Position numbers and translations under genes: made by a program. Positions 1 through 64,000 of a stretch of 64,000 nucleotides of DNA are shown in pieces. This DNA comes from Bremia lactucae (Eukaryota > Oomycota > Peronosporomycetes > Peronosporales > Peronosporaceae). The DNA lies in assembly GCF_004359215.1 (NCBI RefSeq), contig NC_090611.1, positions 5,746,188-5,810,187 on the forward strand, in the 5' to 3' direction. The notes beneath the pieces are model-generated. The model did no database searches, was not told the DNA's origin, and saw only the letters and a program-made list of their open reading frames with translations. Numbering within the stretch: position 1 is the stretch's first letter; each line of letters starts with the position of its first letter.

Positions 1-64
1 CCGACCTCTCGGCTGTGTCATAGGCGAGTTTGATGCCTAAAGCGTGAGCGAGGCTCAACGCTTT

Positions 65-960
65 GTGGAAGAGTGAGTAGACATCACACGAAATGTCCGT
101 GACGCGATGGCAAGCGCACAGGACAAGCAAAAAGAATATGCGGACCGAAACGGTCGCAAAAATAATGAAATTTTTAGAGTGGATGAAAAAGTACTATTAA
201 GTACTGCCACCCTACCTAAGAATGCAATTTATGTACTACCTGAAGGTACTACGAAGTTGTTGCCGCGTTTCATTGGGCCCTTTACGGTGGTAGAAGAGGT
301 TGGAGAGCCTAAATTACAGGCTCACCCTTCCCCCGTATATGAAGACGCACCCCGTATTTTACGTGGGTCAACTGAAACGGTATGTAGACTCAAATGAGGT
401 CACATACCCCCATCCGTCTAAGGAGACCGATGGTGACGCCGACTGTAAGTCGAGCGTCGTTCGGGTGAGGGGGATAAGGAAGGCGAAAAGCTATCGGACC
501 GACTACTCCCACCACGAACAGGACTTGGAGAGCGAGAAACATCACGCGAGTAACGCGGATCCCTCAGTATTATCCTTTCAAAGAGGTCTAAGGGAGTCTT
601 CAGGCGTTTATAACCCTGACGAACCTTCGCTCAGACATCAACGGGATCCGACGTCAGTCACGAGACTTGACCCTCGCGATCCGCAATACGTCGTTCCGCC
701 GCGCTTAACGCCTCTGACTGAACGGACGAAGGTAAGACAGCCGCGAGTATTTGGGCGAGATCAGCACTCTTTTTGGGCGCCGCCTGCACTAATTGATGCG
801 GGTGGGAATCAACGCTTCCTTGTTGGAAGGTTGCTTGCCCACCGCTCCATGAGGCAAGGGTATTAGATCCTCGTCCAATGGAAAGGTTAGCCGAAGAGTT
901 TTGACTCTTGGGAACCGATCGATACCCTACGTATTGATGTGCCCAGCTTGATGGTTGGCT
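65..960 (+). pseudogene. Integrase C-terminal region with chromodomain (family A pol)
   Basis: Two overlapping frames carry the integrase tail: a GPF-type stretch (KLLPRFIGPFTVVEEVG) typical of the GPY/F module of Ty3/Gypsy integrases, followed after a frameshift near 300 by a THPVFYVGQLKRY stretch, the usual sequence just after that module. From about 838 to 960 a chromodomain remnant is readable (LVQWKG, then FDSWEP), interrupted by stop codons. The chromodomain of chromoviral integrases is known to steer insertion to marked chromatin. At least one frameshift and several stops make this copy non-functional. Confidence 0.8.
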
Positions 961-1244
961 GCCTATGAAAAGGAGCACCAGCTGAGGCCTCTTCGCTAGT
1001 CTCAAATGGACAAGCAGAAGCAGCATTGTGAGAAGAAACAGGGGGTACAGTACCGCCCATGATTTCTTCTACACGCAAGCAGGGGAATTCGCTGCGACCG
1101 CTGTTTCATCGCATCGGAATGCGGATGAATGCGGCGCAGGAATTCCGCCACGTATTGGTCGCGCGTTTCATTTACGCAACACGACCGGGATCAGGAAAAT
1201 ACGCCCAAACGAGTTTCCCTGAGCCCTCCATGATTTAAAGCATC

Positions 1245-1517
1245 CTACCTCATGAGCTCGTTGTCCGCATCACTGCAATGAGGTGACGGAAACGATGTCG
1301 CCTCATTGTAGTCGACAATGAGCGACGGATCAACATCCTCACTGTTGAAGTGGGATGGATCCTCAGGCCCTGTTAACGCGATAGCAGCAGTAGCTGTCGG
1401 CGTTTCGACTAAGGCAATAGACGCTTCCGGCGTGTTAACACGGCGCGTGCGCTTAGTGCGAGGTTGAGTCGGCGTCTTCGCAGACGACCCACCAACATGG
1501 CCCCTTTTAGGTGGCAT
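1245..1517 (-). CDS. Antisense frame of family A element, N-terminal part (copy A1)
   Basis: A 90-residue frame that starts with ATG at 1517, 131 bp inside the 3' LTR, and runs against the direction of gag-pol. It begins with a basic patch (MPPKRGHVGG, then RTKRTRRVN) that looks like a nuclear localisation signal, followed by a Ser/Thr/Ala-rich stretch and an acidic segment with DPSLIVDY. The same frame is present in copy A4 (61313 downwards), including the TAG after the LMR codons. In A1 a deletion removes the sequence beyond that stop. No known family is recognised. The position, basic start and DPSL-x-VDY motif match the antisense frame of family B. Confidence 0.55.
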   Translation of the reverse strand: MPPKRGHVGGSSAKTPTQPRTKRTRRVNTPEASIALVETPTATAAIALTGPEDPSHFNSEDVDPSLIVDYNEATSFPSPHCSDADNELMR

Positions 1518-1648
1518 CTTTGCCGCCGTGTATGGAACACAGGTCGCTAGAGTGATTGAGTGAACAAGCGGCGCGTAAAGCTGCTCGCAGTTCCTCGCTC
1601 CTCTTTGACGAATTTAATAATGTAAATTCGTTCTTTAAGGGGGGATGG

Positions 1649-2200
1649 TGTAACGGGCTAAAGATGCCCTAATTTTACACAGTCCCCGTTAAGTACACTT
1701 GGTGTACTTAAGGGGATGGTCAATTACATAAATATAGGAATAGACACACCACTCGGGTGTAGTTCACATTTGTATCCAACGCTTGTGTTTGTGATGCACA
1801 TAAGTGCATTCACATTAGGAGGGATGATGCCTAGCGTGATCCGTGATGACGGCTAGCGTCATCCGTTATGCGAGGTATCTAGATAGATACGCTCGCCATA
1901 CATAATGGTGTTATCTACAGATGACATTTTTGATTGGTAAAAATAGGTATTTATATTTAACACAATTAAATATAACTCAGTTTGAAAACTGCTTTCTACT
2001 TAGAAAGTGCGCACGAGGAGCCGGATTACGGCTCTCATGACGACACTTAACTAAAGTTCTTAGTGCGTTGGGTGAGGTCGCTAACGCTCCCACCGCAACT
2101 ACCTCACTGCACGCAAGAGAAGCAGGTTCAACCGCTTCCTCGCTGTGCTAGGGTGTGTGTCTAAGTAGAGCGTGGCCGCATTACGACGTGCCCGCCTACA
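1649..2200 (+). repeat. 3' LTR of family A (copy A1)
   Basis: 552 bp, starts TGTAACGGGC and ends CCGCCTACA. It aligns along its whole length with 55380-55933 and 61448-62001. The 5' half holds several short perfect or near-perfect dyads (for example AAGTACAC-TTG-GTGTACTT near 1689). Confidence 0.9.
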
Positions 2201-2489
2201 TAAATGGACGAAAAGAAAGAAAGATGACATTAACCCCCTCGGGGTTGCTTGGAACCAACTTGACATTTAAAAGAGTAACGTTTGTGATCGTCGTATGCTG
2301 CAAACGTATCGCTGATACCGGTGCAATTTTCGTAAGCGAATGAGCAATGTTCAACATATTGGATACTCTCGTTCACTCAATATGACCAAATGGATTATCG
2401 ATTACATCATTAATAATAGCTCCTCAACTGGATTGTTCGTGTAAGTTCTTGCAATAAAATTAGGAAAATGTTATATTTACCCCACCTTT
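2201..2489. other. Spacer between elements A1 and B1
   Basis: No gene seen. The last 30 bases (TTATATTTACCCCACC) resemble the C-rich ends of the MULE elements at 62240 and 39197, so this may be a scrap of a DNA transposon end. Confidence 0.4.
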
Positions 2490-2929
2490 CGTAACGGGCA
2501 CTGCCGACTTGTACTGCTTTAGTACAGGTCCACTTCGCACTGCCTCATTGCGAGTGGTGCCTCACATCACTTAACGTTCACTAGTACGTGCAGAAGAAGA
2601 CTCTCTTTAATACACTTGCTTTAAAGAGGATTAATTAAAAACTGTATTAATATAATTAAGTTCTTCTTGTCTATCTACTTAATGTTAACTTAATTATAAA
2701 CTAATACAAAACATGTACTAAAAGTCCTATATGTTTTTCTCTTTGCGCGCGTCCAGCGCTGACTCGACTGCGGAGAAAGCAGATATAATGGTCTATATCT
2801 ACCAATGGATAAGCTTTTTAAGAATATTACCCTGTAAAGTAACATACTCCAAATATTATCTACCTTTTAGATAATATATTAATTAACAACCTTACGTGTT
2901 AATTTCATGTAACGATACACACCGTTTCA
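2490..2929 (-). repeat. 3' LTR of family B (copy B1)
   Basis: About 440 bp, degenerate at both ends (GTAACGGGCA... and ...CACACCGTTTCA on the plus strand) but homologous along its length to LTRs at 15611, 28925, 38777, 46638 and 63595. On the element strand the LTR begins with a palindromic 22-mer of the type TGTAACG-N8-CGTTACA. Confidence 0.85.
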
Positions 2930-3052
2930 TCACCCCTCCCTTAAACGACAATCACTGTGACTGTCATTGGGTAGAGTGGTCACTATACGACCACTTTATT
3001 AGCACAATGTTGATTAACCAGATTCATCATTTTTCGCATAGTTAACAAGTCC

Positions 3053-4475
3053 ATGCGGTATGCGAATAGTGCGGCGCCTTCGACTGCGGTTCCTGCAGCC
3101 GCGGGCGACGCATTATTGTCTCTTACGGCAGACTTTCCGTCTGCCGCAGTGTCATCTTCTCCCGCAACTCTAAATGTTGCGGGTGCACGTGGTGATACAC
3201 CAAGTGAATGCGACCCCTCTTTGTAGGTCGACTTCGAATGCGAGCCGGACGAATTGACCGACCCGGGGTGAACAGCACAGTCGCCTGATCATCGTTAGGC
3301 GGCTAACTATGAGCCTTCGAATGAGGGGGCTCACTCGAGTAGACGTGCTGGTAGCATTTGCTAGGGCATGTTCGGTTCCGACGATGAGGATGATTCCTCA
3401 TCGCCAGTACCGTCTCCCGTGCCGTCACCCGCACATATTTCTGTGTGGTGATGACGATGGCGTAAGCCATGGCAATAAAAGTTCTTGTGGTGCCCCTGCT
3501 TAAGTGGGTACCACTCAGAGATCGTAGACACTAAAATGTCCCGTCTTGCCCTTGAGAAAAGGCCATGGCTTTTGCCCGAACAGCTAATTAATAGCTTGTC
3601 TGGAGAGACTACTCCTCACAAAAAATATCTCGTACTTATTTTTTTTTTGCGACAAGCTACATGGCCTTGATTCCAGCGCGAAGAACTTTCGCGCTGAGGA
3701 AGATTTTTTATCTTGATGCTTTTGTTAAGCATCGATGGTATAGTGGCAACAATAAGCGAGATAAAGTCTCGCTTATGCAAGCCTGGAGCGCGTTCATTCG
3801 CAATGTCAAAGAGATTGGACGCGAAGCCTGGCTTCAAAGACTTGACGCGATTCGCGTCAAGTTTAATAACGAACTCCAACAAATGCAACGTATAAATTGC
3901 ATCGGTTGTCACGTGAGCCAAAACTTCCATGCCTCACGTGGGGTGATACCTGCGCGTGTTGCGTTGAAAACAACAAGCGATTAAAAAAGGATGTCTATTC
4001 CCTTTCTTCGCCCTGGGAAAGGGCTCGCATCTCAATCGAGATGCGCGATGCGATTGACGTTTTGCAATCGATTTACATGCGCCAGGGGCGCGTGTATTCC
4101 GATGGGCCTTCTGAACCATCGGATAAGTCTCGTCATACTGACGGTCGAGGCCCTTATCGTCAACAAACAGCTGGGAACGAGGCTCCCAGCTGTCATGTGA
4201 AGGTGAAAAACCGCGCCAGCGAACAAGATAACTTGTTCGCTGCCCCTTCACATCACTTTAGTTTTGGATACGTTCCACACGGAAACGTTGAACACCGTGG
4301 GAATCCGCCAATGGTTAGGAGGGAAAAATTAGATCCGACCCACGTGTCGGATCTAGAGTCGAAGATCGACAAACTCGATCGCTTCCTCCAGGATTTGAAG
4401 GAAGGACTGGATCACGAGCGCAGTAAGCGTCGCTCGTTAGAGCACAATGGAATCCTGTACGGAACGTATTACTGA
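3053..4475 (+). pseudogene. Antisense gene of family B element (copy B1)
   Basis: Plus-strand coding relic opposite to the element's gag-pol. The N-terminal part is Ala/Ser-rich then acidic (PSL-stop-VDFECE, then SDDEDDSSSP), followed by a conserved middle region (KRPWLLPEQLIN; LMQAWSAFIRNVKEIGRE), a cysteine signature (PCLTWGDTCACC at about 3924-3959) and a charged helical C-terminus (DLESKIDKLDRFLQDLKEGL). Frames from 3661-3984 and 3897-4475 are open, with frameshifts between them. The region 4117-4251 is at the same time the antisense of pol chromodomain codons. After about 4455 the sequence jumps to integrase, so the last part is deleted. Function unknown. Confidence 0.6.
4117..4251 (-). 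pseudogene. Chromodomain of family B pol
   Basis: The minus strand reads TSYLVRWRGFSPSHDSWEP followed by RSQL, a clear chromodomain core: two aromatic cage positions (Y and W) and the WEP helix entry. Chromodomains at the integrase C-terminus define chromoviruses. Here it is separated from the integrase by a deletion (junction near 4455), so it is no longer in one frame with it. Its complement codes for part of the antisense frame. Confidence 0.85.
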
Positions 4476-4507
4476 TTCTCGAGTCAGCAGAAATTCGTCG
4501 CGCCGAC

Positions 4508-5983
4508 TCATTTGTTTTTGTCTTTTCCAGTGCGCTTTGTGCGCACTGCCATGAGATCTTTCTTATCTTCGATGTCGATTGCTTCGACATCGAGATCATT
4601 CGCGTCGTTGGTAACTTCGACGCGTGATGAGCATGAGCTAGAGCTGGTTCTGCTCGTTCGAGTCCCCCCCCTTAAAGTAGAGGATCCCTCTAATTGGGTG
4701 AATATGCGTGGATTGCGTAAGCCATTTACGAAGAACGGTGTATGCATTGTAGACGCATGCACTGAATTGTTGGTGGCGAATGCGACCATCGGTAGAACCT
4801 CGCTCCAATTCGGATACGATTGGACGAAACCTCGAAGTGTCTCTTCGAGGACGCGATCTTCGCGTTCCGTCTGACCATCTGTTTCTGGATGATCAAAAGT
4901 TGACATAGTCAGCCGCGTTTCGAGAGATCGCATCACGGATTGCCAAAACTCCGCCGTAAACCTTGGATCTCTATCCGAGACCAGTAAACGGGGTAACCCA
5001 TGGAGTTTGAATACCGTGTCGATAAAGACACGGGCACAACCCGGAGCCGTAATCGACTCTGGTACTGCAGCAAGGTGTACCATCTTGCTGTATCTGTCTA
5101 CAAAAACAAGGATTCCATTGTTTTTGTGATCTTCTTCGAGGGATCCGAAGACGAAGTCCATATATACACACCGCCAACACTCTGCTGGAAGTGGTAGAGG
5201 TTGGAGAGGAGCACATGATGAAGGGCTAGGCTTCATCTGCTGACATACCTCGCAAGCACCGATATGGCAGGGCCAGTAAAAGTCGCGACTTACTTTGCGA
5301 TAAGTCTTCTCACGTCCACGATGCCCACTTGTTGGTGCATCGTGATACTCATACATGATGCGCAAGCGCTCATCATTGTGAGTTGGGACGACGACACGTG
5401 GAGTGTCGCCGGCACCGGCTGTGTAATACAATAAGCCGTTGCGTGTTGTGTATCGATCGGATGACGATCGATATAAAGCCTGTAGATCTTTAAAAGATTC
5501 ATCGAATGGATTCATTAAATGATCCATCAAACATAGAAGGTCCTTATCTTTTTTGTAGGCTTTCTTTATGTCATCAACTAAGGTTGATGACGGAACACGG
5601 GTAATGAGTGTTGCAACAGTGGGATTATTTTCACTGTTGGAATGCGCAGCCGGATCGAAATCGGGTCGGCGTGTTAACGCATCAGCGACGACATTAAGTC
5701 GTCCTGGTTTATATTCGACGGAGAAGTTATACTCCGCGAAGAAGGATAGCCACCTCGCCATTCTTTGCGAGAGGTGTGGGCTATTGACGGCCGTGCGTAA
5801 TGACGCATGGTCCGTATATACGATGAACGGTCTATCTCCTAGGAGGTAGACCCTAAATTTAGCCAATGAATATTTCATGGCAAGGAGTTCCTTGTCATGC
5901 ACTGGGTAATTGCCTTCAGCTGGTTGCAGCTGACGCGATTGGTAACAGACGACGCGCTCCGCGCCGTCTGTATTGTATTGCAT
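4508..5983 (-). CDS. RNase H - integrase part of family B pol (copy B1)
   Basis: Longest open pol segment of the B elements, 491 codons. The RNase H part carries SRQLQPAEGNYPVHDKELLA and YTDHASLRTA, matching RT-linked RNase H of Ty3/Gypsy. A linker leads to the integrase zinc-binding region (YEYHDAPTSGHRGREK then CEVCQQ) and the catalytic core with Asp in VYMDFVFG, Asp in LLVSDRDPRF and Glu in REDRVLEE. All three acidic residues are present. There is no start codon at the true protein start, since RT lies upstream in broken frames. The C-terminal end is altered by a deletion that removed the GPY/F module. Confidence 0.85.
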   Translation of the reverse strand: MQYNTDGAERVVCYQSRQLQPAEGNYPVHDKELLAMKYSLAKFRVYLLGDRPFIVYTDHASLRTAVNSPHLSQRMARWLSFFAEYNFSVEYKPGRLNVVADALTRRPDFDPAAHSNSENNPTVATLITRVPSSTLVDDIKKAYKKDKDLLCLMDHLMNPFDESFKDLQALYRSSSDRYTTRNGLLYYTAGAGDTPRVVVPTHNDERLRIMYEYHDAPTSGHRGREKTYRKVSRDFYWPCHIGACEVCQQMKPSPSSCAPLQPLPLPAECWRCVYMDFVFGSLEEDHKNNGILVFVDRYSKMVHLAAVPESITAPGCARVFIDTVFKLHGLPRLLVSDRDPRFTAEFWQSVMRSLETRLTMSTFDHPETDGQTEREDRVLEETLRGFVQSYPNWSEVLPMVAFATNNSVHASTMHTPFFVNGLRNPRIFTQLEGSSTLRGGTRTSRTSSSSCSSRVEVTNDANDLDVEAIDIEDKKDLMAVRTKRTGKDKNK

Positions 5984-7018
5984 TTGCGCTCAGCCGATTG
6001 CGAAATTGATGGCGTCACAGACCACATGGAATGGTCTGTCTTGATCTGCAATCGCCAAGATAGGCGATTGCATCAAGCTTTGCTTGATACCTTCAAAGGA
6101 ACGCTGACAATCAGCGTTCCATAGCCATTTCTCGTCTTTTTTTTAAGAGACGAGAGAGATGAACTGTCATCTCGGCAAAATTGCGGCAGTACTTGTGCAA
6201 GTACGCCGCTAATATCAGGAACGTTCCAAGTCCCTTGACATCGACTGGAACTGGCCAGTCGGTATTTGCCTTGATCGTTTCGGGATCAGGGCGCACGTCG
6301 TGGTTCCCGACGATGCACCCAAGAAGTGGTATTTCGCTTGCAGCGCGAATATACTCTTCTTGAGATTTGCGTACAACTTACGTTTTCGCATAAGTGTAAG
6401 GAACCTGACGAACATGAGTTTTATGAACTTTTATTTCCGTCTTCCCGTCCATGTCTTGTCTATGGACGAATACATCGTCAAAATAACTCAATGCGAATTC
6501 TCGCGCCGGTCTCAACAGCTCCGTTACGCATCTGTTGAATTATGCAGGGGCGTTACTAAGCCCCTGTGGCGTTACTAGTCATTCCCAGAGCATCCCGCTG
6601 GGAGTGCTCACTGCTGTGTACGGGATGTCTCGTTCAGGCATAAGGATCTGATAAAATCCATCCATCAGATCCATAGATGAAAAGATGGTACTCTTAGACA
6701 TATAATCTATGATCACGTCTTTTCTCGGTATCGGCGTTTAAGCCGGTACCGTTGCAGCATTCAGTTTATTAAATGCGTGCACTATCCGCCACCCTCCTGT
6801 GGCCTTTCGCACACAGAAGGTCGGAGAGCTATGTGGGGAGGTTGACTCCTTTCATGGCCCGCTTTTACGCGACCGGTAAAGAATTTATCGATCGCAAGTA
6901 CTTCTTCACGTGGCAGTGGCCACTGCTTCACTGACACAGTACTTCGAGCCCGGTTTGAGCTCGATCTAATGTCGAGTGCCTTAATCCATAGGCAACTCGC
7001 ATGGAACTATCTAGGGAA
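5984..7018 (-). pseudogene. Reverse transcriptase remnants, family B (copy B1)
   Basis: Minus-strand frames broken by stops still show the connection region (DWPVPVDVKGLGTFL, LAAYLHKYCRNFAEMTV) and the upstream NAPxxF-like and PQG region. The coding direction and order match 35391-36625 in copy B3. The RT catalytic region is degenerate here. Confidence 0.75.
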
Positions 7019-7444
7019 TACAAGGACTCGCTCGAGCAAAAAAAAAGTTTAGCTCTTGCTCATCACGCATTAGCACTAAGGTCAATGCGAAAGATACTAA
7101 TGTTGATTTAATTTACATTGAGGTGGACAAACTCAGTAATAACAATAATGTTATTACTGACTTTAATAACGATGCTGAAAGACTTAACATCAAAAAGAAA
7201 ATTATTAATGAGAACGATAATACTCTTAATAACGAATAGATTTAAATACCGCAGTGCGAGCCGGTCGCACTGAAAACAAAAAAAGAGATAGCAGGTAATT
7301 TTTTTTGGCTTGAGAAGCATGGGTCCGTCTTGTACAGGAGTCCATCGCTGATGCGGTGGACCAACAGAAACGGAAGACAACATACCATCAATTAATTCTA
7401 ATAACCCAGTCGTACTGTCTACGGTTGACCTTCTGAAACATGTC

Positions 7445-7660
7445 GTGATGAAGGCAGTGATAAATTACTGCCCAGGTATATTGGGCCGTTTTGTGTTCTA
7501 CATCGCTGCCTCGTGGTATGCGTGCGCGCATCCTACGTTTTATGTTGGGTATCTATGGGTACGAGGCTTCTTCCAATTCCGGGTTACACCGGAACGGTCG
7601 AGGGCATCGCCAAAGCCTGATGGTTTCGAGCCAAAGCCTTGTTGTCTCGGAACATAGTCT
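7445..7660 (+). pseudogene. Integrase C-terminal GPY/F region (family C)
   Basis: Plus-strand frames contain a decayed copy of the integrase tail seen at 26930-27110: a GPF-like segment, then HPTFYVGYL and YGYEASSNSG, the usual post-integrase sequence before the chromodomain. Frameshifted. Confidence 0.65.
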
Positions 7661-9249
7661 GATTCTCTTGAACCAGACGATCCACTCTTTCCTTCAAGGA
7701 AGAGATCTTCTGACGAGCTGTCACCAGCTCGTTTTGAAGGGACTGACATGTCCTCTTGTTCGCCATTTGTTCAGTCGCAACCTGCGCACAATTTTTCATA
7801 TGGTCACGAAACACATTGTCGACAGTCACCGCTAACTCGCTGCGATGGGCTCGCTCGTGATCAAGATCCTCCTTTAGATAATAAGAGGAGTGGTCCAATC
7901 ACGATGTTGATTCGGGCTCGTCAAATGAGTCGATCCCGATTCCCCCCCCTCCACATCCGTTGACAAATTCGAGTGATGAGAAGCATTTTCATGTTGAAAG
8001 CTTCTTGAACCGCCGTGAGGTAAAGGGGGTTCGAACGAGTCATCTCGTTCGTTGGCGAGGGTATCCACCCTCGCATGATAGTTAGGAACCTCGTTCCCAA
8101 CTGATGTTGGACGGGTCTCGTCTTGCAGTACGATGAGAACATCCGCCTCGACAGAGAGTCCATCAAGAACGAACGTTTCCCGCGCTCGTAATAGTATTGA
8201 AGGTTCTCAATCCCTTGATGCATCTTGTTAGATGAGCGTCCTCAAATGAGAATCTTTAAGGGAATATTTCTTTGCTCTCTACCTCAAGCTTTGGGGTACA
8301 TGCTTCTTTAGAGGCATGACCTGCCCCTTTAAAACAGCATTGACATGAGTCCCCCCACGAAAGGCAAGGAATTCCTGCCTGTCTAGACAAACGTTGTAGC
8401 TTATAGTGTGCACCGACTACGGTCCGTTTCTCGAACCGTTCACGGAGAGCATTTAGCTTGTCAGGCCTATGTTTTGCATATTGAGCACAAAGGCTGTCCA
8501 AGCTTGGAGCAAAGGTTTGCATCCTTCCCCCGCATAGAAGAGTACTACCGATGCCGATAAAGAATTCCGTCTCATTCTCACCAGTGAAGCCTGGCTGAGT
8601 CAAATAACGGAATGTGATATCGATCGTTGTCATACCAGACCAACGAATTAGGTTATTCTTCGAGGGGAAACTATGTCTATTTTCAGGAGCGAGCCGCAAC
8701 GTTTTGCGATTCCTCTCTTGATGGCGCATGTTAACGTTAACTTGGCCCTTGAAGCAATCCCTAGAATCACTCCTTTCCTGGCGTATGCAAACTAGCACCA
8801 CCAGTAACACTCTTCCCTACAGATCACTTAGTTTCTAGTGACGTATACTTAGTCACCAGAGTGATCATCGCCCACGAAGTCACCATCCGATGACTCCCCA
8901 CCAAACTCGTCATCACCTCTTAGGTTGTCACATTAGAAACCAAAGGTTTAACGGACTCGTCCTTAGGTGATCCGGCGGCATTTACAGTAGCCACTGAGTC
9001 GGGCGGTGCCGGTGACTTGGTCCAGTCACCTACAATTGGTGTAGCAGGTGACTTGTCACCGTCACCTGCAATTATATTATCAGATGACATATCTCAGTCA
9101 CCTTCAATTGGGGTAGGAGGTTACGTATTCCACACAGTCGACGCATTAGCGTCTACTTAAACATTTGCAATACTAACAGCTGCACTAATCCGTGCAGCTG
9201 CCAGCTTTGCGGCCTCACGGGCCACGCGCACAGACTTGTTTGTCGCCAT
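7584..9249 (-). pseudogene. Antisense gene of family C element (copy C1)
   Basis: Starts with ATG at 9249, 145 bp inside the 3' LTR. The first codons (MATNKSVRVAREAAKLAAAR) match the start at 29700 in C2. Then come an acidic Gly/Ser/Asp stretch and a long open part (8810-8256) with ENRHSFPSKNNLIRW, SLDSLCAQYAKHRP and LSRQAGIPCLSWGDSCQCC. The C-terminal part (7898-7584) is coiled-coil-like (LVTARQKISSLKERVDRLVQ). Several stops and frameshifts make this a relic. It aligns over the middle domain with the plus-strand frame of copy B1. The segment 8038-8130 is antisense to the chromodomain. No family recognised. Confidence 0.6.
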
Positions 9250-9393
9250 GTTGATCTCGGTCAAAATCAATAAGGCAAATAATAACGGTATTTTGATTAA
9301 AATCAATAATGCAAAATTACACGGAAAGACATAATAGTATTTCCGGTCACCCTACATCAGTCGCAATAGTGACTGTTAGTTAAGGTGGGGTGA

Positions 9394-9875
9394 TGAAATG
9401 GGGTGTCTCGTTTCATAGGTATTATTTCCTATAAGAGGAAATAAACAAAGAAATACGAAATTATATCTTCATTAATTTTAACTTAAATAGTACTCATATT
9501 ACCAAATTTGGTAATTGATACAATAAAACATTAGGTCTATTGATCGGTTGATTTAAGTCTAAATCAGTCCAGTCAATCATTATAAGACAAGGATAGTGTG
9601 GATCGCAAGGACGCGACATCCTTAGTTAAATATTAATATAATACGTTCAGAAGTAGATAGATGATCGTTACTTAGGAAACTAAATACATTAATACAGCTT
9701 TACTATTCTCTATTGATAAGCCTTAGTCTAGACCTGTAAGCTAAAGACCCTAAGATCCATAGAAACCTTCCTCTGTAACTTTGTGTACGTGTAATTTCGA
9801 GGCATCTCACCTACATTGTAATCAGTGTAAGGTTAACTAGTACTGATCAGTACTATTGAAAGGTGCCCCGTTACA
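9394..9875 (+). repeat. 3' LTR of family C (copy C1)
   Basis: 482 bp, starts TGAAATGGGGTG (degenerate TGTAACG) and ends GGTGCCCCGTTACA; homologous to 29917-30374. Preceded by a purine tract. Confidence 0.88.
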
Positions 9876-10006
9876 CAAGTGGTGGGTCTAATTACTTCAC
9901 TTGTGTGGGGCAACTTTCATTGCGAATAGGTGCGAATCCAGCGTGGGAAATGCGTCGTCTGTGTACGTGCTACATGTGATGCTCACTCACAGGCTTCACC
10001 ACCGAG

Positions 10007-10339
10007 CTAAGAAGTTGTCATCACCACTTTTGTTGTTCTGTTAGGATCATGGCAGGGGTATGGCCATTTCCATATGTTTCGATCCAAACAAGGAGATTTT
10101 CTCTCTCTTGTCCTCATATGTCTCAACACTGACAACAAGAGGGCAAGCCTTAGGCTCCTGATCAGGTACAGGAATTTACCGAGTTGCATAAATGCTGCTA
10201 AGTGGTCCGATATAGAAAGATTCATGTTGCAGAAAGGCTTTAAGCCTTGCAACAAGAACCTTTGGGCCCTGAAAAGGATGTGATCTCTACGATCCAGCCC
10301 AAACAAATTTGTAAGGTTATCAAACGCTACGCGTTTCAC
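10007..10339 (-). pseudogene. Gag-like fragment, family D
   Basis: Minus-strand frame with RVAFDNLTNLFGLDRRDHIL, FRAQRFLLQGLKPF and AFMQLGKFLYL. A related reading is found on the minus strand at 43180-42998, upstream of a family D protease and RT fragment, which suggests this is part of a retrotransposon gag. The family assignment is inference. Confidence 0.4.
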
Positions 10340-11316
10340 CCCTAAAAGTTTGAGAAATGGATCTATGTCAGCAGACGCTCGGACTTATAAAGACTCAGGC
10401 GTAGATTGGCGAATCGGACTTAATTCATTAAGATTATACGAAAAACTAAACTTTAATTAAAATTTAAAATGTGGAACCTTACCTTAATTCCACCAGATCT
10501 CTATCTGGTGGCTACTACTCGTATTTCGTATCACCTACATAAAAATGGGATTGTTTTAGCCAATCAGAAGCCTTACTTATTGCGCTCCGCATATTTTTTT
10601 TCACGATAAAAAAACATCGTTTTGAATCGGGCTGGGTCAAGTTGATCTACTCTCCATATCCTTCTTTTTGACTTGTAAACAAGCGGGTCCTACGAATTAT
10701 TATCAATCACAATACATTCTCTATATCACACTCAATTTCTACTTTCTTCCTTGTCAGGCTGTTCTACAATGCTTCCACCACACCACCCAATGCATCCTTT
10801 CCCAGCACAATGGCCCTGACGGATGCAGCTCGCGAATTCGCTCATGCAGAAGGATATGCTGTGTCTACCCTAAATTCCGACAAAAAGAAGATTATTTTGT
10901 AATGCGATCGACGTGGTACCTACCTGCAAAGGGCAGCAACATGACTTGAGTTGCCGCGAAACTCTGCGAGCCGATTGACTAATTGCCCGTTTCGTCTATC
11001 AGGGCGTCTACCAAGCGATAACAGCTTGCAACTGCGAACTTTTCATAGGGAACATAATCATGAACCTTCAGACAACATAAGTAGTCATCCGACTGCCTGA
11101 CGCTTTCAATCAGAGCAAAATTTGTTAGTACAAAAACTTCTTAAGGCTGGGATTGCGCCGAAAGAAATTGTCACAACCCTACGCCAAATAGATCCCAGCA
11201 CAAAAGCAATAGGAAGGACAATCTACAACGAGCGCCAGCGGTGCGAGCAGAAGAGCTTCGCAATCGTACACCACTGGACGCTCTATTTGACATTCTGCAT
11301 CATGCAGAGTGGGTTT

Positions 11317-11357
11317 ATAGGTGTGAAAGATGATTATCATCATCTTTTCACACCTAT
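11317..11357. repeat. Inverted duplication (hairpin) in MULE transposase
   Basis: ATAGGTGTGAAAGATGAT at 11317-11334 and its reverse complement at 11339-11357 (one extra A), with a 4-nt loop TATC. Confidence 0.85.
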
Positions 11358-11401
11358 TCTATGCCAGCCAAAAATCTGTGGAACTCCTTTACAGACATCC
11401 A

Positions 11402-11455
11402 TACGCTTTGGTGGCGGACTGCACCTAGATAGGTGCAGTCCACCACCAAAGCGTA
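11402..11455. repeat. Second inverted duplication (hairpin) in MULE transposase
   Basis: 25-base arms (11402-11426 and 11431-11455) with a single mismatch and a 4-nt loop AGAT. The left arm codes for the region around the catalytic VADCT; the right arm is its inverted copy. Confidence 0.88.
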
Positions 11456-12576
11456 AGGATATCTGTGATCGATTCATAATGCCGGATCCTCCATATCACT
11501 GGTGTCACAAGCTTCAACACTTCCTCCCAATTGCTATTGCTTTCATCAGGCATGAACGTGAAGCGGACTACCTTTGGGCTCTCGATCAACTGCCACAGAC
11601 AATCACAACAGACCGAGAATTTGCCCTAAAGAATGCCCTGAAATAACATTTCCCACCTCAACCCATCTTCTATGCGTTTAACATATTTAAAAAAACGCTC
11701 TAGCAAATTGTCGTAAGTTTTTTGGACCTGGGGATGACTGGAATAAATTCGTGAAGAGTCGGACAGATGTAATCTATTCGAAATCAGAGGAAGTGTAAAT
11801 CAATCTCATGATAAGCATGCACTCAACATATACTGCACTGCCTAACATGCTGGCCTATCCGGATACCACCTGTCTGACACATAAAAATTAATTTATTTAC
11901 GCATACACCAGGAATTGCATGCATTTTGGCCACGTCACATCATCGAGAGCTGAAGGGCTTCATCATATGTTAAAGAGCTACATAAGTGTTCCGGAAAAAA
12001 CTTGGGTGATGTACAAACTCGCGTAGCTCATGCTGCTTAAGCCCAGATTGAAAATCTTGGTGTTTAGCTGTCGTAGGAGCGAATGCAAGTCATGCACAAA
12101 CACAGAAAATCCCTTTCTTTGCTGTAGTGCGCCGCATTTCAATATACGCACTAGGAAAATGCTTTGAGCTATGAGTTATCTGAAGATCCTACCAATGCCA
12201 CCATAACCTGTTCAGTTGCGTGTAATTCAAGAATGGAATACCCTGTCAGCATCAAATAATCTGCTTTTCTAAGAAGTGGCCGCCCTCTCACTGTTAAGAG
12301 TTTCCACCATTAATGGCGCTTGGATGCAGCTGCGCCTGCAGCCATGCCTGAAGTGGGTAGACAAAATGTTGCCACCATATTAGAGGCTGTCAAAGAACGT
12401 TACAACATGGTGGAGTATCGCCATCAAGAAACCATTATGGGAACAGCTACGATAAATTGCAGTCTGGATGATATGGCTCCAAGAATTCTGTCCCTTAGCG
12501 TACTCGTGGTCGCTCAACTGGATCTAGACCGTCACAAAAAATAATAATGTGCATCAATCATCAAGGCAACGAGATC

Positions 12577-12830
12577 CATCTGAATTTGAGTTTGTTCAAG
12601 TAGCGGATTGCTCGAAACTTTGCATACAATCAGGTCAAAATGCACGCAGGTGCCCCATCGCTCAATCTCTGGCTCTTTTAAATAAGTCCTTTTATCCATC
12701 TGAATTTGAGATTGTATAAGCAGCAATTCGTTGAAGACTTTGCAGTATTTGCAGGAATAAGGGTCACAATGCACGCAGGTGCCCTTAACGCCGAATATCT
12801 GGCTCTTAAATAAGTATTTTTTATCCACTT
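12577..12830. repeat. Diverged tandem duplication of MULE C-terminal CCHC segment
   Basis: Two units of about 121 and 133 bp, each beginning CCATCTGAATTTGAG and containing TGCACGCAGGTGCCC. On the coding strand both read SEFEF/SEFEI followed by a zinc-knuckle-like CxxC...NARRCP and a leucine-rich tail. Confidence 0.75.
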
Positions 12831-12842
12831 CATCAACTTGCC

Positions 12843-13056
12843 ATTCCACCCCAGCATTTGTTATTTCCACCCGTCATTATTTTTTCCACCCGTCATTATT
12901 TTTTCCACCCCTTATTTGTCTTTTTCCGCCCATATAAATAAATATGCGAAGCGTTATACATAATGCTTCTGATTGGCTAATCGGAATCAAGTTGGCAGCG
13001 ACGGTATTTTTTTGCATGGGGTGGAAATAACGAAATGGTGGGGTGGAAATAACATT
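12843..13056. repeat. GGGTGGAAATAA-type repeats at MULE right end
   Basis: C-rich copies (TTATTTCCACCCGTCATT, repeated three times from 12861) face G-rich copies (GGGGTGGAAATAACGAAATG, 13020-13055), forming an inverted arrangement. Could be the subterminal repeats of the MULE or a small non-autonomous element. Confidence 0.55.
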
Positions 13057-13878
13057 CCCCTTTATTTATTATCTAAGTTCTTAATAGCAAAAGGTGTGTT
13101 GTGAATTGTACACTTCAACCGAAGTATGCCCCATTACAATTTTATATTCCGTTGCATGGTTGCTACTCTGGCAAATTGCAGTGCACAATTTCGATTTGGC
13201 ACAGCCATAAAAAATATGGTTTTCGGCACTTCATATGGTACGGATTCTTTATTCGATCAGGAGAATGATACTATGAATTCTGTAGGCTCTTATTTCCTCG
13301 ATTTTTCGTTCCAAGTTGCTTAATTCTTCATGGAAGGTCCTGTCGCTGCGGATGCGCTCTTTGAGCAATAGTAATCAGGCAGCAAATAATAGGTGGGCGC
13401 GAGTGGGCTTTAATATATGCCCCGTCATGATTATTTAGTCCCCTTAAAAGTCTTGGCCCGCAAACGCTTGATTACTTACGCCATGAGCTATTTAGTGCTT
13501 GTACGTGCGCAAATAGCCCATGCTTTAGTAGGGTTGGCAATTGAGACCGTGAATGAGTCTAGCTAGTATCATGCATCTTTTTGTGAAGATGCTCAGACTT
13601 GGAAAATGATTTTTATGACACTATCGCGTTAGAAGCTCAGCTATTTAAAATGAGACTTGTCGAACGCAAATCGTGTATAAGATTTATAAAAAGCCTTCCC
13701 ATCTGGGAGGTTACCGGCATGACTCTTCCGTCTCGTGGAACAAGACGAGTATATTTTCACCGACCTTTCGACGGGCGTGTACACGTCGATAGCGGCGAGT
13801 ATGCTAACATCATACGTTTCAATTGAGAAATATTAAATAACAATACTCAGATTTGTGACTATTTTTGAATAACGACTA
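13057..13878. other. Spacer without recognised gene
   Basis: Short frames at 13126-13323 and 13599-13826 are not recognisable; nothing else supported. Confidence 0.4.
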
Positions 13879-15610
13879 CAGTATAACCTGTCTAAATTAA
13901 TAATGTTGGGACGCCCTTTCCTGATAAATTTAAAAAGTTTAGAATTTTAGACAGGTGTAGTATCCCACAGATAAATTAATTATTTCGCTTTTTTGGAGGG
14001 ATGTGGTTATAAAAGAAAGGCCTCTCCCACAATCCCCAAGAAGAACTCAGCAGCGCATCAACAATGCCTCTGGGAGGAGCACGCCACAATGACGGACGAT
14101 GTCCGTGTGGCTCTCTGCAAACATTACACATAGAATCCCGCACTGATCTAGGCACAGCTTGTCAATTGACTTCAGGACAAATATCAGCTGGGGGTCAGCC
14201 AGGCGACGGTCTCCAGCACGCCGAAGAAGAAGGCAGACCATCTTCGACTTTCAGAAGACAGCAGTAATGTATTCACTGATGGAATCAGCTCTGCTGGCTT
14301 GGTTTAATGCCCATTCGGATCGTATCAGTCTTAGCGGAGACGTTGCCCGTGAACATGCAGAGCGGATTTTGGACCTTCTTTGTCCAGGACATGAACTATT
14401 TCAGCTTTCCAACGGATGGCTGGAATCCTATATAGCTCTGAATGGAATCCGCGCCTATCGCAGTTCGGAGAGAGCGGCGCGATGGACATGGTTGATGAGG
14501 AGGATGCGCTTTCTCCCTTATGCGAGGTCCTCAATTAGTATAAATGGAAGAATATCTACAACATGGGTGAGACTGGCTTGTTCTATCGGATGCAGGTAAG
14601 CACTCTGCGAAGGACACCAAATTTTGTTATCTGGTGGCTAATGCAACTCTTCTGTTTCAAGCTGACACTTCGCTTGCAACAGGGAGCTGAAGGGGTGAAA
14701 GCAAACAAGGAATAAATGTGACTGTCTACTGCAATGGTGATGGGTCCGACAGAGGCCCCTATGGATCATTGGCACTACGCCACTTCTCGCTGCTCCCGCC
14801 ATGTCAATCTCCAGAACCTTGGCTATCAGTATCGCAGCAACAAGAAGGCCTAGATAACACAAATTATCATCTTGGAGTGACTGAGGGACTTCGATGGGAG
14901 AATGGCAAACCGCAAGGTGCTGCTGATCCTGGACAACTGCAGTGCACACGTCCTGCTTGCTGATCTGTCGCAGCGAATCGCAATTCGCAACACGACAATC
15001 TACTATATTTCGCCCAACATGACGTCGAAGCTTCAGCCGTGCGACCAGGGTATCCTACGCAACCTCAAAGCCTACTAGGCGCAGCTTCTCCCGTATGCTC
15101 CTTCAGGATCTCGACAATGGTGTCGTTGAGCCGGCAAAGATAAACATCTTTCATGCTATCTAGGTGTCAGTCTCAACTTGGTCTAACGATGTCCGCATTG
15201 AGACCATCCATAACTGTTACCGGCATTGCAACATCCGGTCAGAACCAGCTGATGCTGCACCAGTCCTAGAGGAGCAGTGCCTTGACAATGAAGTCATGGT
15301 GGAGATGGAACATCAGATTAGACGCTTCAGGTATCCTATCGTGATGAACATCCGCAACCTGCTAGACTATCCTACCGAGCGGATCACATCATACATTCCA
15401 GACGTGGATGAAATCATTGAGGACCACCTCCCGACTCAGCCTGAGGACGAGCAGGAATCGCTGTCGTAGATGCTCAGAAAGCACTCGAGTTGCTTGAGAC
15501 AATCTGGCTGCAACAGGATGGCGGCGCGCTGGGTTTTCTCAAGTCCGTACAGCAGATGAAGGACAGCGTTGGAGCAATCCGCACAAACCAAATCGCTCAG
15601 CCTGACATAC
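13879..15610 (+). mobile_element. pogo/Tigger-like DNA transposon (5' end and body)
   Basis: Begins at 13879 with CAGTATAACCTGTCTAAATT preceded by TA, as expected for a Tc1/mariner-pogo end at a TA target. An inverted, slightly different copy of the same end sequence (TTTTAGACAGGTGTAGTA) lies at about 13946-13963. The body holds a CENP-B-like/DDE transposase pseudogene. The 3' end is interrupted by the solo LTR at 15611; no right terminal repeat is seen. Confidence 0.75.
14040..15600 (+). pseudogene. pogo/Tigger-family DDE transposase
   Basis: Frames in sequence give: a first DNA-binding part ending SQATVSSTPKKKADHLRLSE, a CENP-B type helix-turn-helix (ALLAWFNAHSDRISLSGDVA, FQLSNGWLESY), the catalytic region (YKWKNIYNMGETGLFYRMQ with GETG in place of the usual DETG, LLILDNCSAHVLLADL, NMTSKLQPCDQGILRNLKAY) and a late segment TWSNDVRIETIHNCYRHC. 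The first catalytic Asp is thus lost, and frameshifts separate the blocks. The last helix-rich part ends at the LTR insertion. Confidence 0.8.
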
Positions 15611-16060
15611 TGTAACGGGGCACTACGACTTGAACTGCTTCAGTACAAGTCCATTTCGCACTGCCTCAGTTGCAAGTGGTGCCCTACATTATTTCACGTA
15701 CACTAGTACGTGCAGAGGAAGACTTCTCTTTAAGGCAACTAACTTAAAGAGGGTTAAATGAAAACTGTATTAATATAAGTAAGTATCTCTTCTATCTATC
15801 TTGTAAATGCAAACCTAATTATAATCTAATACTAAACATGCAATTGAATACTTATCTGATCTTATCTGTATCTCTCTTTTGTTTATCTCTACAGCTGATT
15901 AGTCTGCGAAATAGATAAAATGGTCTATACCTATTTATGGATAAGAATTTTGAACATAACTACATAGAGTAATATCCTCCAAATATTCTCTACGTTTTAG
16001 ATAATATATTAATTAACAGCCTTTAAGTGTTAATTTCATGTAACGATACACCCCGTTACA
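15611..16060 (-). repeat. Solo LTR of family B with target-site duplication
   Basis: 450 bp with perfect TGTAACGGGG...CCCCGTTACA ends, flanked on both sides by CATAC (15606-15610 and 16061-16065). No internal element sequence is attached. This 5-bp duplication defines exact LTR borders for the family. It sits in the 3' part of the pogo-like transposon, so it is younger than that copy. Confidence 0.95.
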
Positions 16061-16065
16061 CATAC

Positions 16066-17400
16066 GAGATTTCTTCAGACGTGTTTAGTGCTTTCAATTA
16101 TTTTACAGTATCTGATTTTTTTCATCAAGAAAAATTATATGAATAATAAATTTAAAAAAAGGGACCTCAAATTGCATTTAATAATTAAATTACAAAGGTT
16201 TATTAATCATTAAATGTGCTCGATTAACGACGAAGTTAAATGAATAATTTAAGAATCTTATTAATTAACTCGGGATTTTCTTAAGACAGGCTCTTCTGTT
16301 CATTTCATTTTTCTACTTCAAATGAAAGGTAAATTTTGTCTGGCTCAATCAAATGTGAAACATTCTCAACATCTAGAGCTTCAAGCAAAAATTCTACAGC
16401 ATATCAGATTTTGCTCGTCACATAAATTCTAGCTGGGTATGTGAGCCAGCTTCGTGAAAGACGCATCATTTTTTCCCTGTCAAAACAACTATTTCTCTGC
16501 TTACAATTATTGGGTAAACTATTCCTACGAGGAAACAGCCTCGACTGTAACCAGTATGTAACATAGTCGCATGTTGAAAGAGAATTAACGCAAGACAAAG
16601 TTGTCAACACGCAAACACACAGAAGACAATCGCGATAATGCACATATATTGGATTGTTCATGCTTGAACTTTATATGGCGCAATAGTCCCGAGTCCGTAG
16701 GCTTACAATTCGTGCGATTGTAAGCTCGTTGGCTGCAGTGCGTCCTATATGTCGCAGCTGAGCCATAACATAGCAGGCTATCCTGACAAATACAAACACA
16801 GTTTCCTGTAAGCATTTTTTATTAAATATAAACAGTCCCGATCGTTAGCGCGAATGACTATTTTTTTGGTCAAAGCTAAACTTTATCGCCTATATTACCA
16901 GGCTTTGGCTTCATAAAAGAGAAATCTACGGGGACGCGAGCTGGAGTAAGGGACCTCGAATAATCCAAGTGAAATATAATGATAATATCTATAGGTTATG
17001 TAGTTTTACGCTAGAGTTGCCATATCGTGCGTCTGTCGTAAAGCCGTCAGCTGGAATAAGAACGAATCTTAGCAAATGTTTCTATCAATATAGAATGCAC
17101 TGCACACCCCTCCCGACTAAACCGACTGAATGGGCCGCCAATCGAGCTCAGAGAGCGACCAAGTTTCACGCCAAATACGCACAAATCACGCGATCGGATA
17201 TTCCGCCGCTTGCCGTATGTATCAATTGGTCGAGACTGGCGCCGACAGCTGTTCTCGATGATTGCTTTTTCCAAGAACGTCGGTGCAGAACCAAGACATG
17301 TGTGTGCATGACACGGGCAACTCGCGAGTTTTTTACATCTGACTCTTATGCGGCTAAAGGCACAGTGCCGCACAAGCTCAAAATAACGACTCCTACAGTT
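16066..17400. other. AT-rich spacer upstream of the membrane-protein gene
   Basis: No gene recognised on either strand; small frames at 16404-16815 (-) and 16969-17415 (+) lack recognisable features. The final part probably contains the promoter of the gene starting at 17588. Confidence 0.4.
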
Positions 17401-17587
17401 TGCCTTGTCACGTGATCAACCTCGTTTTGAATTGATAGTGGCAAGTAAGTGGACTGCTATTGATTCCGGCAAGAGGGTTACGCAAGACTTTGGTGCAGGG
17501 AACAATAGAGCTGTTTTTATCGAACCTTCAGCGCAGATTCCAGGAAAGTTGCGCTGGCGTGACGCTTCGGGCTCCGGAGGCTGGACA

Positions 17588-19501
17588 ATGCAGGTCCACC
17601 GACGGTGGCTCAGATTCGTGCTGGTGGTACTGCTCATGAATTCACAGGCCAATGCACAGATTTTTGCAGTGCAAAGTCGCGATGGGGATCCAGAAACGGT
17701 CTTGAATTTTAAAGAGGATCTCAATAATGGACGTGTTCCAACGTTGGCGACGCAACGACCAGAACGGCCATGGTTGCTTGACCAGAATGCATCGTCGGAC
17801 TCGTCGGAACCAGCAGAGCCCTCGACACCGACGCCCGAGGTTTTAAAACCAACCGACGCACCAAGTACACGGGCGCCTTTGACAAGTGCTTCCCCGGGAG
17901 TGAATAATAAGGACGTAGATGCTACCGACAAACCTTTACCTGTTAACAAACCCGTCGATCCTGCAAAGCGCGACGCCAATCGAGACAAAGCGACTGGTGT
18001 GGTAAAGCCAAAGGACGAGACCACGGAGGTTACGTTTACAAGGTCCCCACTTCTTCAACAGACAGCGCCTGTGTCCGACGCCATCCCCACGGCTGACAGC
18101 AATGCTAATTTTGACAAGCCAACCTCCAGTCCTCCAACTGAAGTTGAAATCAAGCCAGAGGAGTCGAAACCCGTGCCAAATGCACCACCGAAATCAATTT
18201 CTTTAAAAGTGAGGAAACAAATCATCGATCCCGAGTCTGGATCGGACGACGATGCCAGTGTAGGCTCTAAAAGTGATTTAAACGAGACCCAACAGACTTT
18301 GAAACCTCCTACGAAGAAGGATGCCAGTACGATTCAAGAGACTCTCGAATCAAATACAGTCGATTTAAAGACAAGTAAAACAAGTGACAAGACTACGAAA
18401 CAAGACAATTTATCCGACAATGGTACGGATTCAAAGCAAGAAGCAGATACGTCGCGATCATCTTCGTCGTCTGGATCGCCGTCGGCCGCGGCGTCCGTAT
18501 TAGCTGATGCAGCATCGAATGCCACGAGTACTGCATCAAATACGTTAATGCTTGGTTTAATGATGGCAGGCGCGATTGCGCTTGTGTTACTGGTCGCCCT
18601 CTTTGTATACAAGAAAACCAATCAACTGGTCCAAGACGACGACCCTGGTCTTGAAAGAGGACGTCACGATCACACTCAAGGCGTGGCTCAAGCGTCAACA
18701 GTGGCGGCAAATTATCATCAGAATCACAACATGTCGCCAACAGGGTTTAGTGACGACAATTACCCGCCAAATCCTGGCAATAGCCAATTCGATCAGGAGC
18801 CTTACGATCACGATGGAGGTCGACTTACGTACAATGATCCAAACCTCGACATGTTGACACCACGAAGCCAAATCGCTTTAGCGCATTCTCAAATGTCCTT
18901 GCCACCAATGGCGCAAACAAATTCTTCACACGGTACGAGTCAGTATTCGCAATACTCGTCCCAGTCGTCGTCGTTTTATGGTCAAAGTATGTATAGCTCT
19001 GGTCACTCGGGGAATCACTTTCAATCAAAGTATGACAGTCGACATCGAGAGGATCTTGCTTCCGAGGACGAGAGCGATTTTGGGGGCGATTCGATTCAAG
19101 ATCTGTCGAATGGATGGCATGGAATGGGTCAAAAAGGGTCGAAAAAGACGACAAAGCGACCGGATTTGTCTTTGGACGAGTCGTTTTTTGAACCCAAAGA
19201 CTCGCGATCGACGTCAGCAAGTGATTATCACGGCCAAACGCGCTTTCAAGCGTCCGGCCAGACAGAATACCGCATGTCCACGGCAGATGAGAGCAGATAT
19301 ATGGGCGACGAGAGTTTTGCGGCCACGAATAGTAATTACGACCAGAGCCACTACAATGGCGACCCGAGTTTTCAAAGCAGCGGCTTTAGCGAGTTTGAGG
19401 CATCTGGTGCACCCCGCCGACGAGGGGATAGTAGCAATCATGACGCGTCTTCGTTTTATCGGACCAAAGATTCTCGATTTACGGACGCTTCATACTATTG
19501 A
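17588..19501 (+). CDS. Single-pass type I membrane protein, mucin-like
   Basis: 637 residues from the first in-frame ATG at 17588; the frame is open further upstream (to 17405) but has no earlier ATG, and the chosen start gives a textbook signal peptide: basic MQVHRRWLR, hydrophobic FVLVVLLM, cleavage near ANAQ (about residue 24). The outer part (25-318) is rich in Pro, Thr, Ser, Lys and Asp with no domain recognised. A transmembrane helix lies at about 320-341 (LMLGLMMAGAIALVLLVALF) followed by KK. The inner tail (342-637) is low-complexity, rich in Ser, Tyr, Gln and Asp, with recurring DESFF/DESFA-like blocks. Probably a cell-surface protein or receptor-like anchor; no intron, no catalytic domain. 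Function unknown. Confidence 0.85.
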   Translation: MQVHRRWLRFVLVVLLMNSQANAQIFAVQSRDGDPETVLNFKEDLNNGRVPTLATQRPERPWLLDQNASSDSSEPAEPSTPTPEVLKPTDAPSTRAPLTSASPGVNNKDVDATDKPLPVNKPVDPAKRDANRDKATGVVKPKDETTEVTFTRSPLLQQTAPVSDAIPTADSNANFDKPTSSPPTEVEIKPEESKPVPNAPPKSISLKVRKQIIDPESGSDDDASVGSKSDLNETQQTLKPPTKKDASTIQETLESNTVDLKTSKTSDKTTKQDNLSDNGTDSKQEADTSRSSSSSGSPSAAASVLADAASNATSTASNTLMLGLMMAGAIALVLLVALFVYKKTNQLVQDDDPGLERGRHDHTQGVAQASTVAANYHQNHNMSPTGFSDDNYPPNPGNSQFDQEPYDHDGGRLTYNDPNLDMLTPRSQIALAHSQMSLPPMAQTNSSHGTSQYSQYSSQSSSFYGQSMYSSGHSGNHFQSKYDSRHREDLASEDESDFGGDSIQDLSNGWHGMGQKGSKKTTKRPDLSLDESFFEPKDSRSTSASDYHGQTRFQASGQTEYRMSTADESRYMGDESFAATNSNYDQSHYNGDPSFQSSGFSEFEASGAPRRRGDSSNHDASSFYRTKDSRFTDASYY

Positions 19502-20198
19502 GCGACTTACGAGTCCTGACCAATTTTAATGTCCCTCAAAAGTTTGTCCATGGTTGTGTGTAAACCTACGGATGTCTGTCAAAATGGAATTCAAATTAAT
19601 TTATACTTTTGGCGATTGTATTCCTGTAAATTTGTATTTAAATTGCGAATTTTTCATTGTTCGTGAAAAACAAATTAATATATAGATTGAAAGGTTTTCT
19701 TTAAAAAAAATAAAAACAACCGACTGATGTGATGTACACCAAGTGCGTCCGATCTCGTTCCGCAGTGGCAGAGACATCCTCGCCCCTTGGCAGACCTTGC
19801 AACTCTTCTTTGGCTCGTTGTTACGCCTCGTGGGGCGCGTTTAGTACGCAAGTGCCAATTCTTTGCAACGTATTGCAAGATTCAGTATCAAACCGCCGAA
19901 TCTCTCGTGTTGCCACGAGTAGATTTAATACCGAGAACATCACGCTAGAAGACGCGCCATGGCGGACGCGCAGGATGTCCAGACGCTCAAGATGCAAGGC
20001 ACGTGACATCGTGTGGCCATTTAAAGCACACTCTCTTCCTTTGTGACAATATCGTGTGGTTTGTAGTGGTACGGAAACACGAGAATGACCCGGATCGTCG
20101 ACGTTCGACTCATTTGCGATTAGAACCGCCACGTACGTGGCCATGTTGCAGTCCTTTTTCGTGCCATGATGCGACTTTAGACACTAATACGCGTTGTA
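19502..20198. other. Intergenic region
   Basis: About 0.7 kb between two host genes. An A-rich stretch at 19690-19715 may be part of the 3' processing region of the upstream gene. No gene recognised. Confidence 0.4.
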
Positions 20199-20400
20199 AC
20201 ACGTAGAATCCGATGTCCGATTAGCGAGTTCTTTCCAACGGGCCCGCACATCAGGCGTTCATCGCCTTCTTCGCTCCAATACTAGCAGTATCGGGAGCTA
20301 TGTACCACCGACAAAGGAGAACGATAGTACTCCTACCGGCAATAATGCGTCTAGCAGCAACGCGATTGTTGAAAACGACAAGCTTTATGACTCGAAAGAA

Positions 20401-22181
20401 ATGCCTTCCGTGCCTGAATCGGTCAAAATAGACGATCATCTCGCTACTGACCAAGTCGAAGACGATCCAGTGCCTTTGTATCTCGAACACACATGGACCC
20501 ACGTGGTGCTTAAAATGACGGCGTTTACCGAAGAAGATACCGTCACAAGCTTTACGTTTGATGAGAAAGGAGGCGGTATTGGCCAAACTTGTGAGAATAT
20601 TGCAAGTATACCTGCCGATACACTCCTTGCAGAGACCGACCACGCACGTGTGCTGTATAGTCACGGGCGTTTCTATTTAGTCAATGGCGACCAAGCAAAT
20701 GGGGACACGTTTGTGCGGTTAAGTCCCGTGGAAACCCAAGCAAATGACGAAAATATGGGCGATCGTATGCAATGGCCTCTCGAGCCTCACGTGGCATTTC
20801 GAGTTGGAAAATCGGATTTTCTTGTTACATCGTTTCACGAAGAATTGCCAAGTCTTACGGTCTCGGCATTAAGTGGCAAATTAGCTGGCACGGAGTTTGT
20901 GATTACACAAGAAGGTGCAGGAATTGGTCGATCTGCGGAGAATCAAATCCATACAAGTGATGGGGAACTCTCTCGAAAACATGCTGCAATTTGGTTTGAT
21001 GAATTGACGAATCAATTTTATTTGATTGATTTAAACTCGACGAATGGGACATTTATGAAACTCGTGGGAAGTTATCAAGAACCCTATCGACTGGAAATTG
21101 GCGACGATTTACTCGTGGCACAAACGTGTTTAACTGTCAATCGGTTTGACTTTGGAGCGCATGCCGACATGGGCGCTCGTAAACATATGGAAGACGCGCA
21201 TACGATTATTCAAGACTTGTGTATTGAACCATTAAGTCGTTTGGGATTGCATCCCCAGTCATTCTTTGCTGTCTATGACGGCCATGGCGGTGACGAAGCA
21301 TCTTCGTTTTTGAGTGACGTGCTCCACCATAGCCTCATTACCGCGTTTTTCATGCACACGAGTGAATTGAAACCTTTACTAACAATGACAATTGAGGAAT
21401 TGCAATCAATCATCATGAAGCGCTTGACCAATGCGTTTGAACGTACGGATGAAGAATTTTTAAGGACCTCGGATCGTCCGCAAGCTGGAAGCACGGCCAC
21501 GACAGTCTTTGTGGCGGGCAAGTATCTCTTTGTGGCCAACGTTGGAGACTCGCGCACTGTCTTGAGTCGCAATGGCACAGCTGAACGACTTTCAAATGAT
21601 CATAAACCCAGTCGAACGGACGAAGCGCAGCGGATTCGAGAGACTGGCGGCTTTGTGATTCACGGACGTATTATGGGCGAATTGGCCGTCTCGCGTGCCT
21701 TTGGCGACGCCCCTTTCAAGTCGTTTGATCTCGTCGAGCCTTTGGTCGATGACATTGACACGAAAGCACGGAACGAGTACAATTCGCAGGAATTACCGGT
21801 GAATCCCAACGATATTTTAAAAGGTCCATTAGTGATTCCGACGCCAGAGTTTACCGTCACGGAATTAACAGACGAGTGCGAGTTTGTGATGCTCGCAAGT
21901 GACGGATTGTATGATGTGTTGAAAGATCAAGAAGCTGTGGATTTTGTTCGTCGAAAACTTGTCGAATTGAAAGATGTGCAACGGGCTGTTGAGGTGTGTG
22001 AGTGAGTGGATTGTGCTAGATGATGCTTGTGGTGGATTAATGGCGCGATTCTCTCTCGTTTTTCTTTGTGTAGGCGCTTATTGAGTATGCCATTTTTCAT
22101 CAGCGGTCGACCGATAATGTGACATGTGTCGTTGTGATGTTTAAAGAGGCGAAAGAAATAGTGTGGCAAAGTTCCTCGTAA
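20401..22181 (+). CDS. Protein phosphatase 2C with tandem FHA domains (two exons)
   Basis: Exon 1 is 20401-21993, exon 2 is 22074-22181, giving 566 residues. Residues about 57-106 look like a degenerate FHA fold (GGGIGQ, FYLVNGDQANGDTFVRL). A canonical FHA domain follows at about 155-235 with Arg177 in GIGR, SRKHA at 191-195 and NSTNGT at 212-217, the phosphothreonine-binding positions. The PP2C domain has MEDAH (263-267), DGHGG (293-297), GST, VGDSR, SRAFGD, SDGLYD (Asp501) and, in exon 2, the final Asp-Asn (545-546), all the metal-binding positions. Predicted Mn/Mg Ser/Thr phosphatase recruited to phosphothreonine proteins, as plant KAPP is. The frame is open upstream to 20199 without an ATG, so an extra 5' exon is possible. 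Confidence 0.92.
21994..22073 (+). other. Spliceosomal intron in the FHA-PP2C gene
   Basis: 80 bp, phase 0, GTGTGTGAG donor and a pyrimidine-rich TTTTTCTTTGTGTAG acceptor. Without splicing the frame ends at 22005 and the protein lacks the last PP2C motif; with it, the conserved IEYAIFHQRSTDNVTCVVV block is joined in frame. Confidence 0.85.
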
Positions 22182-22796
22182 ACATGAGTCTGAGCGCTAA
22201 AAAAGAGGACAAAACATCAATATATAGGATAGGACGGGACAATTACTACTATTGAACGAAAAATTGCCGTATGGGTTTAAAAAGAGTAAAACCACATTTT
22301 AGGAAGAGAATTTCTAAACTCACTTCATGCAGTTTTTAGTCAATTTAATTTCTGAATTACAGCGTATCACATTGCATTACATAGATCAACGCCAAACTCT
22401 CCGTGCACGATCACCAACTGCGGCGTTATCTGACGGCTTTCCATTGACTTTTTTGCGCGGTTTAGAAAAGTTGGAACCGTCCTAGAACGAAGTGCAAGTA
22501 AAGATTTTTTTAAATACAAGAATGCTGGTATCCCATCATGACCCAGACCGTCCCGAAAATTCAAGTAAGCGAAGCCATAAGTGCTTGAACTATCCTTTCC
22601 AAGTCACTTTAAAGCAAAGAGCTTGGAAGTTGGAGATAGATAATGGTGCTCAAAACCATGACCTTGTGCATCTTAGTGCATATTCTTCCGTACGCAGGCT
22701 TGGGAATACGGCAAGTCAGCAGGTGGTTCGCTTCACAATGCTGTTGTCCCTTCTAGAACAATTTAATAATTGTCTCTCGTTCATCATGGCCAACTA
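22182..22796. other. Spacer between PP2C gene and element C2
   Basis: No gene recognised. Element-derived sequence with clear homology begins at about 22797. Confidence 0.4.
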
Positions 22797-23659
22797 ATGA
22801 ACGTCTTTGAGCGTTACAGGCGTGTGGATGTCGTACGAGTGAGTGCGATGGCCTCACTTGTGGTTCGGTCGTTAGCATGACTGCACAAGACCTCAGTGTG
22901 AATACCCAGCACATTGTGGAGTTAGATCCCGACGGCTGTGCACGAGCAAATGCAACATCGAAGGTCCGCTATTGTGACGTGGACATAGTTATTGACGGAA
23001 GTGCACAAGCACAGGCAGCGTCGAAGTTCAACCACTCGAATAAGTTAAGAGGTACGAAACAAGGATGCTTTCTTGAAAAGCAACATCCAAGAGAATTTGG
23101 AACGCCCGTCTATAAGAGAGAGTGCGAAAGTCCTTGCTCGACTGGAGAGTCGATCGTGAAGGATATCGCTGTGGTAGCGCAACCACAGCTAGAGGATGTT
23201 GGGGAGGATATTCACCAAATAATTTCTGAGAGAAGAAGTCCCCGGAAACCTGTGGTCTAAGGTTCCCAGGTACCTTTGGAAATAAGTTCCAAAGAAGAAA
23301 CTGAGACAATCAATGTCTTAGTAAACAATGGATCAAGTGTAGGCGCTTATACACTTGATCTATTAGCGCCTCCGAAGTTAACTTCGGAGATAACTCGATT
23401 GCCAACGCTATAATCGAAACGGTTTTTGCTGATCTGCGTAGTAGTAAAGTCAAGCAGATCTGCCTACTTGTCACAGATGACGACAACGTGGCCAATATTC
23501 GGTCGGCAATCGTATTTCTTGAGAACGAACGGATTCTCAATAGCTCATCGATAAACGAAAGTGTCCTGAATGAGAAGATTCGGATTATACGTTTTACGTC
23601 CCGATCCTGGGAGTCTTTGAAAACAACCCATATGCATAAAGATTTAGTTGAATTTTAGG

Positions 23660-25035
23660 ATGTCTTCCCTGAATCAGTACCGTGCGAGTTGCCTAACGAC
23701 AAAGGCACTCGACACGAAATCGACCTTATCCCAGGTTCGAAATACTGTGGTATGAATCAATTGCCGTTGCGTCGTGAACAAGTAATAGCGATCGACAAAT
23801 TCTTTGCCGAATGCTTAGCAGCGGGCCATGTGAGGGAATCAACTTTCCCACATAGCTCTACAACCTTCTGTGTGCGCAATGCAACAGGAGGTTGGCGGAT
23901 AGTGCATGCATTCAATAAACTGAATACTGCAACTGTACCGGCTCAAACGCCGATACCACGAAAATATGTAATCATTGATGGCATGTCAAAGAGTACTATC
24001 TTTTCGTCAATGAATCTGCTGGATGGATTCTATCAGATCCTTGTGCGTGAACAAGATATTCCGCTCACAGCAGTAATCACCCCCAAGTAGTATGCTATGG
24101 GAGTGGCTAGTCATGCCACAGGGGTTTAGTAATGCCCCTGCGACATTTGACAAACGTGTAACCAATCTATTGAGATCGGGGCGGGATTTTGTACCGAGCT
24201 ATTATGATGACGACTTCGTTCATAGCAGACCCATGAACGGAACGCCGGATGTTGAAGTTCATCGTATCCACGTCCGAAAGGTTCTTACCCTTATGCGTAA
24301 GCACAAGTTGCATGCAGAAATGTATATTCGCTGCAAGCGAAATACCTCTTCTTGGGTGCATCGTGGGTAAACACGGTGAATGCCGCGATTCAGAAAAAGA
24401 TCAAGGCGATCACCGACTGGCTTGTACCAGTCGATGTAAGGGACTAAAACAGTTCCTCGTTTAGCGGCATTTTTGCACAAGTACTCACGTACTTGTGCTA
24501 AAATGACAGTATATCTTTCTTCTTTGTTGAAGAAAAAACGTAAAGTTGTCATGGAACCCTGATTGTCAGCTTTCCTTCGATGATATTAAGAAAAGCTGGA
24601 TGCAATCGCCAATCCTGGCGATTGCAGACCGAGATCGACCTTTTCATGTCGTCCCTGACGCCAGCGATTTTGCATTCGGCTGTGCGTTAACGCAATATGT
24701 CACAGACGGCGCAGAGCGCGTCGTCTATTTTCAATCGCGTCAATTTCAACCAGCGAACGCAACTATTTAGTGTATGATAAGGAACTCCTTGCCATGAAAT
24801 ACGCACTGGCTAAGTTAGGGTCTACCTCTTGGAAGATAGACCGTTCATTGAATATACGGACCATGCGTCTTTACGCACGGCCATAAGCAGTCCACACCTC
24901 TCGCATAGAATGGCGAGATGGTTGTCTTCCTTTGCGGAGTATAACTTCTCCGTGGAGTATAAATCAAGACGACTAAGCGTTGTCGCTGATGCCCTTTCGC
25001 GCCGGCCCTATTTTGAGCTGGCTGCGCAACAGTGA
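23660..25035 (+). pseudogene. Reverse transcriptase and RNase H, family C (copy C2)
   Basis: RT frame 23689-24090 has GTRHEIDLIPGSKYC, GGWRIVHAFNKLNTAT, QTPIPRK and the FSSMNLLDGFYQILV block; a stop and shift at 24088 precede LWEWLVMPQGFSNAPATF and the catalytic YYDDDF (two Asp present). RNase H follows with VPDASDFAFGCAL, a frameshift, then YTDHASLRTA and VADALSRRP. Order and motifs are typical of Ty3/Gypsy pol. Broken by at least four stops or shifts, so inactive. Confidence 0.88.
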
Positions 25036-25740
25036 CCATAAGATCACTGTTGCAATAATAAGTGTTCCGATGTCAACATTAAATGACGACGTTAGAAGAG
25101 CTTAACATGAAGATAAGGCTCTTACAGGGTTGATGGATTACCTAAGAGATCCATCCCAACAATCCTTAGAAGGGTTGTCGAAGTTGTATCGATCCTCAAC
25201 AGATAGATATACAACGCGCAACGGTTAATTGTATTGTTCAGCCATTGCTGGCGACACACCTCGTGTCATCATCCCTACCCATAATGATCTGCGATTACGC
25301 ATCATGTATGAGTACCACGATGCACCAAAAAGTGGTCATCGTGGACGGGAGAAGACATTTCTCACGATAAGTTCCGACTTCTACTGGCCACGCCAGTATG
25401 TGTTCGTCCACAAGCACATACGTGCTTGAGAAGTTTGTCAACAAGAAACCCCAGTGCTTCATCCCGTGCCCAGTGCTTCATCCCGTGCTCCGTTACATCC
25501 TCTGCCTTTTCCGGCAGAGTGCTGGCAGTCCGTATCTATGAACTTCGTCCTCGGATTCTTTGAAGTCACCCATAAGAATAATGGTATTCTTGTTTTTGCT
25601 GAGCGTTTAAGCAAGATGGTACATCTTGCTGCCGTCCCGGAGTCGATCACAGCCAAAAGCTGTGCTCGTGGCTTTATTAAAACGATCTTTTACTTGATGG
25701 GTTACATTTTGAACTGGTCTCAGATCGAGACCCTCGATCC

Positions 25741-25799
25741 ACGGCGGGATGAGCTCAAGCTTAAAATCTCCGTGCAAAATTTTCATTGCGAATTGTAGC
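25741..25799 (+). rRNA. Fragment of 28S (LSU) rRNA gene, 5' region
   Basis: GGGATGAGCTCAAGCTTAAA followed by ATCTCCGTGCAAA and GCGAATTGTAG matches the well-conserved 5' (D1 upstream) region of eukaryotic LSU rRNA, with a few changes. Only about 55 bp; not a functional rRNA gene. It lies inside the integrase region of element C2, in the same strand. Confidence 0.8.
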
Positions 25800-26019
25800 A
25801 TGAGAATTTCCAGATTCAGCATGAGAATCTGCAGTCGTGAACAAGTCACTACCATCCTCAATACCACTTTCTAATTAACACCCTGCGGCTGAGTTAGTGA
25901 GCATTACTGGTTTAAGCTATGCTCTATTATTGATTTTAGTACTACCGCAGCCGCAAACCTGTATAACTAGCCATTGAAGGAGATGGTAACAAAAATACGT
26001 TAAGAATGCAAAGGTAAAG

Positions 26020-26068
26020 GTGAAGTCGTAACAAGGTTTCCGTAGATGAACCTGCGGAAGGATCATTA
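26020..26068 (+). rRNA. 3' end of 18S (SSU) rRNA, captured fragment
   Basis: GTGAAGTCGTAACAAGGTTT then CCGTAGATGAACCTGCGGAA and GGATCATTA is the universal 3' end of eukaryotic SSU rRNA with one substitution (GTAGATGAA for GTAGGTGAA). It is directly followed by ITS1. Confidence 0.93.
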
Positions 26069-26216
26069 CCACACCTAAAAAACTTCCACGTGAACTGTGG
26101 CAAAACTTAGTTGGGAACAAATTAGGCGGCGACTGCAGACTTTATTGTTAGCGGTTGCTGCTAAATGCGTCCCATCATGGCGATCGTTTCGACCTCGGTT
26201 GGAATTAGTAGCTAAC
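26069..26216 (+). other. ITS1 fragment of nuclear rDNA
   Basis: Starts CCACACCTAAAAAACTTCCA, the conserved start of ITS1 in Peronosporales, and continues with TTAGTTGGG, GGCGGCGACTGC, TTGTTAGCGGTTGCTGCT and CGACCTCGGTTGGAATTAGT, which follow the usual oomycete ITS1 plan. ITS1 ends before 5.8S; integrase sequence resumes at about 26246. Confidence 0.85.
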
Positions 26217-27533
26217 AGTGTTCAAATCACTTGGATCACATTTAAAAATGTCAACTTCTGATCATCCTGAAACAGATGGTCAGACGGACCGTGCAAACCG
26301 TATTCTCTAAGAGATACGTCTCGGACACGTCCACTCTTTTGACAGCTGGAGCGAGTTCTTGCCGATGTAGAATTTGCCATCAACAATTCAGCGCATGCTT
26401 CTACAAAGCATACACCATTTTTCGTGAATGGCTTACGACACCCTCGTATCCCTATGCTGTTTGAGAGTAACTCTTATTTAAGGGGGGAGGGACTCGCTCG
26501 AGCAAAGAAGCTTTAGCTCTTGCTCATGACTCATTAGCCCTAAGGTTCAATGCGAAGGATACGAATGTTGAGTTTACTAACATTGAAGTGGACAAACTCA
26601 GTAATAACAGTTATGCTTTTACTGACTTAGACAACGATGCTGGAAGACTCAGCATCGAAAACAATACTATTAATGATAATGCTCTCAATCGTGAAGAGAT
26701 GAATATCTCCGCAGTGCGAGCCGGTTGCACTGAAACAAAAATAAAATCGAGTCAGCAGGTGGTTTCCTGCTGGCTAGCGAAGCAGTGGTCCATTTGTACG
26801 GGATTCCATCGCTAGTGCGGTGGACCGACAGATACGGAACTCTGACAAAAATGGAAAAGCAAACACACTTAAATTTAAAATTAATGACCTAGTCATACTG
26901 TCTACGGTAAACCCACCAAAGCACGTAGTGACGAGTGTAGGCAGTAATAAATTACTGCCCAGGTATATCGGCCCGTTTCGTGTATTACATCGCTAAGGCA
27001 ATGCATACACGATCGAGCTGCCTCGTAGAATGCGTACGCATCCTACTTTTTTTGCTGGTCGTCTCCGCTCACGCCATCAGTACGAGGCTTCTTCCGATCC
27101 GGATTACACCGGAACGGTCAAGGGCATCAGCTAAAGCCTTATGGCTCCCAGCTAAAGACTTATTGTCTCAGAACAGGGTCTATTTCTTTTGAGCAAGACG
27201 ATCCACTCTTTCCTACAAGAAAGAAAATCTTCTGACGAACAGTCAACAGCTTCTTTTCGTTCGCCAGTTTGTTCAGTCTCAATCTGCGCACAACTTTTTA
27301 CCTGGTCACGAGAAACATTGTCGACCGTCACCGCTAATGCGCGGCGACGAAATTGCTCGTGGTCAAGATTCCCTCTTAAGGAAAAAAGGGTGTGATTCGA
27401 ATTACAATGCTGAATCGGGCTCGTCAAACGAGGCGAATCCGATTCCCCCCCCACATCCATTGATGGGTTCGGGTGGTGAGAAGCGCTTTCTTGTTAAAAG
27501 ATTCTTGAGCCACCGTGAGGCAAAGAGGTTCGA

Positions 27534-27650
27534 GTGAGTTATCTCGTTCGTTGGCGAGGGTGTCCGCCCTCGCATGATAGTTGGGAACCTCGTTCCTAAC
27601 TGATATTGGACGTTCCGGGTCTCGTCTTACATTACGACGAGACCCATCCT
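27534..27650 (+). pseudogene. Chromodomain of family C pol (copy C2)
   Basis: Frame reads SYLVRWRGCPPSHDSWEP, the chromodomain core, shortly after a GPY/F integrase end at 27110. Same core with a TGG-to-TAG change at 8038-8130 in copy C1. The complementary strand codes for the antisense frame. Confidence 0.8.
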
Positions 27651-28120
27651 CCTTGGTAAAAGGTCCAACGGAGAACGAGTGCTTCCCGAGCAAAAAAGTA
27701 TTGAAGGTTATCGATCCCTTGACGCATCTCGTAAGAGATGAGAGTCCTCCAATGGGGATCTTTGAGGAATATGCTTCCTTAGGGCATTTACCTGCACCCT
27801 TAAAACAGCATGGACATGAGTCTCCCCACGAGAGGCAAGAATCCGTGCCTCTCTAAACATAGGGTGCAACTTATAGGGTGCACCGAGTACGGTCCGTTCT
27901 GGAACCGTTCACGGAAAGCATTTAGCTTGTCAAGCCAGACCTCACAGCCTATGTTATGTACATTCTATACAAAGGCTGTCCAAGCTCGGAACAAAGGTTT
28001 GACATCCTTTGTTCGTTTGCAAGTGTACCACCGATGCCGGTAAAAGGCATTGATGAAGAATTCTGTTTCAACCTCACCAGGCTTGTGAAGCCATGATGAG
28101 TCGAATATCGGAATATGATA

Positions 28121-28405
28121 ATCGCCAAGATGGGCTATCGCATCAAGCTTTGCTTGATACCTTCAAACGAACGCTGACAATCAGCATTCCATAACCATTT
28201 CGTCTTTTTTCAAGAGACGAGAGAGATGAACTGTCATCTCGGCATAATTGCGAGAGTACTTGTGCAAGTACGCCGCTAAATCAAGGAACTTTCTAAGTCC
28301 CTTGACATCGACTGGAACTGGCCAGTCGGTGATTGCCTTGATCTTTTCGGGATTAGGGCGCGCGCCGTGTTTACCGACGATGCACCCAAGAAGTGGTATT
28401 TCGCT
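28121..28405 (-). pseudogene. Pasted fragment of family B RT/RNase H inside the antisense gene
   Basis: 285 bp nearly identical to 6046-6350 in B1 (connection region with DWPVPVDVK). It sits between sequences that are contiguous in copy C1 (near 8620), joined at a short ATCG-like overlap on the left and TGATCG on the right. Confidence 0.8.
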
Positions 28406-28924
28406 TTTGATCGTTGGTCACACCAGACCAACGAATGAGGTTTCTCTTAGAAAGTAACCAAGGCCTCATTTCAGGAGCGAACCGCAACGTATTGCGGTCC
28501 GTCTCCTGCTGGCGCATGTTAACGTTAACGTCAACTTGGCCCTGGGGGCGATCTCTAGATTCATCCTTTTTTCTGGTGATACAAACTAGCACCACCAGCA
28601 GCACTCTTACCTTCGCGACCACGCTATTCCTGGTGACAAACACTAACGTCACCAGAGTTTTGGTCATCGCCCTCGGAGTCATCTGATGATGACTCCCCGC
28701 CAAAGAGGTCCGACAAGTTTAACAACCTCGTCACCATGTTTTTGTAGTCACGTTAAGAACCAAAGGCTTAACGGGCTGGGCCCGGTGGGAGAGGTGATCC
28801 GGCGGCCTTCCCAGTCACCACTGAGTCGGGCGATGCAGGTGACTTGGACCAGTCACCTACGACTGGTGTAGCGGGTGACGTGTCCCCGTCATCTACATGT
28901 CATCAACAGATGACAAACCCCAGT

Positions 28925-29544
28925 TGTAGCGGGCACTGCCGACTTGTACTCCTTTAGTGCAAGTGGTGCTACACGTCACTTCACGTGCAAAGAAGACTCT
29001 CTTCAAAACACTTGCTTCAAAGAGGGTTAAAAGTAAGCTGTGTTTAATATATAATAGGTTCTTCTGTTTCTATCTATCTATTACCAACTTAATTTTATAC
29101 TAATACAAAACCTGTAATAAATTCTTTTCTATCTCTCTCTTTGCGCGCGGTGGCTGGGATGGTGGCTGGCTGGTAAATCACGCTTCATGCAGCAAAGTAA
29201 TATGACATCCCATCATTCAGACGTACTCTCGACGATAGAAATACAAATATAAAGGGTGTTTGAAACGTCTCCTACTGTTGAGAATGGAACAGTCGCCTGA
29301 TATACGTCAGGCGGCTGACTGAGCCTTCGAATGAGAGGGCTCATTCTGATAGACTAGTAAACAGTCACGATGAGGCTGACTGGACTGCGGAGCAAGTAAA
29401 TATAATGATCTATATCTACCAATGGATAAGCTTTCCGAATTTTATTATTAAAAGTAACATTCTCCAAATATTATCTATCTTTTAGATAATGTATTAATAA
29501 CAACCTTTAAGTGTTAATTTCATGTAGCGATACACCCCGTTACA
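28925..29544 (-). repeat. Nested solo LTR of family B with target-site duplication
   Basis: 620 bp, TGTAGCGGGC...CCCCGTTACA, flanked by CCAGT (28920-28924 and 29545-29549). It is about 170 bp longer than other family B LTRs because of an internal insert (about 29143-29380) that includes 29279-29355, a copy of antisense-gene sequence also seen at 34802-34880. Confidence 0.93.
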
Positions 29545-29916
29545 CCAGTCAACTCCAATGGGAGCAGGAGGTGACATATCCCACGCAGTTGACGCATAAG
29601 CGTCTACTGAAACATTTGCCTTACTGACAGCTACACTGATCTGTGCAGCTGCCAGCTTAGCGGCCTCGCGGTCCACGCGCTCAGACTTGTTTGTCGCCAT
29701 CTTGATCTTGGTCAAAATCAAGAATGCAAATAAAATCGATATTTTGATTAAGATCATATTGCAAACAAAACGGGTTATTTGATTAAATCATAATGCTAAT
29801 AAAATTGGTATTTAATTCAGAAAAACAATAATGCTAATTACAAGGAAACACTTAATGATCGCCCTGTCACCCTACATCAATCACTGTAGTGACAGTTGAT
29901 TAAGGGGTGGTGGTGA

Positions 29917-30374
29917 TGTAACGTGGTGTTTCGTTACATAAGTAAATTTCCTACAAGAGAAAATAAGCAAAGAAGTACAAAAAATAACTATCTTTATTAA
30001 TTTTGACTTAAATAGTTCCAATAATAGCATATTTGATATTCTTTTTGATGCAATTAGACATAAGCTTTATTGATTGGTTGTTTTAAGTCTAAATCAACCA
30101 CGCCAATCATTTCAACACACGATTGTGCGGTGCGTAAGGAGGCGCCATACTTAGTTAGATATTAATATTATAAGTTCAGTAGTAGATGGAAGATCGTTAC
30201 GCAGGAAACTAATTCTATTAATATTTCTTCCTAATACTAATCCTTTGAATAACCTTTAGTAGCTTAAGACCCTAAGCTCTTAAAAAAAACTGTGTACGTG
30301 AAGCCTAACCTACACTGTTATCAGTGTATGGTCAACTAGTACTTACCAGTAGTATTGAAAGGTGCCCCGTTACA
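29917..30374 (+). repeat. 3' LTR of family C (copy C2)
   Basis: 458 bp, TGTAACGTGGTGTTTCGTTACA at the start (a palindromic 22-mer) and GGTGCCCCGTTACA at the end. Homologous to 9394-9875. Confidence 0.9.
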
Positions 30375-30669
30375 GCTAGCGCTATAGTAATCCTAGGTAT
30401 TAAAAATAATACGCTCGCAATGTAGGAGTGCACATCTACAGAGGTGGCATCTATTGATTAATTAAAAATATGCTTTATGCTTAATTTTTTATAAATAGAA
30501 ATTAATTTTCCGTGACGACACTTGTCCTAAGGTCGTTGGGTGAGGTAGCTTAGACGCCCACCAACTACCTCACTGTGCATGAAGGTGTGTGCTTAAGTAG
30601 AGCGTTGTTGCTATAGAAGCGCCCGCGTAGTAGTCCTATTCATGACCCGTCTCTCTGAGCGTGTCAGTG

Positions 30670-31620
30670 AGGATGAGCTTAAAATCAATTGAACTCGTTT
30701 CACAGACCTCTCCGAATGTCATCGGGAGGTGGCAGAGCACTTGGCGCAGGGACTTGGGGAACAAGCCCTGGCCAGGCTCTTGGGTAGTCCTCCTGAACAA
30801 CATGTTGCCCAATTGGAGCAGTTTAAGGCATTTGGGCTTGGGCAGCAAGTGGTCGCGTCCGAGACACAGCCAAGCTGCGTTGGAATTCGTCACTATGACT
30901 CAGGATGAGCTTAGGCGTCAGCAGGCTCGGAGCGAGGCTCTCAGCAAAATTGCTGAGATGCTTTCCGCCCGGCCGTTCAAGTTCGACAGAATTGTAGCGC
31001 ACACGATTTTACACTGGCGGATAGCCGTGGAGCAATGCGATGCGGCGCAGCTTATCAAAGGCGACACCCGGATGGTGTCGTACGCCATGTCGCATTTGCG
31101 CGGTAAGGCTTTAGATTGGCTTGGTCAGCGCTTATGGCGGACGGTAAGGCGTTCCCTTCATGACGATATGTAAGACAACGATTCGCGCCATGTATCATCT
31201 GCCTAACAACGAAGTATTGCCTCAGGCGCGCTTCTTTAGAGCACGACAAGTGAAGCGATCCCTTTCAAAATATGCACAGGATATGCGCTTGCTGTCGGCT
31301 CCATTAGTGTGGCCGATACCGGAACATAAAAAGGTGCCGATGCTCATGAATGGACTGCAGTACGGCCCATCACGACAGACCCTATTTAGAAAGGTGCCGT
31401 CGATGATAAAGAGGCACTCCAAATTGCCTTAAATAAGGAGCGGTCCTTCAACAGTGCCTCGGCGGCTGCTTGGTATAAGCCATCGACCGAGAGGTTGGAT
31501 GCCACTACTATGGAGTTAGCAATGCAGACGTTGTCTGCTACAAGTGCGGCATGCACGGCCACATGACGGCTCGCTCCTACGCCAAAGTGCCTGCTGGTGG
31601 TTAAGGCTCCCTACCCGAAG
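30670..31620 (+). pseudogene. Gag with zinc knuckle, family A (copy A2)
   Basis: Frames share the LGEQALARLLG and PPEQHVAQLEQF segments with 55990-56250 and 43240-43520. The C-terminal part has a knuckle-like CYKCGMHGHMTARS (about 31536-31578) in which the last Cys is replaced. Many frameshifts. Confidence 0.65.
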
Positions 31621-31845
31621 GGTGACGGCAAGAACCAGCGTGCAAGACCCGTGAGTTCTGCATCGACCACTGAGGGCTCGGGAATGCAGGAGCGCAGTAG
31701 GGGCGGGATGCCTCACTGACGCGGACTCTGAAGCTACCCTAAGTTCAGAGTTATCGGACAAATGGGTAGCATAGTCCCTGAGGTGCCAGCATTTCAGACC
31801 TCCACCCTGCTGGTCTAAATCTCACGAGATCGAGGCTATGACCAT

Positions 31846-32165
31846 GTGATGACCTTTCCCGTAGATTCGGGTGCATCACAAAATTTTGTGAAACTCGCGG
31901 CTCTAAGAAAGAGACCGGCGATGTTTGAGTCGCTTTGCCAGGATGGCAAGCGAGAAGAGGCGACCGTTCGTTTAGCGAACGGCGCGCTCGTTAAGTCTGA
32001 GGGAGTTCAGGTAGAACTCGCCTTCAGCTTTAGTGACTTCTCTTGTAAAGAGAAGTTCACAGTGCTAGGAAAGGAGAGTCCGTATGACCTCATCCTAGGC
32101 ATGCCATGGTTGGCAAAGTACCAACCATGGATAGACTGGCGTACACGCACAGTTGTGAACCTAAA
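31846..32165 (+). pseudogene. Retropepsin (aspartic protease), family A (copy A2)
   Basis: VDSGASQNFVK carries the catalytic D-S-G, followed by VRLANGALVKSEG and YDLILGMPWLAKYQPWIDW, the flap and the terminal strand of Ty3/Gypsy retropepsins. After about 32165 the frame runs into reverse-oriented family B sequence, making a chimeric tail. Confidence 0.85.
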
Positions 32166-32687
32166 ATTAATCCACAGGCTACCGAGGGATTATTCCCTTT
32201 GGATACTGAAGTCTAGTCACTCTAGCATTAACTATTTGAGGAGATTTTTTCTCAAGTACGTGGGACATAAAACTCAACGTCTTCCGACTGTGATTGCGCT
32301 ATCACAGTCGGGTACTCTAAGGTCGACTCTCTACTCGACCTAGGATCATCGTGTTGTCCCTTTGTGGCAACTGGTATATTCTTTGAATGTCGCCCGCTAT
32401 GCGTACATTCATGTCCTCAATCCACTCGACTTATTCGAGTGGTAGAGCTTCGTCGCTGCCAGTGCATTTGCACAGCCGCCGGCAGCTGACTCCACGGGGT
32501 GATTAGTAATCACACTGTGATCTTGTGCAGTCGTACTAACGACCGTACCACAAGTGAGGCCATCGCACTCACTCGTAGTTCATCCGCACGCTTGTGGACG
32601 CGCTAAGACGTTCATCAGATGGCCATCTGATAAACAAGGGGCAGGCATCTTCACGGATCGATGCTGCCAGCTGATTCTTGGCTCATA

Positions 32688-33764
32688 TTATCCGAGCCAA
32701 GGTAGACCTAGGATAACATCAAATTTGACATCCAAATCCAGTACGATGAAAACATCAGCGTACTGTAAATCTTTTAACGTGTTGTAAAATTTCACTACGC
32801 GTTTCATCAATGTTATCGATGCGCCTGTCGCTAAACGCACTGTCATCCTCGTTGGAGGGATGTCGCGCTTAACATATTTGAGCCTACGACCCTCTAGCGA
32901 CTGACAAATAAAGTTATTCGACGCCCACAGTCCACGTACTTTAAGTGACAAATCATTTATCACTTTTAACTTCAAAGTGATGACGGATACCTCATCACCA
33001 GGTGCAGAAACACATAATGATTGTGTGTCTGGAGCAACTTTCAAGAGATTTGCAGATTCTCTTGAGGTTGCTGGATCAGTAGGGCGTTGAGCCCCTACTG
33101 ACCCCGACCGTTTTTTGGGGTCCACCTCGCTGTTGCGATTTCGCAACAACGTCTGACCCGCGACCGTTGCCCTTTTGAGCATTCGGTCAAAATTACGTTC
33201 AGTACCTTTCGGTACTGGGCGTGGGGCACTACACTCATGAGCGTAGTATCCTAACTTTTGACAGCGATGGCATTTCTGCGATCGCTTAGTGCTCGAAAAG
33301 CGAGGTCTCTCGCTTTCGACGGAAGAGAGGTACATAGGTTCTGGACCTCCTAGCTCGTGTCGTCTTGGAGAACGATTCGATAACAAACTAGCTTGAGCCT
33401 GTCTCAAGCTAAAGTCCTCCTGTTCCGCAACGGATATTGCTTCTTCAATCGTATCAAGTTCCAAGCGGAACAGATGGGTATCCACGGGACCATCCGTAAA
33501 ACCTTGCATGAACACCGTAATCAACGTGTGCTCATGGACTGGGTTGTTTTTAATACAACTCGCCAAGAGTCGTATATGCTGGGCATAAGCGTGAACATCA
33601 CACTTGCCTAGCTTGAGTTTCAGAAGCTCTGATCGAGCTTGGAGCTCAGCCCTAGGCGGTTCAAACGTCTGTTTGATCCGGGCTTGAAAAGACACTAGCG
33701 ACCTAAGGGACATATGGGTCGCGCAACTTAAGGCCCATTGCCCAATTTTGGCACGACATGCCAA
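32688..33764 (-). CDS. Gag - zinc knuckle - protease frame, family B (copy B2)
   Basis: Longest open gag frame of the family, 358 codons without a clear ATG (the true start lies upstream beyond a frameshift). It has the retrotransposon gag core (IKQTFEPPRAELQARSELLK, VHAYAQHIRLLASCIKNN), a CCHC knuckle (CHRCQKLGYYAHEC) and a retropepsin-like C-terminal part (NNFICQSLEGRRLKYV, FDVILGLPWLG). The catalytic Asp position, which reads VDCG in copy C3, is changed here (RGLWASNN), so the protease would be inactive. Upstream at 34216-33960 frames of the leader part are broken. Confidence 0.8.
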   Translation of the reverse strand: MACRAKIGQWALSCATHMSLRSLVSFQARIKQTFEPPRAELQARSELLKLKLGKCDVHAYAQHIRLLASCIKNNPVHEHTLITVFMQGFTDGPVDTHLFRLELDTIEEAISVAEQEDFSLRQAQASLLSNRSPRRHELGGPEPMYLSSVESERPRFSSTKRSQKCHRCQKLGYYAHECSAPRPVPKGTERNFDRMLKRATVAGQTLLRNRNSEVDPKKRSGSVGAQRPTDPATSRESANLLKVAPDTQSLCVSAPGDEVSVITLKLKVINDLSLKVRGLWASNNFICQSLEGRRLKYVKRDIPPTRMTVRLATGASITLMKRVVKFYNTLKDLQYADVFIVLDLDVKFDVILGLPWLG

Positions 33765-34251
33765 AATTTGATTGAGCGAATGCGACTTGCATTTGCTCGT
33801 CGATGATGTGACGTGCCCTTATGGCGTCGTCCAACTCGACGAACCATCTTAAGAGGAAGTCTTCTTCGACCCTCCTATACTTAGAGATGTCAATCTTTAG
33901 GGTTCGAGACGACGCTTATGCGTCATCCCAGGTACAGGGGTATGTACCTGTTGTAACCTCAACAGCTATAACTGATTAGAGCCTTGCTGATCAAGCAAGG
34001 CTTCCTTCTCCTTCGCCTCGTCAAGTTCATGTTGTATGAACTTGGCGATGGCTGAATGGAGGGCATCTCTATCCAAACCGGACAGCATGGCCAAGATGGC
34101 ACCATTCCCACGGTCGAACTCATTCGTTCGATCGCACTCCTTTTTATGTCACATAGAAAGGATTTGCCATCGCGCAAAACGAGATGCGTATTTCCATTAT
34201 CATCTAACATGTCCATTTTAGATGATAGAACTGTGGTCCTTGGACGGACTA

Positions 34252-34264
34252 TGAAGTGCTACCA
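34252..34264 (-). other. Primer-binding site of copy B2
   Basis: On the minus strand TGGTAGCACTTCA follows the LTR end by 2 bases. The complement ends in CCA, as a tRNA 3' end does. The same TGGTAGCAC follows the LTRs at 45706, 47072 and 55933. Confidence 0.75.
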
Positions 34265-34266
34265 CG

Positions 34267-34454
34267 TGTAACGGGGCACTACTGACTTGAACTGCTTCAG
34301 TACAAGTCCATTTCGCACTGCTTCAGTTTCGAGTGGTGCCTTATGGTCACTTCACGTACACTAGATAATTTTTTCCAAAATTATCTACCTTTTAGATAAC
34401 ATATTACTTAACAACCTTAAGTTTTAATTTCATGTAACGATACACCCCGTTACA
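34267..34454 (-). repeat. Short family B LTR shared by copies B2 and B3
   Basis: 188 bp with intact ends (TGTAACGGGG...CCCCGTTACA) but lacking the central about 240 bp of the usual LTR. To the left is a primer-binding site, to the right a purine tract (complement of CACCCCTCCC), so it acts as 5' LTR of B2 and 3' LTR of B3. Confidence 0.9.
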
Positions 34455-34572
34455 TCACCCCTCCCTTACACGACAATCACTCTGACTTTCATTGGATAGA
34501 GTGGTCACTATGTGACCACTAAAATCAAAAATGATGTTGATTGGTCTGAACCATCATTTTAAATTCCATCGC

Positions 34573-35390
34573 ATGAAGAACAAATCCATGCGGGATGCTG
34601 TAAAAACAGCGCCTTCGGCTGCGGTTCGTGCAGCCGCGGGTGACGCACTGTTGTCTGTTGCGGCAGACGTTCCGTCTGCCGTAGTATCTTCTTCTCGCGC
34701 AACACTAGATATTGCGAGTGCACGTGGTGATTCAGCACGTGAATACGACCCCTCTTTGGAGGTCGACTACGAATGCGAGTCGGATGAAATGGCCGACTCG
34801 GGGAGAATGGAACAGTCTCCTGATAGACTTCAGGCGGCTGACTATGAGCCTTCGAATGAGAGGGCTCATTCTGATAGACGAGTTAATAGTATATTTGGAT
34901 CCGACGATGAGGAAGATCCCTCATCGCCCGTTCGATCTCCCGTACGGTCACCTGACCTGTTTCTGTGCAAGGTGATGACGACGGCATAAGCCATCGTAAC
35001 AAAAGTTCTTGTGGTACCCCTGCTTCAGTGGGTACCATATAGGGGAGTAAAGACAATAAAATGTCTCATCTCACCCCTGAAAAGAAGCCGTGGCTTTTGC
35101 CAGAACGGCTTATCAATAGCTTGTCTGGAGAAACTACTCCTCATAATTAATATCATTTATTTTTTGCGACAAAGCTACATGGCCTTGATAAGATTTTTAT
35201 CTCGATGCTTTTCTTAAGCATCGATGGTTTATTGGCAACAATAAGCGAGATTAATTCTCAAGATTTTTATCTCGATGCTTTTCTTAAGCATCGAGGTTTA
35301 TTGGCAACAATAAGCGAGATAAATTCTCTCTTATGCAAGCCTGGAGCGCGTTCATTCGCAATGTCAAAGACATTGGACGAGAAGACAATC
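34573..35390 (+). pseudogene. Antisense gene of family B element (copy B3, 3' truncated)
   Basis: ATG at 34573, 119 bp inside the 3' LTR; 139 codons are open to 34989. Sequence: basic start MKNKSMRDAVK, Ala/Ser-rich part, EYDPSLEVDYECESDE, then a strongly acidic SDDEEDPSSP stretch with SPVRSPVRSPD. Beyond a frameshift the PWLLPERLINSLSGETTP block and LMQAWSAFIRNVKDIGRE follow. A 70-bp tandem duplication lies at 35190-35328. At 35390 the sequence jumps to RT. This is the best-preserved N-terminal half among the B copies. No known family. Confidence 0.6.
35190..35328. repeat. 70-bp tandem duplication
   Basis: Units 35190-35259 and 35260-35328, both starting AAGATTTTTATCTCGATGCT; absent from the equivalent place in B1 (3706-3780). 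Confidence 0.9.
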
Positions 35391-36640
35391 AGCGCTTTAT
35401 AACCATTCTCGTCTTTTCTCAAGAAACGATAGAGATAAACCGTCATCTCTGCATAATTGCGAGAGTACTTGTACAAGTACGCCGTTAAACCAAAGAACTT
35501 TCTAAGTCCCTTGACATCGACTGGAACTGGCCAGTCGGTGATTGCCTTGATCTTTTCGGGATCAGGGCACACGCCGTGTTTACCGACGATGCACTCAAGA
35601 AGTGGTATTTTGCTTGCAGCGAATATACACTTCTTGAGATTTGCGTACAACTTATGCTTTCGCATAAGTTTAAGAATCTGGCGAACGTGAGTTTAATGAA
35701 CTTTCACGTCCATCTTCCCGTCCATGGCACGGCTAAGACGAATACATCGTCAAAATAACTCGGTCCGAATTCGCGCACCGGTCTCGACAGATTTGTTACG
35801 CATCTGTTGAATGCTGTAGGGGCGTTACTAAGCCCCTGAGGCATCACTAGCCATTCCCAAAGCATCCCACTGGGAGTGCTCACTGCTGTGTACGAGATGT
35901 CCCGTTCACACATAAGGATTTGATAGAACCTATCCATCAGATCCATAGACGAAAAGATTGTACTCTTAGACATACCATCTATGAAATACGTCTTTTCTAG
36001 GTATCGGCGTTTGAGCCGGTACTGTTGCAGCATTCAGTTTGTTGAATGCGTGCACTATCCGCCACCCTCTTGTGGCCTTTCGCACACAGAAGATCGGAGA
36101 GCTATGTGAGGAGGTTGACTCCCTTACATGGCTCGCTTTTACTCGATCGGCAAAGAATTTATCGATCGCAAGTACTTGTTCACGAGGCAGTGGTCACTGC
36201 TTCATGACACAGTACTTCGAGCTCGGTTTGAGCTCGATCTCATGTCGAGTGCCTTTATCCTTAGGCAACTCGCATGGAACTGCTTCAGGGAATACATCCC
36301 TGAATTCTATTAAATCCTCGTATAGAGGATTTCCCTTGAGTGACTCCCAAGATTGAGTACTGTATCTTTCAATCCGAGTCTTCACATCGAGGACACTTTC
36401 GTTCATCGATGAGCTGCTGAGAACCCGTTCGATCTCTGCAAAAATTACCGCTGACCATATATCGGTTACGTATTCGTTCTTTGTGACGAGTACGCAGATC
36501 TGCTTGATTCTACCACTATGCAGATCTCTCAAGAACCGCTTGTGTTCTAGGGTTGGTAATTGAGTTATCTCCGAAGTTAACTTCGGAGGCGCATACAGAT
36601 CAAGATTATAAGCACTTACTCTCAATCCGTCATTAACCGA
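35391..36640 (-). pseudogene. Reverse transcriptase region, family B (copy B3)
   Basis: Open segments on the minus strand: 36625-36194 (linker with LIEFRDVFPEAVPCELPKD and GTRHEIELKPSSKYC), 36033-35704 (FSSMDLMDRFYQIL, LWEWLVMPQGLSNAPTAF, catalytic SYFDDVFV) and 35665-35391 (KCIFAASKIPLLECIVGKHG, DWPVPVDVKGLRKFFGLTAY). Active-site Asp pair is present in FDD, but frameshifts separate the blocks and the RNase H part is deleted. Confidence 0.88.
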
Positions 36641-38520
36641 GAATTTTTAATGTCTCGATTTCTTCCTGTGATTTATCCGCAGGCTGCCGAGGGATCAATC
36701 CCTCGAGATGCTGAAGTAGAGTCACTTCAGCAATAAATATTTTAGGAGATTTCTCCTCAAATACGTGACGACTTATTCCCTCAACGTGTTCCGACTGTGA
36801 TAGCGCTATCACAGTCGGGTCCTCCTCGGTCGACTCTCTACTCGGCCTAGGATCATCCTGTTGTCCATTTTGACCAACCGGTATCTCCCTTGAATGTCGC
36901 TCGCTAGGCGAACATTCATGTCTCAATCCACTCGACTTATTCGAGTGGTGGACCTTCGGCGCTGCCTGTGCATTCGCACAGCCGCCGGCAGCTGACTCCA
37001 CAGGGTGATTAGCAATCACACTGTGATCTTGTGCAGTCGTACTAACGACCGTACCACAAGTGAGGCCATCGCACTCACTCGCTGTACATCCACACGCTCT
37101 TGGACGCTCCGAGACGTTCATCAGATTGCTATCACATGAACAAGTGGCAGGCATCTTTACGGATCGATGCTGCCAGCAGATCCTTGGCTCGTATTTTCTG
37201 AGCCAAGGTGGACCTAGGATGACATCAAATTTGTCATCCAAATCCAGTACGATGAAATCATCATCGTATTGTAAATATTTCAACGTGTAGTGAAATTTCA
37301 CTAAGCGTTTCATTACTGTTATCGATGCGTCTGTCGATAGACGCACCGTCATCCTCGTTGAGGGATGTCGCGCTCACATATTTGAGCCTACGACCCTCTA
37401 GTGACTGGCGACGAATAATGTTATTTGACGCTACACAGTCCACTAGGGCTGAAATTGACAAATTATTTGTCACTTTAACTTCAAGGTGATGAGGGATACT
37501 TCATCGCCAGGTGCAGAGACGCATAATGATTTTGTGTCTGGAGCAACATTAGTCAAGAGATTTGCAAATTCTCTTGAGGTTGCTGGATCAGTAGGGCGTT
37601 GCGCCCTTACTGACCCCGACTGTTTTTTGGCGGTCCGCCTCGTTGTTGCGAAATCGCAACAACGTCGGACCGCGACCGTTGCCCTTTTTGGCATACGGTT
37701 CAAAATTACGTTCAGTACCTTTCGGCGCTGGGCGTAGGGCACTACACTCATGAGCGTAGTGTCCCAATTTTTGGCAGCGATGGCATTTCTGCGATCGCTT
37801 ATTTCTCGAAAAGCGAGGTTTATCGCTTTCGACATAAAAGAGGTCCATTTGTTCTGGTCCTTCAAGCTCGTGTCGTCTCGGAGGACGATACGATGACGAA
37901 CTAACTTGAGCCTGTCTCAAGCTAAATTCCTCCTGTTCCGCAACTAATATTGCTTCTTCAAGCGTATCCAGTTCCAAACGGAACAGGCGGGTCTTTACGG
38001 GACCATCCGTAAGACCTTGAATGAACACCGTAATTTTTGTTAATGAACTGGGTTGTTTGTGATACAACTCGCTAAGAGTCGTGTGTGCTGGGCATAAGCT
38101 TGAACATCACGCTTGCCTTGCTTGAGTGTCAGAAAGTCTGATCGAGCTCTTAACTCAGCCTTAGGCGGTTCAAACGTCTGTTTGAGCCGGGTTTTAAGAG
38201 CCTCTAGCGACCCAAAGACATATGGGTCGCGCAACTTAAGGCCCAATGCTCAAGTTTTGGCACGACCTGCCAAATTTGACTGAGCAAATGCGACTTGCAT
38301 TTGCTCGTCGACGATGTGACGAACCTTTATGGCATCGTCCAACTCGACAAACCATTTTTAGAGGGAGTCTTATTCGACTTCGCTAAACTTAGAGATTTCA
38401 ATCTTTAAGGTATCCGAACGACGCGTGTGTGTCATCCCAGTTACAGGGGTCTGTACCTGCTGTAACCTCAACTGTTCTGCCAGTTAAGAGTTTTGCTGAT
38501 TGAGCAAGGCTACCTTCTTC
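36641..38520 (-). pseudogene. Gag and protease, family B (copy B3)
   Basis: Gag core (LKTRLKQTFEPPKAELRARS, VQAYAQHTRLLASCITNNPV), CCHC knuckle (CHRCQKLGHYAHEC near 37790), then a retropepsin with ALVDCVASNNIIRRQ (Asp present), VRLSTDASITVMKR and FDVILGPPWLRKYEP. Four or more frameshifts. The protease-RT spacer (37230-36633) is long and poorly conserved, as usual for this group. Confidence 0.85.
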
Positions 38521-38776
38521 TTCGCCTTGTCAAGTTCATGTTGTATGAACTTGGCGATGGCTGAATGGAGGGCATCTCTGTCCAAACCGAACAGCATGGC
38601 CAAGATGGCATCGTTCCCTACGGTCTATTTTCATTCGTTCGACCGCACTCCTTTCTGTGTCACTTAGAAAGGAGTAGCTACACGAGAAACATGATGCGTA
38701 TTTCCATTATCATCTAACATGTCCATGTTAGATGATGCAACTGTGGTCCTTGGACGGACTAAAAAGTAATACCAGG

Positions 38777-39191
38777 TGTAACGGGGCACTGCCGACTTGT
38801 ACTGCCTCAGTTCGAGTGGTGCCTCACGTCACTTCACATACACTAGTACGTGCAGAGGAAGACTCTCTTGAAAACGCTTGCATTAAAGAGGTTTAAAAGT
38901 AAACTGTATTATTATTGTTAAGTTCTTCTTGTCTATTTACTTAATACTAACTTAATTTTTAACAAATACAGAACATGTACTAAAAGTCTTATCTGTCTTT
39001 CTCTTTGCGCGCGTCCAGCGCTGACTGGACCGCGGAGAAAGTAGACATAATGGTCTATATCTACCAATGGATAAGTTTTCTAGAATATTACCATTTAAAG
39101 TAGTATTCTCCAGATATTATCTACCTTTTAGATAATGTATTAATTAACAACCTTTAAGTGTTAATCTCATGTAACGATACACCCCGTTACA
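38777..39191 (-). repeat. 5' LTR of family B (copy B3)
   Basis: 415 bp, TGTAACGGGG...CCCCGTTACA on the plus strand. On the element strand it is followed by CCTGGTATTAC, a variant of the primer-binding site. Confidence 0.92.
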
Positions 39192-39196
39192 CCTTT

Positions 39197-40060
39197 AGTT
39201 ATATTCGCTTCAACTCCCCCTTAAATAACCCTAAAATCAATATTATTATATTCACCTCACCCTAAACTCGTGCTATATCCCCCCCCCGAAAGAATAAACC
39301 AAAAGTCTCAAAATGAAATTTACCCCACCATAAATTTATCTCACCTCTAATTTCACGCGCGCAATTCACCCCATCGTCACAATTCCACCCTACCTCCATA
39401 ATTTCACGCTTAACGTTTCATTCAACCCCTAGCGCTCAGGTCTGACACAATTTCAACGCATTTACGTTAGTGTAAAACTGATTATATTCTTCTTAACTAT
39501 AGATTAGAAGGACCTGGCATGAAGCTACTAGAAAAAACTACGATTTGGGCAAGTTCGAACATTATGACCGACATTTTGACATATGCTGCAGCGCATCTAC
39601 GCGCCGGCTAAGCACGTTCAAATGCGGAAGGATCACGCCGGTAAAATGAGTCATTTTCAAAACGCACTTGCGATCCAGGGGGTGACCTCTTGTTTTCTGA
39701 ACAACAGGATTATTAATTGGTGCTGGATTAAGTGCTGCAAGATTTTCCAGCTGGCCAAGAATTTGCTGTTGCGGGAAGGCTCCCACTGCATTAAATCGCT
39801 GATTTACTGCTAGTAGGTATGGTTCCAAAGATGTATGTGTTCAATCGATTGGATCAGGAATGGCATCATCAAGGCGCCACAAAGGATGAAAATTATCGAT
39901 TGTGAGCGCCCTTCCGCTAGTCTGAATGGCCAATAGCACATGCTTGCAGGTATGCCTATTGTTGTCTTGATGGTATTGCTGCAGACAAGCAATTCAGATG
40001 GGGTTTCAGTACGCATGGCAATGAGCAATTTTAAAAGCATGTATGCTCGCATCATTTTGT
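39197..40060 (-). mobile_element. MULE fragment, copy 3 (terminal repeat and transposase C-terminus)
   Basis: 39197-39300 aligns with the C-rich left end of the MULE at 62240 (CTAAAATCAATATTATTATA, TCACCCTAAACTCGTGCTAT). On the minus strand 40055-39562 a transposase end is readable: ALTIDNFHPLWRLDDAIPDP, EPYLLAVNQRFNAVGAF, NPAPINNPVVQKTRG, then RRDPSAFE in a shifted frame. These match the C-terminal region of copy 1 near 12310-12600. The end repeat lies 3' of the gene here and 5' in copy 2, as expected for terminal inverted repeats. Confidence 0.7.
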
Positions 40061-41139
40061 GAGCACCTAATGGAAACTGAGGTTTGTTTCCGTTACGCGT
40101 ATTAACAGAATAGTACCGATCTCAATTAACTTAAAGCAAAATAAAGCGAGGGGCTTACATACCTTAAATATAATTTCTGACTTACCAGGCTTGTGTATGT
40201 GGCCAAATAGAAGCCTGGTTCGTCGAATGTCTACGCATCAAACTTTCCCGCAAACCAAACTTGAGAAGGACACATGACAACTGCGTAGCAAGAAGAGCAG
40301 TACATACAGCAGAACTTAACAATTGCTAAGTAACAAACCTATAGGCCCCTGAGATACAGAATAACTATCAACGAGACTAACGTTATTGTCTGATTTTGAG
40401 TTACTTTTGTAAACAATAAGCTATTATCTGTTGCACCTAATGGCAAAGGTCATTGTGATAATCTCACGTCAGCGATATTTTCTTGACACCAGCTAACGTC
40501 TTTGTATCCTGCAAGGCTTCATGCTCGAATTTAATGAATTTTAAGATTAAAATTCTCCTAATATTAAGATGTGTCGATCGTCTGGGCGGTGCGACGGATA
40601 CACTTATACAGACGGGCGCCCTATTGCATCCGGTCACGCGAATATGCTCGGCACAATAATTCTAAATCACCGGCGGTGAATTCAAATTTGCTGTCGGCCT
40701 CACCAGACTATTGGTCGTTTGGAAACTTGAATGAAATATACCAATATTGTATCCAGATTGCTAACTACGACATCTTGTTCGGTCGGTTGTCTTGTCGACC
40801 GACCGAACAAGATGTAGTAGTAAGCAATCTGGATACAATGATTTGAGACAAGTAAGTACAACTTTTGCTATGTAGCGACATCACAGAATGCATAAATGCA
40901 TATATCCGAGCTTTAACTTGAGACCACTTTGACTTTAGGGCTTTAAGGGGTTACATATGTTAAGTTGCACGATATATTCCAATGTATCTCTAACTTCCCC
41001 AGTACAAGGTCACATTTAAATCCAACAATTGTGTCGTGTCAGATATGTTGAACACAATTGGAGATAAACGGAGCAAAAATTCACCAATAAATACGTTATC
41101 CCAGCTGTATAAAGAAGGCACCGTTTAATGTTTGCGCCA
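40061..41139. other. Spacer with hairpin, no recognised gene
   Basis: Apart from the hairpin at 40746-40839 nothing is recognised on either strand; probably decayed transposon sequence. Confidence 0.4.
40746..40839. repeat. Long near-perfect hairpin
   Basis: Arms of 42 bases (40746-40787 and 40798-40839) with 2 mismatches, loop TGTCTTGTCG. No terminal repeat or element feature is seen next to it. Confidence 0.93.
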
Positions 41140-43195
41140 TTTATCGTTTGTGCAAAATTCGAATCTGGAAGACTTAATCTTACGCACCATTCCAGCCGCG
41201 ACTATAGCATGGAAAAAATCGTCAATATCGTTGCACTGCTGTTTTAATTAAGGCCATTGCCATGTTGCGCAAAATTTGGTTCCAGGAACCAGGTCTCATA
41301 ACGTACACTTCTTTCAGGAGGTATAGCAAACGATGAATTGTGACACAACACGTCTTGGAATTCCTCAACCAAAGAAAAGACTGGATTGAAAGGGTCTTTT
41401 AGGATCGATGGTTAGCGTACGCATACTGAGGGCCGATTTCAGGAAAGGCTTCATCCAAAAGCGGCGATGAGTTCAACTCAGTATCTGGTAGAAAACAAAC
41501 ATGTCGGATAAGTCACCAGTCTTTATAGCCTGGCCAAACGCATCAACAGACATTTCGTCTACTTCTAGAAGAGCATGTCGAGATGGGTAAACCTTTCTCA
41601 CCTTTTCAACAAGTTTGTACAGGTGTCCACTGGTATCACTCTGTGACGTTACAGACGCTTAGCGTCTTGCAGTACCCAACTTATGTATCCGCTGTTTCGA
41701 TTTCGAGACCATTCAATTTATAGAGGCCGAGGTTCTTCAACCTTAATTTGTTATCTATGAAAGCTAGTAACCGATCCGACTTCCGATTAAGAGTTATAGA
41801 TGATAACTTAGGGTTATCATCTAGTGAACGTTCACGTGTCACACTACACAGGAATTAAAACGGGTATAACCCGGAAATCTTTGGCGTATCGCCAACAGTG
41901 TCACTACCGAGACTCACCTCGGCCGTCGTCACTCGGTTAATTTAAACTTGCCGCTTCACGTGCATTTAAGGGAGTACACCCTTACCGATTTGACCCTTGG
42001 CCCGCTTTGCTTTCAGCATTCCGTGATTCTCCCTTTGAACAAAAATCACTTTACAGAGTACGTGCCGTTGCACTGACAGTCAATGAGCCACGCTCGAGGC
42101 TAATGTTTAAAACATTGGCGTTAATTAACTTAGACATTTCACTGCCCAGCACACTGACGGTCTCCGTCAGTGGCTTGCACTATTAGCACTTTTGTTACCA
42201 AGCAAAGGTGGGTTCATGACTCGCCAAAGCTTCGCTAGGAACATTGCACGTTGCGCATAAGGTCTGAGACCTCCAATCAATTCATGGCATACGGCATTGA
42301 AGCCAGGACAGAACGAAGATGATTTCATTTCTCAACTCCAAACCGAAGACAAGACAGCATTCGATACTGTCAAAGTCCAAAACGTTTGACCTGAATTTAA
42401 TGGAACTTTAGGCGCAGAGACACGAGTTCCATTCGCTAAACGAACATAATCGAATCGCCATTTCGATTTAAGCGCCCCAGCATTTCGCTGACTCTCTTCA
42501 GAGGAAAGAAGTTGAGAATCCTTGCAAGACACCCTAAAGCCAATTTAAATCGACCATGGCTTTACAAAGCCCCTCATAGTCGCCCTGCGACTAATAGGCC
42601 TGGCTTATATCCACTCTCCGCCACTAGGCGCAGAACTTATTGGAGCTAAGCATGTTTATCTCCACCTCCTATAGGTTCCGCAGAGTCCAATTCTTCCTAG
42701 TAGGCCACACGCACCTACTAGAAGTTGGGGTTTTCTCGCACCGTACCGGATTTCTAGTGAATAGTAAAGATATTGCTTGTGGCGAGCTTAGCGCGGATTG
42801 TGCGATAATTACGCTGGACGCAAGCATGAAACGTATGTTTCTCTGTAGATAATAAGTCCAAGTCCCTGTTGCTTTGATTAGAGCATAGTCGAGTTCATGA
42901 CCATTTCCCCCTCTCTAGTCTAAAGAAGAAGGGTTTCTTCTTCTTTACCATCAAATGCATTAACACTTAAAAAAAATGTGAAAGCCTAGGCTCTTTCACA
43001 GGTACTGGAATTTACCGAAAGCATCGATGCTGCTAAATTTTATAGAGCTGTGGTGTGAGAGTATAAAGGCGTCAAGCCGCGCAGTTAGCACTTCTGGGCC
43101 CCGAGACAGGATTACCCATTTGATCATTTTAGCTAAAGCTTTCAACATTTGAAACGCTACGCGTTGAATCTCTGAGAGATTAGAAGTCGTTTCAT
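41140..43195 (-). mobile_element. Ty3/Gypsy family D fragment (gag, protease, RT start)
   Basis: Minus strand, right to left: gag-like segment (43180-42998: RVAFQMLKALAKMI, DAFGKFQYL), retropepsin end (42532-42330: KSKWRFDYVRLANGTRVSAP), the protease-RT spacer (LTETVSVLGSEMSKLINANV near 42150; VYPSRHALLEVDEMSVDAFG near 41600) and the RT start (LVPGTKFCATWQWP, IDDFFHAIVAAGMV near 41300-41170). Frames are full of stops. Lineage differs from A-C. The link between gag and protease parts is by position only. Confidence 0.6.
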
Positions 43196-43228
43196 CCTAA
43201 CAAGCGATCAATCTGTAAAATTCAGGTA

Positions 43229-43702
43229 CTAGTGCCAGCATTTGGCGCAGGGACTTGGTGAACAAGCCCTGGCCAGGCTTGGGCAGCCCTTCTGAGCAAC
43301 ATGTCAGTTATAGCAGTTTGAGGCATTCGTGCTCGGGCAGCGAAGGACCGCGTCCGAGGCACAGAGACATGCTGCGGCGGAGTCAGTCACTCAGACTCAG
43401 GATGAGCTTAGGCGTGAGCAGGCTCGGAGAAAGGCTCTCAACAGGACTGTTGAGATGCTCTCGGCCCGGCCCCATCAGCCGAGGCCTATTCGGATGGACC
43501 TGCCCAAGTTCGATGGAACTGCGGCGTAAACGATTGTCCACTGGCTTTTAGCCGTGGAGCAATGCGGTGTCGCGCAGCTCATCGAGGCCGACAGCCGGAT
43601 GGTGTCGTACACCATGTCGCACCTGCGCGGTAAAGGCCTCAAAGTGAGCTTACTCGTCGCTTATGGCAGACGCTAAAGCTTTCCCTACAACCTATTGTTG
43701 TG
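43229..43702 (+). pseudogene. Gag fragment, family A (copy A3)
   Basis: Nucleotide match to 56055-56280 and 30735-31150 (GCGCAGGGACTTGGTGAACA, AGCCCTGGCCAGGC). Frame 43329-43529 reads AESVTQTQDELRREQARRKA and IRMDLPKFDGTAA, typical gag helices. It ends at an inverted junction with copy C3. Confidence 0.75.
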
Positions 43703-43914
43703 GTTGCGCAACCACAGCGAGATCTAGGACTTTCGCACTGTCTCATATATAAGAGTTAAATATTTTTTGGGGACGTTGCGCTCCAAGTAAGCATCCTTGT
43801 TTCGTACCGCTCAATTTGTTCGAGTGATTGAACTTCGGCGCTGCCTATTCTTGTGCACAGCCATCGTGATCTAACTCCACAATCTCTTAAATATCACACT
43901 GAGTTCTTTTGCAG

Positions 43915-45440
43915 TCATGCAAACGACCGAACCACAAGTAGGCCATCGCACCCACTTGTAGGACATACACACGCCTGTGGATGCTTCAAGACGTTCATCA
44001 GATGGCTATCCGATGAGCGAGAGGTAGGCATCGTCACGGCTTGAAGCTGCCAGCTAATGCAGAGAGCGTACTTTTTGAGCCATGGTAATCCTAGGATAAC
44101 ATCAAATTTGTCATCCAAATCTAGTACGATGAAATCATCATCGTGCTGTTTACCCTTTAACGTGTATTGGATACCAGCTACACGTTTCTTTACTGTTATA
44201 GATGCGCATGTTGCTAGGCGCACGGTCATCCTCGTTAGAAGAATATCGCGCTGAACGAACTTGAGCCTGCGATTCTCATGCAATTGGCGTCGAATAAAAT
44301 TGTTCGACGGTCCACAGTCGACTAGGTATTTAAGTGGCATTTTATTTGCCACTATAATTCCAAGGTGATGAGGTCAATCTCATCACCTGGGGCAGTTTTA
44401 CACAATGTTAGTGTGAGAGGAGCAACTTTTGTCGAAAGGCCTGCCAATTCTTTTGACGTTGCTGGATCAGTAGGGCAATCCGCACCTACTGACCCAACGG
44501 TTTCATACGATCCGCCTCGCCGTTGCGATTTCGCAACAGCGTCGGATCCGCGTCCACCGCAGTCCCTAGCGGAAGGTCGATCGTTTCGTTCAGTGTTGTT
44601 AGGATTTGGGCGTGGGGCACTACACTCATAGGCGTAGTGGCCCGTTTATTGAAAACGATTGCATTTCTGCAATCGTTTGTATTGAAGAGCGACGTTTCTC
44701 TCTCTTCATCTACGATAGGTCCATGGGTTGTGGACGTCCGTTTTCTTGTCGTCTGTTTGGACGATAAGCACCAGAATAGACGAAAACCTGTTTTAGTCTG
44801 AAGTCCTCCTGTTCCGCTACAGATATCGTTTGATCTAGCGTCACTAGTTCGAATCGAAACAGGTGAGCCTTGATAGGACCGTCTGCAAGACCTTTAATAA
44901 ACAAGGTGACCTGTGTTTGTTCATCAATTGGATGAATAACAATACAATTGACCAAGTATCGTGTATGTTGGGCATAAGCGTTGAGATCGCGCTTGCCCTG
45001 CTCCAAATCTAGATGCCCGACTCGAGCCCTAAATTCGGCAAGTGGCGGCTCAAATGTTTGCCTGAACCGGGTCTTAAAGAGCTCTTACGACCAAAAACCA
45101 AAGGGTCGTGAAGCTTAAGCCCTAAGGCCCAAGATTTGGCACGTCTAGCTAAGTTGGACATGCCAAATTTCATTTTCGTCGCTAAGTCATTGATGCGGCA
45201 AAAGCTTCAATTGCGTCGTCAAATTCGACGATCCACCTTGAAAGGACTGCCTTAAACTTAAAATTTTCTTTTTTTAAACTTTCTGTTCGACGTGGAAGCG
45301 TCGGCTCGCTAGCAGCATGTAAATGCTGCTGTCTCAACAGCTCTAATTGTTGAGCACCCTTTTTCTCAACACCTCCGTGTGTTGGGAGCCTTGCTGGTGA
45401 AGCAAGGCTACTCTTTCTGGGCCCCGTCGAGATCATCATC
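43915..45440 (-). pseudogene. Gag and protease of copy C3
   Basis: Gag N-terminal helices (ENFKFKAVLSRWIVEFDDAI), gag core (MEQGKRDLNAYAQHTRYLVN, LADGPIKAHLFRFELVTLDQ), remnants of a knuckle, then protease 44352-43915 with LKYLVDCGPSNNFIRRQ (catalytic Asp present), RLATCASITVKKRV and FDVILGLPWLKKYALCISW. The protease segment is open over 145 codons; gag is frameshifted. Confidence 0.83.
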
Positions 45441-45690
45441 TTATGAACTCGGCTATGGCCGCATGTTGTTCATCTGTGTTCAGAGTGAACAACATGGCGC
45501 AAAAGCTGGCGCCAAGGCTGGCCCGCCTACGACCGAACTCATCCGTTCGATTGCTCTTCATTTAAGGTCACTCAAATGAGTGAGCCTTTCACGCCTTGCG
45601 TGATAGCCTTTTTGAGGCTTGGAAGCTTCCTCCATCTTTATCCAACATGTCCATGTTGGATGGAACGTGCGTAGGCCGTTGAACAGACTA

Positions 45691-45703
45691 CGAAGTGCTA
45701 CCA
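45691..45703 (-). other. Primer-binding site of copy C3
   Basis: Minus strand TGGTAGCACTTCG, 2 bases inside the LTR end. Same sequence type as in families A and B. Confidence 0.75.
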
Positions 45704-45705
45704 GC

Positions 45706-46185
45706 TGTAACGGGGCACCCTTGCTAGTACTGATAATAGTCGAGTAACTAGACAGCACGAGTTTTGTCGACGGACATTTCAATTTCTTCATCGCATACTT
45801 CAAGCGGTGGCAGATCATGACGCATCTTTGGTTTCGATATTATGGAGCTCCAGCGCCGTCGCATCCCGAGCGTCCTAGTGATAAGCAAACGATTGCTCTC
45901 CTGCGTACGACCGCCTTCTACACAAGGGGATTTGAACTGTTGTCGCACGTGGAATTAGTAGGTGTGGCGATATGTCTTACCGACATAATTAGGGGTGTAG
46001 TCCGGGTATGTGGCGTCATTGAACTATTAGGGGATGTAGTGGGTGTGTGGCTATACCGAAAAGGAGTGTGTGGCTATACCGCTCTCCCTAATTTTGTACT
46101 TCTTTATTTAATTCCTCTCATAGAAGATAATATTTATTATTCCTCTTATAGGAATAATACTTATGTAACGGGACACCCCGTTACA
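45706..46185 (-). repeat. 5' LTR of copy C3 (variant LTR)
   Basis: 480 bp. On the plus strand it starts TGTAACGGGGCACC and ends with the palindrome TGTAACGGGACACCCCGTTACA. About 40 bp at one end and 100 bp at the other match family C LTRs; the middle does not, and it contains a short direct repeat (GTGTGGCTATACCG twice, about 46045-46081). Confidence 0.82.
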
Positions 46186-46637
46186 TCTATCTCCTGACTT
46201 TAGTATATCAACAATAGATTATGCCTAACGCCTTCTTGCGCACCGCCCAATCGTGTCTAGGAACGATTGGCGGGGTCAATTTTATACTTAATCAACTAAT
46301 CAACAGTACTTCTGATGGTTTCGTGGGCATGTTCACAAACCAGGCATTGAGTCTTCAAGGGTAGGGCAGCCGATACGAGTTCTCCATACAAGTCCCATGC
46401 CGACAGACACGCGTAAGTCGTCAACAAGGTTCTTTATTCATTGATAGCCGTCCACAACGCGGTCACACGTAGTCAATATTTTATTGAAGCCTCGGAACAG
46501 CATTAAGACCCTACGAATGAGGACTTGCGCAAATTACGTGTGCAGATTCTGGCAGATGTCGCTTACAGAGCCAAGCAAGCCTACGACTACGTTTTTTTTT
46601 TTTTTTTTAAATGTATAGAAAGCGCGAGAACGATGGA
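46186..46637. other. Spacer with poly-T run
   Basis: No gene recognised. A plus-strand stretch near 46520-46590 reads LRKLRVQILADVAYRAKQAY but I cannot assign it. An 18-base T run lies at about 46592. Confidence 0.4.
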
Positions 46638-47199
46638 TGTAACGGGGTGTATCGTTACATGAAATTAACACTTAAATGTTGTTAATATATATATTATCTT
46701 AAAGGTAGATAATATTTGGAGGATATTACTTTATACAGTAATGTCCTGAATTCTTATCCATCAATAGGTATAGGCCATTATATCTATTTATTCCGCAGAC
46801 TAATCAGCTGTAGAAGTAATCAAAGAGAGTTACAAGATAAGATAGATAAGAATTCATTTACATGTTTAGTATCAGGTTATAGTTAAGTCAGCATTTACAA
46901 AGATAGATTAAGAGACACTTATTTATATTAATACAGTTTTCATTTTACACTTTTAAGTTAACTTGTCTTAAGAGGAGTCTTCCTCTGCACGTACAGTGTG
47001 GCACCACTCACAACTGAAGCAGTGTGAAGTGGACTTGTACTGAAACAGTACAAGTCGCAGTGCCCCGTTACACCTGGTAGCACATAAAAGGCCGTCCAAA
47101 ACAACATGACCCACAGGTAACATGGACATGTTAAGGCTATGCGAATCGCATACGGTAACCAGAAAGCTACGCCTTACTATGATTAGAAAGGAGTGCGGT
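46638..47199 (+). mobile_element. Family B 5' LTR, primer-binding site and leader (copy B4)
   Basis: LTR 46638-47072 in the plus orientation, starting TGTAACGGGGTGTATCGTTACA (palindromic 22-mer), then CC and TGGTAGCACATA at 47075, then about 120 bp of leader similar to the complement of 38660-38776. At about 47200 it changes to Ty1/Copia sequence. Confidence 0.88.
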
Positions 47200-48123
47200 G
47201 ACGGAGTTGAGTAGGAAAAGATCATACTGGCATTACACTCCATTAGACAGAGAGCCAGACATGCAATATGCCAAATGCATACAACAAGGCAGACAAAGAA
47301 GGAAAAGTAGCCATCTGAATCGCAAGGCCTCAAGGAAGAACTGTTCAGATGACAACAGATCAAACCCCTGTAACTGGGATGAAAAGCTAGCATTACGGCT
47401 TGAAAAGTCTCTTTACGGGCATAAACAAGCAGGTTGCCTTTAAAGTGAATTATTGAGCACAAAAGTAGAGGAGAATGGGTTTACTCGCTGCTTGTCAGAC
47501 CTGTGTCTGTACTTGATTACGATCAAGGCAATCGCATTATCATCGGTATGTATGTGAATGATTTGTTGGTCACGGCTTTTATTCAGACCACGGTAGATGA
47601 ATTATTAAAGTAATGAGTGTTTTGTCTATCAAGGGCTTGGGCGAAGTTAACAAGTGTTTGGGCATGCGAGTTAATTTAATTAATGCAAAGACCTACACGA
47701 TTGATCAAACCGCAGCAATAGTGGAGATGCTGAGCCAAAATGGACTGATGCAAGCAAATAGCGTGAAGGGCAAATTGGTGAAGAAACTAGCGACAACGAA
47801 TCAAAACCAGTGTATTTGGAAAATGGGGCAAAAATGGCAAGCCAACTAGACGAGACTTTCAGTCACTAGTTGGAGTCCTCTGGATTGCCGACTGTTCGAG
47901 ACCTGACATCATTTTTGCTGTCCACAAGGCAACAAGGCGGACGCACTAGCCCAGCGTCAGCGACTGGAAGTTGGCGAACTGCGTTGCCCGATATCTGAAG
48001 ATCAGAAAAGACACGAAACTTTACATGAGTATTGGTACGTAGGATGATGAAATCAAGCTTAAAAGTTGGAGTGATTCGGACTCTGCGGCAAATACGTCGG
48101 ACCAAAAATCGATTACTGGCGCG
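47200..48123 (+). pseudogene. Ty1/Copia pol fragment (RT - RNase H)
   Basis: Plus-strand frames give LRLEKSLYGHKQAGCL (the SLYGLKQ block of Copia RT), VEENGFTRCLSD, then MSVLSIKGLGEVNKCLGMRV (the KDLG..FLG block), TYTIDQTAAIVEML, a SLVGVLWIAD/RPDI region and SWSDSDSAANTSDQKSITGA, the RNase H start with Asp. Frameshifts at 47440-47610 and 47870. It ends at the N gap. Confidence 0.85.
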
Positions 48124-48223
48124 NNNNNNNNNNNNNNNNNNNNNNNNNNNNNNNNNNNNNNNNNNNNNNNNNNNNNNNNNNNNNNNNNNNNNNNNNNNNN
48201 NNNNNNNNNNNNNNNNNNNNNNN
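48124..48223. other. Assembly gap (100 N)
   Basis: Exactly 100 N, the convention for a gap of unknown size. Confidence 0.98.
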
Positions 48224-48225
48224 CT

Positions 48226-49365
48226 AGTAAAAATGCAATTGCGTTACCCGCAGGACCTGTACCAGTTGGCTCATGCGTAACTACGCCATACGGCAAGGGT
48301 ATTGTAAGGCGCTACCGAGCGTCAGATGAAGTATATTCAATTGAATTGACGGACTGGAGACTTTCGCAGGACAATTACGTGACAACTTATTTAATGAAAG
48401 ACTTCATTAATTTTGTTGCGGACGCTGACAAGGATCCACGAGCTCGTACATTTGCAACTGAAGACACTGCACTAGAAAAGAGAATTTCGCCATCACCAGG
48501 GGGTGGAGGTATATTACATTTATTTAGATATGGATTCTCAACATTTGCTACTGCTAATGAGATACGGAATCCCTTCGCGGATGAAGTTGGCATCAACCGT
48601 GATATCAATACTGTTTTTGGTCGGGCTACTACGACCATGAGCAAGCCTTATCATGGGTGCTTGAAAGCGACTCTCGTTAAAACTTGTTTTAGTGATGTTG
48701 TGGCGTATGTTCAAGCCAAAGAAACAAGTGAGACACCATCTGCATCTTCGCAGGGAAAACGTAAGAAGCTTGAGTTGTTGGTAAAAAACCCGTTTAGCTA
48801 CCTTATGTCCGGAACAAGTAACAACATTGAAAAATGCAATCCATTAGTGAAAGCCGCACAGACTCTGTACGTGACTGGGTCTCTCGTAGAAACACCGTTT
48901 GGGGAGGGGATTGTTCAAACCCACCGTCGAATCGACGGCATTTACGTTGTTAATTTTCACGGCATGCATGGCTACTTTCATTCCAGCAGCCTCCGACGAT
49001 CAGTGCGAGGTGTAGCGGGACAGCCCGTCGATACGTTATTTGGATCGGGAATTTTAGAAGAAGTGCGTGAAGTCGATGGGGTTCACGTTGTATCTCTTCG
49101 GCTTGGATTGATGTCAGCTCACGCTTGTGCATACCTGCACCCTGTCAGCGTAATTGGATTGGTCAAGGCATGTCGTGGCGACGTAGTGATGACTCCATTT
49201 GGCTCCGGCGTGGTGATGCAGCGTCGGCTATACGATGACTACTATCACGTGGCCTTAGACTGGGATACGGAAGGCTGTAGCCACAGCTCAGCCTACATCA
49301 GTGAAGGAAGCATTGTGCGCACTGGATTAGTCAAAAACAGCTCAAAGGGTTGCATCGTTATGTAA
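48226..49365 (+). CDS. Repeat protein with TPFGxGxV units and a C-terminal CaaX box (5' end in gap)
   Basis: 379 codons open from the gap edge; the start is missing. Four units share T-[PL]-[YF]-G-x-G-[IV]-[VL] followed by about 20 residues with a DxxYxV strand pair: TPYGKGIV (near the start), TPFGEGIV, TLFGSGIL and TPFGSGVV. This looks like a small beta-fold repeat seen in oomycete proteins, function unknown to me. Between units 1 and 2 is a variable segment with a basic GKRKKLELL patch. The protein ends KNSSKGCIVM; Cys-Ile-Val-Met fits a CaaX prenylation signal (Met last favours farnesyl), after a Lys/Ser-rich tail, so membrane anchoring is likely. Intact to its TAA. Confidence 0.75.
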   Translation, partial: SKNAIALPAGPVPVGSCVTTPYGKGIVRRYRASDEVYSIELTDWRLSQDNYVTTYLMKDFINFVADADKDPRARTFATEDTALEKRISPSPGGGGILHLFRYGFSTFATANEIRNPFADEVGINRDINTVFGRATTTMSKPYHGCLKATLVKTCFSDVVAYVQAKETSETPSASSQGKRKKLELLVKNPFSYLMSGTSNNIEKCNPLVKAAQTLYVTGSLVETPFGEGIVQTHRRIDGIYVVNFHGMHGYFHSSSLRRSVRGVAGQPVDTLFGSGILEEVREVDGVHVVSLRLGLMSAHACAYLHPVSVIGLVKACRGDVVMTPFGSGVVMQRRLYDDYYHVALDWDTEGCSHSSAYISEGSIVRTGLVKNSSKGCIVM

Positions 49366-49471
49366 CTGATAAAAGAGGGTGAAACAACGGAACTGGCTTC
49401 GATGCATCACAAGTGGCTTACGCCGCAGTTATCGATTCAAATTTTTAATATTTACATTGAGTCCTCATTTA

Positions 49472-50515
49472 TTAGTATCGAAGCTGCAACACGACATTAT
49501 CCCCGATTATATTTTGGTGCAATTGGCAGTGGTTCCCTTTCCGAACTGAACGGTTGCAATTTCCAACCTCGCATCGCCTACCGCCTCCGTGTGAGATGCA
49601 GTAGCCGTTGCCACGGTCTTTCTTCACGCAACCTTCCATAATGCAACGACGGATTCCTCCATGGACGTAGCACAAACCATGGCGTTGCGTGCCTTTGGAG
49701 CATCCCGATACGCGGCACTTTTTGCCACCTCCGTGAGCACGACAAAGACCACCTCCTTGTGAGCTCTTGCTGCAGCTCTCAACTTGGCACCGCGCTCCAC
49801 CTCCATGAGTCTTACACCGATCATTCGATTGCGCTCGTCGAGTGCATCCTACCGCCATACATTGTTTTGATCGTCGAGTGCTTTTTGATTGAGTTGACGA
49901 AGAAGACGATGCTGGCAAGGAGGATGTGGCGCCCAGCATTGAGCGCAGCGTCGGTGGAGTTAATGGCAATGAGTTGGGGAGAAAAACATCAAGTGGCAGT
50001 GGGGCAACACGACCAGGAGTGGCCCATATTGAAATGGGACTTAAGCAACCACTTGCTGGAGTTAAGGAGGACAGGACAGGTCTCGATACAGTGCCAACAA
50101 AATTATCCCACGACCCACGAAAGAAAGGGTCTCCAAGTGGCGAACAGCCAGGTTGGCCGGCCTCCTGCTTGAGCGCATCAGCACCGAAACCAGCATAACT
50201 GCTGCTTTGTATCTTCATGTCAGAGATATGGTACGGGTTAAATCCCGTTAATTTGTCTGGCCCGTGTGCATTGATCAAATGTTGTCCATTAGTGGCATAA
50301 AGCGACTCAGCATCGTGGGCATTGAATGTGTCGTTAAGCTCAGGTAAGCCCAACTCTGATGTGTCAGGGACTCCCCTTCGTAAAGCCGGGCAATCCATCA
50401 TCAGCATCGTGCTTTCAAAGTCTTCATCGTCGAGCAAATCGATTGGCGCCGTCAAGTTAAAGACATCACCAAGATTGTAGCCACTAAAAGCGATGGGCGA
50501 TAGCTGGGGATTCAT
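49472..50515 (-). CDS. CCCH-finger (WRKY19-like) protein, probable transcription factor
   Basis: 347 residues, ATG at 50515. The N-terminal two thirds are Ser/Pro/Leu-rich with an acidic-hydrophobic start (PIDLLDDEDFEST) that could be an activation region, and a basic STRRSKQ patch. Residues about 217-334 hold five copies of a 24-residue unit, C-x4-C-x9-C-x2-H-GGG-[RK][RK] (first copy slightly longer), the finger array first noted in plant WRKY19 and very common in oomycetes. Nuclear DNA- or RNA-binding role is inferred. Single exon. The 3' end lies about 105 bp from the 3' end of the neighbouring plus-strand gene (convergent). Confidence 0.88.
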   Translation of the reverse strand: MNPQLSPIAFSGYNLGDVFNLTAPIDLLDDEDFESTMLMMDCPALRRGVPDTSELGLPELNDTFNAHDAESLYATNGQHLINAHGPDKLTGFNPYHISDMKIQSSSYAGFGADALKQEAGQPGCSPLGDPFFRGSWDNFVGTVSRPVLSSLTPASGCLSPISIWATPGRVAPLPLDVFLPNSLPLTPPTLRSMLGATSSLPASSSSSTQSKSTRRSKQCMAVGCTRRAQSNDRCKTHGGGARCQVESCSKSSQGGGLCRAHGGGKKCRVSGCSKGTQRHGLCYVHGGIRRCIMEGCVKKDRGNGYCISHGGGRRCEVGNCNRSVRKGNHCQLHQNIIGDNVVLQLRY

Positions 50516-50555
50516 GACGGCGTGAGGTTAAGTAGGCCGCTTGCGGTACAGAGCG

Positions 50556-50568
50556 AAATTGTAAATGA
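50556..50568 (-). promoter_or_regulatory. Possible oomycete initiator (Inr) element
   Basis: Minus strand TCATTTACAATTT, 41 bp upstream of the ATG at 50515. It resembles the oomycete core promoter TCATTYYNCAWTTT with one base fewer between the two halves. Position fits a transcription start. Confidence 0.35.
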
Positions 50569-50590
50569 AAAGAAATGTGTGTGGCAGTGG

Positions 50591-50812
50591 CTAGACCATG
50601 GTGCCGAAGCGCTGCACATCAACTTTTCTTAACATGTTAAATGTCAAACGCGTCCTCTTAATTGGGGATAAGAGCTTAGAAGCTAAAATTAGAGCTGCTA
50701 TAATCATAAGAGCTAGAAGGCGACCATTTGAATCGCGCTGGCCGCGTATGGTAACCTCAGAAGTCAGAAATTTAATTAGCGTCTGCATGTGATCCGATTT
50801 TCCCTTGGACAT
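50591..50812 (-). CDS. Possible small membrane protein
   Basis: 73 codons from ATG at 50812, with one hydrophobic stretch (LLALMIIAALILASKLL) flanked by basic residues. No homology recognised; it lies directly upstream of the finger-protein gene on the same strand and may be chance. Confidence 0.25.
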   Translation of the reverse strand: MSKGKSDHMQTLIKFLTSEVTIRGQRDSNGRLLALMIIAALILASKLLSPIKRTRLTFNMLRKVDVQRFGTMV

Positions 50813-50815
50813 GCG

Positions 50816-51862
50816 GTCGACTGTTTCATGCCTTTATTACCTTGACATGTGGTCGACAATCTTGTTACTCACTTTAGTGGCCTCCGAATAGACTCAAGCT
50901 ATTACAGTCTTCATTATTTTCGTTTCTTAGTAGGTCAAGGTCAATGGAAGAAGAAATTGGGTTATTGACAATACGATTTCTTGTCGATGTCCCCTAATTC
51001 TATACATTGCCTCCTGTAAGCACAGATTAACATGATATAATCGGGCAGTACCGAGTTCCTGATAGCATAAAACTGATGATAGCTGTAAGACATCCTTGCA
51101 CTACTAATATCTGCTCCTGCACAAAGCGTAAGCTTAGCAAAATATATCCCTAGAGCTGCAGCATAGAATGGCGTGCGTACATAGGTCGAGAAATTCTCAT
51201 GCGAAAACCTGATTAATTTACTTGCACCTGAACACTTGAGAAGATAGTCTAACAGGCCATCGTATCAATACTAATACGATGCAGTGTCGTTCCACCGCGG
51301 ACTGGTGAGCTTGAGCTTGCGAGATTCGCAAGAAATCGGTATTTTTGATTGGCGACTGCTTGTAGTTAGTTGCGCACTCCTGATCCACAAATTTGAGGAC
51401 GCCTTATTCATCTTGATGTCCTCATGTTAAATACCATTCTGTTAGTATGTGCATTACTGCACAGAATTCGCCGATATACCCATACTTAAGCATACTACTC
51501 TTTTTGAGCTTCTTATTCTTAGCTGCCGTTATTACAGATAAGTTCGGCGCTTCTCTTGTCGCACAGTTTTTCTAAATGCCTTAAGTTTTGCTTCCTTCCC
51601 AGTGCCCTTTGTTAAATAACCAATGAGCCTTTGCCAGAACGTCTCGCGCACAGGCATTCCCAGAAAGTGTGTCACCGATTTTATGTGCCCCTAACATCAT
51701 GAAAAAAAATATAAAGATAGATTTGACACAAATCGGGGTGGTTCATCCTAATACATTTATAATATTTTTGCAAGACGTTCTTTATGCTTATTTATTTAGA
51801 AAGACTACTGTTAGAGGTCCAATTGTTATTCCATTCCAATTAATTGGTAACAAGTCAAAGAG
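50816..51862. other. Intergenic region upstream of armadillo-type gene
   Basis: About 1 kb without a recognised gene. A CCATTCCAATTAAT sequence at about 51831 resembles the oomycete initiator and lies close to the ATG at 51863; weak evidence. Confidence 0.4.
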
Positions 51863-53035
51863 ATGGCGAGATTGTTGCATCGTGTGTACCGCTCGGGCAC
51901 TCTCTCTATCGCGTCTGCTTCCAGCAACATCTCGGGATTAAATTTGGTTTACAATACTCGATCTCAGAGGCATTACCAGCTGCCAGTCAAAATCAGTCGT
52001 GTTTTCTCAACGTCTTCTTCAAGCATATCTGACCTAGCAAAGGTGCTCAAGGCCAACAACTCGACAACGGGTGAACGTGTAAAAGCTATTAATGCGCTTG
52101 GCCTGAGCTCTACGCTTGATGAAACTTTGAAAGAGCAGCATGCGCTTGAAATTTTATATAGTGACGCTCTCGGGGTGCTCTTGGGCTTTCTGAACGACAG
52201 CGATACCATCGCATCTTCCGATCTGTTAATTCCCGCCTTTCTAGCCATCATTCGTCTTTCGACGAAGACACAGCTTACCCAGCATCTTATTAAATTGGGC
52301 GCACTGAAGACCATTACCCCATTTTTGACGCAAACGGATACGCGCCTGCAAGCAGCTGCATGCCTCGTGTTGGGTAACTTAGCACTGGAGCCTTTAGCAG
52401 CTGAAGCTGTTTCTTCTCCTGCAGTCGTTGGTGCAGCATTAAACGTGATAACAACCACGCATGAACCAATAAAACGAGCGGCCTGTAGTTGCATTGCTAA
52501 CATCGCTAGTGGTACCCAGGGCCGTCGCGAGGTCATTAATCAAGATGGTGTATTACGAATGGGCGAATTGCTTAAAGATGAGCACAGTGATCCGCTCCGC
52601 AGTATAGCAGCGTTTGCTTTAGGTAATATACTTTCTGGAGGAGACATTGACGCACAGGATTTGCTTCGTCAGAGTGGTGCGTTGCCGGATCTTGTGTTGT
52701 TGCTGTCCGAAGTATACGCCGAAGACGTCAACAGCAGTGCAGCATGGGCTTTGCATCACGGTGTACACCTTAACACTGCCAATCAATCGCTTCTTGCTGA
52801 GGCTGGAGGTTTGGCTATGTTGGCTCAACATATTGCAAAAGCAGCATTGGAATCGCTACAAACCAACTCATTACTGGCTTTGGAGAGTGCTGTAATATTG
52901 AATGATAAAAACCTCAACTGGTGTCGTGCAAATAACGCTTTTGCAGTCCTTCGGCGGGTTCAGGAAGCAGAAGGGAACACACTTAATGCCAGCGCCAAGC
53001 TTGCACTGTTTACTTTGCTTGAGCAATTGAAGTAG
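51863..53035 (+). CDS. Armadillo-type repeat protein, likely mitochondrial
   Basis: 390 residues, ATG at 51863, single exon. The N-terminus (MARLLHRVYRSGTLSIASAS, and on to about residue 50) is rich in Arg and Ser, lacks acidic residues and fits a mitochondrial presequence. From about residue 60 to the end the protein is built of helical repeats with Arm/HEAT character: ALGVLLGFL, GALKTITPFLTQTDTRLQAA, ACLVLGNLAL, RAACSCIANIASG, IAAFALGNILSGG and SSAAWALHH. Such solenoids bind partner proteins. No catalytic motif. Specific partner unknown. Confidence 0.85.
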   Translation: MARLLHRVYRSGTLSIASASSNISGLNLVYNTRSQRHYQLPVKISRVFSTSSSSISDLAKVLKANNSTTGERVKAINALGLSSTLDETLKEQHALEILYSDALGVLLGFLNDSDTIASSDLLIPAFLAIIRLSTKTQLTQHLIKLGALKTITPFLTQTDTRLQAAACLVLGNLALEPLAAEAVSSPAVVGAALNVITTTHEPIKRAACSCIANIASGTQGRREVINQDGVLRMGELLKDEHSDPLRSIAAFALGNILSGGDIDAQDLLRQSGALPDLVLLLSEVYAEDVNSSAAWALHHGVHLNTANQSLLAEAGGLAMLAQHIAKAALESLQTNSLLALESAVILNDKNLNWCRANNAFAVLRRVQEAEGNTLNASAKLALFTLLEQLK

Positions 53036-53789
53036 TCCAGCACAAACGCCTTTATATACTTGCAGCAGCTAAGAATAATCCAATCAATAAGAAGCCTCAT
53101 TTTAGTGGTCTGCAGAATTTTGCTGGACATCAGCTTCAAATCTGATGTCCTAGTGTCCTAACGAATTCATTACTCTTATTTTTAAACAAGTTAATGTTCA
53201 ATGGCAATGATTGATCAAACCACACTTTTTACTTTTCCGCTCCCTTCTATTAGAAAGCCTCATCGTTTTTTCTCCACCCTCAATTTTCTACAAGCACGGA
53301 ACCGAATTTAAAAGACCAGCTGAAGGCCAATATTTTAAATCGCCTTACTCTGCACAACCAGTCCATTTAACCGATTTTTTTCAGTTTATTTCCTCGCTGG
53401 GTTACATCCTATATCCACGACGACATTATTTATCAATCTTTGAAATTCTATAATTGGTGCTTAGAAAATCGAGGAGAAATATCGCTGATAAAAAAGACTA
53501 TTATTTGAGGCTCAGTGTCTCAACTAATCTTAAGAGAAATTTGAAGTATTCATTATCAATAAGAATGTCTATTGGATATATTCCCACCTTTACATTTTCT
53601 TAATATCGACGAAATGCAGACACAAATAAATAAATTCGTACTTCATTATGATAAATTAAAAGTTTTATAATGGTCTCGATCACTGTGAATTGAAAATGGC
53701 GAAGAAACTTCATAACGCAAAAATTTGTCGGCGACGTACCATGAATGAACTGCCTTTTATACCTCAGATGCCTAAATATTCCGATATTG
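53036..53789. other. AT-rich intergenic region
   Basis: Between convergent genes; no gene recognised. Confidence 0.45.
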
Positions 53790-54605
53790 TTACAAAACAA
53801 TTCCCTGGTCTTCTCCGTCAGCGTCATTACTGCCACTAATACTATCGCCGCGGGGGCTTAAATCTTTTTTGCGCCGCTTCATTACCACCTCAACAGCTTG
53901 CGAGAATGCCGATGCTGGTGCTTGTCCATTGGGGTTGCTACTTTGCAAGGCATCGATCAGGTCCTTCTGCACGTCAATCATTTCGCCCATCTTTCCCACC
54001 AGCTCCTGAAATCGCTGATCCATCAGCGCAATGAATTGCATCAAAAGAGCGTTCGTCGAGTCAACTACATCTACAGAGGAGCTCTCTATCGCGGTAACGG
54101 GGCGTTTGCTGCCGCTGGAGTACTGACTCGGCGGTGACGTAGCCGCGGACGCCGGCACCACAGTGGTAATATTAATGGAATTAGGTAGTGCCCTTGTAGC
54201 AGTGGCAGTAGTTTTGCTTTTAACGGCGGGTATGACTGGGTCGTTTGGCTGAGGGGGTACTGGAATTTGCTGAGTCGGCACCTGCCTCGCTTGTGCTGTT
54301 AGGATGTCATCGTGGACGGTAGCAACGGTTTCCTTGCACAAATTGTTGCTCGAATTTTTTGGTGCAGGCGTTTTCAACGGTGCCTCTGTCACCGTAGCAA
54401 TTAAAGGGCTCAGCTCAGACTTTATATGGCTACAAGAGCTCTCCTCCCTAGCGACTTCGAATTGCCGACGATGGTCCACTGAATAGACCTCACCTTCCTT
54501 TAGATGTGCCCGTGTAAAATGCATCTTAAATTTTTGGGTGCGCATGGGTTTGTTACAATCTGGAAACGTGCAGATAATGCCATTCTTGTGCTTGTTGCCT
54601 ACCAT
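53790..54605 (-). CDS. Protein with N-terminal C2H2-like finger and coiled coil
   Basis: 271 residues, ATG at 54605. Cys12-x4-Cys17-x11-His29-x4-His34 forms a C2H2-like zinc finger (ICTFPDCNKPM...HFTRAH). The middle (60-170) is Pro/Thr/Ala-rich and likely disordered. A helical coiled-coil-like part follows (ALLMQFIALMDQRFQELVGK, MGEMIDVQKDLIDALQ), then a basic KRRKK patch, a possible nuclear signal, and an acidic end. Likely a nuclear DNA-binding or adaptor protein that dimerises. Single exon, appears intact. Confidence 0.75.
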   Translation of the reverse strand: MVGNKHKNGIICTFPDCNKPMRTQKFKMHFTRAHLKEGEVYSVDHRRQFEVAREESSCSHIKSELSPLIATVTEAPLKTPAPKNSSNNLCKETVATVHDDILTAQARQVPTQQIPVPPQPNDPVIPAVKSKTTATATRALPNSINITTVVPASAATSPPSQYSSGSKRPVTAIESSSVDVVDSTNALLMQFIALMDQRFQELVGKMGEMIDVQKDLIDALQSSNPNGQAPASAFSQAVEVVMKRRKKDLSPRGDSISGSNDADGEDQGIVL

Positions 54606-55101
54606 CGTCTTGACTGCAGCGGCAAGATTGCAGTGGCTTTGTAAAAGAGCTAAAATAAAATGTAACTACTTTTATTTTAAAATAATTGTCTTTTTATTTG
54701 GTCAGCTTTTTTTTAACTAAAATATCGTAAATCTTTTTTCTTATCGCAAGATTTTTGTTACAGTGTAGAAAAGCGATATTCGAAATTTTTGTTTAAGTCA
54801 CTTCTGCCTTTAGATGGCTTGTGTCGAAAGGGCAAGCGGAAGCAGTTCGTTAATTACAGAAAGCAAATCGCGTCCATTGCCGTGCCTCTTGCAGCATCGC
54901 AGCCACTCCATTGCGGTTCTTCCGCATGCAATGATGTGTTGCTCTCAAAGTCGCTCTCGATGGCTACTGTAACCGCTACATGTCATCTATAGTCGAAGCC
55001 GCAACTAGTAGCCTGAAAGGCAAGGATGCTGGAGAGGAACGTGACTCATTTGGCCTTCGTGACGCTGAATTGCGTACGCGCCCAATATGACTGCATCTTT
55101 C
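54606..55101. other. Intergenic region
   Basis: Short plus-strand frames (for example 54789-54992) are not recognisable. Confidence 0.4.
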
Positions 55102-55379
55102 CTACTGATCTCGAATGATTATGTATCGGTGCGCAAAGCCGTGCAGTCGTATGACATTAAATACCCCTTCATCATACTCACAAACCAGCGCATGAACCTT
55201 CAAGTTCATTCTGGATTCTCCAGCTGTTAACAATTGGACCTCTAAAATTTTGAGAAGGGCTAGCCACCTGCTTGGCGTGCAAATTTTCAACAATCGCTCG
55301 TGTAAACGAATTTCGAGCTTACTGGGAGAAACTTTATTAGAAGCTTTAGTCGACAAATTGTCACAGTTTAAGATCGAAT
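55102..55379 (-). pseudogene. 3' part of a small secreted-protein gene split by element A4
   Basis: About 92 codons on the minus strand from the LTR border to a TAG at 55102-55104, with no start of its own. The other half of the gene, with ATG and signal peptide, lies on the far side of the retrotransposon at 62002-62124, same strand. Content: Lys/Leu/Ile-rich with two Cys, ending RYIIIRDQ. No RxLR or other effector motif recognised. Confidence 0.5.
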
Positions 55380-55933
55380 TGAAACGGGCTAAAGTTGCCC
55401 TAATGTTGTACACTCCCCGTAAAGTACACTTGGTGTACTTTAGGGGATGGTCAATTACATAAATATAGGAATAGACACACCACTCGGGTGTAGATCACAT
55501 TTGTATCCAACACTTGTGTTTGTGATGCACATAAGTGCATTCACATTAGGAGGGATGATGCCTAGCGTGATCCGTGATGACGGCTAGCGTCATCCGTTAT
55601 GCGAGGTATCTAGAAAGATACGCCCGCAATACATATTAAGTGTTATCTATAGAGATGACATTTTATTTGGTAAAAATATGTATTTATATTTAATACGATT
55701 AAAAATAAATCAGTCTGAAAACTACTTCCTACTTGGTAAGGGCGCACAAGGAGCCGGATTACCGCTCCCGTGACGACACTTAACCAGAGTACTTAGTGCG
55801 TTGGCTAAGGTCGCTAACGCGCCTACCGCAACTACCTCACTACACGCAAGAGAAGCAGGTTCAACCGCTTCCTCGCTGTGCTAGGGTGTGTGTCTACGTA
55901 GAGCGTGGCTGCATTACAACGTGCCCGCCTACA
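55380..55933 (+). repeat. 5' LTR of copy A4
   Basis: 554 bp, starts TGAAACGGGC (one change from TGTAACGGGC), ends CCGCCTACA. Visibly diverged from the 3' LTR of the same copy, so not a recent insertion. Confidence 0.9.
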
Positions 55934-55935
55934 CT

Positions 55936-55946
55936 TGGTAGCACTT
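55936..55946 (+). other. Primer-binding site of copy A4
   Basis: TGGTAGCACTT two bases after the LTR; same site type as in B and C elements. It resembles the yeast initiator tRNA site (TGGTAGCGCC), so priming by an initiator-Met-like tRNA is plausible. Confidence 0.7.
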
Positions 55947-55989
55947 GAAATCCTTCCCACGACCCGCATCTCTGCGTGTGTACGTAAAG

Positions 55990-56736
55990 ATGAGCCTCAA
56001 TATTGATTGGGCTCACTTTCCCCACCTCTCCAAACATCATCGGGAGGTGGCAGGGCTTATGGCGCAGGGACTTGGTGAACAAGCCCTGGCCAGGCTCCTG
56101 GGTAGTCCTCCTGAGCAACATGTTGCTTAGTTGGAGCAGTTTGAGGCATTCGGCTCGGACAGCGGAGGACTGCGTCAGAGGCACAACGCCATGCTGCGGC
56201 GGAGTCCGTCACTCAGACTCAGGATGAAGGCTCGGAGCGAGGCTCTCAACAGGACTGTTGAGATGCTCTCTGCAGCCCGGTGCGGTTGGAAGGGGCGCGT
56301 TAGCCAGGAAAGCAACGGCACACCTGCTTCCCAAAAAAAGGTCGTGGTGACTCGAAGAACGAGTACCCGACGGATTAGGACGATCAAAGGCACGTCTAAA
56401 CGAGTGACCTTTGGATCAGTCTCTAATAAAGAGGACGGGCCTTTGAACGAGGTGTTTGAGGCCGTCAAAGACGAAATTGCGGAGGCATCCACATTTGAGG
56501 TGCCCCGGCAAGTCTTTAAATCTGCCGAGGAGATAGTAAAACTCCCGGAGATGTCGTGGGATCTGTTCCTTGCCGAATTAAAGGAAGAAAAGATCCACGA
56601 AATAGTCGCACCAGTGCCAGAAGCGAACTTGGTGGACTCTTGCTCGTTGTCCACAATGGACGAGAGCGTCCTAGAAATGGACAAAAAGAAACGGTTTGCT
56701 GCTGAAGGATGGATTGAGAGACAGGCCGTTCTTTGA
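55990..56736 (+). pseudogene. Gag start joined to RT linker (copy A4)
   Basis: ATG at 55990 opens 46 codons (MSLNIDWAHFPHLSKHHREV and LGEQALARLLG) to a stop at 56130; related gag helices continue to about 56270. The sequence then jumps to the protease-RT linker (EMSWDLFLAELKEEKIHEIV, DESVLEMDKKKRFAAEGW). The missing central part (knuckle and protease) is present in copy A2. Confidence 0.75.
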
Positions 56737-59169
56737 GGTTCTGTGGAAACATCGCGATGTGTTCCCAGAAGAAGTGGCGAGCCGCCTACCAGCAGATAGG
56801 GGCATCGGGCAAGAGATAGACCTCGAACCTGGCACCAAGTATCGTGAGACCAGGCAATGACCGTTGCCGAAAGAACAAGTCGATTATATCGATGAGTTCT
56901 TCGACAAGCGAGCCAAGGCGGGACATGTGCGTGAGAGCAAATCGCCTGCAGCCCGATCTTTTGTGTGCGTAAAGCCACAGGTGGATGGCGCGTGGTTCAT
57001 GCTTACAATAAGCTGAACACGGCGACCATACCGGCACAAACGCCAATCCCGCGAAACGATGTCTTGCTGAACTCCATGGGAAAGTCAACTATCTTTTCCG
57101 CGTTGGGTTTTAATGATGGCTACTATCAGGTACTCATGAGAGAGTCCGATGTAGCCAAAACGGCAGTAAGCACTCTAAGCGGTATGCTTTGGGAGTGGCT
57201 TGTGATACTTCAAGGATTGAAAAACGCACCAGCGACATTTCACCGAGTGGTGGTTCACGTGATGCGTCAGCACCGTGCCTACGCGCCCCTTTACTTTGAC
57301 GATCTGTTGCAGACTTTGAAGGACGCCCAATTGTACGTCAACTTGCAAAAGTGCGTCATAGGGGTCCCTGAGATACCTGTGCTGGGTTGCATCGTAGGTA
57401 CACATGGTGTAAGAGCAAACCCAGACAAGGTAAAACCAGTAAAGGAATGGCCAATCCCACGGCATGTGAAGGATTTGCGCCAATTCCTAGGGCTCGCTAA
57501 TTACTTGCATAAGTATAGCAAGAATTATGCTGAGCAAACTAAACCATTATCTGATCTCCTTAAAAAGGACACAGAATGGGTTTGGTTAAAAGAACAAGAA
57601 GATGCGTTCACATCAGTGAAGCAATCTCTTGTAGAGGCACCGGTCTTGGCATTGCCAGACGCGGATAAGCCCTTTAGCGTCGTCTGCGATGCAAGTAATT
57701 TTGCAATCGGCAGCGCGCTCATGCAGAAGGATGACGACGGCGTTGACCGTGTCATCTCTTATCAGTCCCGGCTATTAAAAGCCGCGGAACTGAATTACCC
57801 TGTGCATGACAAAGAGCTACTTTCAATAAAGTATGCTCTTGTCAAGTTTCGTGTGCACCTATTGGGCACCGAACCATTTGTGGTTTATACGGATCACGCA
57901 TCACTGCGGACCGCAATAAACTCACCGCACCTCTCGCCTAGAATGGCAAGATGGCTCACATTCTTCTCTGAATTTAATTTCAAAGTTGAATATAAGCCGG
58001 GTAAGTCGAATGTCTTGGCTGACGCTTTATCGCGCAGACCAGACTTCGAGGTTAGANCCCAATTGTACGTCAACTTGCAAAAGTGCGTCATAGGGGTCCC
58101 TGAGATACCTGTACTGGGCTGCATCGTTGGTACACATGGTGTACGAGCAGACCCAGACAAGGTAAAATCAGTAAAGGAATGGCCAATCCCACGGCATGTG
58201 AAGGATTTGCGCCAATTCCTAGGGCTCGCTAATTACTTGCATAAGTATAGCAAGAATTATGCGGAGCAAACTAAACCATTATCTGATCTCCTTAAAAAGG
58301 ACACAGAATGGGTTTGGTTAAAAGAACAAGAAGATGCGTTCACATCAGTGAAGCAATCTCTTGTAGAGGCACCGGTCTTGGCATTGCCAGACGCGGATAA
58401 GCCCTTTAGCGTCGTCTGCGATGCAAGTAATTTTGCAATCGGCAGCGCGCTTATGCAGAAGGATGACGACGGCGTTGACCGCGTCATCTCTTATCAGTCC
58501 CGGCTATTAAAAGCCGCGGAACTGAATTACCCTGTGCATGACAAAGAGCTACTTTCAATAAAGTATGCTCTTGTCAAGTTTCGTGTGCACCTATTGGGCA
58601 CCGAACCATTTGTGGTTTATACGGATCACGCATCACTGCGGACCGCAATAAACTCACCGCACCTCTCGCCTAGAATGGCAAGATGGCTCACATTCTTCTC
58701 TGAATTTAATTTCAAAGTTGAATATAAGCCGGGTAAGTCGAATGTCTTGGCTGACGCTTTATCGCGCAGACCAGACTTCGAGGTTAGACACCAGGAAAGT
58801 GTGTCTAGTGCGAAAGCACAATTTCAGCCGTCAACGTTGGCAGCCATGAAGGCATACCACGTGACGAGCTCATTGGCCTCTGAGATAAAAGAGAGCTACA
58901 GTCAGGACGACCACTGTCGCCTGCTGTTGGATCACTTCGGTGGACGAAAGGTTACCCTTCCGTCGCACCTGAAAGCTAAGCTAAATCGCTTTAGCTACAG
59001 CGATGGCCTGTTATGGCATCAGCTGTCACCTTGTGATCCCTTGAGAATCTATGTGCCTCATGACACAGATCTCAAGCTGATGATTCTTCACGAGCTCCAT
59101 GATGCGCCATCTAGTGGGCAACTGGGCCGTGAAAATACATTCTTACGAGTGTCAGAAGAATTTTGGTGA
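56737..59169 (+). CDS. RT - RNase H - integrase start, family A pol, with duplicated segment
   Basis: From 56737 RT begins (FPEEVASRLPADRGIG, then a stop at 56860), and from 56965 a frame is open for 734 codons. RT blocks: GGWRVVHAYNKLNTATIPAQ, FSALGFNDGYYQVLM, LWEWLVILQGLKNAPATF and LYFDDL; about 30 residues after FDD are missing. Then comes the connection and RNase H region (VCDASNFAIGSALMQ, YTDHASLRTA, VLADALSRRPDF), present twice: 57329-58056 and 58061-58790, separated by a single N. The integrase zinc region follows (HELHDAPSSGQLGRENTF) to a stop at 59167. Function is lost because of the RT deletion. Confidence 0.85.
57329..58790 (+). repeat. Tandem duplication of about 730 bp around an N
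   Basis: Units begin CAATTGTACGTCAACTTGCA at 57329 and 58061 and end at the RRPDFEVR codons. They differ at about eight positions, so they are not identical copies. Confidence 0.9.
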
Positions 59170-60400
59170 CCACACCTATATAGATTGGTGGCCAACTATA
59201 TTCGATCTTGCGAACAGTGTCAGCGCATTAAGCCTGCACAGTCCAGCAGTGCGCCACTGGAGCCGCTACCGATTCCAACCAACTGTTGGAAGTCAGTAAG
59301 TCTGGACTTCATGTTTGGCATGCCGCCGATCATAAGATTCGGGCGGGGCTAGTCGTCTTGGAAGACAGACTGTGCAAAATGGTGCATTTAGCACCATGTA
59401 AATATCGATCACAGGCAAGGAGGCAGCTGTCTTGTGCCTGGATCATGTATACGGACTACAAGGGATGCCCGAGTCCATAGTATCGGACCGAGATCAACGC
59501 TTTACGTCTGGTTTTTGGCGACATGTGTTCAAGCTGCTAGGTAGCAAGCTCCACATGTCGACCGCAGATCATCCCCAGACCGATGGCCAAACAGAACGTG
59601 CCAATCGGGTCGTGGTGGATGTCTTGCGCACTATAGCAACTCCTTCGTGATTTCGCTATAAATAACAGTGTCCAGGCCAGTACGGGTGAGACACCGTTTT
59701 ATATTAACGGACTGCACCATTCTCGAACGCCAGTCTCGTTTGTGCGCAGCCCGAGTCTTGGTGGGGGAGAGCCCCTCACTATGCTCGGTGCGAAAGAGGG
59801 GCATAGTTCCGTCAATATGACGATGACCCGCGAGGGTATCATCTCAACGATAGAAACTTGCCCTAATGACCCTGAGTTTAGCAGTGGTCAATAAAACTAC
59901 GTCTTATGACCGACCTCTCGGCTGTGTCATAGGCGAGTTTGATGCCTAAAGCGTGAGCGAGGCTCAACGCTTTGTGGAAGAGCGAGTAGCCATCACACGA
60001 AATGTCCGTGACGCGATGGCAAGCGCACAGGACAAGCAAAAAGAATATGCGGACCGAAACGGTCGCAAAAATAATGAAATTTTTAGAGTGGGTGAAAAAG
60101 TACTATTAAGTACTGCTGCCCTACCTAAGAATGCAATTTCTGTACTCCCTGAAGGTACTACGAAGTTGTTGCCGCGTTTCATTGGGCCCTTTACGGTGGT
60201 AGAAGAGGTTGGAGACCTACGGGGATGGGGACGGAGAAGGCGAAAAACTTATAGCCGACCGACTCCCTCGTCCAATGCAGATGTTACCTTAAGAGTTTTG
60301 ACTCTTGGGAACCGATCGATACCCTACGTATTGGTGGACCCGGCTTTGTGGCTGGCTGCCTATGAAAAGGAGCACCAGCTGAGGCCTCTTCGCTAGTCTG
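59170..60400 (+). pseudogene. Integrase and chromodomain remnant, family A (copy A4)
   Basis: After the stop at 59167: CEQCQRIKP (zinc Cys pair), a frame with VSLDFMFG (first catalytic Asp), [16 protein letters not shown] (second Asp) and [17 protein letters not shown] (Glu), then a frameshift and the C-terminal frame 59953-60396 with KLLPRFIGPFTVVEEVG. Chromodomain traces (KSFDSWEPIDTLRI) are in another frame at about 60285-60340. Not functional. Confidence 0.82.
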
Positions 60401-60674
60401 AAATCGACAAGCAGAAGCAGCGTTGTGAGAAGAAACAGGGGATATAGTACCGCCCATTATTTCTTTTACACGCAAGCAGGCGAATTCGCTGCGACCGCTG
60501 TTTCATCGCATCGGAATGCGGATGAATGCGGCGCAGAAATTCCGCCTCGTATTGGTCGGGCGTTTCATTTACGCAACACGACCGGGATCAGGAAAATACA
60601 CCCAAACGATTTTCCCTGAGCCCTCCATGATTTAAAGACGCCATAATAATTATGTGCGTCTACAAGAGTGCGCT

Positions 60675-61313
60675 TTAGGAGCGACGCTCTTGGCCCGTTT
60701 TAACGAGCCATTTAGATGGAGGGCGCATTAGTGATATGTCACCCATCACATAGCCACGTTCTAAACGACTGGCTTGTGACACCGACTGAGCACGTTCACG
60801 TGTCGTCGGCGGAGCTTTAGGCTCTGAATCCTCTATTTCAGAACCATTTTGGATTATGGTCTGAGCAGAAGGCGTTGCAGTCATACTCAACGGAGAAGCG
60901 GCTGCGCCTTTATGGGCAGCGCTCTCATTACCTATCGCTGCGCTATCTAGCGCAGACGACGATACAGCATTCGTAAATGTTGCTGTCTCCATGTTATGAG
61001 CCATGAGAGAAGTTTGGATGGGCAATAATGCGCCATTATCCTACCTCATGAGCTCGTTGTCCGCATCAATACTATGAGGTGACGGAAACGGTGTCGCCTC
61101 ATTGTAGTCGACAATGAGCGACGGATCAACATCCTCACTGTTGAAGTGGGATGGATCCTCAAGCCCTGTCAACGCGACAGCAGCAGTAGATGTCGGCGTT
61201 TTGACTAAGGCAATAGACGCTGCCGGCGTGTTAACACGGCGCGTGCGCTTAGTGCGAGGTTGAGTCAGCGTCTTCGCAGACGACCCACCAACGTGGACCC
61301 TTTTCGGTGGCAT
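60675..61313 (-). CDS. Antisense frame of family A element (copy A4)
   Basis: ATG at 61313, 134 bp inside the 3' LTR. First 90 codons: MPPKRVHVGGSS, RTKRTRRVN, a Thr/Ala-rich part, HFNSEDVDPSLIVDYNEA. One TAG at 61041-61043 interrupts; the same frame then continues for 120 codons to a second stop at 60675 (Ser/Ala-rich, SEIEDSEPKAPPTTRERAQS). The TAG is also present in A1, so either the protein ends there or the stop is old. Lies between pol and the 3' LTR, antisense to them. No domain recognised; DPSL-x-VDY is shared with the B antisense frame. Confidence 0.5.
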
Positions 61314-61447
61314 CTTTGGCGCCGCGTATGAAAACACGGGTCGCTAGAGTGATTGAGTGAACTAGTGGCGCGTAAAGCTGCTCGCAGTTCTTCGCTTCTC
61401 TTTGACGAATTTGGAATTGTAAATTCGTTCTTTAAGGGAGGGGATGG

Positions 61448-62001
61448 TGTAACGGGCTAAAGATGCCATAATGGTACACATTTCCCGATAAGTTCACTTG
61501 GTGTACTTAAGGGGATGGTCAATTATTACATTAAAGTAATTAGGCCCAGCACTCGGGTGTGGTTCAGATTTGTGACCAACCCTTGTGTATGTGATGCACA
61601 TAGGTGCATTCACATTAGGAGGGATGATGCCTAGCGTGATCCGTGATGACGGCTAGCGTCATCCGTTACGCGAGGTATCTAGATAGATACGCTCGCCATA
61701 CATATTAAGTGTTATCTATAAGGATGACATTTTATTTGGTAAAAATATGTATTTATATTTAATACGATTAAAAATAAATCAGTCTGAAAACTACTTCCTA
61801 CTTGGTAAGGGCGCACGAGGAGCCGGATTCCTGCTCCCGTGACGACACTTTAGTAGAGTTCTTAGTGCGTTGGGTGAGGTCGCTAAAACGCCCACCGCAA
61901 CTACCTCACTGCACGCAAGAGAATCTAGGTAAACCGCTTCTCGCTGTGCTAGGGTGTGCGTCTAAGTAAAGCGTGGTCGCATTAAGACGTGCCCCATTAC
62001 A
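61448..62001 (+). repeat. 3' LTR of copy A4
   Basis: 554 bp, TGTAACGGGC...GCCCCATTACA, preceded by a purine tract (AAGGGAGGGGATGG). Homologous to 1649-2200 and 55380-55933. Confidence 0.92.
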
Positions 62002-62124
62002 ATCAATCACAGAGAAACCGTACAGAATTGCCGAGGTCGTATTTAAAGTCGTATAATGAATACATAACTGGCTGACGACTTTAAACTGGAAAGCCAGAAT
62101 GACTAGAAAAAGCACTCGTTTCAT
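62002..62124 (-). pseudogene. 5' part of a small secreted-protein gene split by element A4
   Basis: ATG at 62124 on the minus strand, then MKRVLFLVILAFQFKVVSQ, a typical signal peptide (basic start, hydrophobic core, polar end), and about 22 more residues before the LTR border at 62001. The rest of the gene is found at 55379-55102 beyond the element. In total the two parts give a protein of about 130 residues. Secretion is inferred from the N-terminus; role unknown. Confidence 0.55.
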
Positions 62125-62239
62125 ATCGTTAAATATTACTACTTAAATTCACTGCGCACTATCACAAGGAACGATATTTTAAATCGATGTCTGTTAAATG
62201 ATAAAGCACAAAAGTCAAATAGTTTTAGGGAATTGTTAT

Positions 62240-63494
62240 ATTCACATAACCTTTGCTTATATTTACCCCCTCCCCCTTCAATAACCCTAAAATTAATATT
62301 ATTATATTGACCTCACCCTAAATTCGTGCTATATTCACCCCACCCCCGAAAGATAATTTACCGCCAGACACATACCTTTTATCTTAAACTCAGGTCAGAC
62401 TCTTTCTCATAGTAATATGCTAGCTCCTCCATCTCAAGTATACCCTAGTTCTGCTGAGATGATCAACAGTGTTTGGGAATACACATGCGAAAGGTTACGC
62501 AGTTTCCACGCTAAGTTCTGACAAAGCAAAACTGATTCTAATGTGCGATAGAGGTGGTTCATATAAAGATCTTGTCAACCATGTCCCGCAACGAAAAACT
62601 GCGACTCGTTTGACAGGCTGTCCCTTTCGCCTCTCAGGACCGCTTCGGCAAACGGAACATGGATTCTGCGCGTTGTAAATGGTGACCACAATCACAAAAC
62701 TTCCCTGGACACAAGTAGCCACCCCATGCTCGCCGCTTGCAACCAGACCAAAAGACGTTGACTCGCCAAATGTTACCAGCTGGTGTAGCACCAAAAGAAA
62801 TTTTCAGAAGCCTTCGCCATATTGATCCTATTACCAAAGCTGTTGGGAGGACGGTATACAATGAAAGGAAGAGACTGCGAGCAGACGAACCGCAAGACAG
62901 GACATCCATGGAAGCCCTTCTTGACTTCTTACACCGAGAGGGGTGGAGCCCGCTATCATAAGTTGATGAGGACGCAAGAGTCACACACCTATTCTACGCT
63001 GTACCTGAGTCTTTTACACTTCTGCTTTAGATACCCGCATGATCTTGTGCTTGACTGCACGTACAAGACAAACAGATTTAAAGCACCAATTTTGCACATC
63101 ATTGTTATGACCAGCTTCAACACATCGTTTACAATTGCAGCTGCATTCCTTAAACAAGAGCGTGAGGCCGATTATTCATGGGTGCTTGAGAAGCTTCGTT
63201 CGCTTTTTCATCAAACAGTGTCAATCTCCATTACAACTGATCGATAGCTTGTATTAATGAACGCACTGCCAATTCACTTCCCTTCTTCTGTTCATCTTCT
63301 CTGTATCTGGCACACCCAAAATAACGAACTTGCAAACTCTCGCAAATGCTTTGGACAGGAAGAGGTTTGGGGTGAATTTTTGCAAGCGTGGAAAGAAATT
63401 TTCTCAACAACATCTGAAGAGAATACATGAAAACACTGAACTATATGATTACAACGTATGGCCATACCCCAGATGCTCGCGTATCTTCAAGATA
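62240..63494 (+). mobile_element. MULE DNA transposon, copy 2 (5' part)
   Basis: C-rich left end at 62240-62370 (TTATATTTACCCCCTCCCCC, CTAAAATTAATATTATTATA) followed by a transposase gene; cut by the N gap at 63495. The left end matches 39197-39300. Confidence 0.75.
62460..63480 (+). pseudogene. MULE transposase (copy 2)
   Basis: Frames in order: KGYAVSTLSSDKAKLILMCD and FRLSGPL (FAR1-like N-terminal part, WRKY-GCM1-type), KTLTRQMLPAGVAPKEIFRS and RRHIDPITKAVGRTVYNE, then the catalytic part with DLVLDCTYKTNRFKAPILHI, TSFNTSFTIAAAFLKQERE and ISITTDR. The two visible acidic positions of the catalytic triad (VLDCT and TTDR) are present. Frameshifts near 62650 and 62830; truncated by the gap. 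Confidence 0.82.
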
Positions 63495-63594
63495 NNNNNN
63501 NNNNNNNNNNNNNNNNNNNNNNNNNNNNNNNNNNNNNNNNNNNNNNNNNNNNNNNNNNNNNNNNNNNNNNNNNNNNNNNNNNNNNNNNNNNNNN
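63495..63594. other. Assembly gap (100 N)
   Basis: Exactly 100 N. Confidence 0.98.
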
Positions 63595-63942
63595 ACTTTA
63601 AATAGTAATTTCCTGAATTCTTATCCATAAATAGGTATAGACCATTATGTCTATTTATTCCGCAGACTAATCAGCTGTAGAGTTACGAGATAAGATAGAT
63701 AAGAATTCATTTACATGTTTAGTATTAGTTTATAGTTAAGACAACATTTACAAAGATAGATTAACGAGACACTTAACTATATTAATACAGTTTTCATTTT
63801 ACACTCTTAAGCTAACTTGCCTCAAGAGAAGTCTTCCTCTATACGTACAGTGTACGTCACCTAACGAGAGGCACCACTCACATCTGAAGCAGTGTGAAGT
63901 GGACTTGTACTGAAACAGTACAAGTCGCAGTGCCCCGTTACA
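63595..63942 (+). repeat. Family B LTR (partial, start in gap)
   Basis: Plus-orientation LTR ending GTGCCCCGTTACA at 63942; aligns with 46725-47072. What follows (CTGAGTTGTT) is not a primer-binding site, so this is a solo LTR or a 3' LTR, apparently in or next to the MULE. Confidence 0.85.
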
Positions 63943-64000
63943 CTGAGTTGTTAAACCCGTTAGTTCAATAGAACTAAGTGACTCTTTGAGTCTGAAATTC

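What the first reader, a model, noticed from the sequence alone, without database searches (positions are those of the whole stretch)
2930..4480. Gene-like frame antisense to gag-pol in three chromovirus families
In families A (1517, 61313), B (3053, 34573) and C (9249, 29700) a frame starts with ATG about 120-220 bp inside the 3' LTR and runs against gag-pol. The start position, basic N-terminus, Ala/Ser/acidic part and, in B and C, the middle domain and charged helical C-terminus correspond between families whose LTRs do not align. Antisense genes are known from a few plant Gypsy elements (for example Grande) and from retroviruses such as HTLV (HBZ), but I know of none described for oomycete chromoviruses. 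Seen: position and motifs. Inferred: that it is or was a real gene, possibly driven from the 3' LTR in reverse.
Basis: partly seen in the sequence, partly recalled or inferred. Interest (0 to 1): 0.92.

Follow-up and report, generated by a model that had tools for sequence, protein, structure and literature searches.

The report
Antisense gene in oomycete retrotransposons
Jumping genes of what looks like a downy-mildew water mould carry an extra protein gene written backwards against their own replication genes; relatives occur in other downy mildews and selection has kept it, so it probably does a job for the element.

Summary
In detail: these are decayed remnants of a genuine gene. In 34 of 34 type-B copies examined, pol's chromodomain lies on the opposite strand inside the frame; in the two copies measured, pol's last ~700 bp overlap it. 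Across copies the frame is constrained about as much as pol: pN/pS 0.67 (helical domain) and 0.60 (coil) against 0.61 for pol and 0.88-1.17 in control frames apart from the mirror frame. B and C encode one protein family: disordered N-terminus, helical domain with a conserved H-C-C-C set, long coiled coil, KKxR tail. A encodes a second family of similar layout; A-B homology is not shown and selection on A was inconclusive. The kind ('aORF-3R') is known from plants and the fungal element Boty; the proteins and the pol overlap are new. Expression, promoter and function are untested. Separately, B/C elements are packed with short hairpins written through synonymous codon order.

The parts
2491..2931 (-). 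3' LTR of element B1 (element on the - strand)
   Evidence: self-BLAST repeats
3053..4445 (+). B1 antisense gene remnant: residues 1-197 of P0001 in one frame (3053-3640) and 114-465 in another (3396-4445); end of coil missing
   Evidence: tblastn; first stop after 57 codons
4072..4251 (-). chromodomain at the end of pol, opposite antisense residues of about 340-398
   Evidence: PF00385 34.1 bits, cut-off 25.1
4444..4445 (.). deletion junction: typically about 515 bp present in other copies is missing here
   Evidence: split matches in 21 copies
4508..5983 (-). B1 pol (RNase H, integrase zinc binding; integrase core just under its cut-off)
   Evidence: Pfam
34573..35383 (+). B2 antisense gene remnant, residues of about 21-256 in three frames
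514..1517 (-). A1 antisense gene remnant (second protein family), residues 1-453 of P0125 in five pieces
60274..61313 (-). A2 antisense gene remnant, residues 1-332 of P0125 in two frames
7632..9249 (-). C1 antisense gene remnant (B/C protein family), inside a composite unit present in 33-35 identical copies
   Evidence: matches 8512-7632, ATG 9249
27317..29700 (-). C2 antisense gene remnant, interrupted by a B-like LTR at about 28924-29546
   Evidence: match 28111-27317, ATG 29700

Best explanation
Chromodomain-bearing Ty3/Gypsy elements of downy mildews carry an accessory protein gene on the strand opposite gag-pol. It starts about 120 bp inside the 3' LTR, runs towards pol, and shares about its last 235 codons (~700 bp) with the end of pol. 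The B/C-type product (about 450-590 aa) has a disordered acidic/Ala-Ser N-terminus, a helical domain with conserved H282, C292, C299 and C302 (putative metal site), a disordered linker lying opposite the chromodomain, a long coiled coil lying opposite the pol spacer, and a basic KKxR tail. Most likely it is a coil-dimerising nuclear protein that binds nucleic acid or chromatin and regulates the element's own expression, targeting or silencing, as proposed for Grande GENE23, Retand TRP28 proteins and, in retroviruses, HBZ. Shown: the gene, its position, conservation, constraint and overlap. Inferred from layout only: dimerisation, nuclear role, nucleic-acid binding. Not tested: transcript, promoter, protein, effect. 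Likelihood: a real, selected gene in B/C about 0.95; nuclear regulator about 0.5.
For: Homologues: 204 proteins at E<=1e-3 (120 listed), named ones from Peronospora matthiolae (clusters of 524 and 1,335 members), P. effusa and Hyaloperonospora arabidopsidis (profile search, 120 of 177 listed). Own genome: 89 match rows to P0001, 18 without a stop, 11 of these over 250 residues (78 of 10,152 candidates scored). Position: chromodomain on the opposite strand inside the frame in 34 of 34 copies. Constraint: pN/pS 0.776 (N-term), 0.669 (helical), 0.748 (linker), 0.603 (coil) against 0.605 for pol (34 copies mapped to the antisense protein, 27 of them to pol). Nucleotide alignment of 28 of the 34 copies: third positions vary 1.58 times as much as the mean of first and second in the non-overlapping helical part (CI 1.31-1.90). 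Fold: disordered 1-165, helical domain 167-345, helix 429-536. H282 in 36 of 37, C292 37 of 37, C299 and C302 36 of 36 rows with a residue there.
Against: No RNA or protein evidence was at hand. No Pfam family at E<=0.01 in four full-length proteins, no PDB sequence match at E<=1 for the L012 frame, no Foldseek hit at E<=0.001 in PDB or BFVD, so nucleic-acid binding is inference; the model is weaker (block pLDDT 56-75) around the Cys motif, residues 291-330. Codons were assigned by tblastn to P0001, which may favour that frame; the phase test free of this is not significant for coil (1.11, CI 0.89-1.40) or linker (1.15, CI 0.82-1.58) and weak in the N-term (1.23, CI 1.02-1.47). In the linker, pN/pS is not distinct from control frames, and the mirror frame -2 is low throughout (0.65-0.89), as it is for pol (0.65). 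Most copies are broken: 0-12 stops per mapped copy over 34, 1-3 frames in 30. I saw no clearly intact full-length copy in this genome.
Confidence: 0.6

Rival explanations
1. The antisense frame is a by-product: reading pol's C-terminus backwards gives an open, coil-like frame by composition, without a product.
For: The C-terminal ~235 codons do overlap pol; the mirror frame of a coding sequence has lowered pN/pS (pol frame -2 0.653); the phase signal in coil and linker is not significant.
Against: The first ~325 codons lie past the pol stop in the two copies measured yet show constraint (0.669 helical, phase 1.58) and conserved homologues. Opposite the coil the antisense frame gives 0.603 while the sense frame gives 1.08 (0.88-1.32) by the same map and 0.888 (0.79-1.00) by its own.
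Confidence: 0.04
2. The antisense RNA, not the protein, is what matters: it anneals to gag-pol RNA and steers or dodges RNA silencing.
For: Sense and antisense genes converge and overlap. An RNA role is a possibility raised for plant elements (PMC7264820, passages seen). In another oomycete, Phytophthora infestans, small RNAs map to Gypsy elements in both orientations (PMC3522703, passages seen).
Against: Amino-acid level constraint and cross-genus protein conservation are not needed for an RNA role.
Confidence: 0.12
3. It is a transduced host gene, or a gene of another mobile element trapped in the 3' region, with a function of its own.
For: No Pfam family matches it; one H. arabidopsidis homologue is named 'Core-binding (CB) domain-containing' by UniRef.
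Against: The 34 type-B copies examined have it in the same place opposite pol; named P. matthiolae homologues include large repeat-like clusters. No host-gene search was made across oomycete genomes.
Confidence: 0.1
4. It is a structural accessory of the particle (assembly or chaperone via the coiled coil) rather than a nuclear regulator.
For: Long coiled coil and helical domain; a gag partner is plausible (inference).
Against: Basic KKxR tail in 7 of 7 proteins printed (chosen for complete tails) and the conserved Cys/His set are more usual for nuclear or nucleic-acid-binding proteins (inference).
Confidence: 0.2

Closest known systems
aORF-3R genes of plant LTR elements: Grande GENE23, RIRE2, PvRetro13 (PMC7264820: passages and section 5 seen)
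   Same: Antisense ORF near the 3' LTR, present in most copies, conserved like other element proteins; Grande's product is nuclear
   Different: These plant proteins were not compared with mine directly; no Pfam family in mine; in the oomycete B elements the gene overlaps the chromodomain end of pol; the host is an oomycete
Retand TRP28 antisense proteins (PF04195; PMC11963269: passages seen)
   Same: Antisense, pol-3'LTR region, possible DNA-binding regulator
   Different: No PF04195 match at E<=0.01 in P0001, P0125, P0016, P0076; Retand is non-chromovirus with a pol-3'LTR region of 2.9-6.6 kb
Boty (Botrytis, Sclerotinia), a non-plant aORF-3R (PMC7264820, section 5)
   Same: Antisense ORF between pol and 3' LTR outside plants
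   Different: Protein not compared here; fungal host
HTLV HBZ (retroviral antisense gene; named in PMC11963269 passages, details recalled)
   Same: Antisense near the 3' LTR, helical coil-forming product
   Different: HBZ is a bZIP protein (recalled); P0001 has no Pfam match at E<=0.01
Oomycete Chronos elements (PMC5348765, passages seen)
   Same: Oomycete Ty3/Gypsy elements with a chromodomain after integrase
   Different: Chronos has an extra archaeal/plant-type RNase H; none listed by Pfam in the B1 pol ORF; 'antisense' occurs 0 times in that paper's main text

Membership tests
antisense accessory ORF near 3' LTR (aORF-3R) | antisense to gag-pol, adjacent to the 3' LTR | tested here: met
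   34 of 34 B copies with chromodomain on the opposite strand; ATG about 120 bp from the LTR in four A/B copies. It also overlaps pol's end.
antisense accessory ORF near 3' LTR (aORF-3R) | conserved to a degree similar to other element proteins | tested here: met
   type B: pN/pS 0.60-0.78 by region vs pol 0.605, though the linker is not distinct from controls; type A inconclusive
antisense accessory ORF near 3' LTR (aORF-3R) | transcribed from its own antisense promoter | not testable with these tools
   no RNA data
Retand TRP28 / PF04195 proteins | PF04195 domain | tested here: not met
   hmmscan Pfam-A, E<=0.01, none in P0001, P0125, P0016, P0076
HBZ-type bZIP antisense protein | bZIP domain | tested here: inconclusive
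   no Pfam match in four full-length proteins at E<=0.01; the C1 coil fragment gave bZIP_1 at 15.7 bits, cut-off 27.6, among 22 sub-threshold families
chromovirus-like Ty3/Gypsy element | chromodomain at the C-terminus of pol | tested here: met
   PF00385 34.1 and 34.9 bits, cut-off 25.1, in two B copies; not found in the one A ORF tested
chromovirus-like Ty3/Gypsy element | RT/RNase H then integrase order and RT phylogeny | tested here: inconclusive
   RNase H, H2C2 and rve in order in B1 (rve 32.1 bits, cut-off 32.6); RVT_1, RNase H and H2C2 (19.5 bits, cut-off 25.5) in A2; no RT tree made
Chronos | additional archaeal/plant-type RNase H between RNase H and integrase | tested here: inconclusive
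   not listed in B1 pol; no dedicated search
tyrosine recombinase core-binding domain | CB (SAM-like) domain | tested here: inconclusive
   UniRef name of P0007 only; no Pfam match in four other members; fold searches list no clear match

The most novel reading that the evidence does not exclude
Downy-mildew chromodomain elements are two-way coded genomes. A selected antisense protein shares DNA with the end of pol so that each strand is structured where the other is freer (coil opposite spacer; linker opposite chromodomain), and the element is folded, through synonymous codon choice, into a dense array of short hairpins present on both strands, perhaps to keep convergent sense and antisense RNAs from annealing into dsRNA.
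Probability: 0.12. Interest if true: 0.88.

Novelty: new variant of a known kind. Interest (0 to 1): 0.64.

Why it matters
Antisense accessory genes of LTR elements are known from plants and a fungus with no assigned function; I saw none described for oomycetes in the listings (open-licence library; most papers seen as listings only). This adds two protein families without a Pfam match, one of them in clusters of over a thousand members in one species, and a case of an antisense gene that shares DNA with pol under measurable constraint. It gives a testable system for what such genes do, and suggests that many 'uncharacterized' downy-mildew proteins are element genes.

Tried and rejected

Papers: PMC7264820 (passages, section 5), PMC11963269, PMC5348765 and PMC3522703 (passages) read; the others seen as search listings only; two searches listed none.

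Full report
What is in the window. Self-BLAST places the A and B ATGs about 117-135 bp inside the 3' LTR edge. The right end of the finding is a deletion junction: 21 other copies match bases 1-1411 and 1412-1477 of the query as two blocks, 500-522 bp apart in 20 of them and 328 bp in one, so B1 has lost the end of the coil and the GPF/Y part of pol.

Is it a gene? I held 30 B copies (the best DNA matches) and later four more B copies and one A copy chosen from match tables. A single open frame of 383 codons in copy L012 found 204 proteins at E<=1e-3, 120 listed: 40-58% identity to the listed Hyaloperonospora arabidopsidis, Peronospora matthiolae and P. effusa proteins over 43-87% of the query, with P. 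matthiolae clusters of 524 and 1,335 members, and unnamed ENA contigs such as P0001 (559 aa, 77%). A profile search listed 120 of 177, again with only these three species named; Phytophthora was not among the names shown, which does not exclude it. P0001 matches this genome at up to 99% over 353 residues, so it comes from this or a close species; the species is not told (the assembly size recalls Bremia lactucae, from memory, untested). In one search, 18 of 89 match rows carry no stop, 11 of them over 250 residues; only the 78 best of 10,152 candidates were scored, and very long 'open frames' in some rows reflect masked N runs. One near-full-length row without stops (L069) still holds a local frame slip, seen by eye, so I saw no clearly intact full-length copy here.

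Selection. Codons of each copy were assigned to P0001 residues by tblastn, stops excluded, and pN/pS pooled over pairs with a bootstrap over codons. Antisense frame: N-term 1-165 0.776 (0.70-0.86); helical 167-318 0.669 (0.59-0.75); linker 345-427 0.748 (0.61-0.92); coil 429-545 0.603 (0.50-0.72). Pol in the same copies: 0.605 (0.55-0.66; 27 of 34 copies mapped). Control frames other than -2 lie at 0.88-1.17 in pol, N-term, helical domain and coil; in the linker windows they lie at 0.74-1.07, so the linker value is not distinct. Frame -2 is low both for pol (0.65) and for the antisense gene (0.65-0.89), as expected for the mirror of a coding frame. Opposite the coil the sense spacer frame is open (23 stops in 3338 codons) with pN/pS 1.08 (0.88-1.32); measured on the sense ORF itself the spacer gives 0.888 (0.79-1.00), so it is at most weakly constrained. 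GPF/Y gives 0.689 (0.54-0.88) and the chromodomain 0.755 (0.51-1.19) in the sense frame. A check without protein alignment used 28 of the 34 copies (six left out) in a nucleotide alignment: third-position excess 1.58 (1.31-1.90) in the helical part, 1.23 (1.02-1.47) in the N-term, not significant in linker (1.15) or coil (1.11). The non-overlapping evidence is therefore the stronger.

Geometry. In 34 of 34 B copies the chromodomain lies on the opposite strand inside the antisense frame, opposite residues of about 340-398, most of which the model shows as disordered (349-427). The coil lies opposite the stretch between GPF/Y and chromodomain. The antisense frame of L011 ends at 3193, opposite residue ~85 of the sense ORF whose SH3_Tf2-1 (GPF/Y-like) match is residues 33-96, 29.5 bits against a cut-off of 30. 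In L070 and L071, the two copies measured, the sense ORF stops near antisense residue ~326, an overlap of about 235 codons. In A1 the antisense match 312-453 lies at 939-514, largely opposite the 300-866 pol ORF, a similar arrangement.

Protein. AlphaFold2 on P0001 with 38 sequences: disordered 1-165, helical domain 167-345 (block pLDDT 83-92 over residues 171-290, 56-86 after), disordered 349-427, one helix 429-536. Conserved residues include W243 and R272 (37 of 37), H282 (36 of 37), C292 (37 of 37), C299 and C302 (36 of 36): a possible H-x9-C-x6-C-x2-C metal site. KKxR tails occur in the seven proteins printed, chosen for complete tails. No Pfam match in four full-length members, none in PDB by sequence for the L012 frame, no Foldseek match at E<=0.001 in PDB or BFVD.

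Families. B and C are one family. A is a second family: L073 has an open frame of at least 365 codons running to the end of the fetched stretch, 21 homologues at E<=1e-3 including P. effusa and P. farinosa, similar layout with a predicted C-terminal helix 382-437 (low-confidence model overall). Its relation to B/C rests on one short motif, DPSLxVDY, at a similar place (p about 0.19) and is not shown. Selection on A was not resolvable with three copies.

C1 is not an active element here. Its 1461-bp region occurs in 33 identical copies and a stretch 1.6 kb further on, with a MULE-like ORF (PF10551, E 0.0017, below cut-off), in 35. C1 thus rides in a recently amplified composite unit, so its broken antisense frame says nothing about need. 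A second set of 28 rows shares the same five stops.

Hairpins. Stems of 7 or more with loops of 3-12 occur 15 times in 3034-4500 against 0.75 expected. Within the antisense-gene span the 34 B copies carry 6.8-16.0 per kb, and density rises with identity to P0001 (Spearman 0.51; copies are not independent); over whole loci with flanks 4.6-14.3 against about 0.3-1.2 expected. Shuffling synonymous codons leaves about 1-2 where 13-19 are seen in the antisense frames of L069, L070, L071 and in B1 pol, 0 of 200 shuffles reaching the observed number; three host ORFs show no excess (0-1), type A shows 5 against 0.81 in the antisense frame and 2 against 0.81 in pol. Folding z-scores over 1000 nt: -14.4 (antisense strand) and -17.4 (sense strand) for L069, -0.28 for a host gene, 20 shuffles each. 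Within B the stems are inherited without covariation above shuffles. Between families 53 of 78 double changes keep the pair, counted in both directions and with shared sequences, so an overcount; one third to under a half would be expected by chance (my estimate). Cause unknown.

Mechanism. Most likely a nuclear accessory regulator of the element, by analogy with aORF-3R proteins; the steps after 'gene under constraint' are inference.

Noticed in passing
window 2400-10000, 22700-39200, 42800-47100; loci L009-L072: Dense array of short perfect hairpins (about 10 per kb, roughly 10-20 times expectation) through B/C elements, encoded by synonymous codon order in the frames tested, not in three host ORFs. 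Between families 53 of 78 double changes keep the pair, an overcount. Unexplained.
   Followed up: partly
window about 6350-12100 (C1, neighbouring RT fragment, ORF 11122-11646): Composite unit in 33-35 identical copies across the genome with a sub-threshold MULE transposase match: a recent burst, perhaps of a Mutator-like element carrying retroelement pieces.
   Followed up: partly
genome rows such as G000:C1:4308947-4309468: A second set of 28 rows at 60% identity to the C1 antisense piece with identical match values and the same five stops, perhaps another recently copied unit.
   Followed up: no
window 28924-29546: B-like LTR inserted in the C2 antisense gene; the two C1 match blocks overlap by 4 bp there (9095-9098), which would fit a target-site duplication.
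   Followed up: no
window 57310-58793: Direct repeat of about 730 bp at 98% inside the A2 pol ORF, with a residue read as X at the join: possibly an assembly duplication.
   Followed up: no
window 49472-50515 (-): ORF with four WRKY19-type zinc-finger repeats (PF24906, 104 bits).
   Followed up: no
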